A stretch of DNA of 64,000 nucleotides from Roseimicrobium gellanilyticum (GTDB taxonomy: Bacteria; Verrucomicrobiota; Verrucomicrobiia; Verrucomicrobiales; Verrucomicrobiaceae): the NCBI RefSeq assembly GCF_003315205.1, contig NZ_QNRR01000004.1, forward strand, positions 124,001 through 188,000, written 5' to 3'. The translations under genes and the position numbers were made by a program. The notes under the pieces were generated by a model. It was given only the letters and a program-made list of their open reading frames with translations, had not been told where the DNA came from and searched no databases. This document shows, in pieces, positions 1 to 64,000 of this stretch (positions within the stretch are counted from its first letter, which is position 1; each line of letters starts with the position of its first letter).

Positions 1-1
1 C

Positions 2-637
2 GGCGGCGGCCCGGCTGGGTTCCTGGCCGGAGGCGTCAGGGTCATCTCGATCGTCGGCTTCGAAGTCGACTCCGCAGTCGCCGCGGAAAAGCAGATTCAC
101 GGTTTTTCCGACGCATTTACAAAGGTGCTGACGGAATTGGCGAATTCATCCATCTCCTCGCTTGAGGGTGACACGGACGGCGTAAACTTTCTTGGCGTTG
201 TGGAGAAGTTCGTGGAGACGGCCGCAGGAGGTCCCGGGGTCGTAGGTGCTGCGTCCCTACTGGCTACGGGACACTACATGATGGCGGCCATGGCTGCCGC
301 GATCGTCGCCAGCGCTGCCTCCCTTTGGGCAGTGTGGGCGCCCGCAGACCTGATCGCGCTGGATATCTTCGCTCTCAACGCCAGGGAATGCTGGGACAGA
401 ACTGATGCTGACAAGCCTCTACCGCCCGATATGGCCCGTCAGTTCCGCAATGAGTTCGACGATACCGACGTGCTCGTGACGGTGCTTGAACGGCAGCTAC
501 CGAAGACCCCACAGAGCGAGAGTATTGGGCCAGTAGCGATATGGAAGCATGAGGTCCAATACAGAACCCAGCACGACGGCGACGAATTCTCCAATTATCT
601 CCTGCGGTTCAAGCTCACGCGCCGCGTGATTGTGTAG
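2..637 (+). CDS. Hypothetical membrane-associated protein, 5'-truncated
   Basis: The frame is open from the first bases of the window and the true start lies outside it. About 211 residues are visible. There is an Ala/Gly-rich hydrophobic stretch (around HYMMAAMAAAIVASAASLW) that could span a membrane once, followed by a soluble acidic C-terminal region ending in FKLTRRVIV. An internal GTG at 125 could act as a start, but the sequence upstream in the same frame reads like protein, so a truncated longer gene is more likely. I recognise no family. Confidence 0.55.
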   Translation, partial: GGGPAGFLAGGVRVISIVGFEVDSAVAAEKQIHGFSDAFTKVLTELANSSISSLEGDTDGVNFLGVVEKFVETAAGGPGVVGAASLLATGHYMMAAMAAAIVASAASLWAVWAPADLIALDIFALNARECWDRTDADKPLPPDMARQFRNEFDDTDVLVTVLERQLPKTPQSESIGPVAIWKHEVQYRTQHDGDEFSNYLLRFKLTRRVIV

Positions 638-701
638 CACGAGCATTGAGGCAAGCCGATCCGAAGTCCACGAATGCCACGGATACATCCGTGTTCGTGG
701 A

Positions 702-1046
702 CTATTTGCCGGGACGCACCAGCGTCGGAAACTGCGGCTGCACCGGCACAAAGCGCAATCCTGGATCACGTTGCGGCATCTTTGCCTTTGGTGACGCAGA
801 CGGAGTCTTCGTCGGCATGGGGAACTGGGAGGCGTACGGCGAATGCACCCAGCCGGAGAGACGGACACCTCCGGGAGTGACTGCGTGATAGGTGCCTGGA
901 GGAAGTATGGCGGCGCTCGTACCCTGGGGCGTGGTGGGAACGGGAGTCACGTATGCATCCACCGGCTCAGCGGCCATGCTGGCTCTGATGGAAATCACGA
1001 CAGCCGTCATGAAAACGGCGAGGCCAATGAAGGAAACGAGCTTCAT
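702..1046 (-). CDS. Small secreted proline-rich hypothetical protein
   Basis: 114 residues. The N-terminus (MKLVSFIGLAVFMTAVVIS, then AEP) is a signal peptide with probable cleavage near ASMA|AEP. The mature part is rich in Pro, Thr and Val without a recognised domain. A purine-rich Shine-Dalgarno (AAGGA) lies about 7 bases before the ATG, unusually clear for this window. The same bases form one arm of a strong hairpin (1051-1091), which may control translation. It follows the esterase gene on the same strand with a 66-bp gap. Function unknown; exported location is inferred from the signal peptide only. Confidence 0.6.
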   Translation of the reverse strand: MKLVSFIGLAVFMTAVVISIRASMAAEPVDAYVTPVPTTPQGTSAAILPPGTYHAVTPGGVRLSGWVHSPYASQFPMPTKTPSASPKAKMPQRDPGLRFVPVQPQFPTLVRPGK

Positions 1047-1050
1047 GACA

Positions 1051-1091
1051 GTCCTTTCTTTGGTGAAGATGATCCTACCAAAAGAAAGGAC
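1051..1091 (-). promoter_or_regulatory. Hairpin covering the ribosome binding site of the 702-1046 gene
   Basis: An inverted repeat pairs 1051-1063 with 1078-1091 (12-13 pairs with one bulged base, 14-base loop). The arm nearest the start codon contains the AAGGA ribosome-binding sequence. No U-tract follows, so it is not a typical intrinsic terminator. It could mask the ribosome site or protect the transcript of the upstream esterase gene. Confidence 0.5.
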
Positions 1092-1112
1092 GTCTGACGA
1101 TGCTTTTCCTTG

Positions 1113-2012
1113 TTACTTTTGCGTAGATTCTTTCTCACCCATCCAGCCCATGCTGGTCATCCACTCGCCCACGCGCACGAGCCACTGGTCCACGGGTTCG
1201 TTCTTGGTCTTCATGCCGAAGCCGTGGCCGCCCTTGGTGTAGATGTGGAGTTCGGCGGGGAGGTCGAGCTTCTTGTACTCGAGGTAGAGCAGGGCGCTGG
1301 CGCTGGCGCTGGTAGCGCCCTTGTCATCGTGGGCGTGAATCAGGCACATGGGAGGGGACTTCTTGGTGACGGCGATCTCGGGGAGGAGCTTGAAGGTTTC
1401 CTCCTTGGTCACGAGGTAGGCCGGATACACGGGGATGGAAAAATTCGGGGTGACATCTTCTTTGTCCAGCGCGGGGTCCTGCGTGTAGGTGCGTTCGTTG
1501 GGATGCAGGGTGGTCATCACGGTGAGGTGGCCGCCCGCGGAGAAGCCGAGGATGCCGATGCGCTCAGGGTTGATGCTCCACTCGGCGGCACGATGGCGGA
1601 TGATGCCCATGGCGCGTTGCGCGTCCTGCAGGGGGTATTTGCTGGGATCCTGCGGGTCACGGCGCGGCACGCGATACTTCAGCAGGATGGCGGTGACGCC
1701 TTTCTTCACGAAGAAATCGCACACCATGGTGCCTTCATGCTCGCTGGCGAGGATGTTGTAGCCACCGCCAGGACATACCAGGACGGCCGTGCCATTTGGC
1801 TTCTCCGGACGGTAGACGGTGATGGTGGGATCTGACACATGGCTGGTGCGCTCGATGCCGTCCTGCTTCTTCTCGGACTTTTCAGGTTCGGCCTTGAATC
1901 CGGCAGGTTCTTCTGCGCCCTTGGGCCACAGTTTCACGATGATGGGATCAGCGGCGTGAGCGGAGACCACGGAGGCCAGCGCAAAGGCGAGGAGTGAGGA
2001 GGTGAATTTCAT
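1113..2012 (-). CDS. Secreted alpha/beta-hydrolase, esterase/acetyl-xylan-esterase-like
   Basis: 299 residues from an ATG at 2012. An upstream in-frame start exists, but this ATG gives a proper signal peptide (MKFTSSLLAFALASVVSAHA). The fold shows an oxyanion loop (CPGGGY, residue about 80), a nucleophile elbow GFSAG with Ser158, an acidic residue in HAHDD and a histidine in KGGHGFGM. This is the BD-FAE/xylan-esterase type of family, which removes acyl groups from plant polysaccharides; the exact substrate is not shown. The next gene upstream (2117-3010) is a paralogue with the same architecture and strand, indicating tandem duplication. Action in the periplasm or outside the cell is inferred. 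Confidence 0.85.
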   Translation of the reverse strand: MKFTSSLLAFALASVVSAHAADPIIVKLWPKGAEEPAGFKAEPEKSEKKQDGIERTSHVSDPTITVYRPEKPNGTAVLVCPGGGYNILASEHEGTMVCDFFVKKGVTAILLKYRVPRRDPQDPSKYPLQDAQRAMGIIRHRAAEWSINPERIGILGFSAGGHLTVMTTLHPNERTYTQDPALDKEDVTPNFSIPVYPAYLVTKEETFKLLPEIAVTKKSPPMCLIHAHDDKGATSASASALLYLEYKKLDLPAELHIYTKGGHGFGMKTKNEPVDQWLVRVGEWMTSMGWMGEKESTQK

Positions 2013-2116
2013 GATGGGTGAAGGAGGCGGGAAGAGGAGTGGTGGAGTGGTGGAGTGGTGATCTTTAAAAGGAAATGGAAGGCGGATGCACGCAGTTTTG
2101 ATGATGGGGTTTTCCA

Positions 2117-3010
2117 TCAATGGGATTGTAGCCATCCCATGCTGCGCATCCAGTCGGCGCAGCGTCGCGGCCAGTCATTGATGGGATTGCCCGCAGCGCG
2201 CATGCCGAAGCCGTGGCCGCCCTTGGTGCAGATGTGAATCTCCGCAGGCAGGTTCTGCTTCTTGTACTCCAGGTAGAGCATGGTGGTCTCGATGGGATTG
2301 GCCTTGTCATCGTGTGCGACGAGGAAGAAGGCGGGCGGTGCATCTGCGGGCACGCTGAAGCCGGGGCGGAACTTGGTCTTGTCCTGCTTGTCAAGGAAGC
2401 CGCCTCCGTAGATGAAGACGAGGAAGTCGGGACCGCGTGCATCATCGAGCTCGGGAGATTGCGGGTAGGTACGAGTGCCGCGATCCCAAGCGGCGTGACC
2501 GGCGAGATTCGCTCCGGCGGAGAAGCCGAGGAGTCCCACGCGCTTGGGGTCCAGTCCCCACTCGGTGGCGTGCTTGCGCACCAGGCCGATGGCGCGTTGC
2601 GCGTCCTGCACGGGCAGGGTAAAGTGCTCGGTGTCGTCACGCGTGGGTGTGCGGTACTTCAGCAGCACCCCTGTGACGCCGATGCGGTTGAGCCACTCGC
2701 ACACCTGGGTGCCTTCGAAGGAGTAGGAGAGGAACATGAACCCGCCACCGGGTGCGACCACCACGGAGGCGCCATTGGGTTTCTCCGGTCGATACACCGT
2801 GATGGTGGGATCGCTGATGTCTGTGAGGCGTGTGGGTGTGGCACCGCCGTAGGATTGGATGAGCTTTGCTGTGGCTTCGGATTTCACCGGCATGGGTGAG
2901 GGTGTGCCACTCGGCCAGAGCTTCAGGGTGATGGGCTCGGGCGGAGCCGCGCTCAAGGTGATGCTGATGCTCAGAGAGAGAAGGCCGAGGAGGGCCAAGG
3001 GGAACTTCAT
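2117..3010 (-). CDS. Secreted alpha/beta-hydrolase, paralogue of the 1113-2012 gene
   Basis: 297 residues from the ATG at 3010, chosen because it begins a signal peptide (MKFPLALLGLLSLSISITLS, then AAPPEP). The nucleophile elbow GFSAG carries Ser164, the oxyanion loop is APGGGF, and the catalytic acid and histidine lie in AHDDK and KGGHGFGM. It shares long segments with its neighbour (DPTITVYRPEKPNG; GFSAG; LPAEIH/LHI.TKGGHGFGM), so one arose by duplication. The 104-bp gap and shared strand suggest co-transcription. Probably deacetylates or deesterifies polysaccharides or small esters. Confidence 0.85.
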   Translation of the reverse strand: MKFPLALLGLLSLSISITLSAAPPEPITLKLWPSGTPSPMPVKSEATAKLIQSYGGATPTRLTDISDPTITVYRPEKPNGASVVVAPGGGFMFLSYSFEGTQVCEWLNRIGVTGVLLKYRTPTRDDTEHFTLPVQDAQRAIGLVRKHATEWGLDPKRVGLLGFSAGANLAGHAAWDRGTRTYPQSPELDDARGPDFLVFIYGGGFLDKQDKTKFRPGFSVPADAPPAFFLVAHDDKANPIETTMLYLEYKKQNLPAEIHICTKGGHGFGMRAAGNPINDWPRRCADWMRSMGWLQSH

Positions 3011-3168
3011 GGGTGAAGTAATGCGGAGTGGAAGAGGGGATTCTTCAGGGGAATTTTGGGGAGGGGGAGATTTTTCCGCGAAGCGGAGCGTGTTCGGAGA
3101 TGGGATGGAGAGCTGCTGGCACATCGAACCATGAACGCTGGTTCGCTTTCATCTGGCATCTCGAAGGG

Positions 3169-3238
3169 GCGCTTTGCGTCGTGGAGTGCGGTGGCAAGAT
3201 CCCGCCCCTGCGGGACGCGACACCGCTTTGAACGGAGG
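3169..3238 (+). repeat. Dispersed hairpin repeat, family A, copy 1
   Basis: About 70 bp starting GCGCTTTGCGTCGTGGAG and ending CACCGCTTTGAACGGAGG. GCGGTG pairs with CACCGC, enclosing an apical hairpin TCCCGC-CCCT-GCGGGA. Other copies: 3333-3400 (opposite strand), 38441-38508, 38775-38832 (opposite strand). The apical stem differs between copies but stays paired. Confidence 0.75.
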
Positions 3239-3332
3239 ATTTCCGCCTTCACAAGCGCATCCTGTTAACAACGGCCGTCAATCGGCACATGTTCGATGTT
3301 GGAAAGCGGTGCGCGGTGCTCACAGCGCATGG

Positions 3333-3400
3333 CTCCGTTCAGAGCGGTGTCGCGGCCTCAAGGGAGGCCTATGCCACCGCACTCCACGACGCAAAGCGAC
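3333..3400 (-). repeat. Dispersed hairpin repeat, family A, copy 2
   Basis: Inverted relative to copy 1, about 95 bp away. On the minus strand the apical hairpin is GGCCTC-CCTT-GAGGCC instead of the stem in copy 1. The 3011-3439 intergenic region holds little else recognisable. Confidence 0.75.
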
Positions 3401-3439
3401 CTGGCGCGTTGAGTCGATATGCGGTGCCGCTTTTCCTGT

Positions 3440-3805
3440 TCACCCAGCTTCGGTCACCCGTTCGTACAAGCTGCAATGGCCGTGTGCTGGTCTGAGCGTC
3501 ATCAGGTCGCCGGACAGTTCGAGGTCACAACGGGAGAATACGCGGCCGGTTTGCGAGGACAGCAGCAGCTGGCCTGAATCGTCGATGCGCCAGTGAGCCT
3601 GTGTCTGATACACCCTGTTGTACCTGCACTCGACGGACCACAGCGCCTCGCCGGATGACAGGAGCGAAAGTTCATCGGCACTTGAGTCATGGGATGGAAT
3701 CTCCGTGAGCCAGAGTTTCCAGCGGCCGTGGCATGCTTCGTTTTTCACCTGCATGGCTGGGAGTACTCTGGCTGACAAATCGGTGATGGCAATCCTGTCC
3801 TGCAC
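3440..3805 (-). CDS. Hypothetical protein
   Basis: 121 residues, or 104 if the ATG at 3754 is used. Trp- and Tyr-rich with alternating polar and hydrophobic stretches (GRWKLWLTE; AHWRIDDSGQLLL; LELSGDLMTLRP), which suggests a small beta-sheet protein. No signal peptide with the longer start. It is transcribed away from the VanX-like gene (71 bp apart), so the short gap probably carries both promoters. The coding call rests on protein-like composition only. Confidence 0.45.
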   Translation of the reverse strand: MQDRIAITDLSARVLPAMQVKNEACHGRWKLWLTEIPSHDSSADELSLLSSGEALWSVECRYNRVYQTQAHWRIDDSGQLLLSSQTGRVFSRCDLELSGDLMTLRPAHGHCSLYERVTEAG

Positions 3806-3876
3806 TTCCGGATCGTTGCTTGCGCCCCGGGGTGCTCAAAGAATTTGAGCCCTGCGCGCCTGCCTGCTAGGGGGGG

Positions 3877-4824
3877 ATGATGCCACGTTTTATCCCCCAA
3901 GGTCTGCGCTCCTTCTGTCGTACTGCCGTGCCGCTGGTGCTCCTCGCGCTCGTCTCCTGTGCGGGCAGCAGTACGTATACGGAGAGCAAGACGCAGACAC
4001 TGGCGCTGGCGCGGAGCCGGGGACTGGTGGAGGTCACGAGCGTGGTCCCCGGCATCAAGTATGATCTGCTGTACCGCAAGGCGAACAACATCACACGCCA
4101 GCGGGTGTATCCGGAAGACATGCCGTGCCTGTTGCACCACACCACGGCGGCGAAGCTGCGCGTGGCGCAGGAGATTCTGCAGCGGCAGGGATATGGATTG
4201 AAGGTCTGGGATGCCTGGCGTCCGCCGGAGTCGCACACGGTCCTGCATGATCATGGCGGGTACACGGGCATGTTCACCCCGCCGGAGTACATGTGGTCGC
4301 GTCACTGCTCCGGCACGGCGGTGGATGTCACGCTGGTGGATGCGGGCGGTCGCGAGTTGGCGATGCCCACGGGGTTCGATGAAGGCGGACCTGACAGCTA
4401 CTACACCGCCAGCAATGTTTCGGCTGAGAAGCGCGAGCGGCGCGCCATTCTGCAGATGGCCATGACCTCTGCGGGCTTCAGCATTCTGAATACGGAGTGG
4501 TGGCACTTCGACGACGCCACGTATGACTCACGCGGGACACTGCCCGTGCCACCCGTGGTGTACGCGAAGGCCATTGGCCTGAATCTTCCCAAGGTGAGGC
4601 CTCCCAAGGTGAAACGGCAGTACGTGTATCCCGACGGCAGCACGACGACCACGACCTCCGCCACGGTGCCGCTGCCACCCAATCTCGGAGGCACCAGTTA
4701 CCTGCCGGGGGCAGATTCGGGAAGTGGAGTGACGCCGACGTCTGAGCCGGCGGCGGTCAAGAAGACGCCACCTCCACCGGTGATGCTGCCTACAGTGCCT
4801 TCGATTGCGCCGGGGGTACAGTAA
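3877..4824 (+). CDS. D-alanyl-D-alanine dipeptidase (VanX/M15D family) lipoprotein
   Basis: 315 residues. The N-terminus is a lipoprotein signal with lipobox LVSC (Cys28). The M15 zinc site is complete: SRHCSGTAVD gives His143 and Asp150, and TEWWHF gives the catalytic Glu207 and zinc ligand His210. WRPPESH matches the conserved WRP segment. The family cleaves D-Ala-D-Ala dipeptide, and lipid anchoring suggests peptidoglycan-fragment recycling at the envelope rather than vancomycin resistance; no vanH/vanA partners are present. The C-terminal ~90 residues are Pro/Thr-rich low complexity. The stop codon lies inside the first unit of a heptanucleotide array, so array slippage could alter what follows but not the stop itself. 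Confidence 0.9.
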   Translation: MMPRFIPQGLRSFCRTAVPLVLLALVSCAGSSTYTESKTQTLALARSRGLVEVTSVVPGIKYDLLYRKANNITRQRVYPEDMPCLLHHTTAAKLRVAQEILQRQGYGLKVWDAWRPPESHTVLHDHGGYTGMFTPPEYMWSRHCSGTAVDVTLVDAGGRELAMPTGFDEGGPDSYYTASNVSAEKRERRAILQMAMTSAGFSILNTEWWHFDDATYDSRGTLPVPPVVYAKAIGLNLPKVRPPKVKRQYVYPDGSTTTTTSATVPLPPNLGGTSYLPGADSGSGVTPTSEPAAVKKTPPPPVMLPTVPSIAPGVQ

Positions 4825-4874
4825 GCAGTAAGCAGTAAGCAGTAAGCAGTAAGCAGTAAGCAGTAAGCAGTAAG
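4819..4874. repeat. Heptanucleotide array (CAGTAAG)8
   Basis: Eight perfect 7-bp units with no spacers, starting in the last codons of the VanX-like gene. Copy number is likely to vary by slippage. Confidence 0.95.
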
Positions 4875-4901
4875 ACGGTGGGTGTGGTGGCGTGCGTGGG
4901 A

Positions 4902-4945
4902 TTCAACACAGAGACACAGAGACGCAGAGGAACTTCGGAGGCTGA
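4902..4945 (+). repeat. Dispersed repeat, family C, copy 1
   Basis: Element of the form TTCAAC, then CAGAGACA-type octamers, then CAGAGGAACTTCGGAG and CTGAG. Related copies: 38351-38396, 38621-38666 (opposite strand), 51907-51961, 53331-53369 (opposite strand). Its CTGAG end runs directly into the next heptanucleotide array. Confidence 0.8.
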
Positions 4946-5074
4946 GAACTGAGAACTGAGAACTGAGAACTGAGAACTGAGAACTGAGAACTGACTACTG
5001 ACTACTGACTACTGACTACTGACTACTGACTACTGACTACTGACTACTGACTACTGACTACTGACTACTGACTA
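4942..5074. repeat. Composite heptanucleotide array (CTGAGAA)7(CTGACTA)12
   Basis: Seven CTGAGAA units are followed without loss of phase by twelve CTGACTA units, giving 19 heptamers of consensus CTGANNA. The 4825-5130 spacer between the VanX-like gene and cca consists almost entirely of such repeats. It has no CRISPR-type spacers. Confidence 0.95.
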
Positions 5075-5130
5075 CTTATCACCTCCGCTCCACTCGCCAT
5101 TGACCAAAATCAGCATGGAGTGAAACTTGC

Positions 5131-6471
5131 GTGCTCCACTCTGCTGATTCCTTCTTGTCCATGCGTAACGCCGCCGCCAATGTTGTGAGCACTCTGGTGA
5201 AGGCCGGTCACGAGGCCGTCTTCGCCGGAGGCTGCGTGCGTGACATGCTGCGTGGTGTGGACCCCAAGGACTACGACGTGGCCACCAGTGCGAGGCCGGC
5301 ACAGGTGCAGGCGCTCTTTCCGCACTCCATTCCGGTGGGAGCACACTTCGGCGTCATCATTGTGCGCAAGGGACCGCATCAGATTGAAGTGGCCACGTTC
5401 CGCCGGGACGGCACGTACACGGATGGGCGCAGGCCGGACTCGGTGGAGTTCACCAGCGCCGTGGAGGACGCGAAGCGGCGCGACTTCACGGTGAATGGCC
5501 TCTTCTACAATCCTCTCACGGAGGAGGTGCTGGACTATGTGGGGGGGCGCGCAGATCTGGAGCGCAAGCTGCTGCGGGCCATCGGAGATGCGCGGTCGCG
5601 TTTCCGTGAGGATCATCTGCGGCTGCTGCGCGCGGTGCGGTTCGCCACGGTGCTGGGCTATGAGATCGATGCGGATACATGGTCTGCCATGCGGGATCTG
5701 GCTCCCGAGGTGGCCTCGGTGAGTGCGGAGCGCATCCGTGAGGAACTGGTGAAAATCTTCCTCCACCCGAATCGTGTACGCGGCTTCGACCTTCTCGTGG
5801 ACAGTGGTCTGATGAAGGCGGTGCTGCCGGAAATCCTCGCGTTGCAAGGCTGTGAGCAGCCGCCGCAGTGGCATCCGGAGGGGGATGTCTTCAAGCACAC
5901 GCGCATCATGCTGGGGCTGCTCCCGGCGAAGGTGTCCCTGCCGCTGGTGCTCTCCGTATTGCTCCATGACATTGCCAAGCCCGCGACGTATGAAGTCGAT
6001 GAAACGGGACGCATCCGCTTCAACGGGCATGACAAGCAGGGCGCGGAGATGACAGAGGAGATCCTGCGGCGGCTGAAGTTCCCGAATGATGTGATCCATC
6101 CCACCGTGGAGGCTGTGGCGAATCACATGATGTTCAAGGACGTGCAGAAGATGCGCGTCAGCAAGCTGAAGCGGTTCATGGCGCGGCCCACGTACGAGGA
6201 CGAGATGGAGCTGCATCGCGTGGACTGCATGAGCAGCAACGGGCTCACGGAGAACTACGACTTCCTCCGTGCGAAGGAGGCTGAGTTCGCCGCAGAGCTG
6301 AGGCCCCTGGTGCCAGCCCCTCTCATCAATGGCCACGAGATCATGGCCATGGGCGTGCCTGCCGGTCCGCGGGTGGGGGAATTGCTGCGCATGGTGCAGG
6401 ATCTGCAACTGGAAGGCTCGCTGAAAACGGCGGAGGAAGCCCGGGAGTGGATTCGGGCAAAGACCTTGTAA
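5131..6471 (+). CDS. cca: CCA-adding tRNA nucleotidyltransferase / polyA polymerase family
   Basis: 446 residues from a GTG at 5131; an ATG at 5161 is an alternative and would still keep the whole fold. Class II nucleotidyltransferase signature: GGCVRD (33-38) and metal-binding DYD (47-49). The RNA-binding head follows (DFTVNGLFY; FREDHLRLLRAVRFA). A C-terminal HD domain is present (His279-Asp280 in LLHDIAKP), found in many bacterial members. It adds or repairs the 3' CCA of tRNAs in the cytoplasm. CCA-adding, A-adding and polyA-polymerase activities cannot be separated from motifs alone. Confidence 0.9.
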   Translation: MLHSADSFLSMRNAAANVVSTLVKAGHEAVFAGGCVRDMLRGVDPKDYDVATSARPAQVQALFPHSIPVGAHFGVIIVRKGPHQIEVATFRRDGTYTDGRRPDSVEFTSAVEDAKRRDFTVNGLFYNPLTEEVLDYVGGRADLERKLLRAIGDARSRFREDHLRLLRAVRFATVLGYEIDADTWSAMRDLAPEVASVSAERIREELVKIFLHPNRVRGFDLLVDSGLMKAVLPEILALQGCEQPPQWHPEGDVFKHTRIMLGLLPAKVSLPLVLSVLLHDIAKPATYEVDETGRIRFNGHDKQGAEMTEEILRRLKFPNDVIHPTVEAVANHMMFKDVQKMRVSKLKRFMARPTYEDEMELHRVDCMSSNGLTENYDFLRAKEAEFAAELRPLVPAPLINGHEIMAMGVPAGPRVGELLRMVQDLQLEGSLKTAEEAREWIRAKTL

Positions 6472-6561
6472 GACGGCCGGTCCATGTGACAGGATTGCCG
6501 CAAACTAAAGTTACTCATTCCTCTTGTAGACTATGGGAGAACCAGCCTAGGCTGTGGTTCC

Positions 6562-7356
6562 ATGAAACGAATCTTCTCTCTCATCACTCTGGCAGCGGTT
6601 GCTCTCGGCCTGACCTCCTGCTTCGAAGCCAAGTCCGTGGTCACCGTCAATAAGGACGGTTCGGCCACCGTCGAGGAAACCACGCTCCTGGGTGCACAGC
6701 TCAAGGCCATGCTCGGCGGAGCCGGTGCGAATGACCCTGGCAATCCTGCCGCTGGTCTGAAGGAAATGGTGCCGGACAAGGCCAAGGCCGAAGAGCGCGC
6801 CAAGGAACTCGGCGAAGGCGTGACTGTGAAGTCGCATGAGGAAGTCACCCTTCCTGATGGACGTGGTGGCGTGAAGGTCACCTACGCGGTGCCGGACATC
6901 AACAAACTCAAGTATTCGCCCCTGACCTCCAAGAATCCGGAGTCAAGCAAAGAGCCCCAGCGCCCGATGACTTTCAAGTTCGAAGGCGGCACGCTGACGG
7001 TCATCAGCCCCGATGACAAACCCAAGAATCCTGATGCTCCCAAGAAGCCCCAGATTCCCAAGGAGCAAATGGCAGCCCAGGTCGCGATGATGAAGCCCAT
7101 GGTGGCCGGCATGCGCATGACCGTGGAGCTCAAGGGTGCCAGCGGCATTGCCAGCTCCGATGCCACTCATGTGAATGGTGACACCGTGACCTTCTTCGAC
7201 GTGGAGTTCGACAAGCTGCTCGAGAAGCCCGAGGTGTTCGGCGAAATGATGGAGTCGGGAGACAACCTCACCCAGGCCGAAGTCGCCGAGAAGTTCAAGG
7301 GCGTGAACGGCATCAAGGTGGAAGGCAAGAAGACCTTCAAGGTGGTGCTGAAGTAA
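6562..7356 (+). CDS. Hypothetical lipoprotein
   Basis: 264 residues. Lipoprotein signal with lipobox LTSC (Cys20), then a Lys/Pro-rich protein with a beta-rich start (KSVVTVNKDGSATVEETTLL). That pattern is common in envelope proteins that begin with a 'V.V..DGS..V' strand. The middle (KPKNPDAPKKPQIPKEQ) is a likely flexible linker. An intrinsic terminator follows 38 bp after the stop, so it is probably monocistronic. No specific function can be named. Confidence 0.75.
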   Translation: MKRIFSLITLAAVALGLTSCFEAKSVVTVNKDGSATVEETTLLGAQLKAMLGGAGANDPGNPAAGLKEMVPDKAKAEERAKELGEGVTVKSHEEVTLPDGRGGVKVTYAVPDINKLKYSPLTSKNPESSKEPQRPMTFKFEGGTLTVISPDDKPKNPDAPKKPQIPKEQMAAQVAMMKPMVAGMRMTVELKGASGIASSDATHVNGDTVTFFDVEFDKLLEKPEVFGEMMESGDNLTQAEVAEKFKGVNGIKVEGKKTFKVVLK

Positions 7357-7393
7357 GCGGCAGTACGCCAGGCTCAATCATTCCAAATATAAA

Positions 7394-7427
7394 AGGCCGG
7401 GGCAGTGCTCCGGCCTCTTTTGTTTTT
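7394..7427 (+). terminator. Rho-independent terminator of the 6562-7356 gene
   Basis: Stem AGGCCGG/CCGGCCT (7394-7400 with 7410-7416), then a T-rich run to 7427. Confidence 0.85.
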
Positions 7428-7534
7428 GCCTGGAGGAAGTGCCGGCCATTTAACCCCCAAAGAGTCTGGTGGAACGTGGAATGTCCTGGGGCATGGCGAG
7501 CCAGTCGGAGGGGACACTCCCCATGAGCGCCGAC

Positions 7535-7653
7535 TAGGGCGGTTTAAACAAAGTCGTGGCCTTGGATCAGGGGTGACTTGCCGCACCGCTGGTCGCGGTT
7601 GGGGTGGCGCGCCCCAAGACGAAAATGGCTACACTGTAACTTAAACCGCTCTA
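7535..7653 (+). mobile_element. MITE-like element, copy 1
   Basis: About 119 bp bounded by TA, with terminal inverted repeats GGGCGGTTTAA...TTAAACCGCTC. There is no coding capacity. An almost identical copy lies in opposite orientation at 8931-9059. TA at both outer ends is what IS630/Tc1-mariner-type transposases duplicate. It occupies most of the 7357-7657 spacer downstream of the terminator. Confidence 0.7.
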
Positions 7654-7657
7654 GAGG

Positions 7658-8722
7658 TTAGAGGCCAAACGCTGCCTTCCACTTCGGGACTGCTTCGATG
7701 CCGATTTTCTGGGCCAGGTCGGCCTGCATCTGGACGCACTTGTCCACTTCATCAAAGAAGGTCTTGTAGCGCTCCGCATCCGTGTCCTTGGAGAAGACCA
7801 CGGACTCGCCTTCGAGTTTCCATGTGCCTTGCGTCGCTTCGAGGTGGTTGATGGCCTGTTCGTAGTGACCTGCGATGGTGGTATCAATCCCACGCAGCTT
7901 GTCGAGATTTGGCTGGGAGGCATGCATGATGCCCCTGATGCGCATGACCATCATTTCCGTGGCGATGCCCTCGAGGCTCAGTTTTCCCAGATCCTTGAGG
8001 AAGGCCTCGTCTTCTTCCTGGGCGATTTTCTTGTGCTTCTCGATCACCTGACGGGCGGCGCCGATGATCTGGCGCGACTGCTTGAAATCCTTGTCCGCAG
8101 CGATGCGCTCGGCAAGCAGCAGACGGTTGAGCCCCACCTCGGTCAGGTCCTCTTTGTAGTCCTCCTCGAGGCGCATCGAGATTTCCATCATGGCCTGGAA
8201 GCTCTTCTGGAGTTTCTCCAGGTCGCTCCGCGTGGGCTTGCCTGCGTCATCGAGAGAATAGACGCCGGCCGCTGAAGTGCTGCCGCCCCCCCATGCTACC
8301 TCGGACTTTGGCTTGGCTATTTCCGCCGGCGGGGGACTTTCCTTCTCAAAGGTGTACTGGGTGGTGGTGAGCTCGTTCCGCTTGTCCATGTGGCCCTTGA
8401 TGGCCTTGAAGACAAAGTAGCCTCCCACCGCGAATCCTGCTCCACCGATGACCAGCACGCAGAGGATGATCATGGTGATGCCAATACCACTGGTACTGAT
8501 CATCCCCTTTTTCCCAGGCGGTTTGTAGCCGCGCTTGCCCGTGTTCCGTTGCGCAGCAGCGGCTGCTGCTGTTGCGGCACGCTTTTCCTCCGCAGTGGGC
8601 ACCTGCATGACCTGGGGCATGTACACCTGTCCTTTGCAGGAGGTACAGGTCACCATATTGCCACGTCGGGGTGCGTTAGCCGCGATGGGTTGCTGGCAAT
8701 GGACACAGGGAAATTGGGACAT
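7658..8722 (-). CDS. Zinc-ribbon, single-TM hypothetical protein
   Basis: 354 residues from the ATG at 8722, preferred over an in-frame start ten codons upstream because the zinc ribbon begins at once. Cys6-x2-Cys9 and Cys26-x2-Cys29 form a short treble-clef or ribbon site. A Lys/Ala-rich linker leads to one transmembrane helix (around IIILCVLVIGGAGFAVGGYF). The remaining ~230 residues are charged and helical with coiled-coil character (EEDYKEDLTEVGLNRLLLAE; EKHKKIAQEEDEAF). This architecture recurs among hypothetical proteins of Planctomycetes and Verrucomicrobia; function unknown. The gene is flanked by two inverted MITE-like elements. Confidence 0.7.
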   Translation of the reverse strand: MSQFPCVHCQQPIAANAPRRGNMVTCTSCKGQVYMPQVMQVPTAEEKRAATAAAAAAQRNTGKRGYKPPGKKGMISTSGIGITMIILCVLVIGGAGFAVGGYFVFKAIKGHMDKRNELTTTQYTFEKESPPPAEIAKPKSEVAWGGGSTSAAGVYSLDDAGKPTRSDLEKLQKSFQAMMEISMRLEEDYKEDLTEVGLNRLLLAERIAADKDFKQSRQIIGAARQVIEKHKKIAQEEDEAFLKDLGKLSLEGIATEMMVMRIRGIMHASQPNLDKLRGIDTTIAGHYEQAINHLEATQGTWKLEGESVVFSKDTDAERYKTFFDEVDKCVQMQADLAQKIGIEAVPKWKAAFGL

Positions 8723-8930
8723 GAACAGGACGAACGGGAAAAACTCGGACAATAAATTTTAGCGATGAAAATATCGTGCAAAACGTCCCGATGGCGAGTC
8801 GGTTTTTATGGAGGATTTATGAGATTATGATAATTAAAGATGGGTTTAGGCTGGTGTATCGCCGGTCGTAAATGGGAATGGGCGCGCCCCCCTGTAATCG
8901 TGACGGGAAATCGAGTCGTGGAAGCTCCGC
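8723..8930. other. AT-rich spacer upstream of the zinc-ribbon gene
   Basis: Noticeably AT-rich for this window (8750-8850), so a promoter for the minus-strand gene is likely. No convincing -35/-10 pair could be fixed by eye. The rest of the 8723-9123 gap is the second MITE-like element and about 60 featureless bases. Confidence 0.35.
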
Positions 8931-9059
8931 TAGGGCGGCTTAAGTGACGGTGTAGCCATTTTGGTCTTGAGGCGTGCTACCCCCCCCAACCGCGACCGCT
9001 GGTCGCGGTGCGGCAAGTCACCCCTGATCCAAGGCCACGACTTTGTATAAACCGCCCTA
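8931..9059 (-). mobile_element. MITE-like element, copy 2 (inverted)
   Basis: About 129 bp, TA-bounded, ends TAGGGCGGCTTAAG and ACCGCCCTA. On the minus strand it matches copy 1 along nearly its full length, with a slightly longer internal hairpin region (CGCGACCGCTGGTCGCG). Both copies lack an open reading frame. Confidence 0.7.
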
Positions 9060-9123
9060 AGGACATTCATCCCTGCCGATGCCTCCATGAGGGCAGTACT
9101 CCCAATGCTCTTGCTGTCAGAGC

Positions 9124-10110
9124 CTATTGCTTTTGGGCATGCCACTTCGCCACGTCTTTGGCGAAGTAGGTCAGGATCATGTCTGCTCCCGCACGGCGGA
9201 TGCCGGTGAGAGTTTCCAGCACCATCTTCTTCTCATCCAGCCAGCCGCTCGCGGACGCCGCTTTGATCATGAGGTACTCTCCGCTCACGTGGTAGGCTGC
9301 GATGGGGAGTGTGGTCCGGGTGCGCAGGCGGTGGATGATATCAAGGTACAGCGTCGCAGGCTTTACCATGAGCATGTCCGCGCCCTCTGCTTCATCCAGG
9401 GCGGCCTCGCGCTCGGCTTCGCGGGCGTTGCCATAGTCCATCTGGTAGGTCTTCTTGTCGCCGAACTTTGGTGCGGAATCGAGAGCTCCGCGGAAGGGGC
9501 CGTAGCACGCGCTGGCGTACTTCGCCGTGTAGGAGAGGATGCCCACGTCGGCGTAGTCCGCCGCGTCCAGGGCACTACGCAGGGCGGCCACGCGGCCATC
9601 CATCATGTCGCTGGGGGAGACGATGTCCGCTCCTGCGTCGGCGTGGCAGAGGGCCTGCTTGCAGAGGGCCTCCACCGTTTCGTCATTGAGGATGCGACCG
9701 TCATCGGACACCAGGCCATCGTGGCCGTCGGCGTTGTAGGGGTCCAGCGCCACGTCGGTGATGACCGTGAGTGTGGGAAGGTCCTTCTTCAGGGCGCGGA
9801 TGGCTCGCGGGACGAGGCCCTTGGCATTCCAGGCCTCGCTGGCATCCCGGGTCTTCAGCCGGTCCGAGATGGCGGGGAAGAGCACCACGGCGGGGACTCC
9901 CAAGGCGTGCGCCTCGGCAGCTTCCTTCAACAGTCCATCCACGGTCCACCGGGTGCAGCCGGGCATGGACTCAATGGGCTGCTCCTCAGAACCTGCGTGC
10001 ACAAAGAGCGGGTAAATCAGATGAGACGGCGTCAGCTCGGTCTCGCGCACGAGGTCGCGGATGGCAGCGGTACGACGGTTGCGTCTGGGGCGGATGGGCA
10101 GGTTGAGCAA
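9124..10110 (-). CDS. hemB: Porphobilinogen synthase (delta-aminolevulinate dehydratase)
   Basis: 328 residues, usual length. Condenses two 5-aminolevulinate molecules to porphobilinogen in haem/tetrapyrrole synthesis; cytosolic. The two active-site lysines are Lys197 (YTAKYAS) and Lys250 (MVKPA). The metal segment reads DVALDPYNADGHDG (119-132), with Asp/Ala where zinc-type enzymes have Cys, so it should be of the Mg-dependent, cysteine-free type. FYGPFR-like CYGPFRGA and GEYLMIKAA are conserved. A small membrane-protein gene lies 45 bp upstream on the same strand, probably in the same operon. Confidence 0.95.
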   Translation of the reverse strand: MLNLPIRPRRNRRTAAIRDLVRETELTPSHLIYPLFVHAGSEEQPIESMPGCTRWTVDGLLKEAAEAHALGVPAVVLFPAISDRLKTRDASEAWNAKGLVPRAIRALKKDLPTLTVITDVALDPYNADGHDGLVSDDGRILNDETVEALCKQALCHADAGADIVSPSDMMDGRVAALRSALDAADYADVGILSYTAKYASACYGPFRGALDSAPKFGDKKTYQMDYGNAREAEREAALDEAEGADMLMVKPATLYLDIIHRLRTRTTLPIAAYHVSGEYLMIKAASASGWLDEKKMVLETLTGIRRAGADMILTYFAKDVAKWHAQKQ

Positions 10111-10155
10111 GGGAGGAAGGGGGTGATGGGTGGAAACCGAATGAAAGAGGAGAAG

Positions 10156-10536
10156 CTAGAAGAGATCGAGGCGGCGCAAGATGCTGAACAGAAAGCCGCC
10201 CAAGAATACGAGAAGGGATACGCTCTTCAGTCGTGCTGCGTATGGCTCCAGTCGCTCGTTCAGCCTCCAGAAAAAGTGAAAGTGGAGGAAGCAGCCGAGG
10301 GCGATGAAGGCTACGACCAGCCCCGTGGCGGCGGTGCCATAGGCCACGGTCCTGCCATCAGGACCGAAGATATCTGTCTGGTCCGAACTGAGACAGGTAA
10401 TGCCGTACAACACCATGAAGAACGGAAGGACGGCCCCGACAAGCCACTGCTTCAGTCCGCCCCCGTTGGGATCGTACGCGAAGGCATCCGCATCATCTTG
10501 GTGGGTGCGGCGATCCTTGTTGGTCCAGAGAGACAT
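10156..10536 (-). CDS. Small integral membrane protein, hypothetical
   Basis: 126 residues from the ATG at 10536. Three likely transmembrane helices: LVGAVLPFFMVLYGITCLSS, TAATGLVVAFIALGCFLHF and VSLLVFLGGFLFSILRRL. The N-terminal ~28 residues are hydrophilic and acidic. The frame stays open far upstream antisense to the next gene, but only this segment reads like protein. The 45-bp gap to hemB suggests an operon, though no functional link is evident. Confidence 0.65.
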   Translation of the reverse strand: MSLWTNKDRRTHQDDADAFAYDPNGGGLKQWLVGAVLPFFMVLYGITCLSSDQTDIFGPDGRTVAYGTAATGLVVAFIALGCFLHFHFFWRLNERLEPYAARLKSVSLLVFLGGFLFSILRRLDLF

Positions 10537-10830
10537 GAGCTGAAGGGGAGGGGAGCCAGATCTGTAGCCCCGACTGGGGCTCAGTAAACTGCGATCTGTG
10601 TAACGAGACTGAGACTTGAGCCATTTGCTTGCGGGACATTTTCTCTTTGTCGTCAGAGGATGGGGCGCGGCGCATCCGCAGATGTCCCATGGTCTTTGCA
10701 AAAAAGGCATGTCATGCCTGAGACCTGCAAGGATGAAACATGAATTCATCTTCCCTCCCAAACAGCAAACCGGGACACGGCACTGCCATTCACCTTGCCC
10801 GGTTGTTGCACAGATGTAGTATCGCGAGCG

Positions 10831-11448
10831 ATGAAGAGTCCGTTCACCATCGTCATCCTGCTGTCCCTGATCATGGCGGGCTACTTTGCCGCCATCAAGA
10901 TAGGGCCGAGGTTCGGGTTCTTCATGGACAAGGCGGATGAGGAGTCTGCGGGACAGAAGCTCGCGCCGGGTGAGAGGCAGTTCATTGCCGCGCATGGCTG
11001 CTCCCTTCACCTCCCGGACGGGTGGGTACAGAAGCCTGAGCAGCGGAATGCGGTTCTCTTCGAGTTCCCGAGAGGCGCGAAGGATCGCGGCTCCATGATC
11101 ATCGATAGTGAGGCCTTCGACGGCACGCTGAAGGAATTCACGGACGGTCATGTGAAGAACATGATCCATGCGAACCCGGAGATGCAGATCGTAAGTGAAG
11201 GTCCCTTCAAGACGGATGGTGGCATCGAGGCGCAGAAGGTCACCATGCGCAACCGCATCGGTTCGGTCTACCTCGCACAGGGGATGTATTTCTTCGAAGG
11301 ACCTCCCGGTAGGAAGATCAAGGCCACCTACGCGGCATCCGTGGCGGGAGATGATCTGGAGCCCATCTTCGATGCCTGCCTGAAGACCCTGCTGCTGCAT
11401 TCCGGACCGGAGGCTTCGGCAGGCGGGGGGAAGGCAGGGGTAAAGTAG
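10831..11448 (+). CDS. Secreted or membrane-anchored hypothetical protein
   Basis: 205 residues from the ATG at 10831. N-terminal signal anchor (SPFTIVILLSLIMAGYFAAI), then a soluble domain beginning HGCSLHLPDGWVQKPE. 'L.LPdGW' followed by mixed strands resembles PsbP/DUF1795-like domains, but the match is only suggestive. The Gly-rich tail is probably disordered. Divergent from the hemB pair, so the 10537-10830 spacer probably holds promoters in both directions. It also contains short palindromes near 10566 and 10707 of unknown meaning. Confidence 0.65.
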   Translation: MKSPFTIVILLSLIMAGYFAAIKIGPRFGFFMDKADEESAGQKLAPGERQFIAAHGCSLHLPDGWVQKPEQRNAVLFEFPRGAKDRGSMIIDSEAFDGTLKEFTDGHVKNMIHANPEMQIVSEGPFKTDGGIEAQKVTMRNRIGSVYLAQGMYFFEGPPGRKIKATYAASVAGDDLEPIFDACLKTLLLHSGPEASAGGGKAGVK

Positions 11449-11458
11449 ATTGGGCGAC

Positions 11459-11487
11459 GGAGGTTAGGCGTCCCCGCCTGACAGGGG
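11459..11487 (+). repeat. Dispersed hairpin repeat, family D, copy 1
   Basis: Unit GTTAGGC-loop-GCCTGAC. The core folds as AGGCG with CGCCT. Other copies at 11583-11634, 11773-11825 (opposite strand) and 51771-51821. Confidence 0.7.
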
Positions 11488-11582
11488 GGTCGCCACAGGG
11501 ACGTTTCTGGTTAACCGCAAAGGGGCAGAGAGGCACAGGTGTCGCTGTGGGGAATGGGTCGCACTGCAGCCAGGAAACTGAA

Positions 11583-11634
11583 GGAGGTTAGGCGTCCTCG
11601 CCTGACAGCGGACGTTAGGCCTCTGGCGTGACGA
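11583..11634 (+). repeat. Dispersed hairpin repeat, family D, double copy
   Basis: Two units in tandem: GTTAGGCG-tcct-CGCCTGAC, then the degenerate CGTTAGGC-ctctg-GCGTGACG. Lies in the 11449-11902 spacer, which otherwise shows nothing gene-like. Confidence 0.7.
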
Positions 11635-11772
11635 CGGCGTTGTACTCGGCAACGCTGCTGATGGAGAGCTGATGGTGAAGCTGTGTTGTAGATGTGAAGC
11701 TTTTTGGTGGAGGGCGCTCGTCGCTCATGCGGATGGTTGAATCACGCGCGAAGATGGATGGACTTGGAATTG

Positions 11773-11825
11773 GTCAGGCCGGAGGCCCAACTACCCCTGT
11801 CAGGCGGGGACGCCTAACCTCCGGG
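11773..11825 (-). repeat. Dispersed hairpin repeat, family D, inverted double copy
   Basis: On the minus strand the units read GTTAGGCG-tcccc-GCCTGAC and GTTGGGCCtccGGCCTGACC. Inverted relative to the two copies upstream. Confidence 0.7.
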
Positions 11826-11902
11826 GTATTTGCATCGTCGATTGACTATGTGCTGCCCTCCGCTCTGTTGTGCCGCCTTTTCTCTCTGCACCATCAATCT
11901 GG

Positions 11903-14900
11903 ATGTCTCCCCTTCGTCATTCAGTCCGGCCGAAGCCGATCATCCGGTCGAGGTGCGGCGCCTGTTTCCACTCGCTCTGCTGGCGGAGCGTGGGGTGGGT
12001 GATGATGGTGCTGCTGCTCGTGGTATTGACGGGTGCAGTGCAGGCCGTTGAAGAGGACGAGCAGCCCCTGCTGCTGAAAGTGCCCACCGAGGTGCCGCAG
12101 CCGCCGCAGCCGCCGCCGGCGGCGCAGGCGAAACCCCTGCCTCCACCGGCACCCAAGCCGCTCCCGGTGCCTGCCGACACACCGTCGCCCACTTCTCCTT
12201 CGCAGTTCCTCCAGCTACCCCGTCAGCAGCAGCAGTTTCCCATTCCGGAGCCCGGCGAAGTGCAATCGCCTCGACTTCCCGGGCAGGAGATCACTCAGGA
12301 AATCAACGCTCTCCTTGCCGATGGCAAGGTTGGCCAGGCCATCGCGGGGGCGGAGGCGGAAGTGCGCCGGGCGGTGGCGGTGTCGGCGGACTGGCAAATG
12401 GAGCTCGCGGCGCTCTCCGCGCTGGCGAGTGCCCGCATGGCCAGCGCGAGCGTCACGCCACGGGAGCTGTACTCAGGGGAGGAGTTGCTTGGTCGCGGGC
12501 TGGAGATTCTGAAACACCATCCGGAGGTGGATGCCTACTGGGTGGCGGAGATCCACGGCAAGCTGGCGTGGGTGGCGATGAACCGGCAGCAGTTTGGTGT
12601 CGCCGGCATGCATCTGCTGCAGGCGGTGCATGCAAGTCTGGAGAGGCCGGACAGGCTCAGCGAGCAGTGGGAGCTGTGCCGGGCCTTCACTTCACTGTGT
12701 GAATTCTCCGGCAGTCTGGCGGATCTCACGCTGAAGGAGCAATTCATCAAGGTCCTGCTGAAAACGGTGCAGTCCGCCACGGTCCCAGATGACCTGCGCA
12801 TGGTCACCCCGATGGACCTCTGGGCGGAGCATCAGGAGACCATCCGTATCAAGGACTATGCGGGAGCGGCGAGCACCCGGCGCGCCATCCTGGATATCAT
12901 CGCCAAACACAGTGCGGTAGACGAGCGTCTCCCCACCCAGCTCCTGGCGTTGGCCGATTTGCTCAGCCTGCATCTCCATCAGCCGAAGGAGGCGGAGGAG
13001 CACTATCGCCTGGCGCTCGAGGCGGAGCTGATGCTGCCTGGCCTGAACAAACGCCAGGCGGAGATTCGCGACGGGCTTGCCAGACTCACCGGGTATCAGC
13101 TTGAGAAGGCCGGCGAGCATCTCACCCACACGGAGGAGTCGTGGAAAATCTGGAAGAAGGTGGGCTCACTGAATGACCTGGGGTGCCGTCAGGCGCAGGA
13201 GCGGCTGGCCGGGCTGCTCGCTACCAGGAAGCATGCGGATCGCGCAGAGCCTTTGTATACGGAGTTGCTGGAGTGGCATCGCAAGCAGGCCCCGCAGGCG
13301 GCGGCGTCGGAGTCCGCGCCGGTCAGCATGCTGCTGCAGGAGCGCGAGTCGGTGCTGCAGGATGCGTGTCGCTTTTTTGTGGATGTGGCCGAGAGACCGC
13401 AGATTGCCCTCGAGTGCTATCAAGAGCTGCTCGAACTCCAGGGGCGGCAGCAGGAGGCGGGGCAGCCGGAGCGCATGCGCACGCTCGTGGCCATGGCGGG
13501 GCTGCTGCAAAAGCTGGGCCGCAGTGAAGAGGCCAACCGCAGCATTACCGGCGTCCTGCAAGACTTGGAAAAAAAAGCGGCGCAGCATCCGGAGAGTTTT
13601 GATGCGACGGCCGCGCGGCACATGGCGCAATTCCACACAGTGCTGGGTCGTGGCTACAGTCATGACGGTGCGGATGAGGCCTCGCAGGAGCAAGGCATGC
13701 GGCATTTCCAAATGGCCACTGCATTGCGCCGTGACTTGCTGCGCACCAGTGCGGGGAAGGATGCGGCGGCCTCTGAGGATCGTCGCGAGGTGGTATGGAG
13801 TCTGGTGGACCAGGCGCGCGCCTTTGAGCACCGCGGGAATGTGGCGGCTGCGGAAGAACATTTCCGCAGGGCGCTGGCCTTTGCCGGGAACAAGCAGGGC
13901 AATCCCGGTTGGAAGGATGCGGCGCAGGCGCTGGCCACATTCCTGGCAGGCGAGCGACGCCACACGGAATCGGTCGCGGTGCTGAGGAAGATTCTTGAAG
14001 GACAGCCCGAGGGGGAAGCTCTGGAAGCCCGGCAGCAGCGGCGCGTGGTATTGCAGGAGCTGTATCGTGAACTCGACCGGGCGGGTGATGACGAAGGCGC
14101 GCTCGTGGTGCTCGCCCAGATGGATCGCAACTCCTGGAACACCCCGTGGCGCGTGGAGGAGGAGGAGTTTGTGGCGATTCGCGAGGCGCGCATCAAGCTG
14201 CGCAAGCGCCACATGGAAGCGGCTTGGGCGCAGATGCTGGAGACGCTGGAGAAACGTCGCGAGCGCCAGGATGAAGCGGGTCTGCTGGAACTGCTCGAGG
14301 AAATGATTCCCGTGGCCATTCTGCAGAAGGACGGGGTCTCCACGGAGCAATTCATGGAGGAGCGCATGGGCCTGCTGCGCAAGCAGGAAGCGGGTGCAGG
14401 TCCTCTGCAGGCGACGCTGCTGGAGCATGCAGGGTTGTGGCTCTTCAGCGGGGACAGCCAGCGGGCGCTGGAGGCCATTCAGGCGAGCCAGGCGCTTGGT
14501 CCCGTGGCGCAGTCGACCACGACTCCGCAGACGCGCGCCATCCTCGCGAGCGGGGCGATGCTGGAGATGTTCACGCTCGCGCAGCGGAAGGACATGACGG
14601 GTGCCAGGGCGGCGTGTGAGAACCTCGTGCGCTACACGGCAGGAACGCCGCATGAGCAGATGGTGAAGGAATTCCAGGCAAAGCTGGCGACGACCCCGGA
14701 TGCGATGGAGCCCTTCCAGAATGTGGCGCTGCTCGCGGTGCTGCATGATCGTGCGGCTGCCGGCCGGCGGCTGCTGGAGTGTGCCGTGGCCTTGTGTGAA
14801 GAGCGGCATGGCAGCACTGCGGCGGCGAGCATCCTGCTGCGCGAACAGCTTGGCCAGCTCTGCCTGCGTCTGGGCGAGCATGGCGCGGCAATTGCGCACT

Positions 14901-16753
14901 ATGAGATCGCGTGGTCCTCGCTGAAGGACAGCGCAGCCATGGCCGTGCAGGCGCGCAAGGGCGTGGTGTTGCAGAACCTGATCACGCTGCGTGCACGCAG
15001 TGGCGACTGGCCTTCGGCGGAGAAACACGCGCGGGAGATGCTGGACCTCATCACGGCGGTGGCTGGTGCGCAGGTGGTGGGTACGAGCCAGCTTCACCTC
15101 CAGCTCGCGGAGTGCGCGGGGAGGCGGGGCGATCGCGAGGTGGCGGCCACGCGCATGCTGGAGGCCCTGCGTGTGCTGGAGCTGGGCATGGCGGATGTGA
15201 TGCACTCCGGCACGGAGCAGGAGGTGCTGCACTACGCCGCGCAACGCCGGTCTGCCTTCGACCTCGTGGCCAGGTATGGCAGCGCCGAGGCGATTGCCGG
15301 GGCACTGGTGCGGCAGAAGGGTGTGCTGCTGGACTCACTCCTGCAGGACAGCCAGATGGCTCCGGCCAGCGGTGACCTCTCCGCGCAGCCGCTGCTGGGG
15401 CGCGTGGAGGTTGCCCGTTCCGCCCTGAGCACGATGGCGCGCAATGCGGCGGCCATCACCCTGGAAACGCCGTACGCGGATGCACAAGCCCTCTTGCAGG
15501 ACCTGGAGAAGCGGCGTGAGGACATGGCAGATGCAGAGTCCTCCTTCATGACGCTGCTGGGGGGCACGAATTGGAAGCGGCGCGCGCTGAGCACTTCACT
15601 TGCGGATGTGCGTGAGGGCATGCCTGAGGGGGCGGTGTTGCTGGACTTCTACCGGCATCGTGAACCGGGTGGGCTGGAGTACTTCAGCGTCTCCATACTG
15701 CCGAAGAAAGGCGTGGTGAAACAGGTGCGCCTTGCTGAAGCGGGACTGGTTGAAGAGCTCATCAGGCTGTATCATCAAGTGATACAACATCACACCAATG
15801 AAGCCACCGCCGCACAGGTGCTCGCGGCGCTTGGGCAGGTGGTGGTGGGACAGGCCCTGGCCAACCTGGAGCATCCTCCCGCGATGCTCATCCTTTGTCC
15901 GGATGATGCGCTGCAGATGGTTTCCTTTCCCACCCTCCTGCTGGAGCCGGACGGGCGGTTCCTTTCGGAACTCATGCCGCTGCGCCAGGTCACCGCCGCG
16001 CGTGATCTCGCCCTGCTGCCGCCTGCGGGACCTCCGGCCACGCCGATAGAGGCCAGGGCTGGGACCAATGCGGATGCCGGGAGTCTGGAGAAAAAGCTGC
16101 GTGATGAGGTGAAAGCTTCGCCGGTGCTGCAGGTGCGTGCGCCGTTGTTTTTCCTGCCTTCAGCTTCGCAACGCGAGGAGGTCATGGGAGATGCCGGGCA
16201 TGCCGGCAATCCTTCGTGGCGGTCCGGGCTTTTGTTGAGCAGCGCAGACGATACACTCACGGCCTGGAAGGAGAGCCTGCGGGTCGCTGCGTCTGCCGGT
16301 GAGTCAGATGCGAGCACCGAGCCTGAAGTGGAGGATGGCATCTTCGCGGCCTCGGAGATTGCGACGCTGGATCTTCGTAAAACGAAATTGGTGACCGTGC
16401 CTGCGTGTCTGTCCCGTGTGGATCTCCTGCAGCCGGAGTCCGGGGCGGATGACCTGCTGGCACTGCAACGCGCGTTCACGCTGGCTGGTGCTGAGCAATC
16501 GCTGCTGGCGCTCTGGCCGGTGGAGGACAAGGCCGCGACTGCTGAGTTCATGAGCGACCTCCAGAAGAAGCTGCAAGCCAGCGGAGTGATGGAGCAGGGG
16601 AGTGCTGGTGAGGTGGACGTGGCGGTACTGCTGCAGGAGGTGCAGCGCGAGTGGCTCGTGAGATTGCGTGGGGAGAAGGATGGTGGGCTGGTGAAAGCAG
16701 TGAGCACGGCGGGGCCGTTTGTGATGATGCAGGGGGTGCGGGCGAGGAGGTAG
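11903..16753 (+). CDS. Giant TPR protein with degenerate C-terminal CHAT domain
   Basis: 1616 residues from the ATG at 11903; an ATG at 12002 would give a shorter signal. The hydrophobic segment MMVLLLVVLTGAVQA is a signal peptide or anchor. A Pro-rich linker follows, then about 1100 residues of TPR-like helical repeats (e.g. EEAEEHYRLALEAELMLPG; AAEEHFRRALAFAG). The last ~400 residues match the CHAT caspase-like fold: LDFYRHREPG, LILCPDDALQMVSFPTLL, DGIFAASEIATLDL, VTVPACLSR with Cys1502, ALQRAFTLAGAEQSLLALWPV. Where active CHAT proteases have the histidine segment ('LHLATHG'), this protein reads PLFFLPSASQ. The Cys is kept but the His appears lost. Role unknown; scaffold or pseudo-protease in the envelope is inferred. 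Confidence 0.8.
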   Translation: MSPLRHSVRPKPIIRSRCGACFHSLCWRSVGWVMMVLLLVVLTGAVQAVEEDEQPLLLKVPTEVPQPPQPPPAAQAKPLPPPAPKPLPVPADTPSPTSPSQFLQLPRQQQQFPIPEPGEVQSPRLPGQEITQEINALLADGKVGQAIAGAEAEVRRAVAVSADWQMELAALSALASARMASASVTPRELYSGEELLGRGLEILKHHPEVDAYWVAEIHGKLAWVAMNRQQFGVAGMHLLQAVHASLERPDRLSEQWELCRAFTSLCEFSGSLADLTLKEQFIKVLLKTVQSATVPDDLRMVTPMDLWAEHQETIRIKDYAGAASTRRAILDIIAKHSAVDERLPTQLLALADLLSLHLHQPKEAEEHYRLALEAELMLPGLNKRQAEIRDGLARLTGYQLEKAGEHLTHTEESWKIWKKVGSLNDLGCRQAQERLAGLLATRKHADRAEPLYTELLEWHRKQAPQAAASESAPVSMLLQERESVLQDACRFFVDVAERPQIALECYQELLELQGRQQEAGQPERMRTLVAMAGLLQKLGRSEEANRSITGVLQDLEKKAAQHPESFDATAARHMAQFHTVLGRGYSHDGADEASQEQGMRHFQMATALRRDLLRTSAGKDAAASEDRREVVWSLVDQARAFEHRGNVAAAEEHFRRALAFAGNKQGNPGWKDAAQALATFLAGERRHTESVAVLRKILEGQPEGEALEARQQRRVVLQELYRELDRAGDDEGALVVLAQMDRNSWNTPWRVEEEEFVAIREARIKLRKRHMEAAWAQMLETLEKRRERQDEAGLLELLEEMIPVAILQKDGVSTEQFMEERMGLLRKQEAGAGPLQATLLEHAGLWLFSGDSQRALEAIQASQALGPVAQSTTTPQTRAILASGAMLEMFTLAQRKDMTGARAACENLVRYTAGTPHEQMVKEFQAKLATTPDAMEPFQNVALLAVLHDRAAAGRRLLECAVALCEERHGSTAAASILLREQLGQLCLRLGEHGAAIAHYEIAWSSLKDSAAMAVQARKGVVLQNLITLRARSGDWPSAEKHAREMLDLITAVAGAQVVGTSQLHLQLAECAGRRGDREVAATRMLEALRVLELGMADVMHSGTEQEVLHYAAQRRSAFDLVARYGSAEAIAGALVRQKGVLLDSLLQDSQMAPASGDLSAQPLLGRVEVARSALSTMARNAAAITLETPYADAQALLQDLEKRREDMADAESSFMTLLGGTNWKRRALSTSLADVREGMPEGAVLLDFYRHREPGGLEYFSVSILPKKGVVKQVRLAEAGLVEELIRLYHQVIQHHTNEATAAQVLAALGQVVVGQALANLEHPPAMLILCPDDALQMVSFPTLLLEPDGRFLSELMPLRQVTAARDLALLPPAGPPATPIEARAGTNADAGSLEKKLRDEVKASPVLQVRAPLFFLPSASQREEVMGDAGHAGNPSWRSGLLLSSADDTLTAWKESLRVAASAGESDASTEPEVEDGIFAASEIATLDLRKTKLVTVPACLSRVDLLQPESGADDLLALQRAFTLAGAEQSLLALWPVEDKAATAEFMSDLQKKLQASGVMEQGSAGEVDVAVLLQEVQREWLVRLRGEKDGGLVKAVSTAGPFVMMQGVRARR

Positions 16754-16757
16754 GGAA

Positions 16758-16793
16758 GTTGATGGTTGAGGGTCGATGGTTGATAGCCTGAGG
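16758..16793 (+). repeat. Dispersed 7-bp-phased repeat, family B, copy 1
   Basis: Reads as consecutive heptamers GTTGATG-GTTGAGG-GTCGATG-GTTGATA followed by GCCTGAG. Paired with an inverted copy at 16982-17017, on the far side of a terminator. Confidence 0.8.
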
Positions 16794-16808
16794 GAACAAC
16801 GCAAAGCG

Positions 16809-16824
16809 CTCGCGATATCGCGAG
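16809..16824. repeat. Perfect 16-bp palindrome
   Basis: CTCGCGATATCGCGAG is fully self-complementary. Its meaning is unknown; it could be a protein-binding site or a remnant of a repeat. Confidence 0.6.
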
Positions 16825-16906
16825 TGAATGGTTTGCGTGTTCGTAGTTGGGAGTTTCCTCGATGCCTGCTGTTTTCAGATTCTTGGGATGTGAGTCCACA
16901 AAACAG

Positions 16907-16938
16907 AAAACCCGCGCTGCACACGCAACGCGGGTTTT
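16907..16938. terminator. Bidirectional Rho-independent terminator
   Basis: Stem AAAACCCGCG (16907-16916) with CGCGGGTTTT (16929-16938). A/T tracts flank both sides, between convergent genes (TPR/CHAT protein and nrdA). Confidence 0.85.
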
Positions 16939-16981
16939 CCAATCTCAATTCTTTGCTGCTTTCGCTGCTTTGCGATGGTCT

Positions 16982-17017
16982 CCTCAGGCTATCAACTATC
17001 AACCATAGACCATCAAC
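16982..17017 (-). repeat. Dispersed 7-bp-phased repeat, family B, copy 2
   Basis: On the minus strand: GTTGATG-GTCTATG-GTTGATA-GTTGATA-GCCTGAG. Ends 10 bp from the nrdA stop. Confidence 0.8.
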
Positions 17018-17027
17018 TCTGCTGCTT

Positions 17028-20000
17028 CTACGTGCAGGCTTCGCATTCCTTGCCGTTGATTGCCTTATCCCTCTGCGCAGCGAGCCACGCGGCGTACTCG
17101 GCGGGGTCTGCGGCAGCGTTGCCGGTGGGCGAGGCGCTCTTGCCCTGGGCAGCAGGGGCGGCGGCTGAGCCACCGGCCTGGGCGATGACGCCGCGCAGTT
17201 CCTTTTCCTTCACCACGGAGGAGGCCTCGATGTTCGTGGCGCTCAGGGTGCGGAGGTAGTAGGTGGTCTTCAGACCCTTGCGCCAGGCGCCGCGGTAGAT
17301 GCGGGACAGCGTGGCAAGGTCCACGGCGGAGTACCACAGGTTCGTGCTCTGGCTCTGGTCGATCCATTTCTGGCGACGAGCAGCGGCGTCGAGGACGTAC
17401 TCGGCATCGATGGCGAAGGCGGTGGCGTAGCGCTTCTTCAGCGCGACGGGCACGTTGTCCATGGGCTCCAGCTCACCATTGGAAAGGATGAGCGATTCGC
17501 GCATGTCGTTATTCCACAGGCCAATCTTCTTCAGATCCTTCACGAGGTAAGGATTGAGCATGAGATAGGCGCCGCCGAGGTTCTCCTTGCCGAAAAGGTT
17601 CTTGTACAGGGGCTCGATGCACGGGCTGCTGCCCATGATGTTCGAGATGGTTGCGGTCGGAGCGATGGCGATGACGTTGCTGTTGCGCATGCCCTGCTTG
17701 GCAATCTTCTCACGCACCGGCTTCCAGTCCATCTTGCCGCCGCGAGGCACTTCGATGGCCACGCCGCGCTCCTCTTCGAGGAGGTCCACGGTGTCTTGCG
17801 GAAGCAGACCACGGGACCACTTGCTGCCTTCGTAGCTGGAGTAGGTGCCACGCTCCGCGGCGAGGTCGCTGGAGGCTTCGTAGGCGTAGTAGGCCACGGC
17901 TTCCATGATCTCGTCGTTGAAGGCCACGCCTTCTTCCGAGCCGAAGGGCACACCCTTGCGATAGAGCGCGTATTGCAGACCCATGACACCGAGACCGATG
18001 GGGCGGTGGCGGGTATTCGCACGGCGCGCGGCTTCCGTGGGGTAGAAGTTGATGTCGATCACGTTGTCCAGCGCACGCACGGCCATGCGGATGGTCTCGC
18101 GCAGCTTGGTGTGGTCGATGTCACCGGAGTCGGTGAGGTGATTTTCCAGCACCACGGAGCCGAGGTTGCACACGGCGGTTTCATCGGCGCTCGTGTTGAG
18201 CGTGATCTCGGTGCACAGGTTCGAGCTGTGGATCACACCCACGTGGTCCTGCGGGCTGCGGACGTTGCACGGGTCCTTGAAGGTGATCCAGGGATGGCCG
18301 GTCTGGAAGAGGAGCTTCAGCATGCTCTTCCACAGGTCGAGCGCGGGAATCTTCTTTCCGTAGATCTCACCCTTGGCGGCCTTCTCTTCATACTCCACGT
18401 ACTTCGATTCGAAGGCGCGGCCGTAGAGCTCGTGCAGCTCGGGCACGTCATTGCTGCGGAAGAGGGTCCATTCCTGGCGGGCCTCCATGCGCTTCATGAA
18501 GAGGTCAGGAATCCAGTTCGCCGTGTTCATGTCGAACGTGCGGCGGCGGAGGTCACCGGTCTGGTCATGCAGGTGAAGGAAGTCCTCCACGTCGTTGTGC
18601 CACGTTTCGAGGTAGGCGCAGCCGGAGCCCTTGCGCTTGCCACCCTGGTTCACGGCCACGAGCTGGTCATTGTGCAGCTTGAGGAAGGGGATGACACCCT
18701 GGGATTCCCCGTTGGTGCCCTTGATGTAGCCACCGGTACCACGCACGGAAGTCCAGGAACCACCGAGGCCGCCCGCCCACTTGCTGAGGAAGGCATTCTC
18801 CGCGATGCCGCGGATCATGATGGACTCGATGTTGTCATCCACCTTGTACAGGTAGCAGGAGGAAAGCTGGGAGTGCAGCGTGCCGGCATTGAAGAGGGTC
18901 GGCGTGCTGGAGCAGAAGCGGCGGCTCTTGTAGAGGGAGTAGAGATTGATGACCTTCGTCACCGCCTCGCTCTTCTCCTGGAGGAAGAGGCCCATGGCCA
19001 CGCGCATCCAGAAGAGCTGGGGCGTTTCGAGACGGCGGGAGGGCTTCACCTTCTTGTCCACGATCAGGTAGCGATCATAGAGCGAGCTGATGCCGAGGAA
19101 GTCGAAGTCGAGGTCCGCCGCCGGGTCGAGGGCTTCTGCGAGGCGGTCGAGATCATAGTTCAGCAGGCGGGGGTCGAGGCGCTCGATCTCCACACCGCGC
19201 TGCAGATTGCGGCGCAGGGCGCGGCGATGGAAGAGTGGCAGAGCTTCGATGCCATCCTTCACGATGTCCCAGCCGAGCACCTCTTCATAGATGTAGGTGA
19301 GCAGGATGCGCGCGGCGAATTTGGCGAAGTCCGCATCATGGCTGATGAGCGTGCGCGCATTCAGGATGATGGTCTTCTTCAGGTCCTCTTTGGACATTTC
19401 CGCAGCGAAGGAGCGGCGGAGTTCCACTTCGATCTCTTCGCGGGTGAGGCAGACATCGAGACCGAGCAGCGCGTAGTCCATGCGCTTGCGGAGGTCCAGG
19501 CCATCCCAGAGGACGCTGGAGCCATCCGTGGAGCGCACGAGGATGAAGCTGTCCTGCTGGGTATCGCCACCGAGCTGGAGCTGCTGCTGCTCGGAGGATT
19601 CCTCCTCGGTGCGGCGCATTTCCTTGCGGTGCGTACGGTAGGCGATGTAGGCGGCAGCCACCTTGAAGTGGCCCTGGCGCATGAGTTCCTCCTGCACCAC
19701 GTCCTGCAGGTCCTCGATGTGCACGAATTGGCGCGCCTCATCGGACATGCGGCGGCTCACGGCATCGGCGATGGCCACGGCGGGCTCGGAGTTCACTTCC
19801 AGGGAGAGGAAGGCCTTGCGCACCGCGGACTCAATCTTGCTCTGGTTCCACGGCACGGCCTCGCCATTGCGCCGGATGACCTTGGTCGGAACCATCACGG
19901 GCTGGGGATTGGAGGTATTATGAGTGGGGATATGGCTTTGCATGCGGGTCACGACACTGCGTGCAAGGTCATGCTGATTATAACGAACGAGGGTGCGCTC

Positions 20001-20384
20001 GATGATGCGGTAGATTTCCTCGGAGCGGAGCACCGGAGCGCCCTGCTGGTCGCGCAGCTCGGTCTCACGGGTGCGGCGGGCCAGTTCATCCGCCACGGTC
20101 AGGGCGATGGTGCGGACGAGGTCGCGGTTCCGCTCGGTGTAGATTTCGTCCTGCTTTTTGCGGGAGAGCTGGAGGTCCGCGAGCGCATTGCCCACAGTAT
20201 CAGCAATTTCTCCCATGTCGAAGGGGCGGCGCATGCCGTCCACCTCCACCTCCATGCCGGGCTCCAGAAGCTCGGCGCAGCCGCTCGCAAGCCCGCGCCA
20301 GTCAAAGTGCGGACGCAGTTCCTTGGACAGGTTGGCAAGGCGCTTGAGCGCCCTGTCTTCATCAATCAGGTGGCGGGAAATCAT
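17028..20384 (-). CDS. nrdA: Ribonucleoside-diphosphate reductase, alpha (catalytic) subunit, class I
   Basis: 1118 residues, longer than the ~760 of E. coli NrdA because of an N-terminal extension. ATP-cone modules are visible at about 165-255 (IRRNGEAVPWNQSKIESAV) and 275-375 (TDGSSVLWDGLDLRKRM), plus a cone-like region at 40-140. Catalytic core: FNAGTLHSQLSSCYL, NLCTEITLNT and CNLGSVVLENH (active-site cysteines), and RNSNVIAIAPTATISNIMG. The C-terminus ECEACT supplies the redox pair Cys1114/Cys1117 that thioredoxin-type partners reduce. It reduces ribonucleoside diphosphates to deoxy forms with NrdB, encoded just upstream. Multiple ATP cones also occur in chlamydial NrdA and suggest dATP/ATP allosteric control. 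Confidence 0.95.
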   Translation of the reverse strand: MISRHLIDEDRALKRLANLSKELRPHFDWRGLASGCAELLEPGMEVEVDGMRRPFDMGEIADTVGNALADLQLSRKKQDEIYTERNRDLVRTIALTVADELARRTRETELRDQQGAPVLRSEEIYRIIERTLVRYNQHDLARSVVTRMQSHIPTHNTSNPQPVMVPTKVIRRNGEAVPWNQSKIESAVRKAFLSLEVNSEPAVAIADAVSRRMSDEARQFVHIEDLQDVVQEELMRQGHFKVAAAYIAYRTHRKEMRRTEEESSEQQQLQLGGDTQQDSFILVRSTDGSSVLWDGLDLRKRMDYALLGLDVCLTREEIEVELRRSFAAEMSKEDLKKTIILNARTLISHDADFAKFAARILLTYIYEEVLGWDIVKDGIEALPLFHRRALRRNLQRGVEIERLDPRLLNYDLDRLAEALDPAADLDFDFLGISSLYDRYLIVDKKVKPSRRLETPQLFWMRVAMGLFLQEKSEAVTKVINLYSLYKSRRFCSSTPTLFNAGTLHSQLSSCYLYKVDDNIESIMIRGIAENAFLSKWAGGLGGSWTSVRGTGGYIKGTNGESQGVIPFLKLHNDQLVAVNQGGKRKGSGCAYLETWHNDVEDFLHLHDQTGDLRRRTFDMNTANWIPDLFMKRMEARQEWTLFRSNDVPELHELYGRAFESKYVEYEEKAAKGEIYGKKIPALDLWKSMLKLLFQTGHPWITFKDPCNVRSPQDHVGVIHSSNLCTEITLNTSADETAVCNLGSVVLENHLTDSGDIDHTKLRETIRMAVRALDNVIDINFYPTEAARRANTRHRPIGLGVMGLQYALYRKGVPFGSEEGVAFNDEIMEAVAYYAYEASSDLAAERGTYSSYEGSKWSRGLLPQDTVDLLEEERGVAIEVPRGGKMDWKPVREKIAKQGMRNSNVIAIAPTATISNIMGSSPCIEPLYKNLFGKENLGGAYLMLNPYLVKDLKKIGLWNNDMRESLILSNGELEPMDNVPVALKKRYATAFAIDAEYVLDAAARRQKWIDQSQSTNLWYSAVDLATLSRIYRGAWRKGLKTTYYLRTLSATNIEASSVVKEKELRGVIAQAGGSAAAPAAQGKSASPTGNAAADPAEYAAWLAAQRDKAINGKECEACT

Positions 20385-20409
20385 GGCTGTAGAGGGAGTG
20401 TTGGTTGAA

Positions 20410-20456
20410 GGAAAGGGGCGCAGGGAACGGTGATCCCTGCCGGCGCGCCCCTTTCC
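20410..20456 (-). promoter_or_regulatory. Strong hairpin in the nrdB-nrdA intercistronic gap
   Basis: GGAAAGGGGCGC (20410-20421) pairs perfectly with GCGCCCCTTTCC (20445-20456), and an inner AGGGA/TCCCT stem extends it. There is no long U-tract. It may act as a partial attenuator or mRNA stabiliser setting the nrdB:nrdA ratio. Confidence 0.55.
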
Positions 20457-20492
20457 AGGGCCATGGCCGGCAGGCCGGATGAAGGTGGTTAC

Positions 20493-21578
20493 TTAGAACT
20501 CGTCGTCACTGCCGACGACAAGGGAGCCACGAGTCTGGTACTCGGTGACCTTCTGTTCGAAGAAGTTCGTCTCCTTCTTCACGTCCATGACTTCGATGAG
20601 CCATGGGAGCGGGTTCTTCACACCCGGGTTGAGCAGGGGCAGGCCCACGCCGGTGAGGCGGCGGTCAGCGATGTAGTCGATGTACTGCTCAAATTCGTCG
20701 GCGCTCAGGCCCACGGCGCCCACAGGGAGGCAGTCGCGGATGAACTCCTTCTCCAGCGTCACGGCCTCGCGCATGATGTCCACGAGCTGGCTGCGGAACT
20801 CCGGGCTCCAGATATCGGGATTTTCATCCACGAGGTCCATGAACAGGTTGCGGAAGAGCTCAATGTGGTTGCTCTCATCCCGCAGTGTGTAGCGGAACAT
20901 CTGGCCGATGCCGGGGAACTTGTTCTGCCGGTAGAGGCTGAGGATCATGCCGAACAGGCCGTAGAACTGGGTGCCCTCCATGCACTGGCCGAAGACGAAG
21001 ATATTCTGCGCCAGCAGGCGCTTGTTCTCTGTCTGGGTCAGGTCGAGGTCGCGGCGCAGGGCGTGCGACACACGGGTGACAAATTCGTTCTTCTTCTTGA
21101 TGGACTCCACCTGCTCGAACATCGCCTCGCACTCGTGCGGGTTGATGCCCAGGCTGGAGATCATGTAGAGGAGGCTGTCCGCGTGGATGTTTTCCTCATG
21201 GGCGTGGCGGCCCAGCACGAGCTTCAGTTCGGGAGCAGTGACCAGCTCACGCACCACGTGCATGACATTGTCTCCCACGATGCCCTCGGCGGCGGAGAAA
21301 TAGCCGATGCCCATCATGATGATCCAGCGCTCGGTCTCGGTCAGCGCGTTGGGGGAGCGCCACTGTTCGGCGTCCTTCTGCATGCTGATGTCCTCCGGCT
21401 CCCAGTGGTTGGCCTTCATCTTGCGATAGAGGTCGTAGGCCCACTTGTATTTGAGGGGAAGGAGATTGAAGGCCTCGGTCTTGCGGCCGTTGATGATGCG
21501 TTTGGCCGTGTAGGCGGCCTCGGCCTTATCCTGGTCGAGGACAAACTTGCGGTCTCCGATTTGGTAAGTCTTTTCCAT
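20493..21578 (-). CDS. nrdB: Ribonucleotide reductase beta subunit, class Ic-like (no radical tyrosine)
   Basis: 361 residues. The ferritin-like metal site is complete: Glu98 (AAEGI), Glu129 and His132 (EENIH), Glu201 (CMEG), Glu235 and His238 (RDESNH). In standard class Ia proteins the first ligand is Asp and a Tyr sits four residues after the first His. Here that position is Leu136 (sequence ENIHADSLL). Spacings match the chlamydial class Ic protein, which has Glu and Phe at these two sites and uses a Mn(IV)/Fe(III) cofactor instead of a tyrosyl radical. So it should generate the NrdA thiyl radical without tyrosyl radical; Mn/Fe use is inferred. Transcribed ahead of nrdA with a 108-bp gap. 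Confidence 0.95.
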   Translation of the reverse strand: MEKTYQIGDRKFVLDQDKAEAAYTAKRIINGRKTEAFNLLPLKYKWAYDLYRKMKANHWEPEDISMQKDAEQWRSPNALTETERWIIMMGIGYFSAAEGIVGDNVMHVVRELVTAPELKLVLGRHAHEENIHADSLLYMISSLGINPHECEAMFEQVESIKKKNEFVTRVSHALRRDLDLTQTENKRLLAQNIFVFGQCMEGTQFYGLFGMILSLYRQNKFPGIGQMFRYTLRDESNHIELFRNLFMDLVDENPDIWSPEFRSQLVDIMREAVTLEKEFIRDCLPVGAVGLSADEFEQYIDYIADRRLTGVGLPLLNPGVKNPLPWLIEVMDVKKETNFFEQKVTEYQTRGSLVVGSDDEF

Positions 21579-21685
21579 GGCAGCGACAGAGGTGATTTTG
21601 GGGTTGAAGAAGGCGGGTAAGTGACGGATGCGTAACGAGCCAACTGAACCGCGGAGGACCTCAACAAGCGGTGGGGTGTTTCATA

Positions 21686-21734
21686 ACCACCATATCTTGG
21701 TCGCGCGGTTCGCATCATGCACAAGATGTGGGGT
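21686..21734 (-). promoter_or_regulatory. Possible paired operator sites upstream of nrdB (NrdR-like spacing)
   Basis: Two related 16-bp sites, ACCACCATATCTTGGT (21686-21701) and GCACAAGATGTGGGGT (21719-21734), are offset by 33 bp. NrdR boxes occur as pairs about 31-33 bp apart, but these sites match the NrdR consensus poorly. Only the spacing, the partial palindromy and the location are suggestive. Confidence 0.25.
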
Positions 21735-22083
21735 GCGATCCAGCAAAAACTACAACCTGTTGCGTCACGGACCGCAATTCCACGCAATCACTAGGGGAGG
21801 AGCGTGAAAATATTTTTGGCGCGTAAAAACGGATGGCTGGAAAAACAGAGATTACTCCAAACACGAGTGTGTGTCATAAAAGCCATCATAAGGCGTTGAG
21901 GGTCAATAGTCTGGTTTTCAGGATAGCTAAGGAGTGTGAAGAATTGCGTTTTACAAAAATTGTTCAAAGAAACAGTAGTGCCAGGGATGGGATACGGGCG
22001 GGAAGGAGAGAAAGGCCGTGTTTGGGAGCAAATTTGGCCGAAAATGGGCGCTATCGTGCCAAATGGTGAACCATCGGCTGCTC

Positions 22084-22110
22084 AAAGGAGCGCGGACACT
22101 CCTGTCCGCT
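22084..22110 (+). repeat. 27-bp inverted repeat, left arm
   Basis: Perfect reverse complement of 22221-22247. Contains a smaller palindrome CGGACA-CTCC-TGTCCG, so each arm can also fold alone. Confidence 0.8.
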
Positions 22111-22220
22111 ACCCCTGACTCACCACCTTCTGTCATGTTGCAGGCAAGGCCGCATGCCGCCAGCTGCTTCTGAAAAGGGATGGGCGTCTTCTACGTCCGA
22201 TAGTTCGCTGGATTGCAGAC

Positions 22221-22247
22221 AGCGGACAGGAGTGTCCGCGCTCCTTT
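22221..22247 (-). repeat. 27-bp inverted repeat, right arm
   Basis: Mate of 22084-22110, separated by 110 bp. Confidence 0.8.
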
Positions 22248-22403
22248 GGCCGGCCGCTTCGGTCGCTGCGCAAAGACGGGATTCAGCATTTCGTGGTATG
22301 AAACCGGGTGTGTAACACGGGTCGCATAGCGAACGCTAAGCGTGTCGATAGCGTGTCGCTCAGCGTTCGCTAAGCGACGTTTCTGTGAGTCGATAGCGTT
22401 ACG

Positions 22404-22431
22404 CCACCACCCACCACCCACCACCCACCCC
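22404..22431. repeat. Heptanucleotide run (CCACCAC)3 plus partial unit
   Basis: Three perfect 7-bp units and a diverged fourth. Short, but it repeats the 7-bp period seen in other spacers of this window. Confidence 0.7.
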
Positions 22432-22661
22432 GTAGATACATATACAGCTTGCTGGAGAGAGAGTAACCACGCGGTGGTGAGGAACTGCGGGAAAGCCGCG
22501 TTCAAACCCAAACGGACTTGTCGGCTTCCCTGACCGAGGTTAAGGTGTTCAGTCACCACTTTGTGATGTCTGGTGAAGGGCATGGCTTGCCTTTCCCCTC
22601 CATTCACCTCCCTTCTTGCCTCCGGGCCGATTTGGCGGATGCTTGGCGCCCCTCATTCCCT

Positions 22662-25600
22662 ATGCTCCGTCCAGGTTTCCTTTTTCTGCTCACGGCTTCG
22701 GTATCGCTCTCGCTTGTCTGTGTGACCTTCACCTCCCCGGTGCAGGGGGCGCAGACTTCCTCAAAGAAAAAATCGAGCGCCTCCTCCTCGAAGAGCAAGG
22801 GAAAGGGGAAGACTCCGACCTCGACGGACGCGAAGAAGAAGACTGAGTCGACCCCTGCTCCAGCCCCCGCGCCCGCACCTGTGGCGCCGCCCGCGCTGCC
22901 GAATGAGGAAGACAAGCCCGTGCCCGTGCCGCCGCTGCCTTCCCAGAAGCTGCAACTGCACAAGTGGTCCGGCGCGCTCAATGTGCCAGACCCGGTGGCA
23001 GTCACGGTAGACCCGCAGGGGCGCGTGTACGTGACGCAGACGACGCGCCGCAAGGTGGGAGACCTGGACATCCGTGAGCACACGCAGTGGATTCCCAATG
23101 ACGTGGCGATGGAGAGCATCGAGCAGAAGAAGGCGTTCTACCATGACGTGCTCGCCCCGGGGAAGACGCTCCGCCCGCGCGGCAGCCTGAAGGACCACAA
23201 CAAGGATGGCTCCATCGACTGGAAGGACCTCACCGTGCACACTGAGCGCATCTACCGCCTGGAGGACACGGATAAGGACGGCACGGCGGACAAGATCACG
23301 CTCTTTGCCGAGGGCTTCAACACGGAGGTCACGGGCATCGCTGCCGGCATCCTGTACCATGACGGCTGGGTGTACTGCACCATCGCGCCGGACCTGTGGC
23401 GCCTGCGCGACACGAATGATGACGGCGTGGCGGATGAGCGCGAGGTCGTGGCGCATGGCTTCGGCCACCACATCGCGTATGCAGGCCATGACATGCACGG
23501 CCTCACCGTGGGGCCTGACGGGCGCATCTACTGGACCATCGGCGACAAGGGCGTGAACGTCCTCACGAAGGAGGGCAAGCGGGTCGCGAAGCCGCATGAA
23601 GGATGCGTGCTGCGTTGCGAGCCGGACGGGAAGAATTTCGAAATCTTCGCCCATGGTCTGCGGAATGTGCAGGAGATCGCCTTCGACGAGCACGGCAATC
23701 TCTTCGGCGTGGACAACGATGCGGACAAGACGGGCGAAAAGGAACGCTTCGTCTACATCACCGAGGGCAGCGACTCCGGATGGCGCTGCACCTACCAGTA
23801 CATGAAGGGGTGGATTCCCTGGATGGACGAGGGCCTGTGGAAGCCGCGCTTTGCCGGGCAGCCAGAGTACATCACCCCGCCACTGGCTCAGGGTCATGAT
23901 GGTCCTGCGGGTTTTGTCTTTAATCCCGGAACAGCGCTCGCGGCTCCCTGGAGGCAGGGTTTCTTTGGAAACCAGTTCCCGAGTGGGAAGATGAATGTCT
24001 TCCGCGTGGCACCGTCCGGGGCGTCCTTCACGGTGACGCAGGATGCGACAGTGAACAGCGGTGTCATGGGCATCGGCATGAGCTGGGGTCCCGAGGGCAA
24101 GCTCTACCTGGCTGACTGGATGGGTGGCTATCCGCTGGATGAACTGGGCGCGATCTGGACCGTGGATGACCCCACGGGCACGGACAGCACGGAGCGACAG
24201 GAAACGCTGACCCGCCTGCGCGAGGGCTTCAGCAATCCGGAGGCCGTGGAGCCGCTGGCCTACCTCGGGCATGCCGACCAGCGCGTGCGTCTGGCGGCAC
24301 AGTTTGAGATTGTAAAGCGGGGTGAGTTTGCTCGCTTGGAAGAAGTTGCGAAGAATGCCAACCAGCCGCGTCTCGCCCGCATCCATGCGCTGTGGGGACT
24401 GGGCCAGGGCATGCGTGCCGGGAAGGTGGAGCGGGGGAGTGTGGAGGGGCTTATCACGGCTCTGGCGGAGGATAAGGACCTCGAAGTCCGTGCCCAACTC
24501 GCGAAGGTGGTGGGAGACTCGCAAAACGATAGTTCGTTTGGCGCGAAGCTCCTTTCTTTGCTGAAGGACCGCAGCCCGCGCGTGCGCTTTCAAGCGGCCG
24601 TCGCATTGGGCAAGCTGCAGGTGAAAGAGGCCACGCCAGAACTGCTGGCCCAACTCGCCCTCAATGCCGACAAGGATGCGTACCTGCGCCACGCGCTGGT
24701 GAGCGGCCTGACGGGCTGCGCGACCACCGGGGAACTGGCGGCGACGGCGACGCACGAGTCCCGTTCCGTGCGACTGGGTGCGGTGCTGGCGTTGCGTCGC
24801 CGGGCAGATGGGGCGGTTTCGGCGTTCCTTGAGGATAAAGATGCAGCGGTCGCTACCGAGGCGGCGCGGGCCATTCATGACGATGAGTCCATTCCTGCCA
24901 AGTTGCCCGAGCTGGCGGCTTCTTTGGATTCAAAGCGAGTCGTTCCTGATGCGTTTACCCGTCGTGTGCTGAATGCAAATTTCCGCATCGGTGACACCGC
25001 GGGAGCGGAACGCGTGGTGAGTTATGCCCTCCGTGAAGATGCCGCGCTCCCCGTGCGGAATGAAGCACTGACCCTTCTCACTCTCTGGTGCACGCCGCCT
25101 CCACTGGACCGTGCGGATGGACGTGCGCGCACGCTCGAAGCTCGCGATGAGAAAGCCATCGCGGACGTGTTGCGTCCCCATCTGGACCAGCTCATGGCCC
25201 TCAAGGATACGGGCCTCAAGACACTGGCCATCCAAATCCTCATCGCCTACAAGTTGCCGGTTGAAGCGAACGTGGCCGCCGCTGCCGTGATGGAAGGCAG
25301 TGCGCCAGCGGAGACGCGCATCGGCGCGCTGCAGCTGCTCGCCACCCAGCACGGTGGCTCGGCGGAACTGGGCAAGACCCTGACCGCGCTCGTGGAAGGC
25401 AAGGCTCAGCCGCAAGCCCAGGCCCAGGCCCGAGGAAAAACGAAAACTCAAGCCCAGACCCAACCCCAGGCTCAGACTCCGGAGACCCTGCGCATTGCCG
25501 CGCTGGAGATTCTGGCCCGGGAAAAGCCAGAGGTCGCCATCGAGCAGGCCGGGAAGCTGCTGACCTCCGGATCCACCTTGGAAAAGCAGAAGTGCCTGGC

Positions 25601-26405
25601 TCTCCTGGCCGAGCTGAAGATGGACGCGGCGGATGTGGTGCTGACCAGGGAGATGGAGCAGCTCGTTGCCGGCAAGTGCCCGCCATCCCGCCAGCTCGAT
25701 GTCCTGGAAGCCGTACTGGCCCGCTCTGCGGATGTCGCCGTTCTGAAGGAGAAGCTGGATGCCTTTGAGGCGACCCGCGCCGGAGCCGTGGGCACGGTGG
25801 GTGCCTATCTTGAGTGCCTGGAAGGTGGCAGCTCGGTGGAAGGCAAGGACATCGCACTGGAGCACCTCGCGGCGAACTGCACGGCCTGCCATCGTTTTGA
25901 CTCAAAGGAAGGCAGCACCGTGGGCCCGCAGCTCAGCGGTATCGGCGCGCAGAAGGATCGCACGTACCTGCTGGAGTCGCTGGTGAATCCCGTGGCCCAG
26001 ATCGCGCCGGGTTACGGCATGGTGTCTGTGACGCTGAAGGATGGGAAGTCCTACGCCGGCGTGGTGGTGAAGGAAGATGCCGAGAATGTGGAGCTCAAGC
26101 TCGCGGATGGTTCGGTGAAGAAGATTGATATCGCCGAGGTGACCGTGAAGACCCCGCCCATTTCCGTGATGCCGCCGATGAGTGCCATGCTGACGAAGCG
26201 CCAGCTCCGCGACCTCGTGGCATACTTGGCGGGCCTGAAAAGTGGTGGTGGCAGCTTAGGCTCGAAGAAAGTCGCCGTGAAGGAAACGGAGACCGGCGAG
26301 CATGAGGTGGCGGAGGAGGGGAAGAGGGAAGGTGGTGACGGAAAGGACCCGGGCGCCGCGAGCTCCAAAAAGGAAGCCACTGGCAAAAAGAAGAAGCAAG
26401 GATAG
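22662..26405 (+). CDS. PVC-type haem-binding membrane-bound dehydrogenase-like protein with HEAT repeats and cytochrome c motif
   Basis: 1247 residues from the ATG at 22662, chosen because it starts a signal peptide (MLRPGFLFLLTASVSLSLV). A Lys/Ser/Pro-rich linker leads to a beta-propeller of the 'membrane-bound dehydrogenase' type (VPDPVAVTVDPQGRVYVTQT; WTIGDKGVN; VDNDADKTGE). Three Asp-rich calcium-type loops follow one another (DHNKDGSIDWKD, DTDKDGTADK, DTNDDGVADE). Residues ~570-1040 are HEAT-like repeats. The C-terminal part is a cytochrome c-type domain with CTACH (Cys1073, Cys1076, His1077) and PQLSGIG. The family is hallmark Planctomycetes/Verrucomicrobia; periplasmic oxidation of sugars or alcohols is proposed but the substrate is unknown. 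The tail is Lys/Glu-rich. Confidence 0.85.
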   Translation: MLRPGFLFLLTASVSLSLVCVTFTSPVQGAQTSSKKKSSASSSKSKGKGKTPTSTDAKKKTESTPAPAPAPAPVAPPALPNEEDKPVPVPPLPSQKLQLHKWSGALNVPDPVAVTVDPQGRVYVTQTTRRKVGDLDIREHTQWIPNDVAMESIEQKKAFYHDVLAPGKTLRPRGSLKDHNKDGSIDWKDLTVHTERIYRLEDTDKDGTADKITLFAEGFNTEVTGIAAGILYHDGWVYCTIAPDLWRLRDTNDDGVADEREVVAHGFGHHIAYAGHDMHGLTVGPDGRIYWTIGDKGVNVLTKEGKRVAKPHEGCVLRCEPDGKNFEIFAHGLRNVQEIAFDEHGNLFGVDNDADKTGEKERFVYITEGSDSGWRCTYQYMKGWIPWMDEGLWKPRFAGQPEYITPPLAQGHDGPAGFVFNPGTALAAPWRQGFFGNQFPSGKMNVFRVAPSGASFTVTQDATVNSGVMGIGMSWGPEGKLYLADWMGGYPLDELGAIWTVDDPTGTDSTERQETLTRLREGFSNPEAVEPLAYLGHADQRVRLAAQFEIVKRGEFARLEEVAKNANQPRLARIHALWGLGQGMRAGKVERGSVEGLITALAEDKDLEVRAQLAKVVGDSQNDSSFGAKLLSLLKDRSPRVRFQAAVALGKLQVKEATPELLAQLALNADKDAYLRHALVSGLTGCATTGELAATATHESRSVRLGAVLALRRRADGAVSAFLEDKDAAVATEAARAIHDDESIPAKLPELAASLDSKRVVPDAFTRRVLNANFRIGDTAGAERVVSYALREDAALPVRNEALTLLTLWCTPPPLDRADGRARTLEARDEKAIADVLRPHLDQLMALKDTGLKTLAIQILIAYKLPVEANVAAAAVMEGSAPAETRIGALQLLATQHGGSAELGKTLTALVEGKAQPQAQAQARGKTKTQAQTQPQAQTPETLRIAALEILAREKPEVAIEQAGKLLTSGSTLEKQKCLALLAELKMDAADVVLTREMEQLVAGKCPPSRQLDVLEAVLARSADVAVLKEKLDAFEATRAGAVGTVGAYLECLEGGSSVEGKDIALEHLAANCTACHRFDSKEGSTVGPQLSGIGAQKDRTYLLESLVNPVAQIAPGYGMVSVTLKDGKSYAGVVVKEDAENVELKLADGSVKKIDIAEVTVKTPPISVMPPMSAMLTKRQLRDLVAYLAGLKSGGGSLGSKKVAVKETETGEHEVAEEGKREGGDGKDPGAASSKKEATGKKKKQG

Positions 26406-26433
26406 GCGCGATCACGGGAGGGGGTATGGCGTA

Positions 26434-27954
26434 ATGATTCCTCTTGCCGTGAGTGCGGTCGCGGGCCAATGGTCGGCGATGCGTTGCACAAACCGGCGGC
26501 TCCAGGTCCTGCTCCAGATCTTCCTGATGCTCGTTGTTCGGACGGCGGCTGTTACGGCTCAGTCTGGGGCTCTCGACCTTACTTTTGGCTCGGATGGGTT
26601 CGTGATGACACCGTTTGCAGCCATCCAGAAAACGTCCTTCAATAGTCAGCGTACAAAACTGAAGGTGCCCATCGCATTGTATCCATACTGTTTTGGGTTG
26701 TATGGGGCGGTGCAGAATGACGGGAAGATCATTGTGATTTGCGACAACCGTGTCGGGTACAATTTTGGGGAGTATATCATCGCCATGGCCCGCTATGAGC
26801 CCAGTGGTGAACTGGACACCACTTTTGGAGTCGGGGGCAAGGTCACATTCTCCTCGGGCGCAGAACGAAGGGAGGCGTGTGTTGGTTTGGAGATTCTAAG
26901 TGATGGCCACATCATGGTTTCGGGACGTTCGGTTCCTTTAGGAAAGACTCCGGCCAACAGCAGCGATGGAGAGATACTCCTGCTCAAATACAAACCCGAC
27001 GGATCGCCGGATCCAGGCTTTGGGGAAAATGGTGTGAAGATGTGCAAATATGGACATCCTGGTGACGGCAAGTTTTTTCACCGCACCTTCAAAGCGCAGC
27101 CCGACGGCAGGCTTCTGGTGGCGGGAGGCACCTTCACGGAATCCAACAAGGCCACCACGAGCGTGGCTCGATTTACACCAGATGGAGTGTTGGATCCGGC
27201 ATTCGGCAATGCAGGCAGGGCGCCAGTGCCACTGCCCAACAATGGAAAACTGGTGGTGGACGACGCAATCTCGCTTCCGGATGGCAAATGCCTGGTAGCT
27301 GGTTGGTTGCACTTTGGAAAGTTTACCTTAGACGCCTCTACACGCCCGTTTGTGTATTCGGCGCTTCTGTGCCTCAATGGCGATGGGAGCATCGATACCA
27401 ACTTCGGCAAGGACGGCAGGGTGGCCATGGCCATGGGAGGGCTGAACTCGTTCGACAACCGCCTTGCGCTGCAGGGTGACGGCAAAATCATCGTGGCAAC
27501 CAAGTGCGGCCCTCACAGTGCGTCGAATTCAGGCCAGTCCATCGGTTTGTTCCGCTATCTTCCGAACGGCATGCTTGACGATACCTTTGGTCGTGGAGGG
27601 AAGGTGACCGCCTATTTCCCAAGGGTTCATGCGGTGTCGGAAGCTCTCGTCTTGGGGGATGGGCGCATTGCCGTAGCTGGCGAGGTTGAGGGATGTTTTG
27701 CACTGACGTTGTTCCTGCCCAATGGAGCGCCCGATGTGAGCTTCGGAAAGTCAGGACTCATGACGTATGAACCTGCGGATTGGGCAGAGTCGAAGGCAAA
27801 CCAAGCTGCCAGAAGAAACAAGATGAGTGACCCAGTTTCGATGCAAGTGGGCGGGGCATTGCTTCAAAAAGATGGGAAGATTGTGATCTTTGGTTCCATT
27901 CCCTTGAAGAATAGTTCGCGTGTTCTTGGGATGGTGCGGATAAACGTAAAGTAA
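26434..27954 (+). CDS. Secreted delta-60 repeat beta-propeller-like protein
   Basis: 506 residues from the ATG at 26434, with a GGGAGGGG ribosome-site-like stretch upstream; ATG 26479 is an alternative. A signal peptide precedes AQSGALDLTFG. The body consists of at least six ~60-residue repeats with the delta-60 hallmark 'G.LD.tFG..G.v' (e.g. GELDTTFGVGGKV, GVLDPAFGNAGRA, GSIDTNFGKDGRV, GMLDDTFGRGGKV). These alternate with 'Q.DGkilvaG' strands. Such proteins are exported and often surface-associated; no enzymatic role is known. It begins 28 bp after the preceding gene, possibly co-transcribed. Confidence 0.85.
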   Translation: MIPLAVSAVAGQWSAMRCTNRRLQVLLQIFLMLVVRTAAVTAQSGALDLTFGSDGFVMTPFAAIQKTSFNSQRTKLKVPIALYPYCFGLYGAVQNDGKIIVICDNRVGYNFGEYIIAMARYEPSGELDTTFGVGGKVTFSSGAERREACVGLEILSDGHIMVSGRSVPLGKTPANSSDGEILLLKYKPDGSPDPGFGENGVKMCKYGHPGDGKFFHRTFKAQPDGRLLVAGGTFTESNKATTSVARFTPDGVLDPAFGNAGRAPVPLPNNGKLVVDDAISLPDGKCLVAGWLHFGKFTLDASTRPFVYSALLCLNGDGSIDTNFGKDGRVAMAMGGLNSFDNRLALQGDGKIIVATKCGPHSASNSGQSIGLFRYLPNGMLDDTFGRGGKVTAYFPRVHAVSEALVLGDGRIAVAGEVEGCFALTLFLPNGAPDVSFGKSGLMTYEPADWAESKANQAARRNKMSDPVSMQVGGALLQKDGKIVIFGSIPLKNSSRVLGMVRINVK

Positions 27955-28215
27955 AGCGGTGCGGGAACCCCGGCTCAGTGCAGTGAGAATGAAACGCTGG
28001 AAGGGTGGAGATGCTGGATTGATGGTTCGCGCTCCGAATCGTTTCCAAGAAGGGCTCCCGCAGACCGAAGCGGGTCGTGAATTGTAGGCGATGTGATGCC
28101 CCAACTCGTTCGTGAGTGTTCAGATTTTTCTCTTTGTGTTTTCAGTGGGTTGGACCTATGTAGTCCTCCATTGGGACCGGACGTAACGGAGACGTCACGC
28201 AAGCTTCGAAAAATT

Positions 28216-29556
28216 ATGGATGCCGCGCCAGACCAAGGTTTGCTCAATCAGCAATCCGTAGAATTGCAGAAGGTTCCCGCCCTCGTGCGGAGGGATGAGC
28301 GCGCAAGCTACGCCTCAAAATTAGAACAGATGCTGGGCAGTGCCCTAAGAGAGGTCGGGGTATTGGTGGATGGTCTGCTCCCCAAAGGATGTTTTGTTTC
28401 AACCCCTGCTCCGCTCCCGGATGCCACACAGCCTACTGCTGGGCAACCCGTGGCAACATCGGTTGAAATTGAGCTGTCAGAAGAATTTCGTAGTGCGTTT
28501 GAAGCTGCCCAAATGCGGTTCATCAAAAAAATGAAGGACGCTGCCGACAGTAAGAACCTGGAGAATACTGAAGCAGTTGATGCATCCACCAAGAACGAGC
28601 TGGCAAAAGAAGCATTGAATGAGCTGAGCAATCTCGGTTTTGGCAACATTGTAACGACCTTCGGGAATAAAACCGACGTTGCCTCTCCGACCAGATACTT
28701 TGATGGATTGAGGATGATGGGCATGGCCCTGAACAAAGCCCAGAGCGGCAAGCCCGGGCCCGGGAGTCAGGGAACAGCAGGGAAAAGTGCCGGGCTGTAC
28801 TCGTCACTCGCCCCGGCCACACGAAGAAATAAAATCAACCCGGTTCTTGGCTACAAACCTCAATTTGACCCGACCAAGGGTGAGGAGGGTGATGGCAGGC
28901 GTTTTACTCGTGTGATCGTTGAGGGGCCCTATGCTGAGAAGCAATGGCCACCTGAGATGCGAATTTTCATTATTAAGAGCAGTACATCTGAGAAGGAATT
29001 GCTGACTTTCTTCAGAGCAGACGTAACAAAGCATGCAAAGGGGCTTGACCACCTGAAGTGGACAGAACTCAACAATTCGGGAAATGCTGACGCCGCTGAA
29101 GTTCAAGTAAACGACACAATCACACTCAAGGAGATGGCGCTCGAAGTTGTAAGAAGTGAATTGCGGGGTCAATTGCGGCAGCCGGGTACCCCACTAGAAA
29201 AAGCTTCCGATAAGGAATATTATAAGATCAAACTGAAGCTCTCGGCCGAACGTTCCAAGATCGAAGCAGCCGAAAAGTCGATGCATGATTTGCACAGAAG
29301 ATACCCCGATGAAAGGATGCCAGATGGAACGCCCGTGAATGACGGCGTATTCAACCGTCAGGCGGCAGCTGCAGAATTTATCAAATGCCTCGAAGACAAG
29401 TATGGAGCTGCCTTTGTCAGTCGGTTCAAGGAAGGAGCGGGTGCCGAAGAGACGAAGAGCCCAATGAAGCTGCTCTTGCTAATCTCCAGCAACGTGGAAC
29501 GAGCCTATGAAAGTTCCAATCCTGGCGCCGCCGGAGGGGGCGCGAACGACCGCTAA
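28216..29556 (+). CDS. Orphan hypothetical protein, charged and helical
   Basis: 446 residues from the ATG at 28216; the frame is open further upstream to 28093 but that part is not protein-like. Rich in Lys, Glu and Ala with predicted helices (FRSAFEAAQMRFIKKMKDAA; KIKLKLSAERSKIEAAEKS), a Gly/Pro-rich hinge near the middle and a Gly-rich tail. No signal peptide or membrane segment. Third-position base usage looks less GC-biased than in the neighbours, hinting at acquisition or relaxed constraint. No family recognised. Confidence 0.6.
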   Translation: MDAAPDQGLLNQQSVELQKVPALVRRDERASYASKLEQMLGSALREVGVLVDGLLPKGCFVSTPAPLPDATQPTAGQPVATSVEIELSEEFRSAFEAAQMRFIKKMKDAADSKNLENTEAVDASTKNELAKEALNELSNLGFGNIVTTFGNKTDVASPTRYFDGLRMMGMALNKAQSGKPGPGSQGTAGKSAGLYSSLAPATRRNKINPVLGYKPQFDPTKGEEGDGRRFTRVIVEGPYAEKQWPPEMRIFIIKSSTSEKELLTFFRADVTKHAKGLDHLKWTELNNSGNADAAEVQVNDTITLKEMALEVVRSELRGQLRQPGTPLEKASDKEYYKIKLKLSAERSKIEAAEKSMHDLHRRYPDERMPDGTPVNDGVFNRQAAAAEFIKCLEDKYGAAFVSRFKEGAGAEETKSPMKLLLLISSNVERAYESSNPGAAGGGANDR

Positions 29557-29619
29557 AAATAAGATTTCAGGAATCTCGCGCTCCACCAGGCTCGGCACAT
29601 CCACCAATCGCAGCCCTAC

Positions 29620-31740
29620 TCACTTCGGCACATGCGGCACCAGCAAATCCGGTGATTGCGCCCTTGGGCGATGCCTCCGCACGGCCTGCTTCGCGAAGAA
29701 CTCCTGCGAGCGCACGGCCTTGGTCTTGGACTTGGCGGAAGGACGCGGGACCGGCGTGTAGTTCCCGTCCTTGTCGAGCTGGCGGGCCTGCACGTTGTCG
29801 GAGAAGTGGGTCAGGAGGATTTCCTGCAGGCGCTTCTTGCACGCAGGATCCTCAATCGGCGTCAGCAACTCCACACGCTTGCTCAGGTTGCGTGTCATGA
29901 AGTCCGCACTGGAGATGAAGACGACCGGGTCACCTCCCTGGCGGAACCAGTAGATGCGCGCGTGCTCCAGATAGCGGTCAATGATGCTGACGACGCGGAT
30001 GTTTTCACTCAAGCCCTTCACGCCCGGCTTCAGGCAGCAGATGCCGCGGATATTGAGTTGTACCTTCACCCCGGCCTGCGAGGCGGCGTAGAGGGCCTCC
30101 ATCATCTGGAGGTCCTCGAGCGCATTCATCTTCAGCATGATTTCCGCCTCCTCGCCGGCGGCGGCACGGGCGGTCTCGCTCTGGATCATCTCCAGCAGAC
30201 GCTCGCGCAGGCCGAAGGGGGCCATGCTGATTTTCTGGAAGTGCACAAACCGGGAGCGTCCGGTGACGGTGTTGAAAAAGGCCGACGCATCCGCGCCGTA
30301 CACCGGATCGCGTGTGAGGAAGCTGATGTCGGTGTAGAGCTTCGCGGTGGCCTCGTTGTAGTTTCCCGTGCCGAAGTGGCAGTAGCGGGCCATGCCGCCA
30401 GGTTCGCGACGCACGACGAGGGTGATCTTTGCATGCGTCTTCAGTCCGCGCACGCCGTAGATGATTTGCGCGCCGGCGGCGAGGAGTTCTTCCGCGCGTT
30501 CCAGGTTGCGGGCTTCGTCGAAGCGGGCCTTCAGTTCCACCAATGCTGTCACGTGCTTGCCTGCCTGGGCGGCCTTGATGAGCGCGGAGATGATGCGGCT
30601 GTTCTTCGCGGTGCGGTAGAGGATTTGTTTGATGGCCACCACATTCGCGTCCGTCGCGGCCTGCTCGATGAGCTGCACCACGGGCTCGAAGGATTCATAA
30701 GGATGGTACAGCAGGATGTCGTCCTTCCGGATGACATCGAAGATGCTCTCGTCCGGCTCCAGGGTGACGGCCTCTGAGGTGGGCCACTGCTCGGTCTTCA
30801 GGTCCTCGAAGCCGGGCACTGAGGAAATGGCGAAGTACGCACGCAGATCCAGCTCCCCGGGGATCATGTACGTGAGGGAGGGGGGCGCATCACAGATCTG
30901 CTGGATGGCCTTGATGAGGGACTGCGTGACGTCCGGCTCGTCCTCGATTTCCAGGCGGATGGTGTTGCTGGTCTTGCGTGCTTCGAGGATTTCCTCCATC
31001 TCCGCGGCGATGTCCTGGGCGCTTTCGTCATCGAGGGTGATGTCGCTGTTCCGGCTGATGCGGAAGCGCGCGGTGCCGGTGACCTGTTCCTGCGGGAAGA
31101 AGTCGTGGATGAAGATCTCCACGAGGTCCTCGATGTTGATGTAGGCGTGCGTGTTCCCCTCCGCATCGGGAATGACCACATGGCGGGGGAGATTTGGAGG
31201 CAGGGTGAAGACGACATGCCGCACCTGGTCTTCCTCACCGATGCGCGAGCGCACTTCGCTCATGAGTACAATCTGCAAGGCAGGAAGCTGCAGGCGATCC
31301 TCACCCGGCTCCACCGCGATGGGGGAGAGCACGGCGAAGACATTCTCATTGAAGTAGGCGTGCAGGTGCGTGCGCTGGCTGGGATTCAGCTCGGCGGGCG
31401 TGAGGCGGCGGATGCCATTGCGGCGCAGCACGGGCAGCAGGTCCTGATTCAGGATGCGGTATTGCTCCTTGATGAAGGCCAGCGTGCGCTCGCGAATTTC
31501 ATTGAGCTGCTGCGTTGGCGTCAGTCCGGCGGGGTCATTCACCTTCCGGCGTGCGTCCTTGAGGTATTGCAGTCCACCCACACGGACCATGAAGAACTCG
31601 TCCAGATTCGAGGCGGTGATGGCCAGGAACTTCACCCGCTCCAGCGGTGGCAGCATTTCACGGGCAGCCTCGGCGAGGACGCGTTCATTGAAGGCCAGCC
31701 AGCTCAGCTCACGATTGAAGTAATTGGGTTCGGTGGCCAT
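29620..31740 (-). CDS. ppk: Polyphosphate kinase 1
   Basis: 706 residues, normal length. Polymerises the gamma-phosphate of ATP into inorganic polyphosphate, reversibly. The N-terminal signature FNRELSWLAFNERVL is intact. The autophosphorylated histidine is His436 in LKTHAKITLVVRRE, equivalent to E. coli His435. RIYWFRQGGDPVVFISSADFMTRNLSKRVE is the usual second conserved block. Last gene of a minus-strand run ROK kinase - Ppx-like - ppk, with 57 bp between ppx and ppk. Membrane-associated in other bacteria. Confidence 0.95.
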   Translation of the reverse strand: MATEPNYFNRELSWLAFNERVLAEAAREMLPPLERVKFLAITASNLDEFFMVRVGGLQYLKDARRKVNDPAGLTPTQQLNEIRERTLAFIKEQYRILNQDLLPVLRRNGIRRLTPAELNPSQRTHLHAYFNENVFAVLSPIAVEPGEDRLQLPALQIVLMSEVRSRIGEEDQVRHVVFTLPPNLPRHVVIPDAEGNTHAYINIEDLVEIFIHDFFPQEQVTGTARFRISRNSDITLDDESAQDIAAEMEEILEARKTSNTIRLEIEDEPDVTQSLIKAIQQICDAPPSLTYMIPGELDLRAYFAISSVPGFEDLKTEQWPTSEAVTLEPDESIFDVIRKDDILLYHPYESFEPVVQLIEQAATDANVVAIKQILYRTAKNSRIISALIKAAQAGKHVTALVELKARFDEARNLERAEELLAAGAQIIYGVRGLKTHAKITLVVRREPGGMARYCHFGTGNYNEATAKLYTDISFLTRDPVYGADASAFFNTVTGRSRFVHFQKISMAPFGLRERLLEMIQSETARAAAGEEAEIMLKMNALEDLQMMEALYAASQAGVKVQLNIRGICCLKPGVKGLSENIRVVSIIDRYLEHARIYWFRQGGDPVVFISSADFMTRNLSKRVELLTPIEDPACKKRLQEILLTHFSDNVQARQLDKDGNYTPVPRPSAKSKTKAVRSQEFFAKQAVRRHRPRAQSPDLLVPHVPK

Positions 31741-31797
31741 GGAGGAGAAAAAAGAAGGTCTGGGAGCGGTGGACGATGCCGGCAGTGGGGAATGGGC

Positions 31798-33333
31798 TTA
31801 CGGCGTGCGCAGGAGCACCTCGTAGCCATAGATTTCACGAAAGATATCGCACTTCCCGTTCACCGCGATCTGCTCGACGGTAGTGTCTTCGACCCCGGGC
31901 GTCTCGATGACGTAGGTGTCGCCCTCGCGCTTCAGGTCTACTTTCCTGATGCGCTGGGAGTGGCTGCGGTCCAGGCAGTCTGCCACGCGGAGGATGGCGG
32001 CGAGCTTGATGACAGTCATGCGATCTTCACGCGAGAGCTCGGAGAAGTCTGCGTGATTCGGGCTCGGATTGTAGCGGCGGTGGTAGCGTGCGAGGAGGGC
32101 CACCAGCGTGCGGTCGCGTGCGGAAAGGCCGAATACTTCCGTATTCAGGATGATGTAGAGGCTGTGCTTGTGATGCTCGCGCGGACTCACGAACATGCCT
32201 GTCTCATGCAGGATGGCGGCCACGCGCAGCAGCAGCTCATGGCGTGCATCCAGCGAGTGCAGTGACTGGAGGTCGGAGAAGATCTGCTGGGCAAACTTCG
32301 CCACATGCTCGGCGTGCTTGTGGTCGGTCTTGTATTTCTTGGCCACTTCGCGCGCGGCCTGGAGCACCTCATCCTGGAAGGTCTGGGTCAGCGGATTGCT
32401 CTCCAGCAGGTCCATGAGTAGGTCCCGCTGGAAATCGCCCTCCGGCACCACGAGCACCTGGTCGTCAAAACGACGCGCGAGAGCGAGGTTTGTCTGCAGG
32501 GCAGGGGTGATGCCCTCCGTGCCGGTGTAGTGCAGGTGGAGTTTCCTCACGAGTTCATCCGCAGACATGGCGGCGATGGACTCGGTGAATTTCTCAAGCT
32601 GCTTCACCGTGATGAAGCTCGCGCCCTGCTTCGGCTTGGCGATGAGCGGCGCTGCACTCTGAATTTCCGTGCCGATGAAGACGTGGTAGTCCGGCTTCGC
32701 CTCGGAGTAGTCCGTGGCCAGCGTATCCACCACGCCGCGGATTTGCTCCTCGATGTAGGCCAGTTGCTGCGCGGGGCCTGACTCCAGCGCCATGGCCTCG
32801 CGCGTGCGGAAGATGCCGAGGCGGTAGCTGGAGTACGCATTGATACGCCCTTTGATGAAGTGCAGCGCGCGCGTATTCCCCGGGCCAATGTGGGAGACGA
32901 GCGTATTCCCATTCGCGATGTCCGGATTGCTCTTCAGCAGGCGCACCGTGGTCTGGTAGATGAGGCGCGTCATGTCGCCGTCATCGATGAGCTCCACGCG
33001 CACATTCCCCGCGACCTGCATGCGGTTCAGGAAGATTTCGTGATTGGTCGCCTCGGAGAGGATGTTGGTGGTGAGGCAGCGCAGGTTCGCATCCGGCACG
33101 GCGTACTCGCCGAGCGTCTGGCGGAAGTCGCGCAGGATGGCGGCAGCCTGCTCCATCACGGGGCGCGAGACGGTGCCGGTGCGGAAGATGTCGCGGGCCA
33201 GGGGCAGTGGCTTCTCCAGATAGTCGAGCTGCGAGAAGGTGCCGTCTGCCGCCTTCTCCGCGACGAGCAGGGTCACGGAGGTCGAGCCGAACTGGATGAT
33301 CGCGGCGGTATCGAGCTGGTCGGGTGAAGACAT
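31798..33333 (-). CDS. Ppx/GppA-family protein with HD domain, degenerate active site
   Basis: 511 residues from the ATG at 33333; an in-frame TTG at 33399 is less likely. The N-terminal half is the actin-like Ppx/GppA ATPase fold. Its first phosphate loop reads IIQFGSTS, with Gln14 where the family has Asp (IDLGSNS). The catalytic Glu block (GEEEARLIY) is replaced by DGDMTRLIY, and the second loop (DIGGGSTE) by HIGPGNTR. The C-terminal HD-type domain has HKHAEHVAKFA, LHETG in place of LHDIG, and EHHKHS. Its position between a ROK kinase and ppk ties it to polyphosphate, but hydrolysis of polyP or pppGpp is doubtful. It could be a sensor or regulatory subunit. Confidence 0.85.
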   Translation of the reverse strand: MSSPDQLDTAAIIQFGSTSVTLLVAEKAADGTFSQLDYLEKPLPLARDIFRTGTVSRPVMEQAAAILRDFRQTLGEYAVPDANLRCLTTNILSEATNHEIFLNRMQVAGNVRVELIDDGDMTRLIYQTTVRLLKSNPDIANGNTLVSHIGPGNTRALHFIKGRINAYSSYRLGIFRTREAMALESGPAQQLAYIEEQIRGVVDTLATDYSEAKPDYHVFIGTEIQSAAPLIAKPKQGASFITVKQLEKFTESIAAMSADELVRKLHLHYTGTEGITPALQTNLALARRFDDQVLVVPEGDFQRDLLMDLLESNPLTQTFQDEVLQAAREVAKKYKTDHKHAEHVAKFAQQIFSDLQSLHSLDARHELLLRVAAILHETGMFVSPREHHKHSLYIILNTEVFGLSARDRTLVALLARYHRRYNPSPNHADFSELSREDRMTVIKLAAILRVADCLDRSHSQRIRKVDLKREGDTYVIETPGVEDTTVEQIAVNGKCDIFREIYGYEVLLRTP

Positions 33334-33422
33334 GGTGCGGGGCTTGCTTGTCGCTGCCTTCGGGGTGGTGACAAGCGGCGGGCCAGAAATATGACTCAAG
33401 GCCCGCTGGTCGGTGATTTATT

Positions 33423-34427
33423 TTACTTTTTTGCGCGCAGCCATGCAATGGAGCCGCAGGCCACGGCGGTGTTCCCCAGCTTGGCGATGGAGAACTTCAT
33501 GCCGCGGTAGATCTCCGGGACGGTGAAGCGCTCCACCTGCTCGCGCATGGCCTGGAGGTAGAGCTTGGGCATTTCCTCCACGAGACCACCGCCGAGGGTG
33601 ATGTGGTCCGGGGCCATGAGATTGGCCACCATGGAGATACCCATGCCGAGGTACTGCAGGGAATTCAGGAAGATGGTTTCCGTGGCGCGCTCGTGTGCGT
33701 TGAAGGAGGTGGAGAGCGCCTTGCTGCGCATCTCCTTGAGCACGGCATTCGTCTTGGCATCGAGCAGGGGTGCATTGCCACGCGTGCATTCCACACTGGC
33801 AGCGGCGGCGATGCCGAGGCGGCTGGTGAGATCCTCGAAGAGCACGTAGCCGGGGAAAGCTGAGCTCAGATGGGTGCCGGGCACATAGATCATGCCCAGC
33901 TCCATGCAGGAGACATTCGCGCCGCGAATGAGATTGCCATCATACACGAAGCCTGCGCCCAAGCCGGTGCCGGGGAAGACCCCGAGCAGCGAGCGTGAGC
34001 CCTTGCCCGCGCCGAGGGTGTACTCGCCGTAGGTGCCGGCATCCACGTCATTGAGCACGGCCACGGGACATTTGTAGAGCTTCTCCAGCTCGGGCCCGAG
34101 CATCACGCGCTTCCAATTCAGGTTGGGCGCGTGAATGAGGATGCCTTTCTCGGTATTCACCGTGCCGGGACAGCCGATGCCGATGCCCTGCATCTTGGCC
34201 GGGCGGACGTTCGCATTGGCCATGGCCTCCTCGATGGTGGCCTGGATGCGCTTGATGCCGCGCGCCGCACCCTTGCCGCCGCCTTGGGTGGACTTCCTGG
34301 CGGTGCCGAGGACGTTGTAGTCGGCGTCCAGAATGACCGCCATCATCTTCGTGCCGCCGAAATCAAACCCGACCCAGAAGGGCTTGCCGCTGAGCGCGAT
34401 TTTCTTCGCAGGACTCTTCTTTGCCAT
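33423..34427 (-). CDS. ROK-family sugar kinase (glucokinase-like)
   Basis: 334 residues. Phosphate loop VGFDFGGTKMMAVILD, sugar-binding GIGCPGTVNTEKG, catalytic Asp in VLNDVDAGTYGEY, and GVFPGTGLGAGFV. The zinc-binding 'GH...CxCGxxGC' block of many ROK proteins is not seen; the corresponding part is CMELGMIYVPG. Phosphorylates a hexose, probably glucose. Being first in an apparent operon with ppx-like and ppk raises the possibility of polyphosphate as donor, as in actinobacterial polyphosphate glucokinases of the same superfamily. The donor cannot be read from the sequence. Confidence 0.85.
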   Translation of the reverse strand: MAKKSPAKKIALSGKPFWVGFDFGGTKMMAVILDADYNVLGTARKSTQGGGKGAARGIKRIQATIEEAMANANVRPAKMQGIGIGCPGTVNTEKGILIHAPNLNWKRVMLGPELEKLYKCPVAVLNDVDAGTYGEYTLGAGKGSRSLLGVFPGTGLGAGFVYDGNLIRGANVSCMELGMIYVPGTHLSSAFPGYVLFEDLTSRLGIAAAASVECTRGNAPLLDAKTNAVLKEMRSKALSTSFNAHERATETIFLNSLQYLGMGISMVANLMAPDHITLGGGLVEEMPKLYLQAMREQVERFTVPEIYRGMKFSIAKLGNTAVACGSIAWLRAKK

Positions 34428-34470
34428 GGCACGTTTTCATCAAGTCTGGGGGAAAAGGCAAGTGACAATT

Positions 34471-34508
34471 GGTTGATAGTCGAGGGTTGATAGTTGATAG
34501 CCTGAGGG
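34471..34508 (+). repeat. Dispersed 7-bp-phased repeat, family B, copy 3
   Basis: GTTGATA-GTCGAGG-GTTGATA-GTTGATA-GCCTGAG, facing an inverted copy at 34627-34660. The two fill much of the 34428-34730 spacer; the DNA between them is unremarkable. Confidence 0.8.
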
Positions 34509-34626
34509 TGTTGAGAGGTTAAGGACTCGGGCGGTGGTCCGTTTGAGATTTCAACTCGGAGGCCACAAAGAAACTTCAAAGCCTGAGTCTTTCTCGGGCT
34601 CTCCGCCACCAACTCTCGACTTAGGT

Positions 34627-34660
34627 CAGGCTATCAACTATCAACCATCGACTATCAACC
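34627..34660 (-). repeat. Dispersed 7-bp-phased repeat, family B, copy 4
   Basis: Minus-strand reading GTTGATA-GTCGATG-GTTGATA-GTTGATA-GCCTG; inverted mate of copy 3. Confidence 0.8.
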
Positions 34661-34730
34661 CCTCGGCATAGGCCGTTTTTCGTTTGCCATACCCTGACGC
34701 GCCTGCCAGCATCCAGCGCAGTCGCTATTC

Positions 34731-35147
34731 ATGTCCTTCCTGCGCTCAAAATTCCGACACCTGTACCTGCTGGCGCTCTTCCAGCTGGTGGGCGGGCCGT
34801 TGGTGCTGGTGCCGATGCTCATGATGAGCAAGGCGGTGGTGCGTGAGACTGCGCAGCATGGCGTGGTGAAGGGTTTCCACGAGGCGATGGTGAGCCTGGA
34901 GTGGGAGGAGGCGCGGGAGATGGTGCGGAATGGAGTCGTGCCTGAGTGGTCGTCCTCTTCCACCAAGGCTCCCGGGAAGAAAGAGAAAGCCAAGGATGGA
35001 AAGCCGAAGCTGGATTTCGTGACATGGACCACGCCTGCTCTCATGGAGCTGGAAGGTATCCTTGTGAGGCGAGCCGCATGGGAGTGGCAGCCGATGGCCT
35101 CAAGCTGGGCCAATGCGCCACCGAGTCCGCCACCACGAGTGGCATAA
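34731..35147 (+). CDS. Hypothetical membrane-anchored protein
   Basis: 138 residues. One N-terminal membrane segment (YLLALFQLVGGPLVLVPMLMM), then a charged soluble tail with a Ser/Lys-rich linker (SSSSTKAPGKKEKAKDGKPK) and a Pro-rich end. No known family. Located between two repeat-filled spacers; probably transcribed alone. Confidence 0.5.
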   Translation: MSFLRSKFRHLYLLALFQLVGGPLVLVPMLMMSKAVVRETAQHGVVKGFHEAMVSLEWEEAREMVRNGVVPEWSSSSTKAPGKKEKAKDGKPKLDFVTWTTPALMELEGILVRRAAWEWQPMASSWANAPPSPPPRVA

Positions 35148-35167
35148 AGGAAAGGGAAGACTCGTAG

Positions 35168-35375
35168 GAGCCGGGCCGAAGGCCTTGGACTGCGGCAGCC
35201 TGCTGCCGCTTTTCTCAGCGCAGCCTGCTGCGCGTTCCATCGCGGCGAAGCCGCCTATCATTCCCTTCATTCGTGTGGCCATGCTCCCAGCGGGGGCAGC
35301 CATCGCCACAGCAGGCTGTGGACTCTTCAAAGCGGCAGCAGGCTGCACGCAGTCCAAGGCCTTCGGCCCGGCTGC
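35168..35375. repeat. Long inverted repeat (about 45-bp arms) upstream of the TonB receptor
   Basis: 35168-35212 and 35329-35375 are reverse complements apart from one inserted base. The intervening ~115 bp contains further CAGCAGGCTG-type palindromes. It occupies nearly all of the 35148-35415 gap and would form a large cruciform or RNA stem before the receptor start codon. No transposase is present. Confidence 0.7.
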
Positions 35376-35415
35376 CACATTCGCTCTCACTCGTGCTCTC
35401 ATTTCAATCACTCCC

Positions 35416-37578
35416 ATGAAACCTTTCCTCTCCCAGTCGCTGCTCGCTTCTCTTGCGGCGGCTCTTGTTCCCGTCTCACTTTCCGCTCAAGAATCCGCTC
35501 CCCAAGAACTCGCTCCCATCGTCGTCACCGGCAAGGCGGAGGACCTTGTCGGCGTGGCCTCCACGGCTTCCCAAGGCCGTGCGAGTTCGGAGGACCTGCT
35601 CTCGCGGCCCGTGCTGCGTCGCGGTGAGATTCTGGAAATCATTCCCGGTGTGATCATCACCCAGCATGCGGGCGGCGGGAAGGCGAACCAGTACTTCTTG
35701 CGCGGCTTCAACCTCGACCACGGCACGGACTTCGCAGTCTCGGTGGAAGGCATGCCGATGAATATGCGCACGCATGCGCACGGACAGGGCTACACGGACT
35801 TGAATCCGCTCATCCCGGAACTGCTCCAAGGCGTGGAGTACCGCAAGGGCACCTTCGCGGCGGCGGATGGTGACCTTTCCACGGCGGGCTCGGCGAACTT
35901 CCTGTTCTTCAATCAGCTGCCGCACAATCAGGCGACCTTCGAAATCGGTGAGGATAACTACTATCGTGGTCTCATCGCTGGCTCCATCATGCTGGATGCT
36001 CCTGAGGCGGCGCCCTCGGTAGCCGCGGATCCGAAGAATCCCAAGAACGTCGGGAAGAATCCCGTGCAGCCTGTGTCCTCCGGTGTGACGAGCGGCCTCA
36101 CGTATGCGCTGGAGTACAACACGTATGACGGTCCCTGGGTGCACCCGGATGACTTCAAGCGCTGGAACGGCATGCTGCGCTATTTCCACGGCGACGAAGA
36201 CAACTTCTTCACCGTGACCTTCATGGGCTACCATGCCGACTGGAACTCCAGCGACCAGATTCCAAAGCGTGCCATTGAGGACGGACGCCTCGACCGCTTC
36301 GGTACCGTGGACCCGACGACACTCGGTGAATCCCAGCGCTACAGCCTGAATGCCACCTTCCAGACACGGGATGGCGATGTGGTCACGCGTGGGAATGCGT
36401 ATGCCATCTACTACGACCTCGACCTCTTCTCGAACTTCACCTACTTCCTCGACTACCCGGATCGCGGCGACCAGTTTGAGCAGAAGGAGAGTCGCTGGAT
36501 CTTCGGTGGGAACATCGCCCGCACCTGGGAGAATGCCGAGTTCTTCGGCCATGAAGCGGAGTACACGCTGGGCTTCCAGACGCGACATGATGTGATAGGA
36601 GATATCGGACTGTATCGCACCGAGGCGCGCCGCCGTTTCCTCACGGTGCGTGAGGATGAGGTGTATGAAGCCAGCGCCGGCATCTACGGTGAGGCCAAGA
36701 CGCACTGGACGGACTGGTTCCGCACGGTGGCAGGACTTCGCGCGGATGGGTACTACTTTGACACGCAGTCCAGCACGCTGAGTGCGAATGAAGGCGATGA
36801 GTTCGACGGCATCATCAGCCCGAAAATCAGCGCCATCTTTGGCCCGTGGCATGAGACGGAGCTCTACCTCAGCTACGGCATGGGCTTCCACAGCAACGAT
36901 GCTCGCGGCGTGAATACCGTCATCGACCCCGGCAGCGGTGATCGCGTGGACAAGGTGGACCCGCTGGTGCGCACCCAGAGTGCGGAGATTGGCGTGCGTA
37001 GCCAGGTGATGCCGAACCTGACCACCACGCTGGCGCTCTTCTGGATCGAGAGTGACAGTGAACTGGTGTACATCGGCGATGCAGGGACGAACGAGGCTGG
37101 TCCGGGCTCGCGGCGCTATGGTCTGGAGTTCGCCAGCTACTGGCGGCCGGTGGAGTGGTTCACGCTGGACGCGGAGATTGCGCTGACGCATGCGCGTTTC
37201 ACGGACTCCGGAAATGACGACTACATCCCCAGCAGCGTGCCACTCATGTTCAGCGGTGGCATCACGCTCGGTGCCCACGGGCAGGAGGAGGGACCCTTTG
37301 CCAGCATCCGTGCACGGGCGTTTGACCGTCGCCCGCTCATCGAGGACAACTCGGTGAAAGGAAAGTCCAGCTTCCTGGTGAATGCGGGCATCGGCTACCG
37401 CAAGAAGAACTGGGAAGCGGCCGTTGAGTGCCTGAACCTGTTTGACCGTGAGGACAACGACATTGAATACTTCTACACCAGCCGCCTGCAGGGCGAGCGG
37501 GCCGAGGGGTATGATGACATTCATCTGCACCCCACGGAGCCGCGCACGTTCCGCGTGAGGCTGACGTACAAGTTCTAG
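35416..37578 (+). CDS. TonB-dependent outer-membrane receptor
   Basis: 720 residues from the ATG at 35416. Signal peptide (MKPFLSQSLLASLAAALVP...SLSA|QE), then a TonB-box-like segment APIVVTG. The plug follows (EILEIIPGVIITQHAGGGKANQ; FLRGFNLDHGTDFAVSVEGMP; GVEYRKGTFAAADGDLSTAGS), then a 22-strand-type barrel of alternating aromatic strands ending in VRLTYKF, the usual C-terminal Phe. Plug and barrel are uninterrupted. Imports a ligand across the outer membrane using TonB energy. The HupE/UreJ-type gene 32 bp downstream suggests a metal or metal complex as ligand; this is inferred from context. Confidence 0.92.
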   Translation: MKPFLSQSLLASLAAALVPVSLSAQESAPQELAPIVVTGKAEDLVGVASTASQGRASSEDLLSRPVLRRGEILEIIPGVIITQHAGGGKANQYFLRGFNLDHGTDFAVSVEGMPMNMRTHAHGQGYTDLNPLIPELLQGVEYRKGTFAAADGDLSTAGSANFLFFNQLPHNQATFEIGEDNYYRGLIAGSIMLDAPEAAPSVAADPKNPKNVGKNPVQPVSSGVTSGLTYALEYNTYDGPWVHPDDFKRWNGMLRYFHGDEDNFFTVTFMGYHADWNSSDQIPKRAIEDGRLDRFGTVDPTTLGESQRYSLNATFQTRDGDVVTRGNAYAIYYDLDLFSNFTYFLDYPDRGDQFEQKESRWIFGGNIARTWENAEFFGHEAEYTLGFQTRHDVIGDIGLYRTEARRRFLTVREDEVYEASAGIYGEAKTHWTDWFRTVAGLRADGYYFDTQSSTLSANEGDEFDGIISPKISAIFGPWHETELYLSYGMGFHSNDARGVNTVIDPGSGDRVDKVDPLVRTQSAEIGVRSQVMPNLTTTLALFWIESDSELVYIGDAGTNEAGPGSRRYGLEFASYWRPVEWFTLDAEIALTHARFTDSGNDDYIPSSVPLMFSGGITLGAHGQEEGPFASIRARAFDRRPLIEDNSVKGKSSFLVNAGIGYRKKNWEAAVECLNLFDREDNDIEYFYTSRLQGERAEGYDDIHLHPTEPRTFRVRLTYKF

Positions 37579-37610
37579 TCCAGTCCAGTCCAGTCTGGTT
37601 CAACGCATCG

Positions 37611-38273
37611 ATGTCACTCTCCCTCGCTCTTCTGCAACCCTCCCTCTCTGTGCTGATGGGTGGGTTGTTGCTACCCTTCCTGCTGGCGTGGCAGGAGGAG
37701 GGCATGGGTGGAGTGGCGGCGCACTTCCTGAGCGAGGGGTTCGTACACATCATCCCAGAAGGGTTGGATCACATCCTGTTCGTGCTGGGACTCTTTTTCA
37801 TGTGCCGTGCCTTTCCGGCGCTGCTGTTGCAGATCACGCTCTTCACCATGGCACATTCGGTGACCTTCGGGCTCGGCATGCTGGGGCTGGTGAAGGTGCC
37901 CGGAAATGTGGTGGAGCCGCTCATTGCGCTGAGCATTGCGATGGTGGCGGTGGAGAATATTCTGCTGCCGAAGCCGGAGCGCTGGAAGTGGAGATTGGCG
38001 GCCGTGTTCGTCTTTGGTCTCGTGCACGGACTGGGGTTTGCGAATGCGTTCCAGAAGGTGGAGGTGTCCCTGTCACCGGCGACGTTTCCGATTGCGCTGC
38101 TAAGCTTGAACCTCGGCGTGGGCCTGGGACACCTGGCCGTGGTGGGAGTGGCGTATCTGGCGTGCAGCGCGTTTTGGAACCGGGAATGGTACCGGAAGGC
38201 CGTGGCAGTGCCGGCGTCGGGGGTGATTGCGGTGGTGAGTGTGTGCTGGGTGGTGGCGAGGGTGATGGGGTGA
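37611..38273 (+). CDS. HupE/UreJ-family membrane protein
   Basis: 220 residues, six or seven transmembrane helices. Histidine-bearing motifs characteristic of HupE/UreJ_2 are present: GFVHIIPEGLDHILFVLG, TMAHSVTFGLG and FGLVHGLGFANAF. The family is linked to nickel, cobalt or other transition-metal transport. It directly follows the TonB receptor on the same strand, so the pair probably moves the same substrate across outer and inner membranes. No hydrogenase or urease genes are nearby, so the metal is open. Confidence 0.85.
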   Translation: MSLSLALLQPSLSVLMGGLLLPFLLAWQEEGMGGVAAHFLSEGFVHIIPEGLDHILFVLGLFFMCRAFPALLLQITLFTMAHSVTFGLGMLGLVKVPGNVVEPLIALSIAMVAVENILLPKPERWKWRLAAVFVFGLVHGLGFANAFQKVEVSLSPATFPIALLSLNLGVGLGHLAVVGVAYLACSAFWNREWYRKAVAVPASGVIAVVSVCWVVARVMG

Positions 38274-38350
38274 GCGTGAATGGGTGGGGGGCACGGTGAC
38301 TCGTGCGACTTGGTTGGGATTGGGGTGGTGGGTGTGTTCTGCTGCAGTGA

Positions 38351-38396
38351 GTTCAACGCAGAGACACGGAGACGCAGAGGAACTTCGGAGACTGAG
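38351..38396 (+). repeat. Dispersed repeat, family C, copy 2
   Basis: GTTCAACGCAGAGACACG-type start and ACTTCGGAGACTGAG end. Inverted mate at 38621-38666. Part of the 38274-38874 spacer, which is mostly repeats. Confidence 0.8.
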
Positions 38397-38440
38397 AATG
38401 AGGCTGTAAAGGTGTGGCATCATCGAGTCGTGTTGCGAGG

Positions 38441-38508
38441 GCGCTTTGCGTCGTGGAGTGCGGTGGCACAGGCCTCCCTGGAGGCCGCGACACCGCTTTG
38501 AGCGGAGG
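38441..38508 (+). repeat. Dispersed hairpin repeat, family A, copy 3
   Basis: Same flanks as 3169-3238, with apical stem GGCCTCC/GGAGGCC. Confidence 0.75.
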
Positions 38509-38620
38509 GTGGGATGTGTTGAGGTCTGAGAATGCTCCAGTATCCAAGTCCCGGGCTCTTCAACGCTGAATCCCTTCAGGACAAATTACCGCGCATAGAA
38601 GATGGTCTGGTGGTTCCCCT

Positions 38621-38666
38621 TCAGTCTCCGAAGTTCCTCTGCGTCTCCGTGTCTCTGTGTTGAATC
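38621..38666 (-). repeat. Dispersed repeat, family C, copy 3
   Basis: Inverted relative to copy 2, about 225 bp away. Confidence 0.8.
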
Positions 38667-38774
38667 CAATGCACTTCACCCCGCACCCGTATGGCAAGGC
38701 CACCCGAACTCACCGAATGCGGACCACCTCACGATAGCTCATAGCGCCGATGAGTGGATAGGTGGCATGGCGTC

Positions 38775-38832
38775 CCTCCGCTCAAAGCGGTGTCGCGCTA
38801 ACGCTTGCCACCGCACTCCAAGACGCAAAGCG
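38775..38832 (-). repeat. Dispersed hairpin repeat, family A, copy 4
   Basis: Shortest copy; the apical hairpin is reduced to GCG-TTAG-CGC on the minus strand, while the outer GCGGTG/CACCGC pairing is kept. Confidence 0.7.
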
Positions 38833-38874
38833 ACGTTTCATGGGCCATCGGCAGCAGCAGTAGTGTGTGGACTC

Positions 38875-39582
38875 TCAGTCCCCCAGATACGCCGCACGCA
38901 CTTCGGGATTCTTCTGCAAGGACTCCGCCGTGTCTTCCAGAAGTACGCAACCAGTTTCCAGCACATACCCGTAGCTGGAAATCTTCAATGCAAGGTTCGC
39001 GTTCTGCTCCACGAGCAAAATGGTGAGGCCGCGCTCTTTGTTGATGGCGACAATCTGGTCGAAGATGGCGCGCACGAGAATCGGCGCGATGCCTAGGGAT
39101 GGCTCATCCAGCATGAGGCAGCGGGGACGTCCCATCAGTGCACGCGCGATGGCCAGCATCTGCTGCTCACCTCCAGACATGGTGCCTGCCGCTTGCGTCC
39201 TGCGTTCCTTCAAACGCGGGAAGATGTGGAAGCAGTACTCCGTGTCCGTCTTGATGCCCGCCGAGTCCTTCCGCAGATACGCACCCATGCGGAGATTTTC
39301 TTCCACCGTGAGGTTCGCGAAGATCATGCGGCCTTCCGGCACATGGCACAATCCCTTCGCGACAATCTTATGTGGCGCGGCATTCGTGATGTCTTCACCG
39401 TCGTACTTCACCGAGCCACCGCGTGCCTTGAGCAATCCCGAAATCGCACGCAGCGTGGTAGACTTTCCAGCGCCATTCGCTCCAATGAGCGTCACAATGC
39501 TCTTCTCCGGTACTTTCAATGAGATTCCATGCAGGGCCTTAATCGAGCCATAGGCCACTTCGAGATTTTGCAGTTCCAGCAT
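38875..39582 (-). CDS. livF: Branched-chain amino-acid ABC transporter, ATPase LivF
   Basis: 235 residues. Walker A GANGAGKST, signature MSGGEQQMLAIARAL, Walker B RCLMLDEPSLG, and the switch His region ILLVEQNANLAL typical of LivF. Powers import of Leu/Ile/Val or related amino acids, on the cytoplasmic face. Last gene of the liv run; separated from livG by a four-helix-bundle gene and repeats. Confidence 0.93.
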   Translation of the reverse strand: MLELQNLEVAYGSIKALHGISLKVPEKSIVTLIGANGAGKSTTLRAISGLLKARGGSVKYDGEDITNAAPHKIVAKGLCHVPEGRMIFANLTVEENLRMGAYLRKDSAGIKTDTEYCFHIFPRLKERRTQAAGTMSGGEQQMLAIARALMGRPRCLMLDEPSLGIAPILVRAIFDQIVAINKERGLTILLVEQNANLALKISSYGYVLETGCVLLEDTAESLQKNPEVRAAYLGD

Positions 39583-39589
39583 CGGAGGA

Positions 39590-39624
39590 GTTGATGGTCT
39601 ATGGTTGATAGTTGATAGCCTGAG
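39590..39624 (+). repeat. Dispersed 7-bp-phased repeat, family B, copy 5
   Basis: GTTGATG-GTCTATG-GTTGATA-GTTGATA-GCCTGAG, directly before the livF start. Same orientation as copy 6, the two bracketing the four-helix-bundle gene. Confidence 0.85.
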
Positions 39625-39635
39625 AACTGCAAGCT

Positions 39636-39992
39636 TCAGGATTCCAGCAATGAGCGGCGAAGGCCGCTCAGCATTTTTCCTTGATGCTCCGCGCTGCTGT
39701 ACAGCTCTTGAAACTGAGCGGGTGAGAGAAATCCTTGCCTGCGGCCGATGAATGCCTGGGAAACCACTTCGTAGACGGACCCAGTGGCAATTTCAATAAA
39801 ACGCGCAAAATCCTTTGGCGAAATCCTCGCGCTGCCTTCAGCGATGTTTGAGGAGACTGACACTGCTGCTCGCCTCATTTGGTTGGTGAGCCCGAAACGT
39901 TCGTCGGACGGAAAGGCACGTGTCACGGTGTAAACCTGATCCGCGAATTCAATCGCCTTTTGCCACACGTCGAGTTTTTCGAATCCAAACAT
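39636..39992 (-). CDS. Four-helix-bundle protein (23S rRNA intervening-sequence protein family)
   Basis: 118 residues from the ATG at 39992. Family signature FEKLDVWQKAIEFADQVY, FGLTNQMRRAAVSVSSNIAEGSAR and FARFIEIATGSVYEV. The founding members are encoded in 23S rRNA intervening sequences, and others sit in variable chromosomal spots; the function is unclear, possibly nucleic-acid binding. Here it interrupts the liv operon between livG and livF and is enclosed by direct copies of repeat family B. Confidence 0.9.
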   Translation of the reverse strand: MFGFEKLDVWQKAIEFADQVYTVTRAFPSDERFGLTNQMRRAAVSVSSNIAEGSARISPKDFARFIEIATGSVYEVVSQAFIGRRQGFLSPAQFQELYSSAEHQGKMLSGLRRSLLES

Positions 39993-39997
39993 GGCAA

Positions 39998-40035
39998 GGG
40001 TCGATAGTCTATGGTTGATAGTTGATAGCTTGAGG
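39998..40035 (+). repeat. Dispersed 7-bp-phased repeat, family B, copy 6
   Basis: Starts five bases outside the four-helix-bundle ATG: GTCGATA-GTCTATG-GTTGATA-GTTGATA-GCTTGAG. Confidence 0.85.
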
Positions 40036-40112
40036 AGCTTCGAATGTGGAAACACTCTTCATGTGGCCAGGCTCTCTAAGTTGTTCAATGGAGGTATTGA
40101 TGGAAATTTGTT

Positions 40113-40146
40113 CAGGCTATCAACTATCAACCATAGACCATCAACC
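40113..40146 (-). repeat. Dispersed 7-bp-phased repeat, family B, copy 7
   Basis: Inverted copy next to the livG stop; minus-strand GTTGATG-GTCTATG-GTTGATA-GTTGATA-GCCTG. Confidence 0.85.
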
Positions 40147-40151
40147 CTTCC

Positions 40152-40916
40152 TCACTCCGTCCCCAGATACGCCGCAATCACCTTCGGATCCTTCTGAATC
40201 TCATCCGGTGTGCCCTCGGCAATCTTGATGCCATACTCCAGCACCACGATGCGCTGGCAGATGCCCATGACGACGGTCATGTCATGCTCCACGAGCATCA
40301 CGGAGATGTTGAACTTCTCCTTGATGAACTGGATGAGATTCATGAGCTCTTCCTTTTCCGTGGGGTTCATCCCGGCGGCGGGTTCGTCGAGGAGCAGGAG
40401 CTTGGGCTTGGTGGCGAGGGCGCGGACAATTTCCAGGCGGCGCTGGTCCCCGTAACTAAGGCATTTGCAGGGCTCCTCCGCCATGCTCTCCAGATTGAAG
40501 ATGCCGAGCAGATCATGAACCTCGGCGGCGAGGAGCTTCTCCTCATCGCGGAAGGCCCGCGCGCGAAGGAGTGAGTGGGTGATGCCGTGCTTGATGTGCA
40601 TCAGCATGGCGGAGCGCACGTTGTCGAAGACAGACATCGAGCCGAAGAGGCGGATGTTCTGAAACGTGCGGGCAATGCCCATGCGAGTGATCTGGTGAGG
40701 CTTGTGGCCGGGCACGCGCACGCCATTGAAGCGGATGCCGCCGGCGGTTGGCTGGTACACGCCGGTGATGAGATTGAAGACCGTGGTCTTTCCCGCGCCG
40801 TTCGGGCCGATGAGACCCAGCAACTCGCCGGGCTTCACGGCGAATGTGAGATCGCCCACGGCACGCAGGCCGCCGAACTGCACCGTCACATTTTCAAGCT
40901 CCAAGTTTGCGCTCAT
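40152..40916 (-). CDS. livG: Branched-chain amino-acid ABC transporter, ATPase LivG
   Basis: 254 residues. Walker A GPNGAGKTT, signature LSYGDQRRLEIVRAL, Walker B KLLLLDEPAAGMNP (the extended 'AAGMNP' is typical of LivG), and VMLVEHDMTVVMGI. Partner of LivF on LivH/LivM. The start is 14 bp after the livM stop. Confidence 0.93.
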   Translation of the reverse strand: MSANLELENVTVQFGGLRAVGDLTFAVKPGELLGLIGPNGAGKTTVFNLITGVYQPTAGGIRFNGVRVPGHKPHQITRMGIARTFQNIRLFGSMSVFDNVRSAMLMHIKHGITHSLLRARAFRDEEKLLAAEVHDLLGIFNLESMAEEPCKCLSYGDQRRLEIVRALATKPKLLLLDEPAAGMNPTEKEELMNLIQFIKEKFNISVMLVEHDMTVVMGICQRIVVLEYGIKIAEGTPDEIQKDPKVIAAYLGTE

Positions 40917-40930
40917 GAACTAGGTCGGTA

Positions 40931-41917
40931 TCAGGCGGGGTCGACTGTCTTTTTGTTCTTCTTGCGCTGGAGCACCACGTTGGGCAGCAGGCCCTGTGGG
41001 CGCACGATCATCATGATGATCAGGATCAGGGAGAATATGATCATGCGGTACTGCTCAAAGTCCCGCAGGTACTCATTCAGCACCGTCAGCACGACCGCGG
41101 CGATGACGACGCCGAGCGTACTGCCCATGCCGCCGAGGATGACCATGACCACCACGTCCACGGACTTCAGGAAGCCAAAACCTTCTGCGGAGATGGTGGT
41201 GCGCAGGTGGGCATACAGACCACCTGCGAGACCGGCGAAGAAGGCGCCGATGACGAAGGCCGTCACCTTGTACCGAACGGTATTGATGCCCATGGACTCG
41301 CCTGCCACTTCATCATCACGCACGACCAGGAAGCCACGACCGTAGGTGGAGTTCACCATGGAGCCGACCACGTACACGGAGATGGCAGCGATGGCGAAGA
41401 CCCAGAAGAAGTTTGTGTACGGCTCGATGCCCTTGAGACCAAGTGCGCCACCGAAGGGACCGTCCGCATTCGTATTCGTGAAGACCACGCGCACGATTTC
41501 ATTGAAGCCCAGGGTCACGATGGCGAGGTAATCTCCACGCAGTCGCAGGGAGGGCACACCGACCATCCAGCCAAGCAGTGCCGCGAAAACACCGCCGACG
41601 AGCAGCGCGATGATGAAGACGAGGCTCTGTCCAAACACGCCGCCTCCCAGTGCGGACACCATGGGCGCACCGGCTTGCAGCGTGAGCACGGCGGAGCCGT
41701 ACGCACCCACCGCCATGAAGGCGGCGTGCCCCAGGGAGAACTGGCCCGTGTGGCCATTCACCAGGTTCAGGCTCACGGCGAGGATGATGTTGATCCCCAC
41801 ATTGAGCGCGATGTCCATGTAGTAGTCATCAATCTGGTCCGCGAACAGCGAAACGACCAGACTCACGACGAGCGCCGCCAGGAGAAAGAGCTGGGTGCCG
41901 TATTTCTTGAAGATCAT
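40931..41917 (-). CDS. livM: Branched-chain amino-acid ABC permease LivM
   Basis: 328 residues, about nine transmembrane helices. The LivM motif GLNLVNGHTGQFSLGHAAF (here SLNLVNGHTGQFSLGHAAF) and GGMGSTLGVVIAAVVL are conserved. Its first codon overlaps the end of livH by 4 bp (ATGA type), suggesting coupled translation. Inner membrane. Confidence 0.93.
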   Translation of the reverse strand: MIFKKYGTQLFLLAALVVSLVVSLFADQIDDYYMDIALNVGINIILAVSLNLVNGHTGQFSLGHAAFMAVGAYGSAVLTLQAGAPMVSALGGGVFGQSLVFIIALLVGGVFAALLGWMVGVPSLRLRGDYLAIVTLGFNEIVRVVFTNTNADGPFGGALGLKGIEPYTNFFWVFAIAAISVYVVGSMVNSTYGRGFLVVRDDEVAGESMGINTVRYKVTAFVIGAFFAGLAGGLYAHLRTTISAEGFGFLKSVDVVVMVILGGMGSTLGVVIAAVVLTVLNEYLRDFEQYRMIIFSLILIIMMIVRPQGLLPNVVLQRKKNKKTVDPA

Positions 41918-42837
41918 ACTTTCTCGCGTTCGACCTTCCCGAGAAGGCCGGAGGGCTTGAAGAGGAGAATGAGGATGAGGATGACGAAGGCCACGCCGTC
42001 CTTGTAGCCGGAGGGAATGCCGATGTCCTGGCTGTAGCCGGCGACCAGTGTCTCCGTGATGCCGATGATCAAGCCGCCCAGCGCTGCCCCTGGAATATTC
42101 CCGATGCCGCCTAGCACGGCCGCGACGAAGGCCTTCAATCCCGGAAGGATGCCCATGAAGGGCTCGATGGAGGGATAGAGCGAGGCGTACAGGATGCCGC
42201 CCGCCGCCGCGAGCGCGGAGCCAAGGCCGAAGGTGAAGGAGATGACGACGCTGTTATTCACCCCCATGAGCGTGGCTGCTGTGGGATTGAGTGACAGGGC
42301 ACGCATGGCCAGGCCCATCTTCGTCTTCATCACGATGAAACGCAGGGCCACGAGCAGGGCCACCGTGGTGACCAGCACGATGACCTGGGTGTTCGAGACA
42401 TACAGCCCGCCCAGTCCCTCGATGTTCTTCTTGGGGATGACCTCGGGGAAGGGGCGCTGCGTGGCGCCGAAGATGAGCTGGCCGGTGTACTCCAGGAAGA
42501 GCGAGACACCGATGGCCGTGATGAGCACATTGAGCCGTGGACGGCTTCGCAGCGGACGGTACGCCAGGAATTCGATGAGAATCCCCAGCGCGGCGCAAAT
42601 AGCCATGGCCAGGAGCAGGATGACCGCCGCACTGATGGGGGCAGGCAGCGCTCCCATCAGCGGCATCAGCGCCTTGTGCAGGTAGTAGCCTGCAAAGGCG
42701 CCCAGCATGAAGACATCTCCATGCGCGAAGTTGATGAAGCGCAGCACCCCGTACACCATCGTGTACCCCAGTGCGATCAATGCATAGATGGCCCCCAGGA
42801 AAAGGCCGTTGAGCAACTGCTGGATGAACTGCTCCAA
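41914..42837 (-). CDS. livH: Branched-chain amino-acid ABC permease LivH
   Basis: 307 residues, about eight transmembrane helices. MEQFIQQLLNGLFLGAIYAL and YGVLRFINFAHGDVFMLGAF are the family N-terminus, and GGIGNIPGAALGGLIIGI is the conserved cytoplasmic loop. Follows livK by 6 bp. Confidence 0.93.
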   Translation of the reverse strand: MEQFIQQLLNGLFLGAIYALIALGYTMVYGVLRFINFAHGDVFMLGAFAGYYLHKALMPLMGALPAPISAAVILLLAMAICAALGILIEFLAYRPLRSRPRLNVLITAIGVSLFLEYTGQLIFGATQRPFPEVIPKKNIEGLGGLYVSNTQVIVLVTTVALLVALRFIVMKTKMGLAMRALSLNPTAATLMGVNNSVVISFTFGLGSALAAAGGILYASLYPSIEPFMGILPGLKAFVAAVLGGIGNIPGAALGGLIIGITETLVAGYSQDIGIPSGYKDGVAFVILILILLFKPSGLLGKVEREKV

Positions 42838-42843
42838 GGCTCT

Positions 42844-43995
42844 TTAGGGGGCGACGGTTTCGACGTATACGAAGTTGCCGTCCTTGATCGTGAGAATGAC
42901 CGCCGGCTTGTTGGCATTGCGTTTCTCATCCAGCGAGATGACACCGGTGATGCCAGCGTGGTCCTTGGTGGTGGCGATGGCGTCGCGCAAAGCCTTGCCC
43001 TCGGTGGTGCCCGCCTTCTTGATGGCGGCGCCGAGGATCATCATGGAGTCATAACCCAGCGCGGCCATGGCATCGGGCGTCTTACCATCGTTCTTCTCCT
43101 TGTACTTCGTGATGAAGTTCTGGATGATGGGGGCCTTGTCCTCTGCGGAGAAGTGGTTGGAGAAGAAGCTGCCTTCAATGGCCTTGCCCGCGACTTCCAC
43201 GAGGGAGGGGGAGTCCCAGCCGTCGCCACCGAGAAGCGGTGCCGAGATGCCGAGTTCACGGCACTGCACGGCGATGAGGCCGGTCTCATTGTAGTAGCCA
43301 GAGGCGAGGATGGCATCTGGAGCACCTTCCTTCAGCTTCGTGAGTTGCGCCTTGAAGTCCTTGTCCCCGGAGCTGTAGCTCTGATCACCCACGATGGTGC
43401 CGCCGTTCTTCGTGAAGTACTCTTTGAAGTACTGGGAGAGGCCCACGCTGTAGTCCTGCTTCACGTCCGTCATTACAGCCACCTTTTTCCAGCCGCGGGC
43501 CAGGGCGAACTTGGCCATCACCGTCCCCTGGAAGGGGTCGATGAAGCACACACGAAAGATATGGTCGCCGACTTCGGTCACCTTCGGATTCGTGGAGGCG
43601 GGCGAAATCATCGGCACGCCTTCCTTCTGGCAGATGGGTGCCATTTCCAGCGAGCGGCCGGAGGCCACTTCGCCGAGAAGGGCGACAATCTTCTCACGCG
43701 AGATGAGCTTCTTCGCCACGGTACCGGCTTCGCCCTGCTTGGACTGGTCGTCTTCCGTGATGAGGGTCACCTTCTTGCCCAGCAGACCGCCGGAGGCATT
43801 GATTTCATCCACTGCCATCTGGGTGCCAGCGTGGGAGGACTGGCCAAACGTGGCCGTACCCCCGGACAGGGCGGCCACTTCACCCACCACGATGGTGTTT
43901 GCGTCGCCGCCACCGCTCTTTTTGCACTGGGTGAGTCCGGCCAAGGCCAGGCCGCACAGGCCTGTGAGGAGAAAACTACGTCTGGGGAAGTCCAT
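42844..43995 (-). CDS. livK: Branched-chain amino-acid substrate-binding lipoprotein LivK/LivJ type
   Basis: 383 residues. The N-terminus carries a twin-arginine-like motif (PRRSFLL, Arg5-Arg6) and a lipobox LTQC (Cys24), so it is probably a lipid-anchored binding protein exported by Tat or Sec. Periplasmic binding fold type I: VGEVAALSGGTATFGQSSHAG, ASTNPKVTEVGDHIFRVCF, GYDSMMILGAAIKKAGT. First gene of the liv operon; its promoter should lie in 43996-44109. Confidence 0.92.
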   Translation of the reverse strand: MDFPRRSFLLTGLCGLALAGLTQCKKSGGGDANTIVVGEVAALSGGTATFGQSSHAGTQMAVDEINASGGLLGKKVTLITEDDQSKQGEAGTVAKKLISREKIVALLGEVASGRSLEMAPICQKEGVPMISPASTNPKVTEVGDHIFRVCFIDPFQGTVMAKFALARGWKKVAVMTDVKQDYSVGLSQYFKEYFTKNGGTIVGDQSYSSGDKDFKAQLTKLKEGAPDAILASGYYNETGLIAVQCRELGISAPLLGGDGWDSPSLVEVAGKAIEGSFFSNHFSAEDKAPIIQNFITKYKEKNDGKTPDAMAALGYDSMMILGAAIKKAGTTEGKALRDAIATTKDHAGITGVISLDEKRNANKPAVILTIKDGNFVYVETVAP

Positions 43996-44109
43996 GCGGC
44001 GAGATTAGGCAGCATGCCGCGTGCCGACAAGGGGGAAATGCAGGCACATTTCCCTTTTTGCGGCACAGCCCTGTGGCGCAATTTTTGCCTTTCTGAATGC
44101 TGACTCAAC

Positions 44110-44985
44110 TCACGCCGCGAAGAACATGGGCTCGTCCGCAAGGCGGAGCGCAGCCGCCTTCAGCCGGGGCAAAAGACTGGCGATGGCGAGGTCCTTGGGC
44201 TTGCGATGCTCGAAGATGCGCACGCTCTCAAACCCGGCACGTTGCAGCTTCTCCAAGGCGCCGACGAAGTTTTCCCCCACACGCAGGGGCTTGTGTGAGT
44301 CCGAGCCGATGACCACAGGGATGTTCCGCTCGCGCATCATCTGCAGCATGGCGAGGCTGGGGTTCATCTGCTGGTAGCTCTTGTGGAAGCCGGAGGTGTT
44401 CAGCTCCATGGCCACGCCGGTCTTCGCGATGCGATCCAGTGAGCTGGCAATCGTCTCCTGCCACGGTTCAAACGACCACTCGCTTGCGCGGTAGTTCTTG
44501 ATGAGGTCCGGGTGCGCCAGGCAGTCGAAGAGGCCTGTTTCCGCGGAGGCGGCGAGGTTTTCCCAGTAGCTGCGGCGGAAATCATCCGCACTGCCCTGGC
44601 CGAAGCGCGCATGGTACTCCGGCCCCTGCCAGTGCACGGAGCCGAGCACGTAGTGGAAATCCGCACGATTGTGCAACTCCTGCACCCAGTCCTCGAAGCC
44701 GGGGAAGTAGTCCGTCTCCATCCCAAGGCGCACATCCATCACGCCCTGATAGTGGTCGCGACAGCGCTCCACCATGGCCACATACTCGTCGAACTGGGCC
44801 TCATCCATGCGCACGTGCGGCCAGAAACCGCGGGGCATCGGGCTGTGGCAGGTGAAAATGACGCCCGAAAGCCCGCGTCTCTTGCCAATCTCGGCATACT
44901 CCTCCGGCAGCCCCCAGGCGTGCTTGCACAGGGCGGTGTGCATGTGGGAGTCGTAGTAGCGAGATTCGGGTTCGGGAGCTTCCAT
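44110..44985 (-). CDS. PHP-domain phosphatase, histidinol-phosphatase (HisJ/HisK) type
   Basis: 291 residues from the ATG at 44985. PHP metal ligands: DSHMHTALCKH (His14, His16, His22), TCHSP, METDYF, GSVHW, LAHPDLIKNY and SDSHKP. The family hydrolyses histidinol phosphate in histidine synthesis, but related PHP proteins act on other phosphates. No his genes are adjacent, so the name is by family only. Divergent from the glycosyltransferase gene. Confidence 0.85.
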   Translation of the reverse strand: MEAPEPESRYYDSHMHTALCKHAWGLPEEYAEIGKRRGLSGVIFTCHSPMPRGFWPHVRMDEAQFDEYVAMVERCRDHYQGVMDVRLGMETDYFPGFEDWVQELHNRADFHYVLGSVHWQGPEYHARFGQGSADDFRRSYWENLAASAETGLFDCLAHPDLIKNYRASEWSFEPWQETIASSLDRIAKTGVAMELNTSGFHKSYQQMNPSLAMLQMMRERNIPVVIGSDSHKPLRVGENFVGALEKLQRAGFESVRIFEHRKPKDLAIASLLPRLKAAALRLADEPMFFAA

Positions 44986-45177
44986 CAAGGTCAGGGTTTC
45001 TGGGGGGTATTTTACATACGCCTGCCGGGGTGGCAAGGAGGCGGGGGATTGCAGGATGGATTGGGGTGAGCTTTCATACTTTTGGAGTGAAGGGTCTAGT
45101 ATAGGGATGCTCGGTAAATCGCCGCCGCTTGGGGAGATTGGAAACGCGGGGTTGCTTTATGCTGTGCAGGCTGTCTT

Positions 45178-47493
45178 GTGAGGCATGTTCATGCATGTGA
45201 GAGGATTGTCCTGAGTACTGCTGGTCTTCAGCGGATCGCGTTCCTTGGCAATTACCTGCCAAGGCTTTGTGGGATTGCCACGTTCACCCATGACCTTTGC
45301 GAATCGGTGGCCCTCGCGGCTCATCACGCGGAATGCTTCACGGGTGCGGTGAATGACCGGACGGACGGGTATGTCTATCCTTCGCGCGTGCGGTTTGAGT
45401 TGCTGGAGAAGGATCTCGATTCCTACAGACGGGCTGCGGATTTTCTGAACTTCAACAACGTGGATGTGCTCTGCGTGCAGCACGAGTTCGGCATATACGG
45501 CGGCCCCAGTGGGAGCCATGTTCTCGCGCTCATCAAGGAACTGCGAATGCCTGTGGTGACCACGCTGCACACCATTCTCCAGGAGCCCAATCCCGTGCAA
45601 CGCAGGGTGATGAAGGAACTGGCCGAACGCAGCGATCGTCTCGTGGTGATGGCGCGAAAGGGCGCTGAGATCCTCCGTGAGACCTACCGGATCCCGGAAG
45701 CGAAGGTGGATCTCATTCCGCATGGCATCCTGGACATGCCCTTCGTGGACTCCAGTGGCTACAAGGAGCAGTTCGGCGTGAACGGACGGAAGGTACTCCT
45801 CACCTTTGGACTGCTCGGCCCAGGCAAAGGTATCGAGCATGCGATAGAAGCACTGCCGGAGATCGTCCGGCGCCATCCGGACGTGGTATACCTGGTGCTG
45901 GGCGCCACGCATCCCCATCTACTGGAACGTGAGGGTGAGCGCTATCGCCTCAGCCTCGAGCGTCTCGCGGAAGACAGGGGCGTGAAAGGTCACATCATCT
46001 TCTACAACCGCTTCGTCTCGCAGGACGACTTGAAGGAATTCATCGGCGCGACGGACATCTATCTCACGCCGTATCTGAATGAAGCGCAGATTACCTCGGG
46101 CACCCTGGCTTACGTGTTCGGGGCTGGGAAGGCGGTGGTCTCCACACCCTACTGGCACGCGCAGGAACTCCTGGCGGGCGGGCGTGGGACGCTCGTTCCG
46201 TTCCGCAATTCCCAAGCGATTGCAGAGGCTGTCTGCGGGCTACTCGACGAGCCTCTGCGCATGGAAAGGATACGTGCCGATGCCTATGCCATGGGTCGCG
46301 AGATGATCTGGCCTGCCGTGGCAGAGCGCTATCTGGAATCTTTCCGGCAGGCCCGCGCGACGCGAAAGGCCAACCCCCGCACTGCCTTCGCGGGCTGGAC
46401 ACTCAGCAGCCGTCCCTACGCACTGCCACCACCGCGACTGGATCATGTGATTCGCATGAGCGATGGCACGGGCATCTTCCAGCACGCGATTTTCAATGTG
46501 CCAAACTTCCATGAAGGCTACTGCACGGATGACAACGCACGCGCCTTTATCCTGTGCAACATGCTTGAGGAAATTGGGGGTGATCCGCCCGCGGAGAATC
46601 TTGGTACCCTCGCCACCAGTTACCTTGCATTTCTCGCCGCAGCTCTCGATTACAAGAGTGGACGTTTCCGCAATTTCATGAGCCATGGGCGCATGTGGCT
46701 GGAGGAATACGGGAGTGAAGACAGCCATGCCCGCGCACTTTGGGCGGCTGGAGTGGGCGCGGGCCGCTCGCGCAATGAAGGCCACCGCCGGCTATCGGCG
46801 CAGCTCTTTGAGCGCGGACTTGAAGTTGTCTCCTCCTTCACCTCACCACGCGCGTGGAGCTTCACCCTCTTGGGCATCCATGAGTATTTGCGCCAGTTCA
46901 AATGCACTCCGGAACTGGCTGCCATGCGTGCATTGCTCACGGACCGGCTTGTGGATCTCTGGAACACCTGCGCGACCGCAAACTGGCCGTGGTTTGAGCC
47001 TTATGTCACCTACGATAATGCGCGCCTTTGCCAGGCGCTCATCCTCAGCGGTCAGTGGTCGCCGAACAAGGTGGCGCTGGACGTCGGGCTCAAGTCGCTT
47101 AGCTGGCTGGTATCGATCCAGAAGACGCAGGCAGGCTGCTATCGCCCGATTGGCAGCAATGGATTTTATCTGCGGGATGGTGCGCGCGCGGACTTCGACC
47201 AGCAGCCGGTAGAAGCACAGGCCATGGTGTCAGCGTGTTATGAAGCCTTCCGTGCCACGCAGGATGCCTCATGGTCGCGTGAGGCGAAGCGCGCCTTCGA
47301 ATGGTTCCTCGGGCGCAACGACCTGGGCCTGGCGCTCTATGACTTCACGACAGGCGGTTGCAGCGACGGCCTGCATCATGATCGCGTAAACGAAAATCAA
47401 GGCGCGGAGTCCACGCTCGCCTTTCACCTGGCACTTGCCGAAATGGCGGGTGCTGAACATCCCACTCCACCCTTGCCGCATCCTTCTCCATGA
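45178..47493 (+). CDS. GT4 glycosyltransferase fused to an (alpha/alpha) glycosidase-like domain
   Basis: 771 residues from a GTG at 45178; no ATG suits better. Residues ~17-400 are a GT-B transferase: LGNYLPRLCGIATFTHDL, CVQHEFGIYGG, LIPHGI, LTFGLLGPGKGIEHAIEAL, and a C-terminal LTPYLNEAQITSGTLAYVFG nucleotide-sugar loop. Residues ~410-765 are all-helical, with CTDDNARAFILCNML, WPWFEPYVTYDNARLCQAL and EAQAMVSACYEAF, like (alpha/alpha)6 glycosidase or phosphorylase partners. Its stop overlaps the GH130 start by 4 bp, so the two act together, probably on mannose-containing glycans. Donor and acceptor are unknown. Confidence 0.85.
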   Translation: MRHVHACERIVLSTAGLQRIAFLGNYLPRLCGIATFTHDLCESVALAAHHAECFTGAVNDRTDGYVYPSRVRFELLEKDLDSYRRAADFLNFNNVDVLCVQHEFGIYGGPSGSHVLALIKELRMPVVTTLHTILQEPNPVQRRVMKELAERSDRLVVMARKGAEILRETYRIPEAKVDLIPHGILDMPFVDSSGYKEQFGVNGRKVLLTFGLLGPGKGIEHAIEALPEIVRRHPDVVYLVLGATHPHLLEREGERYRLSLERLAEDRGVKGHIIFYNRFVSQDDLKEFIGATDIYLTPYLNEAQITSGTLAYVFGAGKAVVSTPYWHAQELLAGGRGTLVPFRNSQAIAEAVCGLLDEPLRMERIRADAYAMGREMIWPAVAERYLESFRQARATRKANPRTAFAGWTLSSRPYALPPPRLDHVIRMSDGTGIFQHAIFNVPNFHEGYCTDDNARAFILCNMLEEIGGDPPAENLGTLATSYLAFLAAALDYKSGRFRNFMSHGRMWLEEYGSEDSHARALWAAGVGAGRSRNEGHRRLSAQLFERGLEVVSSFTSPRAWSFTLLGIHEYLRQFKCTPELAAMRALLTDRLVDLWNTCATANWPWFEPYVTYDNARLCQALILSGQWSPNKVALDVGLKSLSWLVSIQKTQAGCYRPIGSNGFYLRDGARADFDQQPVEAQAMVSACYEAFRATQDASWSREAKRAFEWFLGRNDLGLALYDFTTGGCSDGLHHDRVNENQGAESTLAFHLALAEMAGAEHPTPPLPHPSP

Positions 47494-50153
47494 GTTCCGT
47501 GTACCTCAGACGTCACGAGGTGACGCTCCTCCCCGAAAGCGCCAGGGTGATCATTCGCCCGTTCATCCCTGCGGAAATTCATCGCATTACCACCATCATC
47601 GGCCGGGCGCTCGCCCTCACGGAGGAGGAGGCCTGTCATGAGTTGGACTCCGTGCGACAGGAGTTCGAGGCGCGTCACTTCGCTATCGCATCGCTGCTGC
47701 TGGGGCATTTCCAGAAGGTGGAGCGGCACGTGTTCACCCAGCGCCCGCTCTCCAACGAAAGAAAGATGCTCATTGGCGCTCTGTTCTCCGGTGAGTATGC
47801 ACTGGAGTCCGCTGCGCTATTCAATCCTTCCATTGTGCCCCATCCTGACCAGAGCGGCCTTGATGCTGGCGCCTTGCGTTTTGTCATGAGCCTCCGGGCT
47901 ACGGGTGAAGGTCATATCTCTTCCATTGAATTCCGCGTCGGCACCATCTCGCCTGAGGGAAACATTTCACTGGACCCGGTGTCACGCTTCGTCACCGCGC
48001 CCGTGATTGTCCCCAATCCCAGGTACAGAAAACGACGTTTCATCATCAAGCTGGCTGAGATGGGGTTTGAGGGAGGCCATGCCGCTGCCGTCATGGCCCC
48101 GCTTGCGGAGGATTTCACCCTGAGTGATCTGAACAAAAGCATCGGCACCGTGCGTCATGAGTCCCAGCCAGCCACACACGATCTCGCCCGCACGCTGGAG
48201 TGCATCCAGTGGCTGGCTGACTCCAACTATGAACTGAGCTTCTCCGACAAGCTCGCCATGAGTGAGCGTATCATCTTCCCCGTATCTCCGAATGAAACCA
48301 ATGGCATCGAGGACGCACGCTTTGTCCGTTTCGTGGATGACGATGGATCGGTGATGTATTACGCCACCTACACGGCTTACAATGGGCGGGCCATCCTTCC
48401 CATGCTCATCGAGACAGAGGACTTCCTTCACTTCCGCATCCTCACTCTCAATGGCCGTGCCGTCCAGAACAAGGGGATGGCGCTCTTCCCCCGGCGCATC
48501 CAGGGGCGCTACGTGATGCTCTCGCGGCAGGACGATGAGAACCTCTTCATCATGTTTTCGGACAATCCCCATCACTGGAATGACCCGGAGGTGATCCTCC
48601 GTCCCTCGGAGATGTGGGAGTCCGTGAAGGTGGGCAACTGTGGCTCACCCATCGAGACGGAAGCTGGCTGGCTCGTCATTACCCACGGGGTAGGTCCCAT
48701 GCGCAAATACTGCATCGGCGCTGTGTTGCTGGATCTCGAGGACCCCAGGAAGGTCATCGCACGTCTGCGCCAGCCGCTCCTCGCCCCGGAAGGCAACGAG
48801 CGCGAAGGTTACGTGCCCAACGTCGTCTACAGTTGCGGTTCCTTGCTTCATGGTCGCCAGCTCATCCTGCCCTATGCCATGAGCGACAAAGCCTCAGCCA
48901 TCGCGAGCCTGTCGCTGGATGCCCTGCTGGCTGCGCTGCAGTCGGAGGCGGTGTGTTCCCTCAGCTCCGTCACCTGGCCTGGTGTCGTTGTCTTTCGCGT
49001 CCTGTCCCACCTATCATCTGCCATGAAATATGAAACCCTGCGCATCGGCGCCATCGGTGCGGGGGGATTCGGTCTCTTCGCGCTTCAGCAGTTCCTCCAA
49101 GTCCCCGGTACGCAGCTCGTGGGTATCGCCGGCACTCACCGCGAAGCGGCTCTGGCCATGGCACGGCGCTTCGGCGTTGCTGATGTCATGAGTGTGGACG
49201 CGCTGCTAACGGACCCCGGCGTGGATCTCGTGTACATCGCCACGCCCCCGTTTCTCCACTTCTCCCAGGCGCGTGCAGCCCTGCAAGCGGGCAAGCATGT
49301 CATCTGCGAAAAGCCGCTTTCCATGACCACTGGCGAGGCGGACGAACTCCTCGCCCTGGCGAGATCTCGGGACCTCCTTTGCATCGCGAATCTCATGCAG
49401 CGCTACAATCCGTTGTCCGATGTCATCACCCGCCTTGTGGAGTCTCGCGTCCTCGGTGCCTGCCTCTACGGACGGCTGGAAAACTTCGCCAGCGACGAAG
49501 GCCTCGCACCCCATCATTGGTTCTGGGACCGCGAAAAAAGCGGCGGCATCTTTGTCGAGCACGGTGTCCACTTCTTTGATCTCTTCGCAGGCTGGCTGGG
49601 CCAGGGGGAGGTGGTCGCTGCCCAGCGCTCCTTGCGTCCGGGAACGGGTATAGAGGAGATGGTCCAATGCACCGTGCGCCATGCCACGGGCGCGTTGGTG
49701 CATTTCCACCACAGCTTCACCCAGCCCGCCCGCCTTGACCGGCAGGAATTCCGTCTGCTGTTCGAACGGGGGGACGTAACATTGGAAGAATGGGTGCCCG
49801 TCCGTGCCCGCGTCCATGCGGTGGTGGATGAGGAGCAGACGCGCACGCTCATGGAGATGTTCCCCGGTTCCCGGCTGGATGTACTGAAGACCTGGGGAGG
49901 AGGCGAACGGGCCGCCCGTGGCCGCTTTCAGGAACTTGATCTCTTCCAGCAGATTGATCTCCACTATCATCCCGACGGGGACAAGATGCGCCGCTATTGC
50001 GAGCTGCTGCGCGCTCTTTTCGCGGACCAGCTTGCGTGGTTGCGTGAGCGCTCCCATGTCCGGAGAATCACCGAACAGAATGGTCGCGATTCCGTCGCGA
50101 TGGCCGCCACAGCGACGGCACTCGCAGATGCCGTTGATCGTGGCCTGCGGTGA
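47490..50153 (+). CDS. GH130 mannoside phosphorylase-like domain fused in frame to a Gfo/Idh/MocA oxidoreductase
   Basis: 887 residues. Residues 1-~500 are GH130 (five-bladed propeller; phosphorolysis or hydrolysis of beta-mannosides). The catalytic-Asp block is NGIEDARFV (Asp275), with WESVKVGNCGSPIETEAGW and LPYAMSDKASAIA near the end. Residues ~512-887 form a Gfo/Idh/MocA dehydrogenase: nucleotide motif GAIGAGGFG, YIATPPFLH, CEKPL with Lys608, and WFWDREKSGGIFVEHGVHFFD. The ~25-residue join does not look like a conserved domain, and an ATG at 49023 (Met512) starts the second part precisely. Either this is a true fusion, or two genes whose separating stop was lost. Translation is coupled to the upstream glycosyltransferase (ATGA overlap). 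Confidence 0.85.
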   Translation: MSSVYLRRHEVTLLPESARVIIRPFIPAEIHRITTIIGRALALTEEEACHELDSVRQEFEARHFAIASLLLGHFQKVERHVFTQRPLSNERKMLIGALFSGEYALESAALFNPSIVPHPDQSGLDAGALRFVMSLRATGEGHISSIEFRVGTISPEGNISLDPVSRFVTAPVIVPNPRYRKRRFIIKLAEMGFEGGHAAAVMAPLAEDFTLSDLNKSIGTVRHESQPATHDLARTLECIQWLADSNYELSFSDKLAMSERIIFPVSPNETNGIEDARFVRFVDDDGSVMYYATYTAYNGRAILPMLIETEDFLHFRILTLNGRAVQNKGMALFPRRIQGRYVMLSRQDDENLFIMFSDNPHHWNDPEVILRPSEMWESVKVGNCGSPIETEAGWLVITHGVGPMRKYCIGAVLLDLEDPRKVIARLRQPLLAPEGNEREGYVPNVVYSCGSLLHGRQLILPYAMSDKASAIASLSLDALLAALQSEAVCSLSSVTWPGVVVFRVLSHLSSAMKYETLRIGAIGAGGFGLFALQQFLQVPGTQLVGIAGTHREAALAMARRFGVADVMSVDALLTDPGVDLVYIATPPFLHFSQARAALQAGKHVICEKPLSMTTGEADELLALARSRDLLCIANLMQRYNPLSDVITRLVESRVLGACLYGRLENFASDEGLAPHHWFWDREKSGGIFVEHGVHFFDLFAGWLGQGEVVAAQRSLRPGTGIEEMVQCTVRHATGALVHFHHSFTQPARLDRQEFRLLFERGDVTLEEWVPVRARVHAVVDEEQTRTLMEMFPGSRLDVLKTWGGGERAARGRFQELDLFQQIDLHYHPDGDKMRRYCELLRALFADQLAWLRERSHVRRITEQNGRDSVAMAATATALADAVDRGLR

Positions 50154-50338
50154 TGGCGGGATGATAGCGAACAAATATCCAGCCAGCGCAGCGTTGCTCG
50201 ATGAGGTATTCGCTTTTCTTGCGCGAGTTTTTCCCGCGGATCCTCGCATCTTCCGCCATTGCCGCTTGACTCTCTCGCTCGCTCCCGTTGACTGCGGTTC
50301 CGCCAAGCTAAGGACAGTCTAGTCACGTCTCGTTACTC

Positions 50339-51739
50339 ATGCAGCGCACTGCCATTCTGAACGTCGTGGGTCTCACGCCCCGCCTCATCTGTGAGGCGAC
50401 GCCGAATATTCGCGCCTTCATGGAGCGAAATCGCATTGCGCGGGTACAGCCGGGGCTTCCTGCGGTGACGTGCACGATGCAGAGCACCTACCTCACGGGG
50501 CGGCTGCCGCGTGACCACGGAATCGTGGGGAATGGGTGGTACGACCGCGAGTACTCCGAGCACCGCTTCTGGAAGCAGAGTAACAATCTTGTCTCCGGCG
50601 AGAAGCTCTGGGAGGCACTGCGGCGTGTGGACCCGGAATTCACCTGTGCGAAGCTTTTCTGGTGGTACAACATGTACTCCAGCGCGGACTTCTCCATCAC
50701 CCCGCGACCGCTGTACCCGGCGGATGGACGCAAGGTCTTCGATGTGCACACGCAGCCGATGGGGATGCGGGAGCGCATCAAGAAGGACCTGGGGAGTTTC
50801 CCCTTTCCGCATTTCTGGGGGCCGGCGTCGAGCATCAAGAGCACGGCGTGGATTGCGCAGTCGGCGAAATGGGTGGAGGAGCGCTGCTGGCCCAGCCTGA
50901 ATCTCGTGTACTTGCCACACCTGGACTATGACCTCCAGCGGTACGGCCCGGATATGGAGAAGGTGACCACGGCACTCAAAGAGATTGATGATGTGGTGGG
51001 GGACTTGATCACGTTCTTCGAGAATCGGAGCATCAAGGTCATCCTGCTCAGCGAGTATGGCATCACCGAGGTGGATCGCCCAGTGCACCTGAATCGCGTC
51101 TTCCGCGAAAAGGGCTGGCTGAGCATCAAGAACGAACTCGGTCGCGAGACGCTGGATCTCGGCGGAAGCAAGGTGGTGATGATCCCGGACCACCAGGTGG
51201 CGCATATCTATCTCAATGATCCGTCCATCGCGCCAGAGGTGATCGAGGTGCTGCAGAATACGCCCGGCGTGCAGCAGATTCTTGGCAAGCAAGAGAAGTT
51301 CTTCGCCGGGCTGGACCACTATCGCAGTGGCGACCTCGTCGTAGTTTCAGACTTCCGCAGCTGGTTCACGTATTACTACTGGGAGAATGACAAGCTCGCG
51401 CCCGACTTCGCGCGTTGCGTGGATATCCATCGCAAGCCGGGGTACGACCCGGTGGAGCTCTTCCTGGATCCGAAGATCAAGCGTCCGAAGCTCAAGCTGG
51501 GATTGAAGCTGGCAGCAAAGACGATGCGCCTGCGCACGCTCTTCGATGTGATTCCGCTCGATGCGACGCTGGTGAAAGGCTCACACGGTCGTGTGCCGGA
51601 TGACACGCAGGACTGGCCTGTGCTGATTGGTGACCTTCCCAAGCTGCCACGCTCCATGAGTGTGTCCGCGCACGAGGTGTTTGGGCATCTGTATGAGCAC
51701 TGCGCGCGCGGGAGCGGGTATGGCAGGGTGGGGGTTTAA
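50339..51739 (+). CDS. Alkaline-phosphatase-superfamily protein (nucleotide pyrophosphatase/phosphodiesterase-like)
   Basis: 466 residues. Conserved blocks of the bacterial NPP-like family: LPAVTCTMQSTYLTG with nucleophile Thr44, DHGIVGNGWY, FWWYNMYSSADFSITPRP, VYLPHLDYDLQRYGPD, LSEYGITEV, MIPDHQVAHIY and KGSHGRVP. The first-metal Asp usually found near the N-terminus of NPPs is not obvious (NVVGLTPRL), as expected for this subfamily. Likely cleaves a phosphodiester or phosphate ester; the substrate is unknown. It has no signal peptide. It lies 185 bp after the GH130 fusion and might belong with it. Confidence 0.8.
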   Translation: MQRTAILNVVGLTPRLICEATPNIRAFMERNRIARVQPGLPAVTCTMQSTYLTGRLPRDHGIVGNGWYDREYSEHRFWKQSNNLVSGEKLWEALRRVDPEFTCAKLFWWYNMYSSADFSITPRPLYPADGRKVFDVHTQPMGMRERIKKDLGSFPFPHFWGPASSIKSTAWIAQSAKWVEERCWPSLNLVYLPHLDYDLQRYGPDMEKVTTALKEIDDVVGDLITFFENRSIKVILLSEYGITEVDRPVHLNRVFREKGWLSIKNELGRETLDLGGSKVVMIPDHQVAHIYLNDPSIAPEVIEVLQNTPGVQQILGKQEKFFAGLDHYRSGDLVVVSDFRSWFTYYYWENDKLAPDFARCVDIHRKPGYDPVELFLDPKIKRPKLKLGLKLAAKTMRLRTLFDVIPLDATLVKGSHGRVPDDTQDWPVLIGDLPKLPRSMSVSAHEVFGHLYEHCARGSGYGRVGV

Positions 51740-51770
51740 CGCAAAGCAGCGAAAGCAGCAAAGAAGCTCA

Positions 51771-51821
51771 AGGAGGTTAGGCCTTCTGGCCTGACGGTGG
51801 GCGTTAGGCGTCTCGCCTGAC
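51771..51821 (+). repeat. Dispersed hairpin repeat, family D, double copy
   Basis: Units GTTAGGCC-ttct-GGCCTGAC and GTTAGGCG-tct-CGCCTGAC. The fifth stem pair is C-G in one and G-C in the other. Just upstream (51740-51765) is an AAAGCAGCG-type run also found inverted near 16950-16972. Confidence 0.75.
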
Positions 51822-51906
51822 CGAAGTTGATGCTGTGGTGTGATAATCGGCAATTACTTGTCTGAGGATTGGCTCAGGCGCTGGAGGGTGAGTTTGCGTG
51901 CAGGGT

Positions 51907-51961
51907 GTTCAACGCAGAGACACAGAGACACAGAGACGCAGAGGGAACTTCGGAGACTGAG
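51907..51961 (+). repeat. Dispersed repeat, family C, copy 4
   Basis: Carries one more CAGAGACA octamer than copies 1 and 2. Ends nine bases before the IS element. Confidence 0.8.
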
Positions 51962-52003
51962 GGAAGGTTTGAGGTGCAACGCTTTTTTGGACCAGCGAGT
52001 GTC

Positions 52004-52858
52004 TTAGTTTAGGTTTCTGGATTGGGTCTCGAACTGATTGGGGGTGAGGTATCCGATAGCGGAGTGCTTGCGCTGATTGTTGTAGTACCCCTCGATGTAC
52101 TCGAAGAGCTCCAGTCGCGCATCGGTGAGGTCTTCAAAGCGACCTCCTTGAAGCATCTCGCGTTTGAGGGTGCCCATAAAGGATTCTGTCCACGCATTGT
52201 CATAGGGGTTGGCTCGACCCGACATACTCTGGCACATACCTGCACGCGTGAGCACGGAGCGGAAGGCTGTGCTGCCATACTGGCTGCCTCGGTCGCTGTG
52301 GAAGACAACGCCGCTGGCTTTGGGATGGGTTTGGAGGGCTTGTTCCAAGGCGTGGACGACGAGTTCTGCACGCATGTGTGTAGCGAGGCTCCAGCCCACG
52401 ATGCGGCGTGATCCCAAGTCCATGACCACGGCCAGGTAGAGCCAGCTTGCCGCAGCAGGAATGAAGGTGATGTCTCCGACCCAGGCCTGGCCAGGCTTCT
52501 GCGGCAAGGGCTGCTGAGCCAGCAGATTGGCACTGGGACGGTCTGCCCGGCCATCGCTGGTTTTGGGCAGGTAGTTCTTGGGCTGAATGGCTTTGAGGCC
52601 CCGTGTTTTGAGGATGCGGCGCAGCCTCGAAGGCGCACACACGATGCCATGGTCACACAGTTCCTGATGGATCCTGCGGCAGCCATAGCGGCACCGGTTG
52701 CGTTTGAAGATCTCCTCGATGAGCTCCCCCAGATAAGCGTCTTCCTCCTGGCGTGGGGTAGGATTTGCCGCATGGTAAAAGCTGCTGCGGGGCAGCTCCA
52801 GGACGTCGCAAATCTTGCGAACACTCCCACCGGTCTGGCGTTGGAGTTGCAGGATCAT
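52004..52858 (-). CDS. IS3-family transposase OrfB (integrase catalytic domain)
   Basis: 284 residues. HTH_21-like N-terminus (RYGCRRIHQELCDHGI) then the rve DDE core: Asp in WVGDITFI, Asp in FHSDRGSQY, Glu in NAWTESFMGTLKRE, 35 residues after the second Asp as usual. It overlaps the end of orfA by 4 bp (ATGA) and is normally made as an OrfAB fusion by -1 frameshifting. Confidence 0.95.
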   Translation of the reverse strand: MILQLQRQTGGSVRKICDVLELPRSSFYHAANPTPRQEEDAYLGELIEEIFKRNRCRYGCRRIHQELCDHGIVCAPSRLRRILKTRGLKAIQPKNYLPKTSDGRADRPSANLLAQQPLPQKPGQAWVGDITFIPAAASWLYLAVVMDLGSRRIVGWSLATHMRAELVVHALEQALQTHPKASGVVFHSDRGSQYGSTAFRSVLTRAGMCQSMSGRANPYDNAWTESFMGTLKREMLQGGRFEDLTDARLELFEYIEGYYNNQRKHSAIGYLTPNQFETQSRNLN

Positions 52859-53175
52859 TTCGCGGGTTTGGACGGTGGTGGCGTGCCCAGGATGACAGCG
52901 GCCTTTTTTAAAATGTCGTTCTCCAGACGCAGGTTGGCGATTTCACGTCTCAAACGGTGCAGCTCGTTGGCTTCGCCCTCCTCACCTGCGGCTCGGAGGT
53001 CTGTGCCAACGAGCTGCACCGTTTGCCTTTGGGACTGGGTCCAACGGTAAAGGATGCCAGTGCCAATGCCGAGTTCCTCGGCCACCTCGGGCACGCTCTT
53101 ACCCGTGCGGACCAACTCCACGGCATGGGCTTTGAAATCACTGCTGTAACGCTTTTTCCGGTTCACGGTACTCAT
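52855..53175 (-). CDS. IS3-family transposase OrfA (helix-turn-helix)
   Basis: 106 residues. Helix-turn-helix of the HTH_Tnp_1 type (RKKRYSSDFKAHAVELV; SVPEVAEELGIGTGILYRW), then a leucine-zipper stretch (RLRREIANLRLENDILKKA). It binds the terminal repeats and oligomerises. Confidence 0.95.
   Translation of the reverse strand: MSTVNRKKRYSSDFKAHAVELVRTGKSVPEVAEELGIGTGILYRWTQSQRQTVQLVGTDLRAAGEEGEANELHRLRREIANLRLENDILKKAAVILGTPPPSKPAK
52903..52909 (-). promoter_or_regulatory. A6G slippery site for -1 frameshift between orfA and orfB
   Basis: On the minus strand AAAAAAG lies in orfA with reading phase A AAA AAG. A -1 shift enters the orfB frame with no stop before the orfB ATG, giving the transposase fusion. 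Confidence 0.8.
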
Positions 53176-53220
53176 ACGGCTTGTCTCTTATCCCGTGGTC
53201 CAAGAAATTAGCGCACCTCA

Positions 53221-53290
53221 GTTGATGGTTTTTGGTTGATGGTTGATAGCCTGACCTGAGTTGAGAGTCGGCAGTTGAGAGCTGAGAGTT
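53221..53290 (+). repeat. Dispersed 7-bp-phased repeat, family B, copy 8, with further heptamer-like run
   Basis: Begins at the IS target duplication: GTTGATG-GTTTTTG-GTTGATG-GTTGATA-GCCTGA, then a diverged run of TTGAGAG/CTGAGAG heptamers. The 53221-53560 spacer otherwise holds a family C copy, a GC-rich stretch and a terminator. Confidence 0.7.
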
Positions 53291-53330
53291 TGAATGGAGA
53301 GTGAGGCGTTTTTAGGTGTCATGAGGAGCT

Positions 53331-53369
53331 TCTCAGTCTCCGAAGTTCCTCTGCGTCTCTGTGTTTGAT
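53331..53369 (-). repeat. Dispersed repeat, family C, copy 5 (shortened)
   Basis: CTCAGTCTCCGAAGTTCCTC on the plus strand followed by fewer octamers than other copies. Confidence 0.75.
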
Positions 53370-53463
53370 TCGTCCTGTCGTCCTCACCCTTCGGGCTGCT
53401 TCGCAGTCGTCTCGCTCCGCTCGGCGCTGCGTTGAATCCAATGCAGCCTGCCACACCCAACAC

Positions 53464-53496
53464 AAAAAAGAAGCCACCCCATGTGGTGGCTTCTTT
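53464..53496 (-). terminator. Rho-independent terminator of the phosphosugar mutase gene
   Basis: Twelve-pair stem AAAGAAGCCACC/GGTGGCTTCTTT (53467-53478 with 53485-53496). On the minus strand a run of Ts follows. Confidence 0.85.
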
Positions 53497-53560
53497 CCTG
53501 AACGCTCGACTGAAGTCGAAGCTACTTTGAGCTGCCTTGAAATGTGAGCTACTGCGCGGC

Positions 53561-55516
53561 TTATACCAGCCGCTTCTCAATGTCCTCCTCGATGGCGGTC
53601 CACAGCGTCTTCAGACCTTCGCTGACTTTCTCCTTCGCGGCGACCAACTCCTCGGCGATGAATTTGCCGCTCTTGGGCTGCTGCTTGCCGTAGAGGTAGT
53701 ATTTGATCTTGGGCTCGGTGCCGCTGGGGCGTACGGCGAAGGCGCGGCCGTCTTCGAGGAAGACCCAGAGCATCTTTTCCTTGGGGATGTCGTCGCCTTC
53801 TTCGTCTTTGTGGCCGCCCTTGCTGTAGTCCTTCACGCTGGTGACGGGGCTGCCGTTGAAGCTGGTGGGCGGGCTGTTCACATAGGAGTCGGCGAGCTTC
53901 TGGATCTTCGCGGCGCCTTCCGCACCTTCGAAGGTCTTGCTGTGATTCACTTCGAGGAAGTAACCGAACTCGGCATAGATATCATCCAGCAGGTCGATGA
54001 GCTTGCGGCCTTGCGAGGCGGCGTAGGCGGCGACTTCAGCGAACATGACCACGGCGCCGTTGCCGTCCTTGTCGCGGGTGAAATCGGTGCCGAGGTAGCC
54101 GTAGCTTTCCTCACCTCCGAAGACGAAGAACTTGCTGTGCTTCAGGCGCAGGTCACGTGTTTCGGCATCGCTGAGGTCGCGGTAGTTTTTCTTTTCCTCA
54201 GCAGGAAGAGCCTGCTCATACTTCTCCAGCTTTGCGCTGATGTACTTGAAGCCGGTGAGCGTGTTGATGACGCCGATGCCGTAGGCCTTGGCCACGGCAG
54301 CCTGCAGGTCGGTGGTGACGAAGGTCTTGATGAGCACGGCGTGATCTTTGTTCGACTCGTTCAGGATGCCGAGGTCGAACATAGTCTTGATGCGGTACCA
54401 ACCCATGAGCGAACCAATCTGGTTGCCGGTGAGGAGTTGCATCTTGCCATTGCGAGCGCGGACGCCCACGCCCATGCGGTCGCAGTCCGGGTCGGTGCCG
54501 ATGACGATGTCCGCATTCTCCTTGTCCGCGAGGGCCACAGCCATGGCGAGCGCGGGAGCATTTTCCGGATTCGGTGAGGCCACGGTGGGGAAGCGTCCGT
54601 CGAAGACATCCTGCTCGGGCACGGTGAGAAGGTTGAAGCCGAGCTGGCGCAGGATGCGTGGCACGAGCACGCCACCGGCGCCATGGAGCGCGGTGTAGAC
54701 AATCTTCAGGCTCTTCGCCTTCTCCAGCAGCTCCGGCTGCAGCATGAGAGTCTCCACACGCTTGAGGTAGATTTCGTCCATCTCTTCACCCAGCAGGGCA
54801 AGCGTGCCGCGTTCGGCATCGGGGAGAGGAGTGTAGCTTTCGGACTTGACCGCATTCACCTCGGTGATGATGCCCGTGGCATGCGGCTCAATGATGCCGG
54901 CGCCATCGGCGAAGTTCACCTTGTAGCCGTTGTCGTGGGCGGGGTTGTGCGAGGCAGTGAGCATCACACCCGCGTCGGCGCGCAGTTCACGCACGGCGAA
55001 GGACATTTCCGGCGTGGCGCGCGGGCCGTCGAAGAGGGAGACGTCACAGCCGAGGTCGGTCGCAATCTGGGCGCACTTACGGGCGAACTCGGTGGAGAAG
55101 TGGCGCGTGTCATGCGCGAAGACGATGCGAGGCTTGCCGCTGAGTCCGGCGTTCTTGCGGTACTTCACGCAGTAGTTGGCCAGGCCCTGGGTGGCACGGG
55201 ACACGTTGTACTCGTTCATCGAGTTCGTACCCACACATGCGAAGCTGGGGCGCTCACCAGGTGCTGCGGTGCCTTGCTCAGCCTTGGTGATGATCTTGCC
55301 GATGGTGCGTCCGCGAAGGCCGCCGGTGCCAAACTTCAGCGAGGCGAAGAAGCGGTCATTGAGCTCCGTCCATTCTCCCGCGTCCACGAGTTCCTGGACG
55401 CTGAGGAGGTACACGGGGTTGGTGCTGCCAGCCAGCAGGGACTGGATGTTCTTGACGGAGGTTTCGAGAAGTTTGCCGTCAGCGGCGGCCTGCTGGAGGG
55501 TGGATTCGAGGGACAT
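53561..55516 (-). CDS. Phosphoglucomutase/phosphomannomutase family
   Basis: 651 residues from the ATG at 55516. Alpha-D-phosphohexomutase: phosphoserine loop TASHNP (Ser189), magnesium loop TDPDCDR (Asp342, Asp344, Asp346), sugar-binding GGEESYGYLG (467-476) and the phosphate-binding C-terminal loop RPSGTEPKIKYY. FGTGGLRGR at ~62-70 is typical of the long PGM2-like type. Interconverts hexose 1- and 6-phosphates (or pentose phosphates in PGM2 relatives); cytosolic. Monocistronic with its own terminator. Confidence 0.9.
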   Translation of the reverse strand: MSLESTLQQAAADGKLLETSVKNIQSLLAGSTNPVYLLSVQELVDAGEWTELNDRFFASLKFGTGGLRGRTIGKIITKAEQGTAAPGERPSFACVGTNSMNEYNVSRATQGLANYCVKYRKNAGLSGKPRIVFAHDTRHFSTEFARKCAQIATDLGCDVSLFDGPRATPEMSFAVRELRADAGVMLTASHNPAHDNGYKVNFADGAGIIEPHATGIITEVNAVKSESYTPLPDAERGTLALLGEEMDEIYLKRVETLMLQPELLEKAKSLKIVYTALHGAGGVLVPRILRQLGFNLLTVPEQDVFDGRFPTVASPNPENAPALAMAVALADKENADIVIGTDPDCDRMGVGVRARNGKMQLLTGNQIGSLMGWYRIKTMFDLGILNESNKDHAVLIKTFVTTDLQAAVAKAYGIGVINTLTGFKYISAKLEKYEQALPAEEKKNYRDLSDAETRDLRLKHSKFFVFGGEESYGYLGTDFTRDKDGNGAVVMFAEVAAYAASQGRKLIDLLDDIYAEFGYFLEVNHSKTFEGAEGAAKIQKLADSYVNSPPTSFNGSPVTSVKDYSKGGHKDEEGDDIPKEKMLWVFLEDGRAFAVRPSGTEPKIKYYLYGKQQPKSGKFIAEELVAAKEKVSEGLKTLWTAIEEDIEKRLV

Positions 55517-55624
55517 GTGATTGGGTGGAGTACCGAGTACCAGGGGCCGCAGATTAAGAGGCGGTCTGCGGGAATGCAAATAAACGGTGCGGCCGGGTGA
55601 AGTGTCCAGACTTCCGTCTGGCCT

Positions 55625-56035
55625 TCATAGCGGTGTCTTCACTGCCATCCAAAGCCAGCTCAGGAGGAACGCCATGGTGGCTAGCGTGAACAGCGTCACG
55701 AGTACCACGAACAGCATGAGCAGATACACCTTGATGGCGCTGGCGAGAGTGATCTGCAGGCTGAAGGCGAGAACGGTGATGTGAATGACCGCTGCTCCTG
55801 TCCAGATGGCAAAGGCAGAGAACAGGATGGCATTTGAGTCCTGCGTGGCATCTGCCACCACACGGCCCACGCCCCAATGCAGCGCGGTACTCACCCCTCC
55901 CATCAGCAGCGTGAGGACCAGGACCTTCTCCAGCGATGGCTTCACCCGCAGCACCAGTATGGCGGCTTTGCGCAGGGCGAGTGCGGTGACCAGCACCGGA
56001 ATCGCCAGGCCCAGGCATACCATCAGGAATTCCAC
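55625..56035 (-). CDS. Small integral membrane protein, hypothetical
   Basis: 136 residues with about four transmembrane helices (FLMVCLGLAIPVLVTALAL; VLVLTLLMGGVSTALHWGV; AFAIWTGAAVIHITVLAFSL; VYLLMLFVVLVTLFTLATM). No charged catalytic motifs. Probably co-transcribed with the GYF_2 protein gene 84 bp upstream. Function unknown. Confidence 0.65.
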   Translation of the reverse strand: MEFLMVCLGLAIPVLVTALALRKAAILVLRVKPSLEKVLVLTLLMGGVSTALHWGVGRVVADATQDSNAILFSAFAIWTGAAVIHITVLAFSLQITLASAIKVYLLMLFVVLVTLFTLATMAFLLSWLWMAVKTPL

Positions 56036-56119
56036 GCCGGCAGTTTTTCCTGCCGGGCCAGGCAGATCAATGGTTTTTCCGTCTGATACCTTGGTTGGCG
56101 CGGGAGGATGTCACTCCCG

Positions 56120-56446
56120 TCACAGCACAAAGAAGTAATAGAGCACGGCAGCAACTGCGATGCCGAGTCCTGCGAGCAGCGTCCACGGAGGAATGGCCGG
56201 GTTCTGCGCGCGAGCCGTTGCGGCTTCGCGTGCACGGGCCCTGGGAGACTGCGGGACGACGATGGGCAGCCAGTCCGCCACCGTGGCCCAGGAGTCGGTG
56301 CCTTCGAGGCGCATGGGCATGTCCGGAGCCAGCGGTGCAACCTGATGCATGGCCAGGATTTGGGTCATGGAGTAGGGACCGTTCACGTGCTGTCCGTCAG
56401 GGCTGAGCCAGTAGGTATTGGTATGTTGGGAAGGTGGCTTCTTCAT
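56120..56446 (-). CDS. GYF_2 (DUF4339) domain protein with C-terminal membrane anchor
   Basis: 108 residues from the ATG at 56446. Residues ~12-65 match GYF_2: YWLSPDGQHVNGPYSMTQI ... DSWATVADW. An Ala/Arg-rich linker and one terminal helix (WTLLAGLGIAVAAVLYYFF) follow. GYF_2 domains often precede membrane segments in PVC and other bacteria and are thought to mediate protein interactions. Confidence 0.8.
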   Translation of the reverse strand: MKKPPSQHTNTYWLSPDGQHVNGPYSMTQILAMHQVAPLAPDMPMRLEGTDSWATVADWLPIVVPQSPRARAREAATARAQNPAIPPWTLLAGLGIAVAAVLYYFFVL

Positions 56447-56615
56447 CGGAGCGGCAGGAAAAGAAATTGGGGAAAGTCTTGAAACCGCCGGGGGCCGCGG
56501 TGCTTCCCATTTCAACCCGCCCTTCCGCAAAGGGTCGCAATAAATACTTAGGCGGATGGCTGATTGAAGCGCGCGCGGGTCCGACTAGGGACAGGTGCTC
56601 ACTCGAACCTCTCTC

Positions 56616-57047
56616 ATGGAACCTCGCATCTCCCTCCTGACGCTCGGCGTCACCGACCTCCCGCGCGCCGTTCGTTTCTATCGAGATGGCTTGGGATTCT
56701 CCACCACGTACGAGGAGGGTGGGCCGGTGGCTTTCTTTCGCACGGCTGGAGTGCGGCTGGCCCTGTATCCGTTCCATGCATTGGCGGAGGATATTTCGAA
56801 GGACACTCCGGTCGCGGCCACAGGTTCACCGGGCATCACCATCGCGCACAATGTCCGGGAGAAGGCCCAAGTGGCAGAAGTGCTGGCGCTGGCGGAGAAG
56901 GCAGGAGCCACCATCGTAAAACCCGCGCAAGATGCGCCGTGGGGTGGACATTACGGGTACTTCCGCGACCTGGATGGGCACTACTGGGAAGTTGCCTGGA
57001 ATCCTTTTTTCGCCATTGGCGAGGATGGATTGCTCGACATTGGCTGA
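56616..57047 (+). CDS. VOC-family (glyoxalase/bleomycin-resistance fold) protein
   Basis: 143 residues from the ATG at 56616; an upstream GTG at 56595 is less likely. Two beta-alpha-beta-beta-beta modules: ISLLTLGVTDLPRAVRFYRD, GLGFST, then WGGHYGYFRDLDGHYWEVAWNP, the usual C-terminal metal-site segment (Glu before the final strand). The substrate is unknown; such proteins range from glyoxalases to antibiotic-binding proteins. Confidence 0.85.
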   Translation: MEPRISLLTLGVTDLPRAVRFYRDGLGFSTTYEEGGPVAFFRTAGVRLALYPFHALAEDISKDTPVAATGSPGITIAHNVREKAQVAEVLALAEKAGATIVKPAQDAPWGGHYGYFRDLDGHYWEVAWNPFFAIGEDGLLDIG

Positions 57048-57882
57048 GGGGGCCCTGTCTCGCGATCAGGGATGAGCCTGAGGCGGTTTCCGCTCGATTC
57101 TGGCAATTTCGTCACGCGGGTTGTTCGCGATTGCGGGTGACTTTCGCCGGGAAGAGTTCTTCCCACACACGTCCAGAGGAGTGTGAACAACTCCGGCGTT
57201 TTGCGATTTTCCATAAACGTTTTCCGGCTTTCTTCGCGAGAGGAATTGAAAGACTCGGATGGCATGAAATTTGCCCGATGACGGTGATTCATACTTGCGG
57301 CCCGTGTTCTCCCGGTGACAGTCACGTCACACGGAAGGGAATCCATGTGTCAGCGGAGACACGAAGCGAGAAGCACTAAGGAGGGCTTGTTTCGCAGAAA
57401 AAGTCAAAAGTCGGAAGATGCCATTTGAGTCGAAACTCATTCAGAAACAGGGAATTGCGATCATGTTTCCCTGGCGAAACTCCCTTGCGCCGCTGACCTA
57501 AATGAAGCGGAAGTCCGCTACAATGCCAGACTAAACGTTGGATCAATGTGTCTTTTTTGTTCCACGCAATAAATACGAGCGTTCCACGACCATGCACACC
57601 TGTTTTTAACAATGCTGGCGTAAAAACCGGAAAACTTCACACGCATTGAGCTTCGGTTGTTCACCGGTGGATAAGTTGTGAATAACTTGTGAGCAACTCA
57701 CCCAATTCCTTGATTTTGCGTTGCCGGAGGCGGTCATTTATTAACGCTTCCGAATAGGTTTGGGAGAACGCTTTAGACACCCAAAATGGATGCATGCGTT
57801 CCCGCGAACGGAGAATTTTCTTCAAGAGTTGGGCGACCCTGAGGGGGGCTGAGTGCAACATCCCAAGGCGCAGCGTCTCCCA
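57048..57882. other. Gene-poor spacer downstream of dnaB
   Basis: 835 bp with lower GC than its surroundings and no convincing gene. A 66-codon minus-strand frame (57661-57861) is poorly supported. The notable content is a pair of DnaA-box-like 9-mers at 57666-57685; the rest shows nothing clear. Confidence 0.5.
57666..57685 (-). promoter_or_regulatory. Two adjacent DnaA-box-like 9-mers
   Basis: On the minus strand TTATTCACA and TTATCCACC, two bases apart and in the same orientation. Each differs from the TTATCCACA consensus at one base. Located about 200 bp beyond the dnaB stop. They could bind DnaA as a regulatory or titration site, or belong to an origin; only two are seen. Confidence 0.4.
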
Positions 57883-59409
57883 TTAGTCCCCACCCGCCTT
57901 TTCGTTCTCGTCAAACTCGCGCTCGGTGAAGCGCATGAGTTCAGCGATGAACTTCAGCGGTACGTCATCCGTGGGGCCGTTACGGTTCTTGGCGATGATG
58001 AGGAGGCCTTTGCCCTTGCTGGCCTCGTCCTCGGCCTCGGCGTCCTTGCGGTCCTTGGAATCATCCTCCTGTTTGGAGCCTGCGTAGTCGGCACGGGTGA
58101 GCAGGCCCACCATGTCCGCATCCTGCTCGATGGAGCCGGACTCACGAAGGTCGCTCAGCATGGGGCGCTGGCCCTTGCGTGACTCCACAGCGCGGTTGAG
58201 CTGCGCGAGCACCACCACAGGGACATTCAGCTCCTTGGCCACCGCCTTGATACCGGCGGAGATGGCGGCGATTTCGTTTTGTCGGCTGTCGGACTTCTTC
58301 GTGGGTGCAGTCATCAACTGCAAGTAGTCGATGGCAATCATGCCGATGTTATGCTGCTTTTTCAGGCGGCGGCATTTGGCGCGGAAGTCCAGGATGTTGA
58401 GGCCGGGAGTTTCGTCGATGAAGATGTTGGCCTTTTGCAGGTCCGAGCACGCGCGGGTCACGGCGCGCAGCTCTTCGCGGCTGAGCATGCCATTCATGAT
58501 GCGGCTCATGGAGACACCGGCGCGCGCCACAATGAGACGGCGCACCAGCATGACGGCGCTCATTTCCAGACTGAAGACGGCAACCGGCACCTCGTTGGTG
58601 AGGGCGGCGTGCTCCACCATGTTCATCACGAGCGAGGTCTTGCCCATGGAAGGACGGGCCGCGAGGACGAACATTTCGCCGCCCTGTAGGCCGTTGCTCA
58701 GGCCATCCAGCTTGCGGTAGCCGGTGGGGATGCCGCGGAGCTTGCCGGGGTCCTTCAGCATTTCTTCGATGGAGTCAAAGGCCTCCATGACGTGGTGCTT
58801 CAGCGGCTTGATGGTGTCGCGGCTTTCGGTGTCATCGCGCACGCTCATCACACGCTCTTCCACGCGGTCGAGCAGTGCGGGCACGTCTTCGTTGAACTCG
58901 TACGCGTTCTGCACGCTCTCCGTGCAGGCGTGGATGATGCGGCGCAGCAGATGCTTGTCGCGCAGGATGCCCTTGTAGTAGCCGTAGTGCGCGGGGGTCG
59001 GCACAAAGTTCAGCAACTCGGAAAGCATGCCGGCGCCGCCAATCTTGTCGAGGTGACCTGCGTCGCGCAGGTAGTTGGTGAGAGCGATGTATTCAACAGG
59101 GCGGGTGCCGTTGTTGAACTCCTTCATCACCTTGTAGAGGAGTTGGTTCGCCGGATGGTAGAAGGCCTCGTCCGGGAGATTGACCTGCGCGTCGTTCAGC
59201 AGGTTGGTGGGGTCGTGGAGGAAGCACGAGAGCACGCCCTTCTCCGCATCAGCGTCCCAGGGCTGGGAGCGTGTGGGATCATTGATGTCTACCGGCGGCT
59301 TCGGCTTGCCCTGCCCAAATCCCTGCCCGCCTTTCTGGAATCCTTGCCCACCTGATTGCGCTGCATTCGGGTCGAATGGCGTGACGTTGGAGGCTTTTTC
59401 GGGTGGCAT
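57883..59409 (-). CDS. dnaB: Replicative DNA helicase DnaB
   Basis: 508 residues. A Gly/Gln-rich N-terminal tail (1-40) precedes the helical N-domain (DADAEKGVLSCFLHDP). RecA core: Walker A ARPSMGKTS (Lys257), EMSAVMLVRRLI, Walker B MIAIDYLQLM, NRAVESRKGQRPMLSDLRESGSIEQDAD, and terminal LIIAKNRNGPTDDVPL. Hexameric 5'-3' helicase at the replication fork. Lies downstream of rplI, a common order, but a terminator separates them. Confidence 0.96.
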   Translation of the reverse strand: MPPEKASNVTPFDPNAAQSGGQGFQKGGQGFGQGKPKPPVDINDPTRSQPWDADAEKGVLSCFLHDPTNLLNDAQVNLPDEAFYHPANQLLYKVMKEFNNGTRPVEYIALTNYLRDAGHLDKIGGAGMLSELLNFVPTPAHYGYYKGILRDKHLLRRIIHACTESVQNAYEFNEDVPALLDRVEERVMSVRDDTESRDTIKPLKHHVMEAFDSIEEMLKDPGKLRGIPTGYRKLDGLSNGLQGGEMFVLAARPSMGKTSLVMNMVEHAALTNEVPVAVFSLEMSAVMLVRRLIVARAGVSMSRIMNGMLSREELRAVTRACSDLQKANIFIDETPGLNILDFRAKCRRLKKQHNIGMIAIDYLQLMTAPTKKSDSRQNEIAAISAGIKAVAKELNVPVVVLAQLNRAVESRKGQRPMLSDLRESGSIEQDADMVGLLTRADYAGSKQEDDSKDRKDAEAEDEASKGKGLLIIAKNRNGPTDDVPLKFIAELMRFTEREFDENEKAGGD

Positions 59410-59520
59410 GGGGCGGGGGAGCAGTGTGGCGTTAACGGAGCTGTGCGCAATATTTCACGCTAAAAAAGCGGACATCCTTCGCTATGCCGTTCTGATGTCT
59501 CTGTGAAACGATGCGATGGG

Positions 59521-59558
59521 AACAAAAATCCCCTGCGCGATTGCTCACGCAGGGGATT
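59521..59558 (-). terminator. Rho-independent terminator of rplI
   Basis: AATCCCCTGCG (59527-59537) pairs with CGCAGGGGATT (59548-59558). On the minus strand TTTTTGTT follows. It lies 24 bp after the rplI stop and before dnaB. Confidence 0.88.
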
Positions 59559-59582
59559 GAAAGGTGTGCTCTGAAACTGGTG

Positions 59583-60089
59583 TTACTCAGCAGCTTCTTC
59601 TTCGCCTTCGGCGCCTTCTTCGGCACCCGCTTCAGCGGCGGCGACGGTGACCTTCAGGAAGCACTCCACGCCAGCGTGCAGCTTGACGGGAACTTCGAAG
59701 GTGCCGGTGCTCTTGATGGGCTTCTCAAGCTCGAGCTGGTGACGGTCCAGCGTGATCTTGGCGGTGCTGGCAGCCACGGCTTCCACGATGTCCTTGGTGG
59801 TGATGGAGCCGAAAGCCTTGCCGCCCTGGCCGGTGGCGAGGGTGAGCTTGATCTTGAGCTTCTTCAGCTTGCTGGCGATCTTCTCGGCTTCTTCCAGTTC
59901 CTTGGCTTCGCGCTCAGCGCGGACCTTCTGGAGATTGGCCTGATGACGCAGGTTGCCAGCGGTGGCTTCGTAGGCTTTGGCCTTGGGGAGGAGGAAGTTG
60001 CGAGCGTAGCCGGTACGCACTTTCACAATGTCACCCTCGGCACCGAGGCTGGCGATCTTTTCTTTGAGAATGACTTGGGTGGTGGCCAT
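59583..60089 (-). CDS. rplI: 50S ribosomal protein L9
   Basis: 168 residues, about 20 more than usual because of an acidic Ala/Glu tail (AAEAGAEEGAEGEEEAAE). N-domain VILKEKIASLGAEGDIVKVRTGYARNFLLPKAKA is the L9 signature. The long connecting helix and C-domain (GKAFGSITTKDIVEAV) are present. Binds 23S rRNA near the L1 stalk. rpsF, ssb and rpsR, often neighbours, are absent here. Confidence 0.96.
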   Translation of the reverse strand: MATTQVILKEKIASLGAEGDIVKVRTGYARNFLLPKAKAYEATAGNLRHQANLQKVRAEREAKELEEAEKIASKLKKLKIKLTLATGQGGKAFGSITTKDIVEAVAASTAKITLDRHQLELEKPIKSTGTFEVPVKLHAGVECFLKVTVAAAEAGAEEGAEGEEEAAE

Positions 60090-60119
60090 AGCAAGGTTCT
60101 GAAATTTTGAAGGGCGGCG

Positions 60120-60147
60120 AAGCTACACAGCGCCTACGAAGTGTCAA
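60120..60147 (-). promoter_or_regulatory. Candidate sigma70 promoter for rplI
   Basis: On the minus strand a perfect -35 TTGACA (60147-60142) and a weak -10 TAGCTT (60125-60120), with 16-bp spacing. They would start transcription about 25 bases before the rplI ATG. Confidence 0.45.
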
Positions 60148-60492
60148 CAACTCCGAGCGAGTTTCTACGCCCAATCTCACGATTCTTGCGAAGGCGGGGG
60201 CGCTTTCAGGGACGTCCCCGGTGGGCTGTTACTCGTGCTGCATTTCGTCGCTCAGAGTGTGATGCCCGGATTTATCCGCATTCAGAACGGCTTCGATGAC
60301 AGAAAGCCGGTCTTTTTGCATGAACACAGGTGCACTTGCAGCATCAGATCCGAATCAAAGGTGGATTTCTTTTCCAACAACCCCTCCCGATGCAGTATCC
60401 CGTGTATTCCTTTGATCACATAGGTCGCTTATTTACAAAGGATTGGTCATTTTACCCGAACAGTTGACGTTCGAGTGCTGCATCATCGATCC
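60148..60492. other. Divergent spacer between rplI and the histidine kinase
   Basis: Must contain the kinase promoter; the stretch from 60410 is AT-rich. No clear consensus boxes, RNA structure or gene were identified. Confidence 0.4.
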
Positions 60493-63216
60493 ATGAATTT
60501 GCCAGAACGCCCCGTCGTACCTACGCCGGTCCCATCTCCTGTTGACGGAGGTGTGGGCTCCGCCGCGCGTGCGGGCAATGGACTGCTGACCCGCCAGGTT
60601 GAGGCAATCCTCAATCACATGAGTGATGCTTTCATCGCGATGGATCGCGACTGGCGCATCATCTCAGTGAATCCCGCATATCTCAAGCTGGTGGAGCCCC
60701 TGTATTTGAGTGTGGAGGACCTTCTGGGCTACACGCTTTGGGAGAAGTTTCCGGATATTGTCCAGCAAGAGGTGGGGCATCGGTATCGCGCGGCCATGGA
60801 ACTGCAGCGTGAAGATCGGATGGAACTCCTGTACGAGCCGCTGGGACGCTGGCTGGAAGTGCATATGCATCCTTCACCGGAATCGCTCGCCATCTTCATT
60901 CAGGATATCACGGAGAGGAAGCTGTCCGACTCGATCCTGCGTGAGAGTGAGGAGCGCTATCGCACACTCTTCAAGGCGATCGATGAGGGGTTCTGCGTGT
61001 TCGACATGCTTTATGATGCCTCAGGCACGCCGGTGGATTACCGCTTTGTGGAGGTGAATCCTGCCTTTGAGCGGCACACGGGGCTGAAGGATGCCGCAGG
61101 GTACACCCTGCGGGAGCTGGTGCCGGATGCGAATCCAAGCTGGTTCACCATCTACGGTGAAGTCGCCCGAACGGGAGTGCCGGTGCGCTTCCAGAATGAA
61201 GACGCCGGACTGAAGCGCCGCTTCGATGCCTATGCGTTGCGTGTGGGCGGGGAGGGGAGTCATCGCGTAGCCGTGATTTTTACCGACATCAGCGAACGAC
61301 ACGCAGCAGATGCGGCGCTGAAGGAAAGCGAGGAGCGCTATCGCACGCTCTTCACTTCGCTGGATGATGGCTTCTGTGTCTTTGACATGATCTATGATGA
61401 AGCCGGCAAGCCCGTGGACTACCGCTTCACCGAGGTGAATCCCTCCTTTGAACGGCATACGGGGCTGAAAGGTGCCCAGGGCAAGACCATCAAGGAGATG
61501 GTGCCCACGCATGAGCCGCACTGGTTTGAGATCTACGGACGCATTGCAGAGACCGGTGTGCCGGAGCATTTCACGCATGTAGGTGCGGGGATGAACCGGT
61601 GGTTTGAGGTGCGCGCGTTCCGCATGGGGGCGCCGGAGTTGCGACGTGTGGCGGCCATCTTCTCGGATGTGACTCAGCGCTACATGACGGAAAAGGCGCT
61701 GAAGGAAAGCGAGGAGCGCTACCGCAATCTCTTCAACGCCATCGATGAAGGTGTGTGTCTGTGCGAAATGCTATATGACGCGAGCGGCAAGGCCATCGAC
61801 TACCGCATCCTGGAGGTGAATCCAGCCTTCGGCCCGAGCACGGGGCTCCATGGGGACAAGGTGCTGGGCAAGACGGCGCGCGAGCTGATGCTGGCGCCGG
61901 ACCGCCGCATCGGCATGTACGCGCAGGTGGTGGCCACGGGTGAGCCGTTGCGCTACCAGACCTATGTGGAATCCATCGGCCGCTGGCTGGATATTTTTGT
62001 ATCCCGTGTGGGTGGCGAGGGCAGCCGCTTCTTTGTGCCCGTCTTCAGCGACATCACTGCGCGAAGGCTCGCGGAGCAGACGCTACAGGAGTCCAAGGAG
62101 GCAGCGGAGGCGGCGAATGCAGCGAAGGATCGCTTCCTCGCGGTGCTGAGCCATGAGCTGCGCACGCCTCTTACTCCGGTGCTGATGACGGCGGCGGCGC
62201 GTGAGCTGGATCCGGAGATTCCCTCCGGGCTGCGTGAGGACATGGCCATGATCCGCAGGAATGTGGAGCTGGAAACCAAGCTCATCGATGACCTGCTGGA
62301 TCTCAGCCGCATCACCAGCGGGAAGCTGGCGCTGAGGATGGAGGCGGTGGACCTGAATACCGTGGTGCGCCATGTGTGCGGCATCTGCCGGCCGCAGATT
62401 CTGGAGAAGGAGGTGCTCCTGCGCATGGAGCTCGATCCGAATGCGGGGCTGGTGCGGGTGGACCCGGCGCGCCTCCAGCAGATACTCTGGAATATCGTGA
62501 AGAATGCCGCGAAGTTTACGCCCGATGGCGGGTGGATTCATGTGCGCACCCAGAGGGTCTCCAACGAGCGCACATGTGTGCGCGTCGCGGACAGTGGCAT
62601 CGGCATCGCGCCGGACGTCTTGCCGCGCATCTTCGACGCGTTTGAGCAGGGGGATGAACAGATTACGAGGCAATTCGGTGGCCTGGGCCTGGGTCTCGCC
62701 ATCTCCAAAGCGCTCGCGGAGCTGCATGGCGGCTCTATCACGGCCAGCAGTTCGGGAGAGGGGAGCGGCAGCACTTTCACCATGGAGCTGCCCGTGGCGC
62801 GTGAGGAGCAGACCTTGAAATCCACGCCGCTATCCCCCCGGCCTGAGCAGAGTCCGCAACAGGTGCGGGTGCTGCTGGTGGAGGATCATCCGGACACGGC
62901 CAGGGTCCTGGCGGTTTTGCTGCGTCGCGCAGGGTACAACGTGGACACAGCCGTCAGTGTGGCATCCGCACTGGAGCTGGGGGACGCCAACACATACGAT
63001 CTGCTGGTGAGTGACCTCGGACTGCCGGACGGCTCCGGTTATGAACTCATGAGACGCATGCGGGAGACCCGTCCCATGAAGGGCATCGCAATGAGTGGGT
63101 TTGGCATGGACCGCGACGTGCAGAAGAGCCTGCAGGCGGGCTTCAGTGAGCACGTAGTGAAGCCAGTGGACATTGGTCAACTGCAGGCCGCGATGCGTCG
63201 TGCCATGGACCGGTAA
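60493..63216 (+). CDS. Hybrid sensor histidine kinase, multi-PAS, with C-terminal receiver
   Basis: 907 residues from the ATG at 60493 (GTG at 60475 possible). No transmembrane segments, so a cytosolic sensor. Four PAS units: one at ~35-145 (AILNHMSDAFIAMDRDWRI), then three close repeats, each starting 'SEERYR.LF..(I/L)D(E/D)G.C' and carrying 'DYR..EVNP.F...TGL'. HisKA phospho-acceptor His554 (LSHELRTPL), N-box NIVKNAAKF, G1 VADSGIGIAP, G2 GGLGLGLAISKALAELHGG. Receiver domain with Asp841 (LLVSDLGLPDG) and HVVKPVD. It phosphorylates its own receiver; the ligand and output partner are not encoded nearby. Confidence 0.93.
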   Translation: MNLPERPVVPTPVPSPVDGGVGSAARAGNGLLTRQVEAILNHMSDAFIAMDRDWRIISVNPAYLKLVEPLYLSVEDLLGYTLWEKFPDIVQQEVGHRYRAAMELQREDRMELLYEPLGRWLEVHMHPSPESLAIFIQDITERKLSDSILRESEERYRTLFKAIDEGFCVFDMLYDASGTPVDYRFVEVNPAFERHTGLKDAAGYTLRELVPDANPSWFTIYGEVARTGVPVRFQNEDAGLKRRFDAYALRVGGEGSHRVAVIFTDISERHAADAALKESEERYRTLFTSLDDGFCVFDMIYDEAGKPVDYRFTEVNPSFERHTGLKGAQGKTIKEMVPTHEPHWFEIYGRIAETGVPEHFTHVGAGMNRWFEVRAFRMGAPELRRVAAIFSDVTQRYMTEKALKESEERYRNLFNAIDEGVCLCEMLYDASGKAIDYRILEVNPAFGPSTGLHGDKVLGKTARELMLAPDRRIGMYAQVVATGEPLRYQTYVESIGRWLDIFVSRVGGEGSRFFVPVFSDITARRLAEQTLQESKEAAEAANAAKDRFLAVLSHELRTPLTPVLMTAAARELDPEIPSGLREDMAMIRRNVELETKLIDDLLDLSRITSGKLALRMEAVDLNTVVRHVCGICRPQILEKEVLLRMELDPNAGLVRVDPARLQQILWNIVKNAAKFTPDGGWIHVRTQRVSNERTCVRVADSGIGIAPDVLPRIFDAFEQGDEQITRQFGGLGLGLAISKALAELHGGSITASSSGEGSGSTFTMELPVAREEQTLKSTPLSPRPEQSPQQVRVLLVEDHPDTARVLAVLLRRAGYNVDTAVSVASALELGDANTYDLLVSDLGLPDGSGYELMRRMRETRPMKGIAMSGFGMDRDVQKSLQAGFSEHVVKPVDIGQLQAAMRRAMDR

Positions 63217-63624
63217 CAGATGGTATGATGTGGTGTGATGGGTTGTGGGTTCGGTGCGCATGAGAGATGAAAGGCTGTGCGAGGGGCGTGGATTCGGCAT
63301 GCTGCCCAGGACTGAACGCGCAGCCTGAAGAAATGCCGGCTCCGTGCCACGACTGTGCCCCACTCGTCGCCGGAAGCTTGGCACCGTTGGAATGCCCAGG
63401 GCCCATGTGCCACGCATCTGGCTACATGCATGATGCTCAACGCAATGCGATGACATGCGAAATGTACGGTGATTAGGTGGAGATAAATATCTCCATGTGG
63501 AAGACGCTTTTGTGTCCTCCTTTGAGTGGTGGAAACCGCACTTTTTTGGAACCGCATTTGGTCGGGACGCGAATATACTTATGGCAACCTGCACTACCCA
63601 TCGGGTCGACAACGAACCGCCCTC
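63217..63624. other. Intergenic spacer, nothing recognised
   Basis: 408 bp between the histidine kinase and the next plus-strand gene. No terminator-type hairpin with a T-run and no protein-like frame were found. It presumably carries the promoter of the downstream hydrolase gene. Confidence 0.4.
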
Positions 63625-64000
63625 ATGCGCATCAATCACATACGAAGAGGCAGAGGCAAACCGCTGCTGCTCATCCATGGGATGGGCGGAAGCTGGAGAT
63701 CCTGGGCGCCGATTCTGAAGATGCTCGCCGCAGAGCGCGAAGTGATTGCAATGGATCTTCCGGGATTTGGAAAGTCCGAGCCCGTAGCAGGCGAGGTCAC
63801 CGTGACTTCGCTCGCGAATGCCACTGCCGCTTTCATTGAAGCCCAGGACCTGGAAGGCGTGGATGTCGTGGGCAGTTCCATCGGTGCGAATGTGGCGCTG
63901 GAACTGGCAAGACGGGGCGGGCTGGTGGGTGCGGTGATTGCGCTGGCCCCGGCTGGATTTGGCCGCGACCGCCAGCGGAAGGTGTATCAGCACGTGATGG
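63625..64000 (+). CDS. Alpha/beta-fold hydrolase, 3'-truncated
   Basis: First 125 codons of a gene that continues past the window. Starts at ATG 63625 (MRINHIRRGRGKPLLLIHGM). Oxyanion region HGMGGSWRSW, then AMDLPGFGKSEP and the nucleophile elbow VGSSIGANVAL with serine in G-S-S-I-G. All are typical of soluble alpha/beta-hydrolases such as esterases, C-C hydrolases or haloperoxidase-like enzymes. No signal peptide. The catalytic Asp and His would lie outside the window. Confidence 0.85.
   Translation, partial: MRINHIRRGRGKPLLLIHGMGGSWRSWAPILKMLAAEREVIAMDLPGFGKSEPVAGEVTVTSLANATAAFIEAQDLEGVDVVGSSIGANVALELARRGGLVGAVIALAPAGFGRDRQRKVYQHVM

Follow-up and report, generated by a model that had tools for sequence, protein, structure and literature searches.

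An R2 subunit of class I ribonucleotide reductase (RNR) that carries a leucine where the radical tyrosine is expected raises the question of how such an enzyme would store the oxidising equivalent with which nucleotide reduction begins. The subunit considered here is NrdB, encoded by nrdB at positions 20493..21578 on the minus strand of the window (the whole stretch of DNA analysed, 64,000 nucleotides); the gene starts with ATG and yields a Leu-type protein of 361 residues. The original prediction held that this protein works without a tyrosyl radical and is a leucine variant of class Ic, less studied than the phenylalanine form. In the classification given in the available sections of PMC8463856, class Ic combines Phe at the radical site with Glu at metal ligand 1, class Id combines Tyr with Glu, and classes Ia and Ib combine Tyr with Asp.

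The metal site and the radical position of NrdB

NrdB matches the R2 family PF00268 with 235.5 bits (gathering cut-off 33.6) and the NCBIfam model PRK07209 with 343.4 bits (cut-off 309). Its residues 98, 129, 132, 136, 138, 201, 235 and 238 are E, E, H, L, Y, E, E and H, and the six metal ligands are all present: Glu98 (codon 21285..21287; ligand 1, which is Asp in class Ia/Ib R2s), Glu129 (21192..21194), His132 (21183..21185), Glu201 (20976..20978), Glu235 (20874..20876) and His238 (20865..20867), all of them, like the other codons given below, on the minus strand. This is the metal site that had been proposed, to which we add the strand. Leu136 (21171..21173) aligns with Phe in the NrdB of Chlamydia and in the R2 of Saccharopolyspora erythraea, and with Tyr in E. 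coli NrdB, which bears out its placement at the radical-tyrosine position; Glu98 aligns with Glu in the former two and with Asp in the latter. We take the Leu136 column to be that of Phe127 in the Chlamydia trachomatis (Ct) protein and of Tyr122 in E. coli, and the Glu98 column to be that of E. coli Asp84.

The residues that mark class Ic are present: Leu136 replaces the Tyr, Glu98 is the first carboxylate ligand, and the radical path is represented by Tyr347 (20538..20540; the C-terminal intersubunit radical-transfer tyrosine, at the position of E. coli Y356), Trp59 (21402..21404; presumably the position of Ct W51 and E. coli W48) and Asp234. W59, E129, H132, E201, D234, E235, H238 and Y347 are invariant over 45 aligned R2s. 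With Glu at ligand 1, six ligands kept and no tyrosine at the radical site, the ligand set is class Ic-like, as had been claimed.

Assignments to other classes were rejected. Class Ia or Ib needs Asp at ligand 1 and a radical Tyr (and NrdI for Ib), and NrdB has Glu98 and Leu136; class Id needs the Tyr/Glu pairing, and Leu136 occupies the radical site; class Ie is marked by the loss of carboxylate ligands, and all ligands are kept. An R2lox protein, judged by the NCBIfam cut-offs, the absence of a C-terminal Tyr and an Ala at the pocket Phe position, does not fit either: scores reach at most 53 bits against cut-offs of 194-315, Tyr347 is present, and Phe205 stands at the R2 pocket Phe position. 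A plus-strand open frame opposite nrdB (20430-21620) was taken as the mirror ORF of GC-rich coding DNA.

Conservation among relatives

Glu98 and Leu136 are kept in 110 of 110 loci: 30 come from the own and related genomes, and the other 80 are the best of 577 relatives on named genome contigs; in the same set Tyr138 is kept in 109. Of these best 80, one (L094) bears an Armatimonadetes label, perhaps through a binning error, and the others have Verrucomicrobiota names. A larger R2 alignment, which is redundant (it holds the query sequence twice), has 199 Glu/Leu, 17 Glu/Phe and 43 Asp/Tyr rows; an R2lox-like sequence (L230, below 60 bits) was left out of the alignments. Asp here pairs with Tyr, and Glu with a residue other than Tyr at the radical site, the exceptions being two Glu/Tyr rows (L254 from a Blattabacterium plasmid, and L238), one degenerate paralogue and incomplete rows. 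Because the Leu136/Glu98 pair is kept in all 110 loci and in 199 Glu/Leu rows, it is neither chance nor a sequencing slip. At the level of the phylum sample, an R2 match is present in 125 of 387 genomes, and for the 122 whose sequence was read, the Leu type occurs in 84, only Asp/Tyr in 25 and only Glu/Phe in 13.

The original prediction had itself named Tyr138 as a tyrosine near the metal site that might be the true radical residue. The check was run: three of the 199 Glu/Leu rows have His at position 138 and one has Phe, and the viral Val/Ile R2 rows described below vary there between Tyr, Thr and His. Tyr138 is not conserved, therefore it is not the radical site, and it was ruled out.

Several relatives carry unusual R2 genes. 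In genome G422, a second R2 (L164:1799-3013, plus strand) lies in tandem beside nrdB (3041-4147); it has lost four of six ligands (Gln98, Arg132, Val235, Arg238) and has no Tyr at the C-terminal transfer position, with the acidic C-terminal tail retained, and its product looks like a non-catalytic beta-prime subunit. Second Leu-type R2s in tandem with a normal copy are found in G165 (L208:2935-4029, plus strand) and G253 (L214:1896-3143, minus strand); their ligands are intact, but they have His138, His209 and Asn230, the last at what we take to be the position of Ct Y222. The nrdB of G374 (L233) is in two overlapping open frames in that assembly. In G037, the very divergent R2 L238, with its Glu/Tyr pairing, Thr231 and a Glu at the usual Asp234 position, adjoins pieces of alpha-subunit matches.

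A threonine in the radical pocket

The pocket round the tyrosyl radical comprises Ile269, Phe243 and Phe247 in yeast, according to the part of PMC3824934 that was available; position 231 was equated with the pocket Ile by its offset from the ligands. In NrdB this position is Thr231 (20886..20888), where E. coli and Phe-type class Ic R2s have Ile, and all 198 readable Glu/Leu rows have Thr. Patterns of the close relatives of NrdB found nothing in viral contigs, but the R2 profile did find viral R2s: the best 80 of its 591 relatives comprise 39 Glu/Val, 21 Glu/Ile and 19 Asp/Tyr rows and one misaligned row, and Thr231 is present in all 60 of the Glu/Val or Glu/Ile rows among these best 80 of 591.

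In a scan of 322 columns over four groups thinned at 85% identity, column 231 is the only perfect separator: Thr occupies it in 54/54 Leu and 20/20 Val/Ile types, and in 0/12 Phe and 0/44 Asp/Tyr types. The next-best columns, those of Ile239 and Thr203, also adjoin ligands. Three sequences of types outside the four scanned groups count against the pattern, as judged from their residues: the Glu/Tyr protein L238, which also has Thr231, the Glu/Tyr protein L254, which has Ser231, and the degenerate Leu paralogue of L164, which has Leu231. The two phage records that were read (L343 and L344, out of twelve listed for a viral Val-type query) are both Asp/Tyr with Ile231.

Phylogeny of the Leu type

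Trees were built without columns 98, 136, 203, 204 and 231, and rows more than 80% identical were dropped. The reduced tree left out eight long-branch or odd rows and E. coli NrdF; the tree with viral rows left out six long-branch or odd rows, E. coli NrdF and viral rows more than 75% identical, and kept ten Leu rows, with L282 (misaligned) and L322 (partial) dropped from the viral set, here as in the column scan above. The Leu type forms one clade throughout, with support of 100/99 in the first tree, where the degenerate L164 paralogue is included, and of 99/97 in the reduced tree and 98/96 in the tree with viral rows, in both of which the bootstraps had not settled. A second clade unites the Phe types of Chlamydia, Verrucomicrobiota, S. 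erythraea and Halorussus, and Asp/Tyr R2s from Pseudomonas, Legionella and Massilia branch from within it; class Ic as defined by residue is thus patchy, and it is likewise patchy in Lundin et al. 2010, according to the accessible part of PMC3824934.

The position of the Leu clade shifts between trees, from beside the Chlamydia clade (90/56, first tree) to a grouping with Asp/Tyr groups (81/86, tree with viral rows). A constraint joining Leu and Phe types in one clade is neither favoured nor rejected (p-AU 0.171, reduced tree), and one joining all Glu/non-Tyr types, viral rows included, gives a borderline p-AU of 0.0505. Since the Leu clade lies outside a Phe clade with Asp/Tyr R2s nested in it, the cofactor cannot be passed on by descent. 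Of the proposal that NrdB is a leucine variant of class Ic, the part defined by residues stands; as to ancestry, the Leu clade forms its own branch on these trees, outside the Chlamydia clade.

The viral Val/Ile R2s fall inside the Chlamydia/haloarchaea clade (93/88), and placing them in one clade with the Leu type is rejected with p-AU 0.007, for a group that was named after the tree had been seen. Because the two groups are not sisters, the aliphatic residue and Thr231 seem to have changed together at least twice, and a parallel change of this pair from two lineages would be the simplest reading of the trees. These considerations allow the bolder suggestion, which we regard as doubtful, that the aliphatic residue with Thr231 constitutes a second, convergent non-tyrosyl R2 design apart from the Phe/Ile pocket of class Ic, reached separately by bacteria (Leu) and viruses (Val/Ile), in which Thr231, together with water in the space of the missing ring, might aid proton transfer at site 1 or tune the choice of metal. 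As natural variants that apparently arose in parallel, the Leu/Thr and Val-Ile/Thr groups could serve to probe the first proton-coupled step at the metal.

Genomic context and regulation

The catalytic subunit gene, nrdA (17028..20384, minus strand), starts 108 bp downstream of nrdB and encodes 1118 residues with one ATP-cone (Pfam). NrdA retains the positions of E. coli C225, N437, C439, E441, C462, Y730 and Y731, and the C-terminal cysteine pair. The own genome (99.7% complete, 32 contigs) has one PF00268 match and one PF02867 match, the latter within the adjacent nrdA, and a search of the same assembly for a class III RNR (PF13597) gave no match; as controls, the three family searches matched 7, 11 and 6 of 14 known genomes. 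The single-contig genomes G001 and G012 each have one R2 match (in a search with the query NrdB), one PF02867 match and no PF13597 match, and among the 35 genomes searched 25 combine a single alpha match with the absence of a class III match; in two genomes, G014 and G046, the alpha subunit is on a different contig from the R2. Given a single R2, a single class I/II alpha subunit and no class III hit, the Leu-type enzyme is probably the supplier of all dNTPs in its cells.

A candidate NrdI partner was rejected: the single PF07972 match in the own genome (G000) is marginal (28.3 bits, cut-off 27) and lies in a 617-aa frame, whose homologous frame in the relative L261 is CysJ-like.

Upstream of nrdB, between 21687 and 21797, lie four NrdR-box-like 16-mers (starts 21687, 21719, 21750 and 21782), spaced 31-32 bp apart and each matching the NrdR box consensus at 10 or 11 of 16 positions; 42 places in the 64-kb window reach 10/16, one of them (21859) nearby but out of phase. 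NrdR boxes are usually arranged as two sites. Of 194 Leu-type genes, many from close relatives, 128 are preceded by a pair of such sites spaced 20-22 or 31-33 bp apart; among 1940 mononucleotide shuffles, 75 show such a pair. An NrdR gene is present elsewhere in the genome, and together with the putative sites it would fit a housekeeping RNR.

Scans of the 64-kb window for Rfam families and tRNAs gave nothing. Upstream of nrdB, on the opposite strand, a 1295-aa frame (22518-26405, plus) carries DUF7133 and HEAT repeats; other long frames on the plus strand encode TPR repeats with a C-terminal CHAT domain (11870-16753, 1627 aa) and a GH130 phosphorylase domain followed by a GFO/IDH/MocA oxidoreductase (47490-50153, 887 aa).

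Proposed mechanism and alternatives

We consider it likely that NrdB and NrdA form an ordinary housekeeping class I RNR that works in the class Ic manner, its oxidant being based on the metals and probably Mn(IV)/Fe(III); the metals, their oxidation states, the mechanism and the role of Thr231 are what we infer from residues and relatives. NrdB would take up a metal pair, most likely with Mn filling site 1 and Fe filling site 2. The pair would react with O2 and, for want of an oxidisable tyrosine next to site 1, itself store one oxidising equivalent as Mn(IV)/Fe(III). From there the hole would pass through the Trp59/Asp234 region to Tyr347 in the tail, then to Tyr1043/Tyr1042 of NrdA and finally to Cys724, where nucleotide reduction would begin; Leu136 and Thr231 would repack the former tyrosine pocket, replacing Phe and Ile.

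The oxidant might instead reside on another metal pair, either the dimanganese Mn(IV)/Mn(III) pair of class Id or high-valent di-iron, a reading that we hold to be unlikely. Class Id likewise has Glu at ligand 1 and a metal-based oxidant, as stated in the part of PMC8463856 at hand. The Leu clade also lies phylogenetically apart from the known Mn/Fe enzyme. However, the marks of class Id are absent from NrdB: it has no radical-site Tyr, Gly102 rather than Lys four residues after ligand 1, and Leu232 rather than Thr three before the fifth ligand, at positions presumably equivalent by their offsets from the ligands. The Lys and Thr in question are Lys71 and Thr191 of F. johnsoniae (PMC8463856, same sections). 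By sequence and fold NrdB is nearest to Ct NrdB, though fold likeness is no guide to the metal; since the pocket and many further columns peculiar to the Leu type, beyond 136, 231, 203 and 204, differ from Ct NrdB, the choice of metal could change. The residue before ligand 1 is a second-sphere place that affects the choice between Mn and Fe in R2lox and class Ib, according to the available part of PMC7239806; here it is Ala97, as in Ct NrdB, a match which, with Ala also in 10/43 Asp/Tyr rows, would be weak support for Mn/Fe.

That a tyrosyl radical forms after all, on another tyrosine near the cluster, seems to us highly improbable. Apart from the variable Tyr138, the candidates are Tyr93, Tyr206 and Tyr230, and Tyr93 is the one with a matching distribution, being Tyr in 199/199 Glu/Leu rows and Phe in 17/17 Glu/Phe rows; yet E. 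coli NrdB also has a Tyr at this position, which we take it not to use, and Tyr206 and Tyr230 are also present in 17/17 Glu/Phe rows, whose studied member uses metal. We give hardly any credence to the idea of a non-catalytic R2 that, in the manner of yeast Rnr4, depends on a second R2. One relative does carry a degenerate R2 in tandem (L164:1799-3013), which has lost four of its six ligands, and in Apicomplexa the R2s that lack the radical Tyr lack the C-terminal one too (PMC3824934, in the part available), but NrdB keeps every ligand and its C-terminal Tyr, and no other R2 was detected in its genome.

Comparison with known systems

Leucine at the radical site is already in print. Under the rule for NrdBzc (class Ic) in PMC6370689, the Tyr site may hold Phe, Leu or Val; PMC3824934 cites Hogbom 2010 as having documented R2c proteins with Leu, Ile and Val; and PMC12918982 treats Phe or Leu as the class Ic reference state and viral Ile/Val R2s as 'Ic-like', each source being available in part. 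The Leu form as such is thus not new, and is less novel than the original prediction implied. Phe or Leu is also reported in class O, in the accessible sections of PMC9531940. Our literature search, with subscription papers mostly outside its scope, found no characterised Leu-type enzyme, no mention of the Thr231 pairing and nothing on the separateness of the Leu clade from the Chlamydia/haloarchaeal Phe clade; a search on Verrucomicrobia and RNR turned up only a planctomycete description. In the literature covered, it is the Chlamydia enzyme, of the Phe type, from which the mechanism of class Ic was worked out. The Leu type, apparently non-tyrosyl and outside the Chlamydia branch, is carried by the majority of the R2-bearing genomes read in the phylum sample. 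Of most interest are the single-RNR evidence and the pairing of an aliphatic residue with Thr.

An AlphaFold2 model of NrdB (36 sequences, pLDDT 86.1, pTM 0.84, with the tail from 333 on unreliable) retrieves Chlamydia NrdB at Foldseek ranks 1-13, Mn/Fe-loaded entries included; the structural Z is about 42 for these, about 36 for E. coli and 33-34 for class Id. The best PDB relatives by sequence are also Ct NrdB, and the next solved is 6y2n, the R2 of S. erythraea (PMC7467353, seen in part). With the class Ic NrdB of C. trachomatis (1syy, 4d8f, 4d8g, 4m1i), NrdB has in common the six ligands with Glu at ligand 1, the absence of the radical Tyr, the radical-path residues and the fold, at 36-38% identity over the structural alignment. 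It differs in having Leu136/Thr231/Thr203/Gln204 where Ct has Phe/Ile/Ile/Phe, in the separate branch given to the Leu type by the trees, and in the gene order, which is nrdB-nrdA here and nrdA-nrdB in Chlamydia (PMC3019208, available sections). Glu at ligand 1 is likewise found in the S. erythraea R2, whose radical site also lacks Tyr, but, unlike NrdB, that protein has the Phe/Ile pocket and groups with the Tyr-type R2s of Pseudomonas, Legionella and Massilia. By the stated residue rule, into which its Leu falls, NrdB resembles the NrdBzc group of the RNRdb-based surveys. The viral 'subclass Ic-like' R2s of PMC12918982, as described in the part available, share with it the Glu at ligand 1 and an aliphatic radical site; from the residues, we infer that the viral Val/Ile rows read here come from the same kind of viruses, and these rows share Thr231 with NrdB, have Val or Ile instead of Leu, and belong to a different clade.
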